32,836 bases of DNA from a virus. The DNA is taken from the IMG/VR virus record IMGVR_UViG_3300028745_000026, positions 1 through 32,836 of that record; one strand, written 5' to 3'. Each line of letters begins with the position of its first letter. The stretch's first letter is position 1. The notes beneath the pieces were generated by a model, which was not told the DNA's origin, searched no databases, and saw only the letters and a program-made list of their open reading frames with translations. Positions 1-32,836 of this stretch are shown piece by piece. Both the position numbers and the translations under genes were made by a program.

Positions 1-556
1 CCCGGACCTGGGACAGGTCGGTGACCACCTCAAAACGGCGGGGGGCCTGGAGGCGCACGACGGTTTGGGTGGTGACGGAGATCCGTTCGTTGGCGTCGGG
101 TTGGGGGACCGGAACCCGGACCATGGACAGGCCAGAGGTGGCGATCACCCGGGCCTCCAGGAGAACCCCGTTGACCGGCATCTTGACCGCGACCCCGGGG
201 ATTAGGCTCCACTCGAAGATGTCCAGGGCATCCAGAGCCACGAACCGGTCGCGCTGGGTGGCCGAGGAATAGGGGGGGGCGGACTGGGGCAGGGAGATCG
301 TGGCGTCCCCCACCATGCCGGGCCCGAAACGCTGAGAAAGATTCTCGATGGCCCTCCCGGACAGGCCGACCATCCCGGCCCGGAATTCATCGGACCAGTC
401 CTCCCAGACGTAGGCCGAGCCCGAGCAGATCGGACAGGCGATGTTCGTCCCGCCGTCCAGGTCGAAGCACACGCACCTCCTGGCCTGGGCCCACAGAAGG
501 CGGGAGCCCTGGTCAGGAGTGCCGAGGAGCTGGTCGAAGGCGAGGGTGTCAAACAT
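1..556 (-). CDS. Cys-motif phage structural/assembly protein, 3' end cut by window edge
   Basis: An open minus-strand frame starts at ATG 556 and runs off the left edge without a stop (185 codons visible). A GGGAG ribosome binding site lies just upstream, within the end of the preceding chaperone-extension gene, whose stop is only 3 bases away. Near residues 28-48 the protein has Cys-x-Cys followed by CPICSGSGYVW, which resembles a small zinc ribbon or DnaJ-like CxxCxGxG knuckle. The rest looks like a compact beta-rich protein. It follows sheath, tube and chaperone genes, so a tail or virion-assembly role is likely. It is not recognisable as a tape measure protein: the visible part is not helical or repetitive. 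Function unknown. Confidence 0.75.
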   Translation of the reverse strand, partial: MFDTLAFDQLLGTPDQGSRLLWAQARRCVCFDLDGGTNIACPICSGSAYVWEDWSDEFRAGMVGLSGRAIENLSQRFGPGMVGDATISLPQSAPPYSSATQRDRFVALDALDIFEWSLIPGVAVKMPVNGVLLEARVIATSGLSMVRVPVPQPDANERISVTTQTVVRLQAPRRFEVVTDLSQVR

Positions 557-559
557 GGG

Positions 560-830
560 TCAGCTCCCGGAAATATGGGTGTCGGCCCAGGCGACGAGCT
601 TTCCGACCGATTCGCTACGTTCTTGGGCTCTGGCTTCTTCGCGCCGGCCCCGGGGCGAGAACCCCTTGTCTTCCCGGCTCTGAACGATGGCCCACCAGAG
701 CTGGTGCTGGGAGAGCTGCATCACGTCGGGGTGCCAGGGGTGGAGGCCGAGGGCCCTGGACCCCTCCCAAACCATCGTCATCCGGTGGGATGGGTCCTTC
801 CAGATGAATTCACTTGCCGCCGCGTCGAAA
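560..830 (-). CDS. Tail assembly chaperone, frameshifted C-terminal extension (gpGT-like)
   Basis: This frame codes for about 88 residues beginning FDAAASEFIWKD and ending at TGA 560-562. It has no usable start codon or ribosome binding site of its own, and the same frame further upstream (to 1111) is only a low-complexity shadow of the first chaperone gene. The frame is +1 relative to the 133-residue upstream gene and overlaps its end. This is the arrangement of tail assembly chaperone pairs made by programmed frameshifting in many tailed phages (lambda G/GT, Mu-type). A slip at TTT-CGA (830-825) would give a fusion of about 216 residues. The Trp/His-rich segment and the basic, Arg/Glu-rich tail look like real coding sequence. 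The frameshift itself is inferred. Confidence 0.7.
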
Positions 831-1211
831 GGCCGACCGCCAGGCGGAGTATGCCTGGTAGAGATCAACCAGGGATTCCGCGTCCAGAATGGTCGACAGG
901 TCCAGGCTGGGAATCCCCCCTTCCTTCGAGGCCCGATACCAGGAGGCAGGGGCAGAATCGACGCAGACCTGAAGGGTGGCAATGGCTTCGGCGAACCGGC
1001 CGCCGCCCATGGACAGCGCCTCGATGGCGAGGGTATCGCCGACGTTGGCATAGCGGACGGTGACCTTGCCGGAAAGGGCCGGGAAGCCGGGGGAATCGAA
1101 TTCCGACTCAAACCGGGGGGCCTTCAGGATGTCCTTGTCTCCGACCTTCGCCAGCCTGGGATCCAGGCCGGCGGCTTCGCGGAGAATGGGGTCGGTGATT
1201 TCTTCGGCCAC
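810..1211 (-). CDS. Tail assembly chaperone (gpG-like)
   Basis: This 133-residue protein starts at GTG 1211, just after the tail tube stop, with GAGG upstream. Its position directly after the tube gene, its small size, and an overlapping downstream frame without a start identify it as the first member of a tail assembly chaperone pair. Such proteins coat the tape measure protein during tail assembly and are not part of the finished virion. It ends in a basic stretch (AWRSAFRRGGK) before TGA 812-810. The Phe codon TTT 830-828 followed by CGA is a good candidate slip site. The sequence itself has no catalytic motif; the call rests on position and architecture. Confidence 0.7.
   Translation of the reverse strand: MAEEITDPILREAAGLDPRLAKVGDKDILKAPRFESEFDSPGFPALSGKVTVRYANVGDTLAIEALSMGGGRFAEAIATLQVCVDSAPASWYRASKEGGIPSLDLSTILDAESLVDLYQAYSAWRSAFRRGGK
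825..830 (-). other. Candidate +1 programmed frameshift site (TTT CGA)
   Basis: On the minus strand the chaperone gene reads GCC TTT CGA CGC GGC GGC AAG TGA. A tRNA-Phe with anticodon GAA pairs with UUU and, after a +1 slip, perfectly with UUC. The next zero-frame codon CGA is usually slow. The slip enters the frame that continues GAC GCG GCG GCA and stays open to 560. A -2 slip would reach the same frame but no Mu-like GGGGGC run is present here. Seen: sequence and frames. Inferred: the slip and its efficiency. Confidence 0.5.
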
Positions 1212-1214
1212 GGG

Positions 1215-1631
1215 CTACCTCGTCTTGAGGGCGCGGAAGGAATACCTCTGGGAGACCAGGGCGCCCGCCTGGACACCGCTGGACTGGGTGGCCAAGGTGC
1301 AGCTCTCCAGCGTCTCGATGGTCTGCCCCGAGGTGGTGTCGATCACCTGGAGGTCGAAGGTTCCGGTCCTGATCATGTCGGCGGCCGTTCGGGCGCCCAG
1401 GGCGGACGAGTCCACAATCATGTTACGGATGTAGTAGCGGCTCAGTTCGCCAGAGACGCTGTAATGCGTCTGCTGGTGTTCCTGGGCCTCGACGGAACCC
1501 AGGACGAAGACTTCCTGGATGCCGCCATCAATGTTCCAGGTGAGGCCCTGAACGAAGCCTACGTCGGCCCCGTTCAGGAGAATGCGGGCGGTATGGCCGC
1601 CGATGACTTGCTGAGTGGCCAGATTTGCCAT
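1215..1631 (-). CDS. Contractile tail tube protein
   Basis: This 138-residue protein follows the sheath gene by 10 bases and starts MANLATQQVIGG. It has the size and beta-rich look of myovirus tail tube proteins: an early hairpin-like segment (GADVGFVQGLTWNIDGG) and a long central strand-rich part. The inner tube is the conduit for DNA after the sheath contracts. The order sheath, tube, chaperone pair is the classical order for P2- and Mu-like contractile tails and supports the call. No signal peptide or membrane segment is present. The identity rests on size, context and general character, not on a diagnostic motif. Confidence 0.75.
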   Translation of the reverse strand: MANLATQQVIGGHTARILLNGADVGFVQGLTWNIDGGIQEVFVLGSVEAQEHQQTHYSVSGELSRYYIRNMIVDSSALGARTAADMIRTGTFDLQVIDTTSGQTIETLESCTLATQSSGVQAGALVSQRYSFRALKTR

Positions 1632-1641
1632 GGTCTCTACC

Positions 1642-3417
1642 TCACAGGTTGATCGGGACGGGGACCAGGTTCACGGAGACGTCGATGTAGTCCGACTCGC
1701 AGACCGGGTGGGCCTGGACGCTGGCAAACCAGGTCTGGAGCCCATCGGTCGTCACGCTCAGGTTGGTCCAGGCCGGGACTTCGGCCCCGTTGACGAAGCC
1801 AGGAGTCAAGAACCCGCTGGTGTTCTGGGGGCTCATGGTGTTGGCGTCCAGGTTCTTCTGGCACGTCGCGTAGATCGACTGGCCAGTGGCCATGTCGAGC
1901 GGGGCACCGACGAAGGACGCAAGGACCGAGTTGAACATCCGGGAGATGGCGTCCTGGACCCGAAGGCCGACCAGGGTGCGGAAGGACACGTTGCTTCCGC
2001 CCTGGTAGGTCGTGATCGCCTGGACTACCACGGCGTTCCCGGTCACGGGGTCCGTCACGATGGGGGTGATGCCCGCCAAGAGGAGGGCGTTGACATCCGC
2101 GTCGGATGGGTTGGGGTATTCCAGGCCGTAGGAGGTCAGGAAGTTGTTGGTCAGGGACTGGGCGGGGCCCGTGCCACAAGCCATGCCGCAGAGCTGGGCG
2201 GCGGTGCCGAGGCTGCCGAGCTGCTCGGTCAGGCCCGACATCGGGTTGAGCCCGGCGGTTCCGTTCCAGGCGTAGACCACGGGGCCGGCGAGGATCGGGG
2301 CGTTGAGGACCGTGGCGGCGACGTTGGAGGTTTCCGGGGTGGAGGTCCCAGCCGGGGCGTTGCCGGTGTAGAGGATCCGGTATCGCTTCCGGGTGATGGT
2401 GCGCTGGGTCAGGCAGTCCTGGTATCCCAGAGCCTGAACGGCGGGGAGGGACGAGGCCAGGAAAAGTGCCGCGCAGTCCACGGTATCCATGACGCCCAGG
2501 GCGGTGGCCCAGTCGCCAGCGGCTCCAGTGGAAAGGACCACCTGGGAGTTACCGGTGCCACCGGACAGGGGAGCGGCAGCTTCAACCGCCAGGGCGGCAT
2601 AGGTGCTTCCGGTCGTGAGGGCGACGGTGACCTGGGCGTCGTTCAGGTTGATCTCGTAGATCGCCATGCCCTGGGACGCGGTGACGGGGGTGGCGGTGGT
2701 GCCGATAGTGAAGCCGCCGGTCGGGTTGTCCATGTACTGGCACGGCATCGAAGGATCGGCGCCGGTCGCCAGGGCGGCATTCCACCCGGCTCGTGCGTTG
2801 ATCCAGGGAATGAGCTGGGAGATGGTGACGCCATTCCCAATGGGGAAGGTCATGGTGGAAACGGTCACGCCGTTTTCCTGCATCGTCGCCAGCATGTTGA
2901 TTTCATCGAAGATCAGCTTGGGCAGCACGGCACTGGAGGAAACGGTCAGGGCAGCCCCGACGTTGTAAGTCCGGGAGTAGTTGTCGGCGGGCTTGGCGAC
3001 GGTGACGGCCCAGGGAGTGACGGCGCCCACGGCCACGGTGACGGAGATGCCGTTGGTGTGCAGCCCAAAGTCCCGGGAGGTGAAGGTCAATCCGCAGGGG
3101 TTCGCCTGGGTGGCCTGAGTCGGGGCGCCGGCCCGGACCACATAGACCTGGCTGGCTCCGGCATTGCCGCCGCCAGGCTGGAAGATCCGCGCCAGGTAGC
3201 TCAGGGCCTGGCCGCCGCGAAGGGTCGCCATGGCCTGGGCCAGGGAGGTGAACGTCATGATGACGTTGGGGACGCCGCCGTCGAAAGCACCAATGAACCC
3301 GGCAATCTGCGGGGATCCATTGCTGGTCGGAACCATTGCGCTGGTATTGATCTGGGTGACGACGGAAGGCCGCACCACTTGGGTTCCGCCCACGAAAAGC
3401 CCAATGTTGCCCGGCAT
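1642..3417 (-). CDS. Tail sheath protein
   Basis: This 591-residue protein surrounds the tail tube and contracts on infection. I chose ATG 3417 (MPGNIGLFVGG) because GGAGG sits 6-7 bases upstream; an in-frame ATG at 3429 lacks such a site and would add only four residues. The N-terminal part has the variable, strand-rich insertions usual in sheaths. The C-terminal 150 residues carry the conserved sheath pattern: a TDPVTGN / ITTYQGG segment, then a helical stretch with LRVQDAISRMFNSVLASFVG and a final short domain. The tube gene follows directly. It is the first gene of a leftward unit that diverges from the tail cassette at 3547. No frameshift or truncation is visible. Confidence 0.88.
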   Translation of the reverse strand: MPGNIGLFVGGTQVVRPSVVTQINTSAMVPTSNGSPQIAGFIGAFDGGVPNVIMTFTSLAQAMATLRGGQALSYLARIFQPGGGNAGASQVYVVRAGAPTQATQANPCGLTFTSRDFGLHTNGISVTVAVGAVTPWAVTVAKPADNYSRTYNVGAALTVSSSAVLPKLIFDEINMLATMQENGVTVSTMTFPIGNGVTISQLIPWINARAGWNAALATGADPSMPCQYMDNPTGGFTIGTTATPVTASQGMAIYEINLNDAQVTVALTTGSTYAALAVEAAAPLSGGTGNSQVVLSTGAAGDWATALGVMDTVDCAALFLASSLPAVQALGYQDCLTQRTITRKRYRILYTGNAPAGTSTPETSNVAATVLNAPILAGPVVYAWNGTAGLNPMSGLTEQLGSLGTAAQLCGMACGTGPAQSLTNNFLTSYGLEYPNPSDADVNALLLAGITPIVTDPVTGNAVVVQAITTYQGGSNVSFRTLVGLRVQDAISRMFNSVLASFVGAPLDMATGQSIYATCQKNLDANTMSPQNTSGFLTPGFVNGAEVPAWTNLSVTTDGLQTWFASVQAHPVCESDYIDVSVNLVPVPINL

Positions 3418-3474
3418 AAACGCCTCCATGTGATCCCCAAGGATTCGCAGAGAGGAGGGGCGCCCGGAGCCATG

Positions 3475-3503
3475 GGCATAGGGATAGGAGCCACCTAACA
3501 CAA
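3475..3503 (-). promoter_or_regulatory. Weak candidate promoter for the sheath-tube unit
   Basis: In the 129-base divergent gap between the sheath gene and the gene at 3547, the minus strand has TTGTGT (3503-3498), a 17-base spacer and TATGCC (3480-3475). The spacing is ideal but the -10 match is poor, so this is a weak candidate. No convincing promoter was found for the plus-strand gene in the same gap. Confidence 0.2.
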
Positions 3504-3546
3504 GGGGTTCGGCCTTCTAAGGGCCCTCCCGGGCGAGGCTTTCCCT

Positions 3547-4452
3547 ATGGCGAGTGGACAACAGCTAACCCTGGACCGACTGGCGCGGCTCATCCCGCCG
3601 GCACCTCCGACTTCGGGCCTCCCTTTGGCGAGGCTCATCGCGGCATCGTATTTTCTGGGGGATTGGCAGGATGCCCAGGCGACGGCATTCGAGCAACAGC
3701 TCTCGGTCGGCGCGGCTTGCAATCAGCAGCCGGTCTCCCCGAGCCTCCTGCCGATGTCGAACCCGGCCTATGTGGCTCCGAGCCAGGATCCCCGGTTCGC
3801 CCTCTGGACTGGCTACTACATCAACCCGCCCATTCCCTACGATCCCACTCCTACCCTCGTGGTGCCCCCGGCAAGCCAAACCCCGCCCACGGGGTCATCG
3901 ACGGCTTCCGGCGCCTCTGGGGGCTACCTGGACGACTGGGGGAGTGCCCTGGGAAACTCTCGTTGGGGATACCAGGACTTGACCCAGACTCCCCCGGTTT
4001 GGGTGATGGAGACCGACAGCCAGTATGCGCTTCGGATTCTGGCCGACATTTCTCGCCCATCCACGACCAGCTACGGACTGGCCCTGGTCATCAATGCGGC
4101 CTTCGGGCTGCCCCAGGGGCTCAGTGTCAACGTCGTGGACGCGGCGGCCCAGACTGGCGGTCATCGGTTCCTGAATTCCACCTTCGGTCCGGCAAACCCT
4201 GCCCTTGCCTCGATCATCGGAAACAAGAATTTCACCCCCGCCAAGGCGGCCAATACGCCGGGCTTCACCGCCGGGGATGACTCCTTGGCCGGGTGCTTCT
4301 ATGTCCAGATTCCCCTGGTTCGGAATGCCGACCAATCCATCGGATCCAAGCACATCACGCCGGCCTTGGTGAATGCCCTGGTGAATCGCCGCAAAGCCGC
4401 CGGAACCCAGTGCCGTGGCCTGTTTGCCCTTGGGGAGTACACCCAGACATGA
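3547..4452 (+). CDS. Putative baseplate/tail protein I-like
   Basis: A 301-residue protein with GAGG about 9 bases before ATG 3547. The N-terminal third is proline-rich and low in clear motifs. A later segment (residues about 155-200: a Tyr-Ala-Leu-Arg-Ile-Leu-Ala-Asp start, then SYGLALVINAAFGLPQG and VNVVDA) resembles the part of gpI/DUF2612-like baseplate proteins that precede fibres. The following genes, one overlapping by ATGA and then a collar-domain fibre, fit a baseplate-to-fibre connector role. It lies on the strand opposite to the baseplate J-like gene, unlike the usual W-J-I-H order. Family assignment is tentative; a virion role is likely. Confidence 0.55.
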   Translation: MASGQQLTLDRLARLIPPAPPTSGLPLARLIAASYFLGDWQDAQATAFEQQLSVGAACNQQPVSPSLLPMSNPAYVAPSQDPRFALWTGYYINPPIPYDPTPTLVVPPASQTPPTGSSTASGASGGYLDDWGSALGNSRWGYQDLTQTPPVWVMETDSQYALRILADISRPSTTSYGLALVINAAFGLPQGLSVNVVDAAAQTGGHRFLNSTFGPANPALASIIGNKNFTPAKAANTPGFTAGDDSLAGCFYVQIPLVRNADQSIGSKHITPALVNALVNRRKAAGTQCRGLFALGEYTQT

Positions 4453-5297
4453 GCCTATCTGCCTCTGCTGTGACCCTGACGCCCCTCGCCATCGGTGGGG
4501 CTGGAATCGTTGAGGTCCAGCTCCAGGCCCAGGTGGAGGCCATCGTTGCCTTTATCGGGCCCGTGGCTGCCATCGCCTACAACGACCCCAACCCGGCCCT
4601 GGTCCAGATCAACATCCCCCTTCCGGTCTTTGCCACCGTCACCCATGCCCATTCCCCCAACGGGGGCGGGACCGTGGCTCCCTTCTGGGGCGCCCCGATG
4701 ACCAATGGGATCGTTCTGACCGTCTTCACTCAGTCCGGTGGCGTTTGGGATACCGGGGTTTCCCAGTCGGGCTACAACCTGAACCCGGCCTTTACCTGGG
4801 AATTCCCATGGGATGCGGACTGGGTGGTGGATCGGATCAAGGACGTGGCAACGACCGTCCAGCCCCTCCCGGGAAAAATTCTCCGGGTCACCCGGGCCTT
4901 CCCTCGGGATACCCACGGCTGGCCGATGATCAATGTCCAGGTCGACGGCCTGGTGCCCATGGGGGTGATGGTCGGGGACATGATGCAGGGCGTCATGACC
5001 GGAGCCTTCGTCAACAACCTGACCAAGGGCAAGCTCTGGACCCTCCAGCTTTCCATCATCGGCTGGTGCGAGACCCCGGAACAGCGGTCGGCCCTGGGCC
5101 CATGGATGGGAGGAGCCATGGAGGTGGTTATGGATACCGCCCGGACCCTTGGCTGGGGAGACCCGACCATCAGCTACCGCGAGGGTGAGGACTTTGAGGC
5201 TCTGGGCGTCCCGGCTTTCCTTGTGACCGCGAACATGACCGTGACCGTCCAGAGTGCCCTCCAGCTCCAGGAACGAAACGACTACCCCATTGCATAG
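4449..5297 (+). CDS. Putative baseplate/tail structural protein, function unknown
   Basis: A 282-residue protein starting MSLSASAVTLTPLA at ATG 4449, which overlaps the previous stop in an ATGA junction, so translation is probably coupled. Codon use and the absence of low-complexity sequence support a real gene. The protein is beta-rich with many aromatic residues (for example the stretch around FTWEFPWDADWVVD) and has no transmembrane helix or enzymatic motif. A longer upstream reading of this frame is a shadow of the preceding gene. Its place between a gpI-like protein and a tail fibre suggests a baseplate or fibre-attachment protein. I do not recognise the family. Confidence 0.7.
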   Translation: MSLSASAVTLTPLAIGGAGIVEVQLQAQVEAIVAFIGPVAAIAYNDPNPALVQINIPLPVFATVTHAHSPNGGGTVAPFWGAPMTNGIVLTVFTQSGGVWDTGVSQSGYNLNPAFTWEFPWDADWVVDRIKDVATTVQPLPGKILRVTRAFPRDTHGWPMINVQVDGLVPMGVMVGDMMQGVMTGAFVNNLTKGKLWTLQLSIIGWCETPEQRSALGPWMGGAMEVVMDTARTLGWGDPTISYREGEDFEALGVPAFLVTANMTVTVQSALQLQERNDYPIA

Positions 5298-5306
5298 GCG
5301 GAGCCC

Positions 5307-6596
5307 ATGGCGACTCAATTAAGCATTCTTTTCGGTGAGATGGTTTCGGACAACTCTATTCAGCGGGCGGTTCCGCTCCCGGCCGGGGTCTTCGAGATGG
5401 GCGCCTTGACCATTGCCGGGACCGGGCCCTGGACCGCGACGATCAACCCGGGCGGTGACCGGAACACCTTCGTCTGGCGCGAGGTCGGGTCGGATGCCCA
5501 GGGGCGCGGCACCATCAAGGAGGATGCACCGGTCAACTTCACCGTCCCGGCGGCCAGTGCCCTGCCTCGGATTGACCTCTTAGTTGGCTGCCACCAGTGG
5601 GTTGATGCCAGCACCCTCGGCGACTGCATGACCAACGGCCAGCCGAATGCGTTCATGGACGCCAGTATGTATCCCTACTACCTGGTGGTCGAAGGTGTTC
5701 CGGCAGCCAGCCCTGTGCCTCCGACTCTGGCGGCCTCCTACTCGGGCCCCAATGGAACCGGAGGGGCCCCGGTCGTCTTGGCTCAGGTCAGCGTACCGGC
5801 GACCGGTGGTGGAACTCCCACGGTATCCGCCTATATCCCGACCGACTGCCGCTGGTCCAGCATCTATCCCTACCTCCAGGAAATCATCACCGCCCGGGAG
5901 ACCTTCGGAAGCCTGGATGCCCATTTCCGAAACATCAGCCTTACTCCGGGCGCGACCGGGCCCCAGGGCATCCAGGGCGTCCCGGGGGCGACCGGCGCGA
6001 CTGGAGCGGCCGGCGCGAACGGAACCAACGGAACCAATGGAACCAACGGAACCAACGGGTCCGAGCCCTCTGGTTCAGTGATCGCTTTCGCGGGGGCGAT
6101 TGCTCCGGCTGGATACCTTCTCTGCGATGGAACGACCTATCCGACGGCCACCTATCCCGCCCTTTTTGCCGCGATTGGAACGATATTCGGTGGCAGCGGT
6201 GGGAATTTCAAGGTTCCCAACCTCCAGGGCCAGTTCGTCCTGGGCGCCAGCAATGCCCCGGTTGCCCAGGGCCTCAGCGATGATGGTCTCAACACTCCGG
6301 GGCACACCAACGCCCTTGGTAATTCTGACGGCAAGGAACAGAACACCCTCGCCAAGACCCAGATGCCGAGCCATGACCACACTCCTGCTAATACTGGAAC
6401 CGGAACTGGTTATGGCCTGATCCCTATTTCTGTTGCCGGGCAAGATACGACCACGGCGGCGGGATATGACACCAACCTGTCTGGAACGGAGTTGAACATC
6501 GTCACTCCGCCTCTCGCCATGACCGATGTTGGCGGCGGACTGCCCCACAACACCATGCCGCCCTGGGTGGCCCTGTTCTACATCATCAAAACCTAG
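5307..6596 (+). CDS. Tail fibre with collagen-like repeat and phage tail collar domain
   Basis: A 429-residue protein with GGAG before ATG 5307. The N-terminal part (about 1-210) is an attachment region. Residues about 212-257 are collagen-like Gly-x-y repeats (GATGPQGIQGVPGATGATG, then GTN repeats), which usually form a trimeric stalk. Residues about 258-320 match the phage tail collar domain: an FAGAIAPAGYLLCDGTTYP start and a FKVPNLQGQFVLGA end. The C-terminus has an HDHTPANTG motif typical of collar-type receptor tips and ends PPWVALFYIIKT. It probably binds the host surface. The stop TAG lies in a CTAG shared with the stop of the convergent gene. No separate fibre chaperone gene follows. 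Confidence 0.9.
   Translation: MATQLSILFGEMVSDNSIQRAVPLPAGVFEMGALTIAGTGPWTATINPGGDRNTFVWREVGSDAQGRGTIKEDAPVNFTVPAASALPRIDLLVGCHQWVDASTLGDCMTNGQPNAFMDASMYPYYLVVEGVPAASPVPPTLAASYSGPNGTGGAPVVLAQVSVPATGGGTPTVSAYIPTDCRWSSIYPYLQEIITARETFGSLDAHFRNISLTPGATGPQGIQGVPGATGATGAAGANGTNGTNGTNGTNGSEPSGSVIAFAGAIAPAGYLLCDGTTYPTATYPALFAAIGTIFGGSGGNFKVPNLQGQFVLGASNAPVAQGLSDDGLNTPGHTNALGNSDGKEQNTLAKTQMPSHDHTPANTGTGTGYGLIPISVAGQDTTTAAGYDTNLSGTELNIVTPPLAMTDVGGGLPHNTMPPWVALFYIIKT
6021..6056 (+). repeat. Four tandem 9-bp units in the fibre stalk
   Basis: Four in-frame copies of GGAACCAAY encode Gly-Thr-Asn triplets within the collagen-like stalk. Copies differ at one third-position base (one T, three C). Such near-identical units can expand or contract in whole codons and would change stalk length without breaking the frame. 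Confidence 0.85.
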
Positions 6597-7426
6597 TCGG
6601 ACTGAACGCCCCACTTCACCTGGATGTCCTCCCAAAGGGCGGCTTCCAGGTAGGGGACGTTTTCATCCCATGCTTGCTCCATGGCGGTTTCCAGGGGAAA
6701 CAGGCCGGGCTGGGCCGGGCGGATCCATGACCGGGCGGCAGACTTCTCGCTCATGACCCGGAAGGTGATGTATCCGGCGGCAGTCTTGGCCTTGGTGGCG
6801 TCCTTGAACCGGACCATTCCGGCATAGGGGTCGGTCACATGCCAGGGCTTCGACTTGGGCGCCAGGCCCTTGCCTAAGCGGTCACCCCACTGGTAGCCAA
6901 AGAGCGGGACCTGGTGGCCGGTGGCGGAAAGACGGCTGCCGACCACTCCCAGGTGATGGCTGAAGCTCATTGCCTTGGCCAGCTTATAAACAGCTTTGGG
7001 CATGGCCGGCATTCCTCGGGTGCCAGGGATCCCGTGGCGAAAGGGGATGATTAGGTATTTCGACCCGTCTTTTGCTGTCCGAGCCTTCGGCGCCGTGGCA
7101 AGGGACTTCTTCATGTCGTATTCCGGCGACCCTTCCTCGATCCGTTTGGCCGCGTCGTCCTCGTGGCCGATGGACCAAGCCATTGCATTCAGGGGGCGGC
7201 AGATGGTTTGCCCCTTGAGGATCGCCGGTTTCTTGAGTTGGCCCCGGCCGGGTATGGCGCCCCCGGCCAGGTATCCCTCGTATTTGTCCTTGGCGTCGTA
7301 GGCCGTCACGCCGACAGCATGGGCCAGATTGACGAATTCATCCGGGACCATGGTGGCTATGGCGAGAATCTCGGGCTTCAAGGCGTCCAGGAGCCCGTTG
7401 GGGAGGGTCAGGAAGAAGTCCGTCAT
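6593..7426 (-). CDS. Conserved phage virion protein, function unknown
   Basis: A 277-residue protein starting MTDFFLTLPNGLLDAL at ATG 7426, overlapping the end of the spike gene in an ATGA junction. It includes YLIIPFRHGIPGTRGM (about residues 124-139) and PMP/VYKLAK-like text that I recall from conserved minor structural proteins of tailed phages. That recollection is not a firm family assignment. No signal peptide or membrane segment is present. It is the last gene of the leftward head-baseplate unit, and its stop codon is the reverse of the fibre stop in the CTAG at 6593-6596. A tail or baseplate-associated role is inferred from position. Confidence 0.7.
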   Translation of the reverse strand: MTDFFLTLPNGLLDALKPEILAIATMVPDEFVNLAHAVGVTAYDAKDKYEGYLAGGAIPGRGQLKKPAILKGQTICRPLNAMAWSIGHEDDAAKRIEEGSPEYDMKKSLATAPKARTAKDGSKYLIIPFRHGIPGTRGMPAMPKAVYKLAKAMSFSHHLGVVGSRLSATGHQVPLFGYQWGDRLGKGLAPKSKPWHVTDPYAGMVRFKDATKAKTAAGYITFRVMSEKSAARSWIRPAQPGLFPLETAMEQAWDENVPYLEAALWEDIQVKWGVQSD

Positions 7427-8430
7427 GCGTGGAGGCCCTGGAGGGCACTGGACGACTTGCAGGCCGCAGAGGGTGGTGTGGAGGCGGCGGCGGCCGTTCC
7501 CGTGACGGCCCCGCCCGTGGCGCTGGTGCCGGAGACGGAGTGGGTATGGGAGGTAGCCCAGTCCACGATGGCGGCCATGGCGAACTGCACCCCGCCGCCC
7601 TGGAGGTTGACGGTACCCGTGGCGTTCAGATTCAGGCTTCCGCCGGAGTGGAGGGTGGCTGTCCCGGTGGAAGTGATATTGAGTGCCCCCGTCGCGGTGA
7701 TGTCGGTATCCCCGGCGCTGGTCAGGATAAGCTTGCCGCCGGAATTGACGGTGACATCCAAAACCGGCTGGACCATTCCGGTGCCGTTCGGGCCCGTTCC
7801 CCAGTCCAGGGCAGCGTTGGGATTGTCGGCCATGGGAAGGGTGGACAGATTGAACGTCCCGAAGCCCTGGATGGAGATGGGCGCCACGGCCGACATAGAG
7901 ATCCCGTTGGCCCCGGTGATGTCCACGTCACCGAGGGGACTGATCTTTAGGGACAGGCCAGAAGGGTGGTCGATGGCCATCCAGTTGGTGGTGCTGGCTC
8001 CCAGGTCTTTGATGTTGCTCCCCGTGGGGATGATCAGGGGCTCGTCGGCGATGGTGGTGCGGATGCAGATTCCGCCCGGAAAATCGAGCTGGCACTCCCC
8101 GGACGCGTTGATCTGGGAGATGACCCCCGAATCGTGCCGTTTCAGGGTGAGGCCCGGCGAAATGGCGTTGTTGTCCTGCCATGGCACCGAGCAGACCCAA
8201 ATGCTCACTTCCTCGTCCAGGGTGAGGACCAGGCCGAGTTCTCCAACGGCAGGAAGGTCGGTTTCCATGCCGAGGGCCGGGTGGGCCCGCTGGCTGCCGA
8301 CCCGCACGAAACCATATCCCTCATCCGACGGGTTTGGGGCCCCCTGAAATTGGAGGTTGCGCCACGTCACCTGGACCCCGTTGCGCTCGGGGACCTGGGC
8401 ATGAACGACGGCGAGATTGGCACCCATCAT
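7423..8430 (-). CDS. Baseplate central spike (gpV/gp5-like)
   Basis: A 335-residue protein. ATG 8430 is preferred because AAGGAG lies 7 bases upstream and the ATGA overlaps the hub stop; the adjacent ATG 8427 is possible. The N-terminal 120 residues resemble an OB-fold spike domain. Then comes a long region of Gly/Thr/Ser/Asn-rich short strands (TSAGDTDITATGALNIT, TGTATLHSGGSLNLNATG), as in spike beta-helices. The C-terminus has DWATSHTHSVSG, typical of spike ends, followed by a Ser/Ala-rich tail. The product should form the membrane-puncturing tip under the tail tube. Its place directly after the hub and J genes supports this. Confidence 0.8.
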   Translation of the reverse strand: MMGANLAVVHAQVPERNGVQVTWRNLQFQGAPNPSDEGYGFVRVGSQRAHPALGMETDLPAVGELGLVLTLDEEVSIWVCSVPWQDNNAISPGLTLKRHDSGVISQINASGECQLDFPGGICIRTTIADEPLIIPTGSNIKDLGASTTNWMAIDHPSGLSLKISPLGDVDITGANGISMSAVAPISIQGFGTFNLSTLPMADNPNAALDWGTGPNGTGMVQPVLDVTVNSGGKLILTSAGDTDITATGALNITSTGTATLHSGGSLNLNATGTVNLQGGGVQFAMAAIVDWATSHTHSVSGTSATGGAVTGTAAAASTPPSAACKSSSALQGLHA

Positions 8431-10481
8431 AGCGGGGCTCCTTGTCCTGCAAGCCAAGCCTGGGGGTCCAGCACTCGGTCTTTCCCTCCAAGATTCTGGA
8501 GGACTTGCCAGTGGAGGTGCGGCCCGGTCGTGTGGCCGGTGATCCCGGTGACCCCAAGTCCTGTAACGCCACAGAGGACCCGGGCCCCCGCAGCAAGGGT
8601 TGGAAAGACGGACAGGTGGGCGAACATATGATGGGTTCCATCGTCGGCAAGGAAGCGGACATACTGTCCAGCCCCGATCATGTTCCCGGTGGAATCTTTC
8701 TGAGTGAAGCACCCCAAAAACTGCCCATCACAGGGAGCAACCAGGGGGGTTCCGACGGGCATCGAATAATCCACGGCCTTGTGGACGCCACACCGGACCC
8801 CGCGCATTCGGAGGGCTCCCAGCCCCCCTCCGGCCGGAACCACGATGGCCCCCGTCCATGGCTCAACCCGGTTGAACCCCTTGGCCGGAGTAGGGTTCCC
8901 CTTCTCGCTGTAGACGATGGCCTGGATTGCCGGGTTGTCCTCGGGCTTGTAATCGAAATGCTGGAGGTCCCAGAGGTATTCCCGGACGGCATCAGGATAG
9001 GAACTTTGGGTGACCGGAGCATCTGCACCTTCTACCACCCGCTCGACCTGGAGAGTGGTTGCGGCCCGGAATGACCCGGGATCCCCTGCCTGTATCTGGT
9101 GGGAGACCGAGGTGATGTAGCCACAGATCCCGTCGGTCGAGTCTTGAAGGACCGTCCCGGCGCGGGCCCCGGGCAGGAGGGGGTAGTGGCGCTGGTGGGT
9201 CCAGAGGTAGGGGAGGGCGGCCCGCTGAAAGGCGGCCCGGCCCAGGACGCGGGGAATCTGTTGCCCAAGCCAGTCGGCATTCTTTCGGTCGTAGACGTTG
9301 GTGGTGATCTGGTCAGAACAGAACCCATACCGGCGAAGGGAATTCTGGTCCAGGTAGTAGCCCAGCATCATCTTGAACCCGAGAATGGAATTCTGGTCCC
9401 CGTCCAGGGCCGTGGACATCGACCAGACGAACATATTTTTCCGCTCCGCATCGCTTTTGGACGCAGAGACGCTGAGGGGGGCCGGACCATCAGTCCCGCC
9501 CAGGAGAAGCACCGGGAGGGCACTCCAACCAGAATCGTCGGGATAGGACATCCCCGCCGGCATAGCCTGGCCCTCGGCTGGGTCGCCCGCCTGGCCAGGA
9601 AAAGGAATGGGACGGAAGACCACGGTCGGGACTTCGGAGTTCGAGTCGTCTCCACCCAGGGGTAGGTAGGTCACAAAAAGCTCGTGCAGTTCCGGCTCGG
9701 AGCAGTTGACGATGGTCTGCCACAGGGGCCCCTCTGCCTCCAGGTAGGAGTAGAGGACGGCGGAAAGCTGGAGCCCCATCGAATTCGTCCATATGGGGGT
9801 GGATGCATCAAAGTCAGGCTCTCCGCCGGCCGTGGCGCCGTAGTTCCCGAGCTGCCAATACTGGTTGAGAGCGATGGGATTCCCGTCCCTCCCGGTGAGC
9901 CCCATGAGGTCTGAAACCCCAAAATTCAGGAGCATTCCGATGAACTTCTGGGGGTTGGTGAAAAGGTTGTCCCGGGTGAGATTGTTCAGAATCTGGATTC
10001 CCTGGGCCGTCAGGATGTCCGATGCCCCGGCCGCCAGGGCGCCGCGCCAGTTGAGCCATCCCTGTTGGAATAGTCGCTGGAGCCCTTCGGCGTGAAGCTG
10101 GAGCCGCCAGGAGTAGCCCCGAACAGTGGAGGTGCGGGACCAGGAGGCCCCGGAGATGAATCCGTCGAATAGGCATCGCCAGCCGGCGCCAGTATTGGCC
10201 TCGATTCTCAAGCAGTCCTGGCATTCCACCCGGGTCCGAAGCATGGACCCGATGGTGCCCATCATGAGCGAGAGCCCGGCTGAGTGCCCCCGCATGTTCT
10301 CGGTGGTGTCGATGGCCGAAATCCCAATGGGATCCGAATAGACCTTTCCGTTCTCGTCGGTGAATGAAGTCCCGGTTTCCAGCATCTTGAGGGAATAGGT
10401 CCGGTCCACCCCCTGCTGGATGATGGCCCCTACTGAATCCAGATAGACCCGGACCTGGACGCCGTAATGGGTTGCGGTCAT
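8427..10481 (-). CDS. Baseplate hub with C-terminal M23 (LytM-like) peptidase
   Basis: A 684-residue protein starting MTATHYGVQVRVYLD, overlapping the J gene stop by ATGA. The N-terminal ~500 residues look like a baseplate hub of the gpD/late-control type, but I see no decisive motif. The C-terminal ~130 residues are a zinc peptidase of the M23 family: HKAVDY gives His567 and Asp571, FAHL gives His622, and GPHLHWQV gives His655 and His657. The usual metal and catalytic residues are therefore present. Such domains cut peptidoglycan cross-links so the tail tube can cross the wall, placing the enzyme on the virion at the baseplate. Spike and J-like wedge genes flank it. Confidence 0.85.
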   Translation of the reverse strand: MTATHYGVQVRVYLDSVGAIIQQGVDRTYSLKMLETGTSFTDENGKVYSDPIGISAIDTTENMRGHSAGLSLMMGTIGSMLRTRVECQDCLRIEANTGAGWRCLFDGFISGASWSRTSTVRGYSWRLQLHAEGLQRLFQQGWLNWRGALAAGASDILTAQGIQILNNLTRDNLFTNPQKFIGMLLNFGVSDLMGLTGRDGNPIALNQYWQLGNYGATAGGEPDFDASTPIWTNSMGLQLSAVLYSYLEAEGPLWQTIVNCSEPELHELFVTYLPLGGDDSNSEVPTVVFRPIPFPGQAGDPAEGQAMPAGMSYPDDSGWSALPVLLLGGTDGPAPLSVSASKSDAERKNMFVWSMSTALDGDQNSILGFKMMLGYYLDQNSLRRYGFCSDQITTNVYDRKNADWLGQQIPRVLGRAAFQRAALPYLWTHQRHYPLLPGARAGTVLQDSTDGICGYITSVSHQIQAGDPGSFRAATTLQVERVVEGADAPVTQSSYPDAVREYLWDLQHFDYKPEDNPAIQAIVYSEKGNPTPAKGFNRVEPWTGAIVVPAGGGLGALRMRGVRCGVHKAVDYSMPVGTPLVAPCDGQFLGCFTQKDSTGNMIGAGQYVRFLADDGTHHMFAHLSVFPTLAAGARVLCGVTGLGVTGITGHTTGPHLHWQVLQNLGGKDRVLDPQAWLAGQGAPL

Positions 10482-11749
10482 GAGAGGTTCCAGAGGGGAT
10501 AGGTGTTGTTGTCGCTGGCCAGCCCGTTCTCCATGGTGAACCTGGACCCAACCTGAATCGGGTCATTCGGGTTCCATGCGATGTCGATGCCGGGGGCGAT
10601 GTAGGAGCCCGGGGCGGTTCCCATCTGGAGATTGACGCTCATGATGTCCGGGTCGGCGATGGAGAGGGCGACCAGGAGCTGGTGGAAACTCACTGTCTCG
10701 CCGATGGTCACGGAGTTGAACACCGTCAGGGCGGCATTGGTCAGGGCGGTCTGGATGGCCGCAAACCTGCCTTTGGCGCTCGTCGCGGTCGTCACGGCAG
10801 CCGTCAGGTAGACCGGGCATAGCGGGACCGGCTTGAGGGTCACCGAAATTCCGGCGGCCTTCCAGCCCGGAATGAAGGTGTTATTCGGGCCCAGTCCCCC
10901 ATTGAGAACCTTGGCGATCAGGGTCTGGTTGGAGACGGTCACCGGAGAGGTGGAGGTCGCGGTGGCGATGGTTCCGTTGGCCAGGAGGGGGGTGAAGGTT
11001 CCGGTGCCGAGGCCGTCGTCAATGAACAGCCAGACGTTCCCGAAAGCGGCCGGGGCCGGGATTAGAAGGAAAGGCTCGACAGCAAGGGCATCCACGACGG
11101 AGGCGCCCGAGGCGTTGATGGCAGCATATTCCAGGGCCTCCTTGGTGCCCCGGACCAGGGTATTGATCCAGCTCTGGAACCGGACGGACCTGGCCGCGTC
11201 CGTTTCCGCGTCGGCCCCGCCCACGGTAGCCTGGCCGTTGGTGACTGAATCAATCCCGGCAATGGGATAGAGGATCCGGGCGAGAGAGGCGGCCGGGACG
11301 TTCCCGGCGACCCCCGGGGTGGCCGCCTGGACGGGGACGGCTGCCGAGCTGAAGGCGCCGGCCGAGAGGGTCGCGTCCTGGATGGTCACGAACTGGACGC
11401 CTGAAGCCGTGGCGACCTTGGTCCCCGTGGGGATGTCGATGTTCACGGCCGGCGCGACCAGGGCGGAGAAGACGACGGCGCTAGTAGAGGCAATGGCAGA
11501 GAGGGCCGGGAACCCGAAGGCATTGTAGACGGCGTTGTTGATGGCGTATTCGACGGCCCCGTCTGCCCGCACGTCATAGTCCTCCATGACCACGGCGATG
11601 GCCTCCAGGTGGGCCCGCTCCAGGGATCCGGTCTGCATGTCGGAGGGCATATTGAAGCCCGGGACCAGCCCCGGGTTGGAGGCGATCCACGAGGCCATGG
11701 TCTGGGTGTAGCTGGTCCAGTCGCGGACCTGGAAGGCGGATGCAGTCAT
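10478..11749 (-). CDS. Baseplate J-like wedge protein
   Basis: A 423-residue protein with AGGTGA before ATG 11749. The sequence has the baseplate J pattern: an N-terminal segment with LERAHLEAIAVVMEDYDV, then IPTGTKVATASGVQFVT, GVAGNVPAASLARI and ETDAARSVRFQSWI, ending with a strand-rich C-terminal part. In contractile tails this protein forms the wedge ring that joins the hub, sheath and fibres. It follows the LysM/gp25 wedge gene by 9 bases and overlaps the hub gene, so baseplate genes sit in one unit. No anomaly is visible. Confidence 0.9.
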   Translation of the reverse strand: MTASAFQVRDWTSYTQTMASWIASNPGLVPGFNMPSDMQTGSLERAHLEAIAVVMEDYDVRADGAVEYAINNAVYNAFGFPALSAIASTSAVVFSALVAPAVNIDIPTGTKVATASGVQFVTIQDATLSAGAFSSAAVPVQAATPGVAGNVPAASLARILYPIAGIDSVTNGQATVGGADAETDAARSVRFQSWINTLVRGTKEALEYAAINASGASVVDALAVEPFLLIPAPAAFGNVWLFIDDGLGTGTFTPLLANGTIATATSTSPVTVSNQTLIAKVLNGGLGPNNTFIPGWKAAGISVTLKPVPLCPVYLTAAVTTATSAKGRFAAIQTALTNAALTVFNSVTIGETVSFHQLLVALSIADPDIMSVNLQMGTAPGSYIAPGIDIAWNPNDPIQVGSRFTMENGLASDNNTYPLWNLS

Positions 11750-11758
11750 GGGGTCACC

Positions 11759-13300
11759 TTACGAACCGCCGGTCACGGCGAAACTGGCCGGGCCGAGGAT
11801 GGTTTGAACGGTTGCGGTGGGGGTGATAATCCCCGTCGTGCTATCACAGGCCACGGTCACCTGGGTCACCGCCGTCACGCGGGGGTCGCGGAGCAGGGTC
11901 TGGGCGACGGCGCCCCGGATAGCCAGAGCGTTGTCCACGGTCAAGCCCTTGCCCAGGTAGGCGTAGAGCAAGGAGCCGTAGGAGGGATGCTGGGGCAGGT
12001 AGCCGAGGGGCGTATTGAGCCGACGATTGAGAGCATTGACGAGGTTCTGGAGGCTCCCAACCAGAAAGTCCCCACCGTCCGGGTCCAGGTCGAGCCCTAC
12101 CGGGTCCAAGATTTCAGCCTGGGCGGCAGAGGGGACCGAGAGGATGGCGCCGGGGGCCGCGACGATACCGGGGACCAATCCGCTCGAAAGAGCTGGGGAG
12201 CCGCCTTGCGCCGGCCAGGAGACGAAGGGGTAGACCAGGTTGTTCAGGGCAGCGATGGTGGACCATGCCGACTCGTCGCCGAGGACGGTGGCGGCAATCT
12301 GCCGGAGGTCCCGCCCGGGGATGACCGGGACAGGGGACGGGGGCGTCGGGGCGATGGTAAGGGCGCCATTGGTGGTGATGGGCAGGAGAGCCCCGCCGAT
12401 GGCGATCCTCATGCTGGTCAGGGCGCAGATGAGATCCTGCTTGGCCTGGACGGGGAGCGTCGTGGCATTGACGACGGTCTGGGTCAGAGAGGAGACCGCA
12501 AAGGCGGCGGTGCGGAGGAGGTCCGCGACTCCCTGGGTGTCGGCCGAAACGGTGGCGCTGAGATTCTGGGCCGCATTGATCGCCCCCTGGACCGCCGTGA
12601 TGATTCCCTGGATGGTCTGGACGATGGGCCACTGGCTGATATTCATCAGGGTCTGGATGCTTTGAATCTCGGCGGTGATAGCCTTGATCGCGGCCAGGAG
12701 CCCGGTGATCGACATTCCATTGAGCTGGTCCGAAAGGGCCACTACCTGATCCACCCGCTGGAGGGCCCAGAAGGTGAGGGAGTAGGACCAATCCAGGGGC
12801 TTGGAGGCCGTCCGGTCATCGGTTGGCATCCCGACCGGAAGGATCCACCATACCTCGTTTTTCCATTCCGAAGGGCCGCCCGACTGGGCCATGAAAACCA
12901 TCTTCAAAAGAGGTTTTTGCTGGGCTAGAAGCGCAGCGTTGGAGTCGGCATAATTCTGAAAAAGAGCCCGAAGGGCAAGGCGATTATCGAGCCCGAAGGT
13001 GATAAGCCCCTGGTCATAATTGGAGGCCAAATCCCTCAACCCTTGTTGACCGACGCCAAAGACGCCCCGCATGGTCCACCGGCCCGGGGCAAACCCGGCT
13101 TCCACGATCACGGGGTTGCCTGCGAGGTCGATCCCGAAGTCGGCCCTGAACCCCTGTTCAGCGGTGAACGCCTGGGGGGCCAGCCGAAGGGTGACGGATT
13201 GGGAGAAGGCGTCCGCAAGATCCGCTTGCGAAGCCTGTCCGATGAGGTTTGAATCCCAAATCTCGAAGGTATAAAACGCTACGTCGTGATAGGCACCCAC
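11759..13300 (-). CDS. Baseplate wedge fusion: LysM-like segment plus gp25-like domain
   Basis: A 513-residue protein starting at GTG 13300 with GGGAG upstream. Residues 1-190 look like a strand-rich structural domain with many aromatics; 195-300 is a helical, Ala/Gln-rich linker. Around 328-360, DLRQIAATVLGDESAWSTIA followed by LNNLVYPFVS resembles a LysM motif such as those in gp53-like baseplate proteins. The last ~115 residues (from GSLQNLVNALNRRLNTPLGY to the C-terminus) match a gp25/gpW-like wedge, including NALAIRGAVAQTLLRDPRV. gp25 proteins link sheath ends to the baseplate. The J gene follows. In many phages these domains are separate genes, so this reads as a fusion. The LysM call is less sure than the gp25 call. 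Confidence 0.75.
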   Translation of the reverse strand: MGAYHDVAFYTFEIWDSNLIGQASQADLADAFSQSVTLRLAPQAFTAEQGFRADFGIDLAGNPVIVEAGFAPGRWTMRGVFGVGQQGLRDLASNYDQGLITFGLDNRLALRALFQNYADSNAALLAQQKPLLKMVFMAQSGGPSEWKNEVWWILPVGMPTDDRTASKPLDWSYSLTFWALQRVDQVVALSDQLNGMSITGLLAAIKAITAEIQSIQTLMNISQWPIVQTIQGIITAVQGAINAAQNLSATVSADTQGVADLLRTAAFAVSSLTQTVVNATTLPVQAKQDLICALTSMRIAIGGALLPITTNGALTIAPTPPSPVPVIPGRDLRQIAATVLGDESAWSTIAALNNLVYPFVSWPAQGGSPALSSGLVPGIVAAPGAILSVPSAAQAEILDPVGLDLDPDGGDFLVGSLQNLVNALNRRLNTPLGYLPQHPSYGSLLYAYLGKGLTVDNALAIRGAVAQTLLRDPRVTAVTQVTVACDSTTGIITPTATVQTILGPASFAVTGGS

Positions 13301-13313
13301 TGGTTTTCTCCCG

Positions 13314-14087
13314 TCACATCACGAACAGCCCGGGGCCATCCCAGGCCGCCAGGAGTTCGTTGGTGAGGGCTTCGCAATCCTTCTCCAGCTTTTCAGCCAG
13401 GTCGGAAAAGATGAAGCCCGACTTGCGCGACTGGGAGATTCCGTCAGCCGATTGGGAGGAAATGGCCGTGGGGTTCATCATGCTGGAGATCATGGGGAAA
13501 AGGGCCAGGGTTGCCCTCATGGCCGTCAGCCGGTTGATCTTGGGCCAGTCCGGGTTGGTGGGCTCCAGGCCAGCGACATAGGTCAGGGCGCAGCTCTGGG
13601 GCGTCCGCCACCCCAGGCCGCCCATAGCGTAGGCGAGGGCATAGACGGCGTTCCCGCCCGCGGGGGCGATGACGATCTCGTTGGACTTTCGGTCGCACCG
13701 GAGCCAGGACTGGTCGAAGGTGAACTGGGAAACGAGGGTGCCAGGGACGGTGAGGATCAGGCTCACGACCGACTGAAGGGGGCGGATCCGGGGCTTGATA
13801 CGCGGGAAGCCGTCCCCCGGGAGGGAGCCGGGCCACTGGTAGTAGGGCTCGTATTCAGCCGGGCCGTTAGTTTGATCCAGGGCTGGATCGGCATATGGGT
13901 CGAACTGGGGCGTAAAGGTGGTCGGGGCAAAACGGGTACCGAGGACCCGGCTCACTTGGAGCTGGCCCTCGGCGATGGCATCAGCAATGAACGGAGCGAA
14001 CACGGGTTCGCCAAGTTGGGGCAGCCGGGTCACCAGCCCACTCAAGTAGGTTGCCAAGAGATAGGCTGGCGTGACCAGGAAGGCCAT
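13314..14087 (-). CDS. Putative head-completion or neck protein
   Basis: A 257-residue protein, start ATG 14087 with GGAG 6 bases upstream. It is placed between capsid and baseplate genes, 12 bases after the preceding gene and 13 before the wedge fusion. Its start (MAFLVTPAYLLATYLSGL) is mildly hydrophobic but not long enough for a clear membrane helix. The middle has an aromatic/Pro-rich stretch and the C-terminus is helical with charged residues (DLAEKLEKDCEAL). Position favours a neck, connector or tail-terminator role. I do not recognise a family motif. Confidence 0.6.
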   Translation of the reverse strand: MAFLVTPAYLLATYLSGLVTRLPQLGEPVFAPFIADAIAEGQLQVSRVLGTRFAPTTFTPQFDPYADPALDQTNGPAEYEPYYQWPGSLPGDGFPRIKPRIRPLQSVVSLILTVPGTLVSQFTFDQSWLRCDRKSNEIVIAPAGGNAVYALAYAMGGLGWRTPQSCALTYVAGLEPTNPDWPKINRLTAMRATLALFPMISSMMNPTAISSQSADGISQSRKSGFIFSDLAEKLEKDCEALTNELLAAWDGPGLFVM

Positions 14088-14099
14088 GGATGCTCCGGT

Positions 14100-14579
14100 T
14101 TAGGACTGGGGGGTGTTCGCAGCTTCGGCGGCCTGGAGGGCAACCTCGGCAGCCTGGATTGCAGCCAGAGCAGCATTCGGGGCGGTGGGATCCGGGGTGG
14201 CAGCGGGGACGGCCACGCTGGCGGCGGCCACGGCATCGGAAGCCGTCTTGAGGTCGGCCAGCATCGCATCCTTGGTCTTGGTCTGGTCCAGGGTCACGTC
14301 CAGGAATTCCAGGGCCCACTGGGCGATGCCGGGCTTGGTCCAGGTCTTGTCGGGCAGGGGGGCATAATCCGCACTGGGGGCCGGCGTGGCGCCTTTGAAT
14401 TCCAGGAAAAAGGGGAAATTGAGCAGCTCGGCCGCTTGGTCGGGAGACGCCTGGCCAAGCCAGAGGTTTCCGCCATCCGGGTTGGGACAGAAGATGACCG
14501 GGCCCGCACTGGTATTGATGACAGGGGGATCGAAGGGGCGGCCCTGATGGGCCACGGTGACGGTGGTGGGATCGGACAC
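14100..14579 (-). CDS. Small capsid-adjacent protein with Ala-rich helical tail
   Basis: A 159-residue protein that starts at GTG 14579, with AGGAG 6 bases upstream, soon after the terminator that follows the capsid gene. The first ~95 residues form a compact part with PVIFCPNPDGGNLWLGQ. The rest (from about residue 100) is an Ala-rich, probably coiled helical tail (ALAAIQAAEVALQAAEAAN). Its position suggests a head decoration, head fibre or head-completion protein, but no family is recognised. Confidence 0.65.
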   Translation of the reverse strand: MSDPTTVTVAHQGRPFDPPVINTSAGPVIFCPNPDGGNLWLGQASPDQAAELLNFPFFLEFKGATPAPSADYAPLPDKTWTKPGIAQWALEFLDVTLDQTKTKDAMLADLKTASDAVAAASVAVPAATPDPTAPNAALAAIQAAEVALQAAEAANTPQS

Positions 14580-14593
14580 AGGGGACTCCTATC

Positions 14594-14629
14594 AAAAAGG
14601 CCCAGGCACCCCATGGGGGCACCCGGGCC
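14594..14629 (-). terminator. Rho-independent (probably partial) terminator after the capsid gene
   Basis: Read on the minus strand, a GC-rich hairpin has arms GGCCCGGGTGCCCC and GGGGTGCCTGGGCC with a few G-T pairs, followed by TTTTT. It lies between the major capsid stop and the next gene. A partial terminator here would keep capsid mRNA abundant and lower expression of later genes, as in many phages. Confidence 0.75.
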
Positions 14630-14644
14630 GAGGTGCCAGATGAC

Positions 14645-16093
14645 TCAGGGCAGCCAGGTGGCGTTGGAGGGCAGGATGTTGGTGATCAGGGCATGCTTCT
14701 TCGGCAGGGAGAGCCGGAGGCAAGCCAGATACATGACCGCGAACTGATACTGGAGGGTGGTCATGGCGAGGGGGATCTTGCTGGGGGGCGCCATCTGCAC
14801 CAGACGCAGAGCGTCATACTGCGGGGCCGAGGTCAGCATGATGGCCTGGGAAGTGCCGGGAATGGTGGCGTTGGTGTCGGTGAACACGGTGGTTGCGCCG
14901 GTCTTGGCCACGCGCCCGATGAACCGGCACATATTGGAAGCGGTGCTGCCGTTCTTGCTGGAGCGGTAGACGTTGTAGTAGCTCTCGGCCGCACCCGAGG
15001 ACTGGGTGATGGTCAGGGCCACCTGGTTGGTCGCGGCGACGACGACGGTCGAGCCAGTCACGAGGACCGAGGACGACACGAAGCCGGGACCGGCGGCTTC
15101 CACCCGGTAGGCATAGGTGCCGGCGGGGATGGAGCCGGTCGCGCCGGAGGCGACACCGGTCATGGAGGCCGGGGCGTTGCCGGAGATTTCAGTCGCGGCG
15201 AAGTTCTCCACCGGCTGCCGCATGTTCTCGTCCAGGAACACATGGGGGTAGAGATCCAGGACGCCGTTGCCGATGCCCAGGCCGTTATACTTGATGGACT
15301 TGACCATCGCGCCCAGGGTGGTGCTGGGAACGTTGGCATCCAGGTTGACCCGGTATCCCGCTTCCAGGTGGCCGTCGAAGTCCGCCTTGCAAGCCGGGGA
15401 AACGATCAGGGCGTCGGGGGAGCCCCAGGAGCCGAAGCCGGAGATGCGGGCCGCGAGGGGGGCGACCTGACTGCCGGTGTTCAGGGCGATTCCGCCCAGG
15501 TTCAGCACGTTCTGGGGGGCGTTGGCCAGGAGACCGGGGATGATGCCCTGGAATTCCAGGGGGCTCATGGTGGGGTCGCCGAAAATCAGCTCCCACTCGG
15601 CGGTCTGGAGGACCCGGGACAGGGCGGAGAAGATTTCCTGCTCGGCCGAGTTGAAGTCAGCCGCGCCGGCCGCCTGCTGAAGGGCGCCCTGCATGGCGGT
15701 GGGAACGGTGACGCCGCCGAATTCAGCCAGCACCTTCAGCTCGGTGATGACCCGGTGGTAGGCGCCGTTGCGCTGGTTGAGGTTGGAGCCGGTTTCGTTG
15801 GAGACCGCGCTGCCGGGGTATCCGCCGATGCCGTCCTGGACAACCTGCTGGTCGATCAGGCTCCAGCTCGTGTGTCGGTTGGGGAACAGGAGGTTGAACA
15901 GCACGAAGTGGGGATTCTGGACGGTGGCGGTCGCCAGTTCCGGCTCCAGGGCTTCCACCCGCGTTGCGCCGCCGCCGGTCAGGGCCGCGAGGTTCACGCC
16001 CGCCTGGGTGGAGGTCAGGGACTTGACCAGGGTGCGGATCCGGGGATCAGCGGAAGTTTCGGCCAACTGGCCGAGGATCGAAAGAACGTCCAT
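14645..16093 (-). CDS. Major capsid protein with an Ig-like insertion
   Basis: A 482-residue protein, ATG 16093, with AGGAG 7 bases upstream. It follows the scaffold-like gene and precedes a strong terminator, both usual for the major capsid gene. The N-terminus (1-65) is helical with conserved-looking text, followed by a long region (66-300) fitting the HK97-fold capsid proteins of myoviruses. Residues about 305-412 look like an inserted immunoglobulin- or fibronectin-like domain: GTYAYRVEAAGPGFVSSSV, then SGAAESYYNVYRSSKNGST. The native fold then resumes to the C-terminus. Such domains decorate capsid surfaces. The capsid assignment is from context and general features; I cannot place it in a specific capsid family. 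Confidence 0.8.
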   Translation of the reverse strand: MDVLSILGQLAETSADPRIRTLVKSLTSTQAGVNLAALTGGGATRVEALEPELATATVQNPHFVLFNLLFPNRHTSWSLIDQQVVQDGIGGYPGSAVSNETGSNLNQRNGAYHRVITELKVLAEFGGVTVPTAMQGALQQAAGAADFNSAEQEIFSALSRVLQTAEWELIFGDPTMSPLEFQGIIPGLLANAPQNVLNLGGIALNTGSQVAPLAARISGFGSWGSPDALIVSPACKADFDGHLEAGYRVNLDANVPSTTLGAMVKSIKYNGLGIGNGVLDLYPHVFLDENMRQPVENFAATEISGNAPASMTGVASGATGSIPAGTYAYRVEAAGPGFVSSSVLVTGSTVVVAATNQVALTITQSSGAAESYYNVYRSSKNGSTASNMCRFIGRVAKTGATTVFTDTNATIPGTSQAIMLTSAPQYDALRLVQMAPPSKIPLAMTTLQYQFAVMYLACLRLSLPKKHALITNILPSNATWLP

Positions 16094-16104
16094 CGGTAAC
16101 TCCT

Positions 16105-16116
16105 GGCCTTTAGGCC
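16105..16116 (-). promoter_or_regulatory. Small hairpin in the capsid mRNA leader
   Basis: GGCC-TAAA-GGCC (minus strand) sits immediately before the ribosome binding site of the capsid gene. It may stabilise the leader or tune translation. The stem is only 4-5 bp, so the claim is weak. Confidence 0.25.
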
Positions 16117-16144
16117 GAAAAGGGGTTGAGGTTGAAAGGCGGCA

Positions 16145-17011
16145 CTACTGGACCGACGCGGCGGCCCGTGTCTCCCGGCACCGCTGCATCGCCTGGGCGT
16201 TGGTCATCTTTCCGGCCTTGAGGGCGGAGTAGATTTCGTTCGCCACGTCGGCTCCGGGCAGAGCCGGGGCAGCGGGAGGAGTGGAGGGGAGGACCAGGGA
16301 CTTGGAGATTGCGCGGGGGGCTTCGGCGGGGGCCTTGGTGGGATCGCCATAAAGGCTCAGGGCCTTGGCAATCTCCCGGTCGTGGACATCGGATCCCTTC
16401 TTGAGGCGGTCCAGCTCCGCGAAAATGTCGCCCATGATGACGTCGTGGCCTTCCATCTTCTGGGCGGCATGGGTCAGGAACTTGAGGATGTCGTCCAGGA
16501 CGGCCTTGAGGTTTTCGCCCTCGTGCAGGAGCTTGTCCTGGGTCATGGGGGGCGTGACGCCGTATTCCAGGGCCTTTAGGAGGGACCGGACTTCGCCAGG
16601 CTCCAGGTCGCGGTTGCCGAATTCATCGAAGCCCTTGGCGACGGGACGTTTGGCACCGGGGCGCTGGGGATTCTCAGGGTCGTCGCCCTCCTCCCCCGTG
16701 GTAGTGGTATCGCCTTCGCCGCCTTCTTCTTCCTTGGTGGTTGCGGGAGGGTTGACTTCGCCGTCCTCGCCTTCGGGATCCGCTTCAGGATCCGCTTCGC
16801 CGTCGGTTTCAGGCTCCGCATCAGCCTTGGCCTTGGTGGCATCGGCCTTCGTGGGCGAGGCATCGCCGACGCGGGGATCGGGCTGGAGTTCATCGGGATC
16901 GCCGGGATTGGTCGGGACGGGAGCCTTGCCGCCGACCTTCTTGGCGGGATCCTCCTTGATCCCCTTGAGGATGGAGCGCACGGCGGTTTGCAGATCGGAA
17001 AGGGCACTCAT
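16145..17011 (-). CDS. Acidic scaffold-like capsid assembly protein
   Basis: A 288-residue protein. ATG 17011 is chosen because AAGGAG lies about 8 bases upstream; an in-frame upstream start is part of the protease shadow. Residues 1-20 form a short helix (SALSDLQTAVRSILKGIKED). Residues about 25-115 are very acidic and low in complexity (runs of Asp/Glu/Pro/Ala/Thr), and the rest is helical with a charged segment around LLHEGENLKAVLDDILKFL. Its place between a prohead protease and the major capsid protein, and its acidic helical composition, fit a scaffold that is cleaved after assembly. Alternatively it could be another internal capsid protein. No catalytic motif is seen. Confidence 0.65.
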   Translation of the reverse strand: MSALSDLQTAVRSILKGIKEDPAKKVGGKAPVPTNPGDPDELQPDPRVGDASPTKADATKAKADAEPETDGEADPEADPEGEDGEVNPPATTKEEEGGEGDTTTTGEEGDDPENPQRPGAKRPVAKGFDEFGNRDLEPGEVRSLLKALEYGVTPPMTQDKLLHEGENLKAVLDDILKFLTHAAQKMEGHDVIMGDIFAELDRLKKGSDVHDREIAKALSLYGDPTKAPAEAPRAISKSLVLPSTPPAAPALPGADVANEIYSALKAGKMTNAQAMQRCRETRAAASVQ

Positions 17012-17027
17012 GAATTGGCTCCTTGGT

Positions 17028-17888
17028 TCAGCGACGAGAGAGAAGGACGACGAGAAGGGCCATGGCCACATCGGCGGGCACTCCCCGCTCGGTGGCGAGG
17101 GTTAGGTAGCCATCCAGGCCACCCGCCTCCGTGGCCTCCAGGAGGGCGTCCATGGCGAGGCGGATATAGATGGGGTCATCGGCGCCAGGGACCTTCCCGG
17201 CCGCCGTGGCGAGGCCGCGAGAGGGCAGCGCGGGGGCCAGGGAGCCCAGGGTGTCCTTCAGGTCGGCCAGGCCGGAGAATGCTTTGGCGAAGGCGCGAAC
17301 CGGCATGGTGGTGACAGAACCGACAGCGGTATTGACCGGGGTCCGGGACAGGCCGATGGAGTGCCACCGGATGCCGCGCACTTCCTGAGTGGGGAGGCCA
17401 CCTTCGGAGGTGGTTTCTTCGGCATAGACATCGCCGGCCACGCTGGGATACCAGATGACGGGAGGCTTCGATTGAAGGGAGTCCCAGAAAAGGTCGGCGG
17501 CTTCAGTGAACCGGTTTCCCTCTCCGGCCGTATAGATGGCGGCCTTGACCCAGATGGAGCCATCACGCAGTCGCACATCCAGAGGACGCCCGATTTCAAA
17601 AGCGTAGGGGTTGACCTTGACGCCCCGAATCTGCCCCAGAACGGAGGCATGGTCCAGGTCGAGCCGGCCATATTTCAGGAAGTAGGGAATGGACGCTTCG
17701 AGGGCAGAGAGCAGGATCCGGTCGCCCTGCATGTCCCGGATTTCAGTGCTGGCTTCGAGGTAGACGACCCGCTGGCCACCCTCAACTTCGGCCTGGGCCT
17801 TGAAGACGGAACGCTCGAACTGTAGGCAGACTCCGTGCCCCCCGCTTCCGCGAGTCTCCAGGCCGGGAGTAAGAACGGAGGTGCCCAT
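17028..17888 (-). CDS. Prohead maturation protease
   Basis: A 286-residue protein in the position of the capsid maturation protease, immediately upstream of the scaffold and capsid genes. The N-terminal half has a fold typical of phage prohead proteases: VVYLEASTEIRDMQGDRILL, then a His in LDLDHAS (His80). A Ser follows in GLSRTPVN (Ser181). These are the likely catalytic His and Ser. The C-terminal ~90 residues are an Ala-rich helical extension. It cleaves scaffold and capsid proteins inside the prohead. Start ATG 17888 has only a weak ribosome binding site; no better start is visible. It is the first gene of the leftward unit and diverges from the cargo genes at 18015. Confidence 0.8.
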   Translation of the reverse strand: MGTSVLTPGLETRGSGGHGVCLQFERSVFKAQAEVEGGQRVVYLEASTEIRDMQGDRILLSALEASIPYFLKYGRLDLDHASVLGQIRGVKVNPYAFEIGRPLDVRLRDGSIWVKAAIYTAGEGNRFTEAADLFWDSLQSKPPVIWYPSVAGDVYAEETTSEGGLPTQEVRGIRWHSIGLSRTPVNTAVGSVTTMPVRAFAKAFSGLADLKDTLGSLAPALPSRGLATAAGKVPGADDPIYIRLAMDALLEATEAGGLDGYLTLATERGVPADVAMALLVVLLSRR

Positions 17889-17922
17889 GCCTGGAGAGTC
17901 AAGGTAAAGGGCACCCTAAAGT

Positions 17923-17942
17923 CCTATGGGCAACGCCATAGG
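17923..17942. repeat. Inverted repeat in the divergent head/cargo gap
   Basis: CCTATGG and CCATAGG flank a 6-base loop between the protease start (17888) and the cargo gene start (18015). No T-run follows on either strand, so it is not a standard terminator. It might be an operator for one or both divergent units. No clear promoter pair was found in this gap. Confidence 0.4.
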
Positions 17943-18014
17943 TGGCTGGTAGCACTGGGTATGGAACGGATGAAGCCCTCCGCTCGGGGTCCAATCGGGA
18001 TTCAGGAGTATCCG

Positions 18015-18998
18015 ATGAGCCACCACAAGAGCTACTATCGCGTCGTCAATGGCAAGACTGTCTACGTGGGGGAGGGTGGCGAAGGGCAGGGGCGCCCGGC
18101 GGAGCTGCACGAACGAACCGCCATCGGCAAGCACAAGTCAGGAACCCACTACCTCCGGGCATCCGACGCCGAAGACGGAAAACAGATCGAGGCCGCCGCC
18201 AAGCACCTGGACATCAAGACAGAGAAGCGAAGATCCGGGGCCAGCCACTTCGGCCGGGTCGGCGCCTATGACCACCATCATGTGTCCAGCCTCCAGGACG
18301 CCACGGCGATCCATGCCCATCTGAAGGCAGGGAGCGAATCCGCCCCGGCCAAGACCGAGCTGGATAAGCCGGTAGACAAGGAAGTCCAGCCGGAGACCAA
18401 GGCTGAAGGCAAAGAGAAGGCGCCGGAGAAGGTCACCGACGAGTCGCCCAGCGGGAAAGCTATCGCTGCCGCCGAAGCCGTCAAGGGGCGTGACGCAAAA
18501 GAAATGCTTGGCTACTCACAGACGGCCCACCGCGCATCGCAGGAGGCAGACCGTACCGGGAGCCAGAAGGACCATTACATCGCCCATTCGCTTCACCTGG
18601 CTGCCGAAATGAGCCATAACCAGGCGACCGAGGATAGCGATGGGTACGAGGACATGGACGGGAAGGTCCATCCCCCCACGGAGGGCAACGAGGGGCACCA
18701 GAAGGCATGGCTGGCCCACCATGAGGCCAGCCGCTACCACAAGGGTAAAGCTGGTGATGCCAAGGTCCCAGCGTCCGAGATGAATGCAGCCCTGGCCAAA
18801 TATTCCAAGGCAGACCGGGGAGTTGCCAAGGCCCAAGGGGACCAGGAGGACGAGGCCAACAGCCGCCAGATGATGAAGTCCTACGTCGACGCCCGGCTGG
18901 GCCAGTTGGAAAAGCAGAAGTCCCGGGTCGGCGGCGACAAGATCGCCCTGGCCGCCCTGGAGCTTCGCCGGCAGTCCCTGTTGAACCTGGACAAGTAG
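18015..18998 (+). CDS. Accessory protein with shared N-terminal motif and Ala/His-rich helices
   Basis: A 327-residue protein; ATG 18015 has AGGAG 7 bases upstream, and a longer upstream reading would run back into the divergent gap and protease gene. Residues 5-18 (KSYYRVVNGKTVYV) match the starts of the proteins at 21643 and 24851. Residues about 31-95 (ERTAIGKHKSGTHYLRA, then a His-rich segment) are similar to residues about 167-225 of the next protein (ERTAMGVNKNKGWYLRA). Residues 105-155 are a charged, Lys/Glu/Pro linker. The rest is helical with Ala/His patterns such as HHEASRYHKGKAG. It is the first gene of the rightward accessory unit. No enzymatic motif is seen; function unknown. Confidence 0.75.
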   Translation: MSHHKSYYRVVNGKTVYVGEGGEGQGRPAELHERTAIGKHKSGTHYLRASDAEDGKQIEAAAKHLDIKTEKRRSGASHFGRVGAYDHHHVSSLQDATAIHAHLKAGSESAPAKTELDKPVDKEVQPETKAEGKEKAPEKVTDESPSGKAIAAAEAVKGRDAKEMLGYSQTAHRASQEADRTGSQKDHYIAHSLHLAAEMSHNQATEDSDGYEDMDGKVHPPTEGNEGHQKAWLAHHEASRYHKGKAGDAKVPASEMNAALAKYSKADRGVAKAQGDQEDEANSRQMMKSYVDARLGQLEKQKSRVGGDKIALAALELRRQSLLNLDK

Positions 18999-19008
18999 AG
19001 GAGGCCCC

Positions 19009-21639
19009 GTGGCCATCAAGAAGGACCATGCCAATGCTCTGGCCATGAAAGCCGGTGCCTACTATAAGGCGAAATGCCTTCCCAAGAACTTCTGCCGGAA
19101 GCCCGAGGACGTGGACGAAGGCCGGGACCTCCTGAAGGCGTTCGATGACGCCGTGGACGACGGGATGGACCCGGACGAGGGCTCCAGTCTGGTTTGCAAA
19201 TGCGCCGGTTCGATGGGGGGAGCCATGTCGGGCCCCCTGGCCGCGACCATGGCGACCAGGCCAGTGAAGCACATGGCGAACGGAACGATCCTGGAACAGA
19301 GGCCCATCGGCAAGTCCCACCATGACGCCACCTTCCGAGAGTCCAACGGCAAGCTGGTCCCGGTGGCAGCCTACGATGACGCGGTTCATGCCGCCCAGCC
19401 CCCAGCCAAGGCGGGGAAGAAGGTCGGCCACTACGCAGTCCACGAGGGCAAGACGAAGTGGACCGAGGGCCATGCTCCCGAAGGGGCCAAGGTGGCGTCC
19501 CTGGCGGAGCGCACCGCCATGGGCGTCAACAAGAACAAGGGTTGGTATCTCCGGGCGGCGAACAAGGCCGACGCCAACGCCATCAAGGAGGCCATCTACA
19601 AGGTGACCGGCGAGACCATGGAGCCCAAGCAGGGCGGAGCGGTCCACCACGGGAACGATTCGGCCTTTCCACATTTCTTCTTCGGGCATGGCGCGGCCGG
19701 CGGCGAGGTGGCGGCCAAGGTCATGGCGGTCCTCCATGGCGCAGAGGTGCCCAAGGAGGCCCCCGTGCCGGAGCCGGTGAAGGTGACCGGCATCTCCGAG
19801 GATGCCCTAGCAGCCAAGGAAGCCAGCGAGGAGGCCGACGCCTACAGCTATTCCCCGACGGATGATGTCCAGACCCACGATTCCGCCGTAAAGGCCCATC
19901 AGGATGCCGCCGTGGCTCAGGCCAAGGTGGCGATTGGTAGCGAAGGGGACGCACAGAAGGAACACTTCTCGAATGCCGCCTATCACAACCAGATGGCCAA
20001 ATACCATAAGGGAGCGGGGCTGGCCTCGGCTCAATCCGAGGAAGCCGACACGTTCCATGCCGTGAGTTCCAAGCACAATTCCACGGAGCATGGCGCGGCC
20101 GTAGCTGCCCATGATGCGGCTGCCAATTCTCACCAGGCCATCCTGGACGCCGACCTTCCGATCAGCCAGAAACTGAAGGACTACCACCAAGAGAAGGCCG
20201 CCCAGCACCTTGCCGCCAAGGCAAAGCATGTAGGATTCGCCATCGAACAGGCCGAAGGCGAGGTTGAGGATGCGGCCGGGGATGCCGCATACCTTGCGGC
20301 CCAACCCAAGTCGGCCTACGAGATGGGCCAGGAGGCTCACGCCAAGGGGCTCTCTGTGATCCCAAGCGAGAACAAAGATTTCATGGACTCCCAGCTCAAG
20401 CCTGGCGCCCCGGTCGGGAGCAACATCGACGCCATGAAGGGCTACCAAATGGGCTGGCATTCGGCCAATGCTGCCGCCCTGGTCCCGGACGAGGACGGCC
20501 CGAAGGTCGGCGATACCAAGACCGAGAACGGGAAGCAGTTCGTCCTCAACGAAAATCACCACTGGGAGCTGGCCATCGAGCAGCACCCGGAGGAGCAGGG
20601 CGGGGGATCCATGCCCACCGTCGCCGAGCTGGCCGGGGTCGGCAAGGAGTGGACCAAGGGAGCCAAGCATCGGATCTACTTCAACGCCAAGGACCACCTC
20701 CAGGCGGGCCTTTCCTATCCGGGCGGGAAGGTCTGGTATGAATTCGCCGACGGCAAGATGCACACCAAAGACCTGGGCGTCTCTGGGAACGCAGTCATCG
20801 AGAGCATCAAGAAGGCGGCCAAGGAGTGGGGAACCAAGAACGCCCAGGTCATGCCCGATACCGACGTGTTGGACTGGGAAGAAGCCCACCCCCAGGTGCA
20901 GGAGGCCAGGGGCGTCGTGAAGGGTGCCGGGGCCGGGTTCAAAGATAATCCAACCCCGGGCGGAGCCAGCGACTTGGCCCATGCTATCTCGGACCTCGCC
21001 GGAAAGATCACGGCGCATCACCCCGAGGCCACCGGACATGCCAGTGATGCTCACGCCTATTCCGAGGCTGCCCAGTATGCCTCCGGCAATGCCGCGAACA
21101 TGGGAGATGCCGAATCACACCTGAAGGCGGCCGGAGCCCATGGGAAGGCTGGGGTGTATCACGCCCAACTTGGCAATTCCTTCAACCTGACCGATACCCC
21201 CATCAAGCCTGGGCCGGCGCACCTCCAGAGCAGCCATACCGCAGCCGCCAAGGCTCATGCCGCCCTGGCCGAATATCACGGGAAGATGGCTGATTCTCTT
21301 GGCCAGACGCCGAAGGTCGCAGTCAAGCCCGATCCGTTCATGCCGAAGCCTCCCTCGGAGAAGTGGCACGAACACGACTGGGATGCCGCGACCAAACCCA
21401 TCATGGACGGATTGAGCGATACCCACCTCGCCATCACCAAGGACTCCGGCTACACCCCCAGCAAGAAAGAGCTGGAGAGCTACGTCCAACACGCCAAGCA
21501 CCTGGCGCTCGTCGCCGGGCACAAGGCAAAGCAGGGGCTCCCGAATAAATCCGAGGAAGGGCCGTCCTGGGGCGACTTCGGCCAGAAATGGGCCGGCTAC
21601 GCCAAAAAGGCCATGACCAAACTGAAAGAGATGGAGTAG
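19009..21639 (+). CDS. Large modular accessory protein, Ala/His-rich, shares modules with its neighbours
   Basis: An 876-residue protein starting at GTG 19009 with GAGGAGG upstream and 10 bases after the previous stop. The first 80 residues include a four-Cys segment (CLPKNFCRKPEDV, then LVCKCAGSM). Residues ~165-225 share a module with the protein before it. Residues ~280-430 and 655-780 are Ala/His helical repeats (AAYHNQMAKYHKG, DYHQEKAAQHLAAK, ALAEYHGKMAD). At ~504-523 it has GDTKTENGKQFVLNENHHWE, the same module as GDTKLENGQTYVLNANHRWE in the kinase-ART protein. A segment after ~545 (HRIYFNAKDHL, KVWYEFADGKMHTKDLG) looks like a separate small domain. It may act as a scaffold or a carrier. 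No catalytic residues are recognised. Confidence 0.75.
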   Translation: MAIKKDHANALAMKAGAYYKAKCLPKNFCRKPEDVDEGRDLLKAFDDAVDDGMDPDEGSSLVCKCAGSMGGAMSGPLAATMATRPVKHMANGTILEQRPIGKSHHDATFRESNGKLVPVAAYDDAVHAAQPPAKAGKKVGHYAVHEGKTKWTEGHAPEGAKVASLAERTAMGVNKNKGWYLRAANKADANAIKEAIYKVTGETMEPKQGGAVHHGNDSAFPHFFFGHGAAGGEVAAKVMAVLHGAEVPKEAPVPEPVKVTGISEDALAAKEASEEADAYSYSPTDDVQTHDSAVKAHQDAAVAQAKVAIGSEGDAQKEHFSNAAYHNQMAKYHKGAGLASAQSEEADTFHAVSSKHNSTEHGAAVAAHDAAANSHQAILDADLPISQKLKDYHQEKAAQHLAAKAKHVGFAIEQAEGEVEDAAGDAAYLAAQPKSAYEMGQEAHAKGLSVIPSENKDFMDSQLKPGAPVGSNIDAMKGYQMGWHSANAAALVPDEDGPKVGDTKTENGKQFVLNENHHWELAIEQHPEEQGGGSMPTVAELAGVGKEWTKGAKHRIYFNAKDHLQAGLSYPGGKVWYEFADGKMHTKDLGVSGNAVIESIKKAAKEWGTKNAQVMPDTDVLDWEEAHPQVQEARGVVKGAGAGFKDNPTPGGASDLAHAISDLAGKITAHHPEATGHASDAHAYSEAAQYASGNAANMGDAESHLKAAGAHGKAGVYHAQLGNSFNLTDTPIKPGPAHLQSSHTAAAKAHAALAEYHGKMADSLGQTPKVAVKPDPFMPKPPSEKWHEHDWDAATKPIMDGLSDTHLAITKDSGYTPSKKELESYVQHAKHLALVAGHKAKQGLPNKSEEGPSWGDFGQKWAGYAKKAMTKLKEME

Positions 21640-21642
21640 ACC

Positions 21643-24393
21643 ATGGCCCTCCATCACGGGAAAGACTTCTACCGCACCGTCCACGGCCAGCTCGTCCATG
21701 TCAAGGGGCGGGATTACGAGGTCAAGGGAACCACGGACGATGATTTTGCGAGGATGTATCCCGACGCCCAGGAGTCGCCGAAGGAACCCGGTGCCACCAC
21801 CATAGCACCCAAGGGCACCGAGCCCCCCCGAGAGGCAGCCGCCCCCCCGCATGGAGCCGTTTCGTTCGACGTGGACCGGGACTTTGAAAAGATGTTTGGG
21901 GGTGACGAGGCGCAGCCGGAGCCGGATCCCGTTCCAGCAACGACCGAGCCCCAGGCGGCCGAGCCCAGCCTTGTGGATCAGCTCCAGGCCATCGGCAAGG
22001 GGCATTCTGCCAACCTCGGCGGGTTCTACGTCCACCTCTCGACGCCCAGCGGAAAGTTCTTCATGGTCAGCAAGAAGAACGACGACGGCACCCCGATGAA
22101 GGCGGCCGTAGCCAAAGCCATTGCGGCAATGCACCCAGCCGGATACAAAAAGAAGCAGCAGAGTTACCTGGTGCCCAAGGATGAATACCTGGCCCTGGCG
22201 GCTCACTTGGAAGCCCAGGTGGCCGTCGGGAAGGCTCCAACCAAGCCCAAGGCGGACAAGACCCCGACTATCGGGTCGCACCCCGCATTCTCCCAGGTTA
22301 AAGAGGGAATGCAATTCGAGTACGGGGGCGACACCTACTCTGTCGTCAACAACCCGGCCGTCGACGGCGGGATCAAGCTCAAGGCGGACGGCAAGGATAT
22401 GACCTTCACGGCGGTCCCTGGTTTGTGGGGCAAGAAGTCGTGGAAGGATGCCTTCAAGTTCAAGGGGATGGGCGACCAGACGGGGCCCAAGATCGGCGAT
22501 ACCAAGCTGGAGAACGGGCAGACCTACGTCCTGAACGCTAACCATCGGTGGGAGCTGGTCGAGAAGAAGGGACCGGCCACGGTGGTTCCCAAGGTAGCCC
22601 CGCTTCCCAAGGCGTTCCCATTCAAGCAGATTGGCCCACAGAAGGGATCGAACCCGGGTGGCCTGTATGAGGACGCCTTCGGCAAGAAGTGGTATATCAA
22701 GTTCCCAGGGAGCGAGGATCAGGCCAAGAGTGAAATGCTGGCCGCCAAGTTCTACGACCTGATGGGCATCGGTGCCCCCAAGGTGAAGCTGGTCCAGAAG
22801 GACGGAAAGCTTGGGATCGCCTCTGCTTTCCAAGAGGGCCTGGCAAAGGTCGGCGACGGGGAAGCTCTGGGGGCAAAAGCCGGGGTCAAGGAAGGGTTCG
22901 GCGCCGACGCGTGGCTGGCGAATTGGGATGTGGTCGGCCTGGGTTATGACAACCTGCTGGTCGGTCCCGACGGAAAGGCTGTGCGGATCGACCCCGGCGG
23001 GGCTCTGGACTTCCGGGCACAGGGCGGCCAGAAGGGGCCAGCTTTCGGGAACACTGTCCCCGAGATCCACACACTGAAGGATGCGGTCAAGAATCCCCAG
23101 TCTGCCTCCGTCTTCGGCTCCATGACTCAGGAGGAGATGAACCAGAGCATGGTTCCGGTACTGGAAATGCCAGACGACGTTATCGCCAAGGCAGTCCAGC
23201 TTTTTGGCCCCGGAGACGACAACCAAAAGGCCGCCCTGTCGGCCAAGCTGATCGCCCGGAAAAACTACCTCGCCAAGCAGTTCCCGGAGGCCGAGGCTAT
23301 CGCTCATCCCCCCAAGCCTGACCCAAAGAGGCTCCCGGTGGATAAAGCTCAGATTCCCAAGCCGCCCGACTTCCTCGACTGGAACGGCCAAGGGAAGGGA
23401 CTTTCTGCAACCCAAAAGGTCAACGAAGCGAATCAGGAGGCCGCCGCCGAGGTCCACCGGGCGGCCATGAAGGGGGACCTGGTTCGGTTGAAGAACTTAC
23501 AGGTCCATCTAGTCGACAAGGGGACTGGGGAATCCAAGCTGATCCCCATCGAACAGCATCCCAGCACTCATGTCAAACAGTATTGGTCCGGTCTCGTTGC
23601 CTACATGGATGTGGTAGCAAACCCTGGTTCTGAGAAGCTGAAGACCTACTCCCTTGCTCAGGCAGAGGATGTTTCTGGCCTTTCAGATGCCTTCCCATCC
23701 AAACCGTTCGGTAAGAACACCGATAACATTGATAGCTCCGAGGTTCTCGGATACTTCATGCTGCTTGGCAGCGTGGCAAACCCAGAAGACTTCAGACCCA
23801 AGAACGCCGGAAGCAACGTTACTCCGGCTGAGGCGAAACTGGGTTATTCCCAATACGAGAAGATGCCGAAGAACCTGAAGTCCTACATCAGCAACGTCCA
23901 ATCCACCGGTTCGATTAATCACCACTTCAAAGGGAATGACGTTTCTTATGGCGGGACTGACATCAAATTGGCAATCAAAGAGAGCTACGAATACGCCATT
24001 CCGAAGCACGAAGGGGCCCGTCTCTGGCGCTGGATGGACATTCCCTCTACCATGGCCAAGCAGCTTCAACAGGCGGAGCCGGGATTGCTTTTCCAGAATA
24101 CCGATTCTATGTGTTGTTCCAAGGGCGAGGACTGGGGCAGCCATAAGCACTTCGGGAGCGACCTCCTCCTGGAGATTCACTATGCTGAAGGAGCCAAGGC
24201 CATGGATTCCTACGGATCCCATAGCATGTCCAGCGAACAGGAGATCACGACCCTCCCCGGGCAGCGGTTTATGATATTAAGCAAGGGTAAGGCTTCTGAC
24301 GGGAAAACGATGAAACTCGAATTGCTCATGCTCCCTCCTGACCCGACCTTCGTTGATTCCGTTGACCAGTTTAAGAAAGGGGTGACGGTATGA
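21643..24393 (+). CDS. Kinase-like plus ADP-ribosyltransferase effector
   Basis: A 916-residue protein; ATG 21643 follows the previous stop by three bases, with GGAG upstream. Residues 6-20 carry the shared motif (GKDFYRTVHGQLVHV). After linker and small modules, residues ~325-520 look like a HipA/PI3K-type kinase: YIKF with Lys353, Glu364, NWDVVGLGYDN with Asp429 and Asn437, and RIDPGG with Asp450. The C-terminal ~200 residues look like an R-S-E type ADP-ribosyltransferase: Arg796 in LWRWMDIP, a Ser pair in DSMCCSK (822, 826), and Glu-Gln-Glu at 865-867 followed by ITTLPGQRFMIL. It would transfer ADP-ribose from NAD to Arg of a host target. The ART region is lower in GC than its surroundings. 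The fold calls are from motifs; target unknown. Confidence 0.75.
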   Translation: MALHHGKDFYRTVHGQLVHVKGRDYEVKGTTDDDFARMYPDAQESPKEPGATTIAPKGTEPPREAAAPPHGAVSFDVDRDFEKMFGGDEAQPEPDPVPATTEPQAAEPSLVDQLQAIGKGHSANLGGFYVHLSTPSGKFFMVSKKNDDGTPMKAAVAKAIAAMHPAGYKKKQQSYLVPKDEYLALAAHLEAQVAVGKAPTKPKADKTPTIGSHPAFSQVKEGMQFEYGGDTYSVVNNPAVDGGIKLKADGKDMTFTAVPGLWGKKSWKDAFKFKGMGDQTGPKIGDTKLENGQTYVLNANHRWELVEKKGPATVVPKVAPLPKAFPFKQIGPQKGSNPGGLYEDAFGKKWYIKFPGSEDQAKSEMLAAKFYDLMGIGAPKVKLVQKDGKLGIASAFQEGLAKVGDGEALGAKAGVKEGFGADAWLANWDVVGLGYDNLLVGPDGKAVRIDPGGALDFRAQGGQKGPAFGNTVPEIHTLKDAVKNPQSASVFGSMTQEEMNQSMVPVLEMPDDVIAKAVQLFGPGDDNQKAALSAKLIARKNYLAKQFPEAEAIAHPPKPDPKRLPVDKAQIPKPPDFLDWNGQGKGLSATQKVNEANQEAAAEVHRAAMKGDLVRLKNLQVHLVDKGTGESKLIPIEQHPSTHVKQYWSGLVAYMDVVANPGSEKLKTYSLAQAEDVSGLSDAFPSKPFGKNTDNIDSSEVLGYFMLLGSVANPEDFRPKNAGSNVTPAEAKLGYSQYEKMPKNLKSYISNVQSTGSINHHFKGNDVSYGGTDIKLAIKESYEYAIPKHEGARLWRWMDIPSTMAKQLQQAEPGLLFQNTDSMCCSKGEDWGSHKHFGSDLLLEIHYAEGAKAMDSYGSHSMSSEQEITTLPGQRFMILSKGKASDGKTMKLELLMLPPDPTFVDSVDQFKKGVTV

Positions 24394-24851
24394 TCGGAAA
24401 CTCGCTGAACTTCGACCACCAGCCAAAAGGGAAGGTTGCCCTCAATGACCTGGGCGACGTGGGCGCCATCGTTCAGAAATTCGTGGCCGATGTCCTAAAG
24501 GATTACGACTCCTTCGGGAAAGGAGTGGCAACCAGGGACGATGCCATGGCTGCCATTCGCTTGAAGGCTACGGTCTTGGGTGACGCCTTCATGGGGAAGG
24601 ACCCAACGTTCTACGCCACCGAATGGAATACTCCCGACCGTCTGGGGGCTCACGTAAGGGCCCAGCGGTCGGTCAAATTCGAGGAACCCAGTCAGGATCC
24701 GGGCCAGGCATTCTTCCTGTTCTTGGCTACCCAGGTCGTGAAGTCGGCGAATGATCTCCATGGTGGAGACGAGGACCCGGAATGGGTTGGCTTCATGCTC
24801 CAGCGGGCCGTCAAGAGTGCCATCAAATTCCTTCTGACCGGGGAGGGGTAA
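24390..24851 (+). CDS. Small protein coupled to the kinase-ART gene, function unknown
   Basis: A 153-residue protein starting MIGNSLNFDHQPKGK at ATG 24390, overlapping the kinase-ART stop in an ATGA junction, so the two are probably translated together. It is mixed alpha/beta in look, with a helix near residues 22-40 and a C-terminal helix (VGFMLQRAVKSAIKFLL). No signal, membrane or catalytic motif is visible. Tight coupling to a toxin-like gene would suit a chaperone, an inhibitor or a co-factor, but nothing in the sequence shows which. Confidence 0.7.
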   Translation: MIGNSLNFDHQPKGKVALNDLGDVGAIVQKFVADVLKDYDSFGKGVATRDDAMAAIRLKATVLGDAFMGKDPTFYATEWNTPDRLGAHVRAQRSVKFEEPSQDPGQAFFLFLATQVVKSANDLHGGDEDPEWVGFMLQRAVKSAIKFLLTGEG

Positions 24852-25966
24852 TGAGGGAGATCAAGGGTTTCTTCCGCGAATTCAACGGCAAGCGGGTCTG
24901 GATCCCCGAGCATGAGGACTCCCGGGCCGCCGCCCAGGCCCCGCCATCCAAAGCCGCCCCCAAGAACCTGAAGCCGGTCAACATGGCGCCGGCCCCGCCG
25001 CCAAAGCACGTCAACCCGGACGACAAGATCGGCTACCAGCCGTGGAAGAACAACCACTTCGGCACCCAGGCATCGAAGCCGGTCACGTCGGCCCCGTTCA
25101 AGATCCCCGGCAAGACCGGCCAGGCCCCCTCGCACTCCGCCGGCCAGGCCCCGTCCGGGAAGTGGTCCTGGGCGAAGCCGGAAGGAGCCCCGGAGAAGCC
25201 GAAATACACCCCCGAGGAACAACTGGCCTATTTCCTCAAGCACAACCCTGGGGCCAAGAAGCACCCCAAGCTGGACGAGAAGGGGAATGACGCCTATATC
25301 AAGGATCCGTCCAAGGCCACCGGGGCGGACACCTGGGAGGACCCCAGTGCCGTCGCAACCTGGATCCCGGGCGGGAAGGCCCCCGCGTCCCTAAACGGGG
25401 TCGCCATGGCGCCCTGGGCCGACCACCCGACGACGGACGAGGACTGGATGGAGGTTGAGGGCCAGGACCCGACCATTCAGGAGCCCCCCCTCCCCGAGGG
25501 GAAGGCGCCGGCCGCCGGGCTGGTGATCGAGGAGCCCGACGGCCGGGTCTGGGTTATCCATCCCACCAACCAGTTCGGAGGCTACCGGGGCTCGTTCCCC
25601 AAGGGCCACGTCGACGGGGACGACGCCCTCCAGGCCACCGCGATCCGGGAGGCATTCGAGGAGTGCGGACTGAAGGCGGAGATCACCGGGTTCTTGGAGG
25701 ATGTCCAGAGGACCACCACGACGGCCAGGTACTACACGGCCAGGCGCGTCGGGGGAACCCCAACGGATTGCGGTTGGGAGAGCCAGGCGGTCTCCCTGGT
25801 GCCCCGGTCTCTCCTCTACCACTACCTCAACATGGCCACCGACCACGGGCTGGCTGAGGCTCTGGGAGCTGGGCCTCGGCCGGTTCCAAAATACGTCCCG
25901 CCGCCGAAGGCCCCCAAGGGCGCCCCCGAGGAACCCACTGGATTCTGGCAAGACATGGATTTTTGA
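24851..25966 (+). CDS. NUDIX hydrolase with long Pro-rich N-terminal region
   Basis: A 371-residue protein whose ATG 24851 shares its A with the previous TAA stop (TAATG). Residues 5-17 (KGFFREFNGKRVW) carry the shared N-terminal motif. Residues ~20-220 are Pro/Lys/Ala-rich and probably flexible. Residues ~225-355 form a NUDIX domain with a box from Gly252 to Leu274: Gly252, Asp258 in place of the usual Glu, then REAFEECGL (Arg266, Glu267, Glu270, Glu271, Gly273). The metal-binding REUxEE core is intact. NUDIX enzymes cut nucleoside diphosphates linked to other groups, such as ADP-ribose, NAD or dinucleotide polyphosphates. Next to an ART, an ADP-ribose- or NAD-related substrate is attractive but not shown. 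A terminator overlaps its stop. Confidence 0.85.
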   Translation: MREIKGFFREFNGKRVWIPEHEDSRAAAQAPPSKAAPKNLKPVNMAPAPPPKHVNPDDKIGYQPWKNNHFGTQASKPVTSAPFKIPGKTGQAPSHSAGQAPSGKWSWAKPEGAPEKPKYTPEEQLAYFLKHNPGAKKHPKLDEKGNDAYIKDPSKATGADTWEDPSAVATWIPGGKAPASLNGVAMAPWADHPTTDEDWMEVEGQDPTIQEPPLPEGKAPAAGLVIEEPDGRVWVIHPTNQFGGYRGSFPKGHVDGDDALQATAIREAFEECGLKAEITGFLEDVQRTTTTARYYTARRVGGTPTDCGWESQAVSLVPRSLLYHYLNMATDHGLAEALGAGPRPVPKYVPPPKAPKGAPEEPTGFWQDMDF

Positions 25967-25992
25967 GAACGCCCCCGAAAGGGGGTTTTCTC
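25965..25992 (+). terminator. Rho-independent terminator after the NUDIX gene
   Basis: CCCCC-GAAA-GGGGG followed by TTTT forms a compact hairpin, extended by GAGAA/TTCTC outside. It overlaps the last two bases of the NUDIX stop codon and ends the 18015-25966 unit before a new promoter. Confidence 0.8.
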
Positions 25993-26011
25993 GTGCTGTC
26001 CAATTCCATTC

Positions 26012-26040
26012 TTGACTTACGGTCGCTTTGGGCCGATATT
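26012..26040 (+). promoter_or_regulatory. Candidate sigma70-type promoter
   Basis: TTGACT (26012-26017), a 17-base spacer and GATATT (26035-26040). It lies right after a terminator and 41 bases before the GTG start of the next gene, with a GAGGAGG site between. The -35 is strong and the -10 moderate. It would start the second rightward transcript. Confidence 0.55.
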
Positions 26041-26081
26041 AAGACATACCGCCGCTGCAACGGCTTTCGAGGAGGTTTAGA

Positions 26082-26459
26082 GTGTGGGTTTTTCTCAATG
26101 ATGCGTTTCTGTCTATCGTCCAGCCGCCAGCCGGGGATCCCAAGGATCGGCTCCTGGTCCGAGGCCGGGTTAAGGGTGACCTAGAGCGAGTCTTTCCGAA
26201 GGCTAAGGTCTCGGAAACTGCCAATCACGACTATCGTTTTCGCACCCTGATTTCCCGACAGGAGGTGGCAATCGCTCTGACCCGGGAAGTCATGGCCCTG
26301 AACTACCCCAACTTCAAGGGGAGTGTGATCGAGAACGACCGGCACGATGCGTACATGGGGTGCTGGAGCAGCATGAATGGCCTCCAGCGTTCACGCCTCG
26401 CTCCGCCGAAGCCGGCGAAGGGGCGGATTCGGCCATGGATCGACGATGATTTAACCTAG
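26082..26459 (+). CDS. Conserved small protein of phages and mobile elements, function unknown
   Basis: A 125-residue protein starting at GTG 26082, with GAGGAGG upstream. The N-terminus (MWVFLNDAFLSIVQ) and the sequence LLVRGRVKGDLERVFPKA, then YRFRTLISRQEVAIALTREV and YPNFKGSV, resemble a small protein that I recall from many phages and conjugative elements. I know no assigned function for it. The C-terminus is Pro/Lys/Arg-rich. It has its own promoter and is the first gene after the terminator, which suggests separate timing from the effector genes. Confidence 0.8.
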   Translation: MWVFLNDAFLSIVQPPAGDPKDRLLVRGRVKGDLERVFPKAKVSETANHDYRFRTLISRQEVAIALTREVMALNYPNFKGSVIENDRHDAYMGCWSSMNGLQRSRLAPPKPAKGRIRPWIDDDLT

Positions 26460-26473
26460 CATTAGGGGCACGG

Positions 26474-26488
26474 TAGGGCTTGGCCCTA
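26474..26488. repeat. Short inverted repeat between genes
   Basis: TAGGGC-TTG-GCCCTA, a perfect 6-bp hairpin in the 90-base gap before the gene at 26550. There is no T-run, so it is not a typical terminator. It could be an mRNA processing, stability or operator site. Confidence 0.35.
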
Positions 26489-26549
26489 GCGGTTCGCATC
26501 GGGGGTTCCTGGCAGGGTTGGGCTTTACGCCACCCGCGAGGAGCCCCCG

Positions 26550-27071
26550 ATGCCCGTTATCAATACCACCCCCGCTACCAAAGTTTCCCCCAGTCTGGCG
26601 ATGCCTCTGGCGGTCCCTCTGAATGGGGACATTTCCGGGCTGGTCTTCATCCTGGACGCCCTCCTGCATGGTGGCCCCAAGTCGGCGACCACTACCACTC
26701 CTCCCACCGGGCCGACTCAGGGCGACCTCTACATCGTTCCCGCTGGCGCCACCGGGGCTTGGTCGGGTCAGGCTGGCAACTTGGCTATCTGCAATCCTCA
26801 GATCGTCAAGGATGGTAAGCCCAATCCCTACTCCTTTGAATGGGACTTCATGGCGCCCAAGACGGGAATGAATCTTTACGTCCAGGACGTCGGCGGGTTC
26901 GTGACCTACACCGGGACGGCATGGGTAGCGGATCCTCTTTCCTTCGTCTCTGCCGCTCCCGCCAACAGCTCGGCCGCTGGTATCAAGGGTCAGATTTGGG
27001 CCGATGCGGGACAGCTCTGCATTTGCATTGCCACGAACACCTGGCGGAAGGTCGTCACCACCACCTTCTAA
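26550..27071 (+). CDS. DUF2793-like structural protein
   Basis: A 173-residue protein; ATG 26550 has GAGGAG 6 bases upstream. The pattern GDLYIVPAGATGAWSGQAGN, then FMAPKTGMNLYV and YTGTAWV, matches DUF2793-type segments of phage tail fibre and virion proteins. The C-terminus (AGIKGQIWADAGQLCICIAT, NTWRKVV) is a common phage-surface ending. It is probably a virion surface or fibre-tip component. It lies among accessory genes rather than near the fibre gene at 5307, which is unusual. Confidence 0.75.
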   Translation: MPVINTTPATKVSPSLAMPLAVPLNGDISGLVFILDALLHGGPKSATTTTPPTGPTQGDLYIVPAGATGAWSGQAGNLAICNPQIVKDGKPNPYSFEWDFMAPKTGMNLYVQDVGGFVTYTGTAWVADPLSFVSAAPANSSAAGIKGQIWADAGQLCICIATNTWRKVVTTTF

Positions 27072-27088
27072 GCCATTCTGGAGCCGTC

Positions 27089-27634
27089 ATGGACAACCAT
27101 TCCCTCGAAGTCCGTTTCTTTTCCGCCATCCAGGCCCTGGCCATGGCGTCACAGTCGCCCCGCGCCATCACCAAGTCCATCCAGGAGCTGCCCGAGAGCG
27201 TCGGGGCTGCCGATGCGATTCATCAGGCCGTGATGGACGGGCTGCCCATGGATCGACTCCGCACCATCGTCAAGTCGAGTCAGGGCGACAGCCGCCGGGG
27301 CCGCGCCATCTCCGGGCGGATCCTGGACTGGATGGAGGAAGGTCGGCCGGCGCCGGAGGGAGAGCGCCCCATCGCCAAGGCCGCCAGCGATGTCCCCGGT
27401 GTGGGCACCCTTCCCGATGGGTTCCTGAAGTGGCAGCTCGGCACCGACGCATATTCCACGGCCACCCGCCAGGGCCTCATGGAGGAGCCGCGCTACGACA
27501 CCGAGTCGTCCCAGGCCACCGACATCCCCCACAAGGGGAACGCCTTCAAACTGCCCGGGAAAGAGATCGCCATGCCCGGGACGGACGAGCCCAAGAAGAA
27601 GAAAGTGAACCCCAAGACCGACCTGGTGGACTGA
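27089..27634 (+). CDS. Hypothetical protein, helical, Lys-rich tail
   Basis: A 181-residue protein; ATG 27089 follows the previous stop by 17 bases. A longer upstream reading is a shadow of the DUF2793-like gene. The N-terminal ~85 residues are helical (LEVRFFSAIQALAMA, DRLRTIVKSSQGD, RAISGRILDWME). The middle is short and polar, and the C-terminus is basic (EPKKKKVNPKTDL). The stop overlaps the next start (TGATG). No family is recognised. Confidence 0.65.
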   Translation: MDNHSLEVRFFSAIQALAMASQSPRAITKSIQELPESVGAADAIHQAVMDGLPMDRLRTIVKSSQGDSRRGRAISGRILDWMEEGRPAPEGERPIAKAASDVPGVGTLPDGFLKWQLGTDAYSTATRQGLMEEPRYDTESSQATDIPHKGNAFKLPGKEIAMPGTDEPKKKKVNPKTDLVD

Positions 27635-28281
27635 TGGAACCCCCGAGTGGGTATTTGCTCTGGCACCTGTTGACGGATGCCTTCAACGCCGTGACTTCCG
27701 GCCGCCCCATCGAAAAGGCCCAGCGGGCAGTCACGGTTCGGGCGCATTTCAGCCATGACGGGAAGGGCGGATTGCATCCCGTTAAGGCCAGTGTCCGGTG
27801 GGTTGATCAGGCCGCCTTCGCGCAGCTTGAGGATCAGCGGGTCAAGGCGACCTATGCCGCCATCCTCCAGCTCCAAAAAGGGAAGGGGCACCCGCCCTAC
27901 ATGACCACGAAGCATATGCGACTTGGCCCAATCGGGCTGGAATACGAGCGGCTGGAACATATTATCGACCAGCGGGCCAAACGGGGGCAGGACTTGGCGG
28001 CTTGCATGAGGGGGATGGCGGAATGCCTTGTTCGTGGAGACTTGAAGGTCGAGCCCCCAGGGAAAGACAACCGGCGCCCCAGCACGACGCCCCAAATATG
28101 GGCCACCAGCGGGAAGCACCAGGTAACCCTATCGCCCTTCTATGACAACCCGGCCCTTCCCACTGACACCGTTCCGACCTGGGTCGTATCCGGGTACGAA
28201 ATGGAAGCGGCAAGGCCAACGGAGACGGCTGAAGCCAAGAGCGTCGTGATCGAAATCCAGAACGATTCCGAGGCAAAGTGA
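27634..28281 (+). CDS. Hypothetical protein, coupled to neighbours on both sides
   Basis: A 215-residue protein whose ATG 27634 shares its A with the upstream TGA (TGATG), and whose own TGA overlaps the next ATG at 28281. It starts MEPPSGYLLWHLLTDAFNAV and has a mixed fold with a helical centre (YERLEHIIDQRAKRGQDLAA). No signal peptide, membrane helix or catalytic motif is seen. Function unknown. Confidence 0.7.
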   Translation: MEPPSGYLLWHLLTDAFNAVTSGRPIEKAQRAVTVRAHFSHDGKGGLHPVKASVRWVDQAAFAQLEDQRVKATYAAILQLQKGKGHPPYMTTKHMRLGPIGLEYERLEHIIDQRAKRGQDLAACMRGMAECLVRGDLKVEPPGKDNRRPSTTPQIWATSGKHQVTLSPFYDNPALPTDTVPTWVVSGYEMEAARPTETAEAKSVVIEIQNDSEAK

Positions 28282-28403
28282 TGGCCCGCCAAAGGGGTAG
28301 CCTCGGACGGGCCTACTTGGGGATTGGTCCGGCTATATTCCGCCCCCCTGTTGCACTCCAGAAATATGCCCCCGTCCAAGCAGGATTGCAAGTCGAATTT
28401 TGA
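28281..28403 (+). CDS. Candidate 40-residue protein between coupled genes
   Basis: ATG 28281 shares its A with the preceding TGA stop (TGATG), and its TGA (28401-28403) is 7 bases before the start of the giant gene. The 40-residue product (MARQRGSLGRAYLGIGPAIF, then a short Pro/Val/Gln-rich end) is basic at the N-terminus and mildly hydrophobic in the middle. The overlap at one end and close spacing at the other support a translated small gene, possibly coupling the two neighbours. It may also be chance. Confidence 0.5.
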   Translation: MARQRGSLGRAYLGIGPAIFRPPVALQKYAPVQAGLQVEF

Positions 28404-28410
28404 GGCACCC

Positions 28411-31400
28411 ATGAACGCCGGAATCCCCTTTACCGATAACGAATCCGGGGAAACCGGGTGGCTGATTCCCGTCGGCTGGACCCCCACTATCGCCCTGAAG
28501 ATCAAGCCCTTGACCACCCCAGATCTGGATCGACAGGCAGGGAAGGCCGAGCCACGGGAGGGCGGCCGGCGCGGGCACATCGTCGTCCAGGGGATCCCCA
28601 TCGCCATTGAGAATCCCGTCGGGAGTATCCGAAGCGGGGTTGACTCCTGCGGGACGAAGTGGTCGGTCAAGATGGCCAACCATTATGGATTTTGCAAGCG
28701 GTCCTTCGGGGCAGACGGGGACGGGGTGGATTGCTTTGTCGGGCCCAACCCGGAGAGCCAGTCGGTCTTCATCGTCAATCAGGTGGATCCGCTCTCTGGC
28801 GAATTCGATGAACACAAGGTCATGATCGGATGGGACACCGAGGCGGAGGCCAAGGCTGCCTACTTCGCCAACTACAGCAAGGGCTGGGACGGCTTCCACT
28901 CCATCGCCGCCCACACCATCGACGACTTCAAGGACTGGCTGGCAGATGAGAACGCCACCCGGACCATCGCCAAGAGCGAAGCAGAGGGCTTACAGCTTTG
29001 GGACCCCGACATGCCTAATTCTGGGCACGGCTGGATTTTCCCGAGGCCGGATGGTTGCAAGGCCCGGTGCGGTGGCCCGAAGCCACCGGACTACCAAGGC
29101 GACGGGCTCAACTGCTGTCATTGCGCCGAGGACCAGCGACGGCGTGACGGCTGGCGCACCATCGTCAAGGGCGGAGACCCCATCCCCGCCGGGGCCCACT
29201 GGATTACCGCGCACCCCGACGGGCCCGGTTCCAAGGGCCACCCTCTCCTCATCCAGCCGATCCAGGGTAGCAACGGCGCTGCCCGCGTCATCGGTGGCGC
29301 CCAGGGAAAACTGAATGGGCTCCGACTGCATGGCCTGAAGAACCCGGCACAATACAAGGAGGAGTCCAGGGCCAACGCCAAGGGCCGCCGCGAGGCCGAG
29401 GCGAAGCGGAAGGCCAGCCTGTCACCCGATGACCTCGCCAAGGAGCGGGAGGTCTCTGACGGGGCTCGGGCGGAGCGCAAGCAGGCCGAGGACAAGTTCA
29501 TCAACGACGTCCTGGGAACCGCCACAGGTGGCCAGGGCGGCGACCATGAGGATCTGTTCAAGGGCGAGGACGACCCCAAGGTTGCCAAGGAGGCGCACCG
29601 GGCCCGGCTGGCCGAGGCCAAGAAGATCGTCGCCGAGGCAGAGAAGAAGGTTCTCTTGGACGCCGAGGCCCGGGGAGCCAGCGGGATCAACTTGGTCGGC
29701 GGGGATTCCCCTATGGACCTGGACGCCATCCTCTCGGAAACCCAGGGCAAGTCCGGGCCCGGCTACAACCAGAAGCTGGCCGAGCGGGCAGAGAAGGCCG
29801 GCATGACCAGCGAAAAGCTGATGGCTGCCGTGAACGAGATTCAAGCTGCCGAAGGCAAGGCGCCCAAGGAGGCTACGGGCCCCAAGAGCCCGGAGGAACA
29901 GGCCGCGAACATCCAGATTCACAAGGCGACTAAAGACCTCCAGGCACAGAAGGCCGCCGCCATGCGTGACGCCGTGAAGGAATCCCTGGAGTCCAATGAG
30001 ACCCTGGCCCACCTCCTGCGGGCCCGCCAGGCACTCCGGGCGACCTACAAACAGCAGATGGCAGCCAAGAAGGGGATCACCTTCGAGCCGGGGTTCCAGA
30101 TGGCCGTCGGCACCCCCGAGGAACACGAAGCCCTGGTCCAGTCCCTGCACGAGCAGCTCCTGACCCAGCACGTCCAGGGATTCCTGGAGGAGGTGGGCGA
30201 GAGATTCCCCGAGGGGAGCGACATCGACCCGTTCAAGACCGGCGAAATGGAGGGAATGCACCAGAGCCGGGGAGCCGGCGCCTTTGACCTTCTGCACGAT
30301 GTCGGCCTGGCGGCCCTGGGCCAGGGAATGATCGACCGGGACGTTGTTGAGTGCCTGGGGCCCGAGGGGGCTGCCCACGTCGTCGCCCGTGCCCTTCGGC
30401 AGAACTTCAGCCCCGAGGACCAGCAAGCCGTCCTGGAGGCTCTGGAGCACCACCACCTCCAAGAGCAGGAGACCTTGCTTCCCCAGGTGACCGAGGACGC
30501 CCAGGCTCTCCGGGCCAAGGCTGCCCAATGTGACCAGGAACTCCTGGAAGTAGCTCACGACATCCCGGCCGCTGTAGAGATCCAGAAGAATAAGGTGGAG
30601 GCCCTGAAAGAGGCGCGTCGGGTCCTGGGCGGGGCCCTGGGGCGACTGGAAGCGAGAGCTGCCCTGATCGCCGCCCTCCACTCCACCCCTCTGAACGAGT
30701 ACCAGATCCCTCTGGGCAAGATGACCCCTGAGAAGGCAGTCATGACGGCAGCCGCCCTTGGGATGCCCGAGGGAAGCTACCAGATCAGCCACGAGGACGG
30801 GGAGGCCGTCATCACCGCCCAGGGCGCAGCTATGGACGCCATGGTCAAGCCGGTGGATTGCGCGGCCCTGGGCGAGAGGGAGGTGGCCTTGTCTCTCAAG
30901 GGTGGCCAGCAGGATGAGGACAACTGGATCCCGGCTGGGTTCGCCAATCGGCTGGCCGACCGGTATTCCAACCCCGAAATGGAGCCCGCCGAATTCCAGC
31001 GGCACCACGATATCCAGGACGGAGACGACGCTGAGGCGGTGAAGGGGAAGCTCCAGGCATGGATGGGCTCACGGCTGGCCGACGGGGAACGACCCGAGGA
31101 CATCGTTGCCAGCGTCTATGGCGGGGCCAAGCTGGACCTCTCCCCGGAAGCTCAGGCTCATTGGGACGCAGCCATGAACGAGATGGTCCCCCTGCGGGTC
31201 GTGGAAAAGGACGCCAAGAGCCAGCCCATTCAGGAAAAGGACAAGGAGACCGGGAAGCCCATAGAGATCAACGGGAAGCCCATGCTCAAGACCCGCGTCC
31301 GGGCCCCCCACGAGATCGCAGCCGACTTGGATCCCATGATGCAGGGCTACATGGCCGCGAACCCCAATGAGGCAGGAACGACCCTCCAGGGCCAGCGGGT

Positions 31401-32836
31401 GCAGGACGATGGAAACTTCCATGAGGCACTTCACCGGGCACTGGCCAAGGATCCCCGGCTGGCCGCCGCCTATATCCCCCAGGGCGAACTGACCCACGAA
31501 CACGCGTCGGCCATCCGGGACTTCTTCTACAAGGAACACTTCGGCGGCAAGGCGAACAGCGACGACGCCAAGAAGTGGAAATTCGACCAGGCCATCGGCA
31601 ACCTGGGCCCCGAGCCCGAGAAGACCAACGCCGAAGTCCAGTCCATGAATCTATTCGCCGGCATGAGCGACGACGACGCGGCCGACGCTGAGGGAGCCGC
31701 GTCGGACAAATGGGTGGAGTGGAACAACAAGCGGCAGCAGCTCGAATCCGAATATCACGAGGACGCCACCAAGCCGACCCTTTGGGACAGCTACATCCAG
31801 CGGATGGGTGGGACCAAGTTCGCCCAGGGCGCCATCCAGGACGTGATGCGGGGGCAGCTCAATGAAGCCTTCCACGACCACTACCACCACCTGACCGGCC
31901 AGAAGCTCCAGATGGCGACGGCCGACATTTCCGGGGCCCAGGCGCACCTCCAGATGACCTTGGGAGACAAGGAGGCCGAGGCCCTGGCCGCAGATCGCAA
32001 GTCCCAACAGGCGAAGCTCCAGAAGAAGGGCGGCGGCCAGTTCGGGGCGGGGAAGGTCGGAGACAAGCTCAAGGAGGCGAAGGCAGCCCAGGCCCTAGCA
32101 AAGGTCCAGGACGGGGCCCTATTCAACTTGAACGAAACCGAGGAGCCGGAGCCCGGGAGAGAGGAGGCGCCGGCTGCCGCATGGGAGAAGCCCGAGCTGG
32201 CGCCCGGGGAACGCTACCACCTTGGGACTGCCCTGGAGAACCAAATCCGGGGGCTCATGCCGGCCGCGTCGGCGCCCTTTGCTGGGCGAAAGGGGTCAGT
32301 GAACGTCCAGGACGGGCTCCACATGAGCGGGAAATACGTCCAGCAGCAGAGGGCCGTCAAGGCGATCACCCAGCTCAAACGGATGGGGCTTTTCTATGGC
32401 GCCGGCAGCGGCAAGACCCCGATCATGCTGGGCAGCCTCACGACCCTTCACCAGCAGGGGAAGCTCAAGAAGGGCATCATCGCCGTCCCGTCGGTCGTCC
32501 AGGCCCAGTTCGGCGCCGAAGCCATCCGGTTCATCGACCCATCCAGCGGCTTTCATGTCCATGCCGCCCCGGGCGAGAGCTACGACGAGAGGCTGGCCGC
32601 CTACCGCGACCCCGACCAGCAGGCGGTCGTCGTGACCCACCAGACCCTTCGGGACGATACCCTAAAGATCCTGGGCGACCACCTGGGCAGCGGGCCCGAG
32701 GGTGCCAGGGAATTTCTGCATTCGGCATCCCCCAAGGACGCCGCTGCATCCGTCAAGGAAGCGTTCATCAAGGCTGGGATCGACTTCAACGCCATGATGG
32801 TGGACGAGGCCCACGGCGCCCTGGACCGGGATGGAA
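28411..32836 (+). CDS. Polyvalent protein, pyrophosphatase-like domain to SNF2-type helicase, cut by window edge
   Basis: At least 1475 codons are open from ATG 28411 (GAGG just upstream; an in-frame ATG at 28366 lacks a site). Residues ~54-175 resemble the inorganic-pyrophosphatase domain of phage polyvalent proteins: GADGDGVDCFVGP gives Asp102, Asp104 and Asp107 of the DxDxxD signature, then DEHKVMIGWD. Residues 216-238 are a Cys/His cluster (C216, C220, C235, C236, H237, C238). Residues ~264-303 (HWITAHPDG, GGAQGKLNGLRL) form another small module. A long Ala/Glu/Gln-rich helical part follows (~320-1300). Then comes an SF2/SNF2 motor: GAGSGKT at 1330-1336 (Walker A) and DEAH at 1465-1468 (Walker B). 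Such proteins are thought to enter the host with phage DNA. The end is not in the window. Confidence 0.85.
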   Translation, partial: MNAGIPFTDNESGETGWLIPVGWTPTIALKIKPLTTPDLDRQAGKAEPREGGRRGHIVVQGIPIAIENPVGSIRSGVDSCGTKWSVKMANHYGFCKRSFGADGDGVDCFVGPNPESQSVFIVNQVDPLSGEFDEHKVMIGWDTEAEAKAAYFANYSKGWDGFHSIAAHTIDDFKDWLADENATRTIAKSEAEGLQLWDPDMPNSGHGWIFPRPDGCKARCGGPKPPDYQGDGLNCCHCAEDQRRRDGWRTIVKGGDPIPAGAHWITAHPDGPGSKGHPLLIQPIQGSNGAARVIGGAQGKLNGLRLHGLKNPAQYKEESRANAKGRREAEAKRKASLSPDDLAKEREVSDGARAERKQAEDKFINDVLGTATGGQGGDHEDLFKGEDDPKVAKEAHRARLAEAKKIVAEAEKKVLLDAEARGASGINLVGGDSPMDLDAILSETQGKSGPGYNQKLAERAEKAGMTSEKLMAAVNEIQAAEGKAPKEATGPKSPEEQAANIQIHKATKDLQAQKAAAMRDAVKESLESNETLAHLLRARQALRATYKQQMAAKKGITFEPGFQMAVGTPEEHEALVQSLHEQLLTQHVQGFLEEVGERFPEGSDIDPFKTGEMEGMHQSRGAGAFDLLHDVGLAALGQGMIDRDVVECLGPEGAAHVVARALRQNFSPEDQQAVLEALEHHHLQEQETLLPQVTEDAQALRAKAAQCDQELLEVAHDIPAAVEIQKNKVEALKEARRVLGGALGRLEARAALIAALHSTPLNEYQIPLGKMTPEKAVMTAAALGMPEGSYQISHEDGEAVITAQGAAMDAMVKPVDCAALGEREVALSLKGGQQDEDNWIPAGFANRLADRYSNPEMEPAEFQRHHDIQDGDDAEAVKGKLQAWMGSRLADGERPEDIVASVYGGAKLDLSPEAQAHWDAAMNEMVPLRVVEKDAKSQPIQEKDKETGKPIEINGKPMLKTRVRAPHEIAADLDPMMQGYMAANPNEAGTTLQGQRVQDDGNFHEALHRALAKDPRLAAAYIPQGELTHEHASAIRDFFYKEHFGGKANSDDAKKWKFDQAIGNLGPEPEKTNAEVQSMNLFAGMSDDDAADAEGAASDKWVEWNNKRQQLESEYHEDATKPTLWDSYIQRMGGTKFAQGAIQDVMRGQLNEAFHDHYHHLTGQKLQMATADISGAQAHLQMTLGDKEAEALAADRKSQQAKLQKKGGGQFGAGKVGDKLKEAKAAQALAKVQDGALFNLNETEEPEPGREEAPAAAWEKPELAPGERYHLGTALENQIRGLMPAASAPFAGRKGSVNVQDGLHMSGKYVQQQRAVKAITQLKRMGLFYGAGSGKTPIMLGSLTTLHQQGKLKKGIIAVPSVVQAQFGAEAIRFIDPSSGFHVHAAPGESYDERLAAYRDPDQQAVVVTHQTLRDDTLKILGDHLGSGPEGAREFLHSASPKDAAASVKEAFIKAGIDFNAMMVDEAHGALDRDG

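What the first reader, a model, noticed from the sequence alone, without database searches (positions are those of the whole stretch)
18015..32836. Accessory cargo region: kinase-ART, NUDIX and pyrophosphatase-helicase polyvalent protein beside the head genes
Seen: a rightward gene run starting next to the prohead protease encodes two Ala/His-rich modular proteins, a kinase-like plus ART protein, a small coupled partner, a NUDIX protein and a giant pyrophosphatase/Cys/SF2 protein. Known: polyvalent proteins (Iyer et al. 2017) and T4 Alt enter the host with the DNA. Inference: these form a packaged host-takeover or counter-defence set that works on NAD/ADP-ribose and nucleotide chemistry. The combination and the shared modules between its members may be undescribed as a system.
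Basis: partly seen in the sequence, partly recalled or inferred. Interest (0 to 1): 0.85.

Follow-up and report, generated by a model that had tools for sequence, protein, structure and literature searches.

The report
Phage kinase chassis with swappable toxin
Next to its capsid genes this phage carries a conserved four-gene set in which a kinase, a nucleotide-cleaving enzyme and a small protein stay constant while a toxin-like enzyme and its small partner are exchanged between phages as one unit, which suggests an interchangeable weapon delivered with the viral DNA.

Summary
46 of 47 kinase+ART viral loci with room carry partner and NUDIX next door. Among 50,697 phage records the 125-aa protein was found in 7, the same 7 that hold the rest. 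The Ala/His-rich and giant InPase-helicase proteins are neighbours only (InPase in 2 of 79 kinase loci).

New: ART and partner move together between phages, while kinase and NUDIX follow the terminase. One contrasting pair shares 76% of kinase and 74% of NUDIX but 23% of ART and 21% of partner. Polymorphic toxin-immunity pairs behave so; it argues against NUDIX being the ART's eraser. Packaging has only indirect support: particle flags in Yersinia phage fHe-Yen8-01, and MuF-kinase-ART relatives. No activity was tested.

The parts
21643..24393 (+). Kinase-ART protein, 916 aa; modular N-terminal part, HipA/CtkA-type kinase, middle domain, C3/VIP2-type ART
   Evidence: AF2 model pLDDT 88.1 of aa 327-916; fold matches; homologues in 7 named phages; 345 viral stretches encode a relative, many of the kinase part only
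22621..23298 (+). Kinase domain (aa 327-552), constant part of the system
   Evidence: CtkA 3akk Z 16.1, CotH 5jd9 Z 13.9, HipA 4pu4 Z 12.6; K, D and N of the expected active site invariant in 53 diverse copies, a second D in 90% or more
23347..23622 (+). Middle domain (about aa 569-660); moves with the ART
   Evidence: HMM hit in the identical locus L015; distances to ART r 0.77, to kinase 0.46
23782..24339 (+). ART domain (aa 714-899): LWRW, MCCS in place of STS, EQE
   Evidence: C3bot2 Z 12.6; profile match to SpvB 2gwm E 5e-4 and Vis 4xzj E 8e-4; ExE glutamates kept in 39 of 39
24390..24851 (+). Small partner, 153 aa, helical; start overlaps the kinase-ART stop (ATGA)
   Evidence: Sequence at 24385-24400; AF2 pLDDT 91; no clear PDB match; co-inherited with the ART
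24851..25966 (+). NUDIX protein, 371 aa; start overlaps the partner's stop (TAATG)
   Evidence: PF00293 E 7e-13; three Nudix-box glutamates invariant in 15 aligned; in 8 of 50,697 phage records at E 1e-5, 7 of them cassette phages
26082..26459 (+). Fourth cassette gene, 125 aa (starts VWVFLNDAFLSIV), not in the finding; no Pfam or NCBIfam match
   Evidence: best PHROG only E 0.026; in 7 of 50,697 phage records, the cassette phages; 41 of 42 kinase+ART loci with 2.6 kb of room
28324..32836 (+). Giant InPase - Cys cluster - SF2 helicase protein, cut by the window end (1853 aa in L095); neighbour, not part of the cassette
   Evidence: InPase in only 2 of 79 kinase loci
19009..21639 (+). Ala/His-rich protein 2; lineage-specific neighbour
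   Evidence: No match in 50,697 phage records; relatives only in L016 (also seen as L096) and, weakly, L017 among the loci searched
18015..18998 (+). Ala/His-rich protein 1; lineage-specific neighbour
   Evidence: Relatives only in L016 and L017 among the loci searched
17028..17888 (-). Head maturation protease (weak match)
   Evidence: PHROG E 3e-5
14645..16093 (-). Major capsid protein
   Evidence: PHROG E 6e-55; top-ranked named phages Dolphis, Jeremy, PHB04, Mecenats66

Best explanation
A head-linked phage effector cassette. Its constant chassis is a HipA-type kinase, a NUDIX hydrolase and a 125-aa protein. Plugged into it is an exchangeable unit: the ART domain with the small protein encoded just behind it. 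Shown: the folds (predicted), the conserved gene order, and joint replacement of middle domain, ART and partner between a constant kinase and a constant NUDIX. Inferred: the proteins enter the cell with the DNA; the ART modifies a host macromolecule, probably at arginine; the small protein binds and restrains its own ART in the producing cell or in the particle, as Bsi does for Bxa; the kinase phosphorylates a host protein or the cargo; NUDIX works with the kinase rather than as the ART's eraser. Host takeover or harm to a competitor is likelier than countering an NAD-based defence, but nothing here decides it.
For: Folds. Linkage: 46 of 47 viral loci with at least 1.5 kb downstream, 39 of 40 after removing near-copies; all four genes in order in 7 of 7 named phages; control of 78 InPase loci, 1.29 Mb: partner 0, NUDIX 0, 125-aa gene 0, kinase 2, ART 1. 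Exchange in 50 loci: ART-partner r 0.66 (partial 0.38, reached in 0 of 2000 permutations), kinase-NUDIX r 0.74. ART class needs 1 change on the ART tree, 2 on the partner tree, 9 on kinase (strong branches alone force 2), 10 on NUDIX (strong branches force 6), 7 on terminase (31 loci) and 9 on the 125-aa gene (48 loci). AU test of ART class I as one clade: partner p 0.48, kinase p 0.0003, NUDIX p 0.00003. Within classes, partner-ART r is 0.85 and 0.83. NUDIX carries a second kinase in 8 viral cassette loci, and four Pseudomonas genomes hold kinase-NUDIX in the other order. Head link: MuF in 19 of 22 kinase proteins scanned outside the standard cassette; terminase in 34 of 81 loci; particle flags in fHe-Yen8-01.
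Against: The partner lies between ART and NUDIX, so any exchange with break points in kinase and NUDIX would carry it along whether or not it serves the ART. The partner also keeps some correlation with the kinase (partial 0.23). Within classes ART and NUDIX correlate at 0.45. The partner homologue in fHe-Yen8-01 is flagged in the particle, unusual for a pure immunity protein. That particle list is broad (52 of 136) and no paper for it was found. Eight of 39 ARTs, all of class II, have Lys at the aligned Arg position, so some may be inactive or misaligned there. In Oxalobacter (L179) the partner is fused to NUDIX, not to the ART. By plain tblastn the window's partner finds 1 phage record and the Dolphis partner 4, so partner homology across classes rests on profiles. 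Substrates are unknown.
Confidence: 0.6

Rival explanations
1. The small protein is a packaging adaptor or co-effector of the ART, not its inhibitor: it brings the ART into the capsid or is injected with it.
For: Partner homologue flagged particle-associated beside the ART protein in fHe-Yen8-01; an adaptor would also be exchanged with its cargo; the compact helical fold suits either role.
Against: The ART protein already carries the constant kinase and a long N-terminal part, so an adaptor specific for each ART seems unneeded (inference). No direct evidence either way.
Confidence: 0.27
2. One reading: a packaged NAD/ADP-ribose kit in which NUDIX processes ADP-ribose or ADP-ribosylated products of the ART, perhaps against NAD-based host defence.
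For: ART and NUDIX are neighbours in 46 of 47 loci with room; weak NUDIX matches to NudE and RNA pyrophosphohydrolase models; packaged Nudix and ART proteins were proposed in PMC9503650 (passages).
Against: Over all loci NUDIX does not track the ART (partial r -0.03) but tracks the kinase (0.68) and the terminase (0.69); most fusions join NUDIX to the kinase. A generic eraser need not co-evolve, so this is not excluded.
Confidence: 0.2
3. The cassette is not delivered: it is expressed late and acts in the producing cell, for example on superinfecting phages or on host metabolism.
For: The particle evidence is indirect and from one broad list; the window itself has no packaging data.
Against: MuF-kinase-ART fusions, place beside terminase and portal, flags on all three proteins but not on the 125-aa homologue, gene 132.
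Confidence: 0.15

Closest known systems
Bxa of Bacteroides stercoris prophage with Bsi and BAH (PMC11699363; abstract and passages seen)
   Same: Head-region ART toxin with a small binding inhibitor and an enzyme encoded beside it
   Different: Bxa has MuF, and no kinase is mentioned in the passages seen; BAH is an ADP-ribosyl hydrolase that reverses the toxin's modification, whereas the NUDIX here follows the kinase, not the ART
MuF polymorphic toxins of temperate phages (PMC5576092; passages seen)
   Same: Variable C-terminal toxins including ARTs, small ORF downstream, head link; MuF-kinase-ART relatives found here
   Different: The window protein has no MuF match; 'kinase', 'HipA' and 'Nudix' give 0 hits in that text
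Polyvalent proteins (PMC5512222; passages seen)
   Same: Large multidomain phage proteins; InPase and SF2 domains of the giant neighbour; kinases and ARTs among their domains
   Different: Their kinase is described as lacking the C-terminal subdomain and found primarily in (pro)phages of Verrucomicrobia-Chlamydia and Bacteroidetes lineages; the kinase here matches CtkA and HipA over about 226 model residues
T4 Alt (recalled; mentioned in passages of PMC9503650)
   Same: ART of the R-S-E group linked to the virion
   Different: No kinase, no partner, no exchange unit known to me (recalled)
HipA and CtkA kinases (fold match)
   Same: Fold and likely active-site residues
   Different: Fused to ART or NUDIX; window protein has no Pfam HipA_C match; a HipB-type antitoxin was not looked for

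Membership tests
R-S-E ADP-ribosyltransferases | ART fold | tested here: met
   C3bot2 Z 12.6, rmsd 3.0 over 170 residues; Foldseek E 3e-7 to C3bot1
R-S-E ADP-ribosyltransferases | Arg, STS and ExE motifs | tested here: inconclusive
   ExE in 39 of 39; window has LWRW and EQE but MCCS; Lys at the aligned Arg position in 8 of 39
R-S-E ADP-ribosyltransferases | Transfer of ADP-ribose | not testable with these tools
   Needs an assay
HipA-like kinases | Kinase fold of the HipA/CtkA kind | tested here: met
   CtkA Z 16.1, rmsd 3.4 over 211; HipA Z 12.6, rmsd 3.5 over 190 residues
HipA-like kinases | Pfam HipA_C above its cut-off | tested here: not met
   No match in the window; 5 of 39 and 7 of 22 relatives at E 0.01 or better, the three scores shown (16-26 bits) below the 30.5 cut-off
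NUDIX hydrolases | NUDIX domain with catalytic glutamates | tested here: met
   PF00293 49 bits against cut-off 21; E133, E136, E137 invariant in 15
MuF polymorphic toxins | N-terminal MuF domain | tested here: not met
   No PF04233 in the window protein; present in 19 of 22 kinase proteins outside the standard cassette
Polymorphic toxin-immunity pairs | Small gene directly behind the toxin domain and exchanged with it | tested here: met
Polymorphic toxin-immunity pairs | Toxicity, and neutralisation by the small protein | not testable with these tools
   Needs expression and binding assays
Polyvalent proteins (giant neighbour) | InPase domain joined to other domains in one large phage protein | tested here: met
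   PF18823 160 bits, helicase matches; 1853 aa
Virion-delivered effectors | Presence in particles and injection | tested here: inconclusive
   Record flags only, in one relative

The most novel reading that the evidence does not exclude
A head-delivered weapon platform not described in what I searched: a HipA-type kinase, joined functionally to a NUDIX enzyme and a 125-aa protein, is the constant launcher, and ART plus cognate inhibitor is an exchangeable cartridge. The kinase may arm the cartridge on meeting ATP in the new cell. The same kinase serves MuF-linked effectors in other phages.
Probability: 0.25. Interest if true: 0.85.

Novelty: new variant of a known kind. Interest (0 to 1): 0.63.

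Why it matters
If right, toxin-immunity-like exchange also operates in head-linked cassettes of roughly 90-kb phages without MuF, with a kinase-NUDIX chassis of unknown chemistry. It gives named, isolated phages (for example Pseudomonas phage Dolphis, host P. putida) in which delivery, toxicity and neutralisation can be tested directly, and it names an unannotated 125-aa family that marks the system.

Tried and rejected
Six-protein set: rejected, because the giant protein and the Ala/His-rich proteins do not travel with the cassette (loci reach at most 9 kb each side, so distant copies would be missed).

Packaging tag: most cassette NUDIX proteins begin near a KAHVKGYTRKDGTYVKPH-like motif, and some kinase-ART proteins carry it. 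An exact DNA pattern for V.GYTRKDGT.V gave 26 stretches; by eye only about five look like phage cargo, and most others sit in unrelated, often signal-peptide-like proteins. So it is not specific.

NUDIX as the ART's eraser: weakened, not excluded. Partner fold: no clear match (Foldseek best E 0.39, VIA best Z 6.9). Kinase profile against PDB sequences: only chance-level rows; the fold search found it. The eighth NUDIX record (MT835507, L267) has no kinase or ART hit within the 9.3 kb read.

Literature: ten searches listed no paper that describes the cassette by title or abstract start; the library is open-access PMC only, figures and supplements were not seen, and several listed papers (for example PMC7824862, PMC13282480, PMC5694885) were not opened.

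Limits: the domain HMMs were built from the window and six of the seven named phages, so those match by construction; the IMG/VR and genome loci do not. The 125-aa HMM was trained on kinase loci; its linkage rests on single-sequence searches. The 50-locus set left out 11 listed near-copies, including the window's own copy L015 (its 77% relative L016 is in), and loci lacking a domain. ART classes were named from the ExE motif after seeing the alignment, so the AU p-values are not for a group named beforehand. The pairs quoted are among its most contrasting. The terminase references are lineage-specific; InPase control loci gave 0 terminase, 1 portal, 1 capsid of 78. Two queries for the reading frames at 27058-28281 were mis-framed, so those frames remain untested.
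Full report
What is there. The window is a whole 32,836-base virus record, part of a phage with contractile-tail genes whose capsid protein ranks nearest to Dolphis, Jeremy, PHB04 and Mecenats66 at about 30% identity. The rightward genes exist as described. A longer contig, identical where compared, completes the giant protein to 1853 aa.

Kinase and ART. The window protein has no Pfam match. An AlphaFold2 model from 39 window and IMG/VR sequences has pLDDT 88.1. Residues 1-226 of the model match CtkA (Z 16.1), CotH (13.9) and HipA (12.6); residues 388-573 match C3/VIP2 ARTs (C3bot2 Z 12.6). By profile the ART meets SpvB (E 5e-4) and Vis (E 8e-4). Both glutamates of ExE are kept in 39 of 39; the STS motif is MCCS in the window, and 8 of 39 have Lys at the aligned Arg position. 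Across 53 diverse kinase copies the expected Lys, Asp and Asn are invariant and a second Asp is kept in at least 90%; that these are the active site is recalled knowledge plus fold.

Partner, NUDIX and a fourth gene. The partner starts in the kinase-ART stop (ATGA) and NUDIX starts in the partner's stop (TAATG). The partner is predicted as a helical bundle (pLDDT 91) with no clear PDB match. NUDIX has its three catalytic glutamates in 15 of 15 sequences aligned. The gene at 26082-26459 has no Pfam or NCBIfam match.

Linkage. A profile of the window and six phages found 345 relatives in viral contigs, 80 kept. Fifty carried an ART hit; 47 had at least 1.5 kb downstream, and 46 of these have partner and NUDIX next door (39 of 40 after removing near-copies). 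The three without room are L028, L031 and L059; the one exception, L083, is a MuF-kinase-ART protein. In genomes, 7 of 8 kinase+ART loci have both and the eighth (L182) carries NUDIX in the same chain; some of these look like the same elements as in the viral set. The 125-aa gene is present in 41 of 42 kinase+ART loci with 2.6 kb of room (36 on the same strand within 2.6 kb) and in 15 of 19 without ART (8 so placed). In 50,697 phage records at E 1e-5 it was found in 7 and NUDIX in 8; kinase-ART was found in the same 7, and the kinase part alone in 12 more, 11 of them Gordonia phages. Profiles place all four genes in order in those 7. The partner is too divergent for plain tblastn: the window copy finds 1 record, the Dolphis copy 4. 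Control: in 78 InPase loci (1.29 Mb), partner 0, NUDIX 0, 125-aa gene 0, kinase 2, ART 1.

What does not belong. InPase occurs in 2 of 79 kinase loci. Ala/His-rich protein 2 has no match in the phage records, and both such proteins have relatives only in L016 and L017 among the loci searched.

Exchange. For 50 loci I compared pairwise distances of five parts. Kinase-NUDIX r 0.74, ART-partner 0.66, ART-middle 0.77, ART-NUDIX 0.15. Partial values: ART-partner 0.38 (0 of 2000 permutations as high), kinase-partner 0.23, kinase-NUDIX 0.68, ART-NUDIX -0.03. The ARTs fall in two classes by their ExE context, 20 and 28 loci, 2 unassigned. Class changes: ART tree 1, middle 1 (weak branch), partner 2, kinase 9, NUDIX 10; strongly supported branches alone force 2 on kinase and 6 on NUDIX. 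Terminase 7 in 31 loci, 125-aa gene 9 in 48. Holding class I as one clade is not rejected by the partner (p 0.48) but is by kinase (p 0.0003) and NUDIX (p 0.00003). Terminase distances follow kinase (0.63) and NUDIX (0.69), not ART (0.12). Among the most contrasting pairs, L027 against Dolphis: kinase 76%, NUDIX 74%, middle 33%, ART 23%, partner 21%; L021 against L053: kinase 74, NUDIX 73, terminase 71, ART 19, partner 21. Middle-ART-partner is therefore replaced as one piece inside a constant chassis. The partner's position alone could explain its joining the exchange; within-class correlations of partner with ART (0.85, 0.83) exceed those with kinase (0.74, 0.61) and NUDIX (0.60, 0.43), which favours a dedicated pair. 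Within classes ART-NUDIX is 0.45 in both, so the independence is between classes more than within them.

Fusions. NUDIX carries a second kinase copy in 8 viral cassette loci (L023, L025, L026, L038, L042, L071, L076, L082; some near-copies) and in the genome locus L188; kinase-NUDIX in four Pseudomonas genomes; NUDIX, kinase and ART in one chain in L059/L182; partner-NUDIX in L179. Fusions are read from open frames without a stop between the domains.

Delivery. I scanned 22 kinase proteins outside the standard cassette: 20 of the 30 loci without an ART-profile hit, plus L059 and L083. Of them 19 have MuF, 7 a Pfam ART, 3 NUDIX, 1 a Zeta toxin. Terminase lies in 34 of 81 loci searched, with lineage-specific references. 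In fHe-Yen8-01, genes 129-131 are flagged particle associated and gene 132 (the 125-aa homologue) is not; 52 of 136 are flagged, chance 0.054 for three of three. No paper on that phage was found.

Comparison. The closest worked example is Bxa with a binding inhibitor and an ADP-ribosyl hydrolase (PMC11699363, abstract and passages). MuF toxins (PMC5576092, passages), polyvalent proteins (PMC5512222, passages) and the NAD-ADPr survey (PMC9503650, passages) cover the general ideas. In the passages and term counts seen, none describes this kinase-ART-partner-NUDIX cassette. The Mecenats66 paper has 0 hits for NUDIX or ADP-ribosyl.

Noticed in passing
L196 8149-10305, L199, L208, L222 (P. cerasi, Pseudomonas sp. 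KUIN-1, P. tremae, P. syringae): Open frames of about 560-770 aa joining the same kinase to the same NUDIX type, kinase first; on chromosome records in L196 and L199; context not examined
   Followed up: no
L188, L068, L094: Further proteins joining NUDIX and this kinase in one chain (L188 Zoogloeaceae genome; L068 and L094 viral proteins over 2000 aa)
   Followed up: partly
L006 5785-6579 and 9154-15483 (Bordetella phage PHB04): A (p)ppGpp-synthetase-annotated protein and a 2110-aa methylase-annotated protein between portal and capsid genes carry the GYTRKDGT-like N-terminal motif
   Followed up: partly
L011 7665-9869 and 10144-13197 (Gordonia phage Mareelih): Kinase and ART in separate genes just behind the portal gene
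   Followed up: no
L221, L223, L226, L228, L232, L234-L239 (genome contigs of uncultured bacteria): Open frames of about 1600-3500 aa with the kinase ending about 540-600 aa before the C-terminus
   Followed up: no
L267 (MT835507): A cassette-type NUDIX downstream of genes that by eye resemble ZorA/ZorB of Zorya defence (recalled, not tested)
   Followed up: no
L095 18644-19807: PAPS-reductase family protein downstream of the giant gene (PHROG 424, E 6e-31)
   Followed up: no
window 26550-27071 and 26840-28281: A DUF2793 tail-fibre-type gene, with a relative only in L016/L096 among the loci searched, and further short reading frames before the giant gene that were not properly tested
   Followed up: partly
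N-terminal parts of the kinase-ART proteins in L003, L004, L005, L008, L009: Repeated modules of the type GD..AIL..YG.NTYGKK; read by eye, possibly related to the middle domain
   Followed up: no
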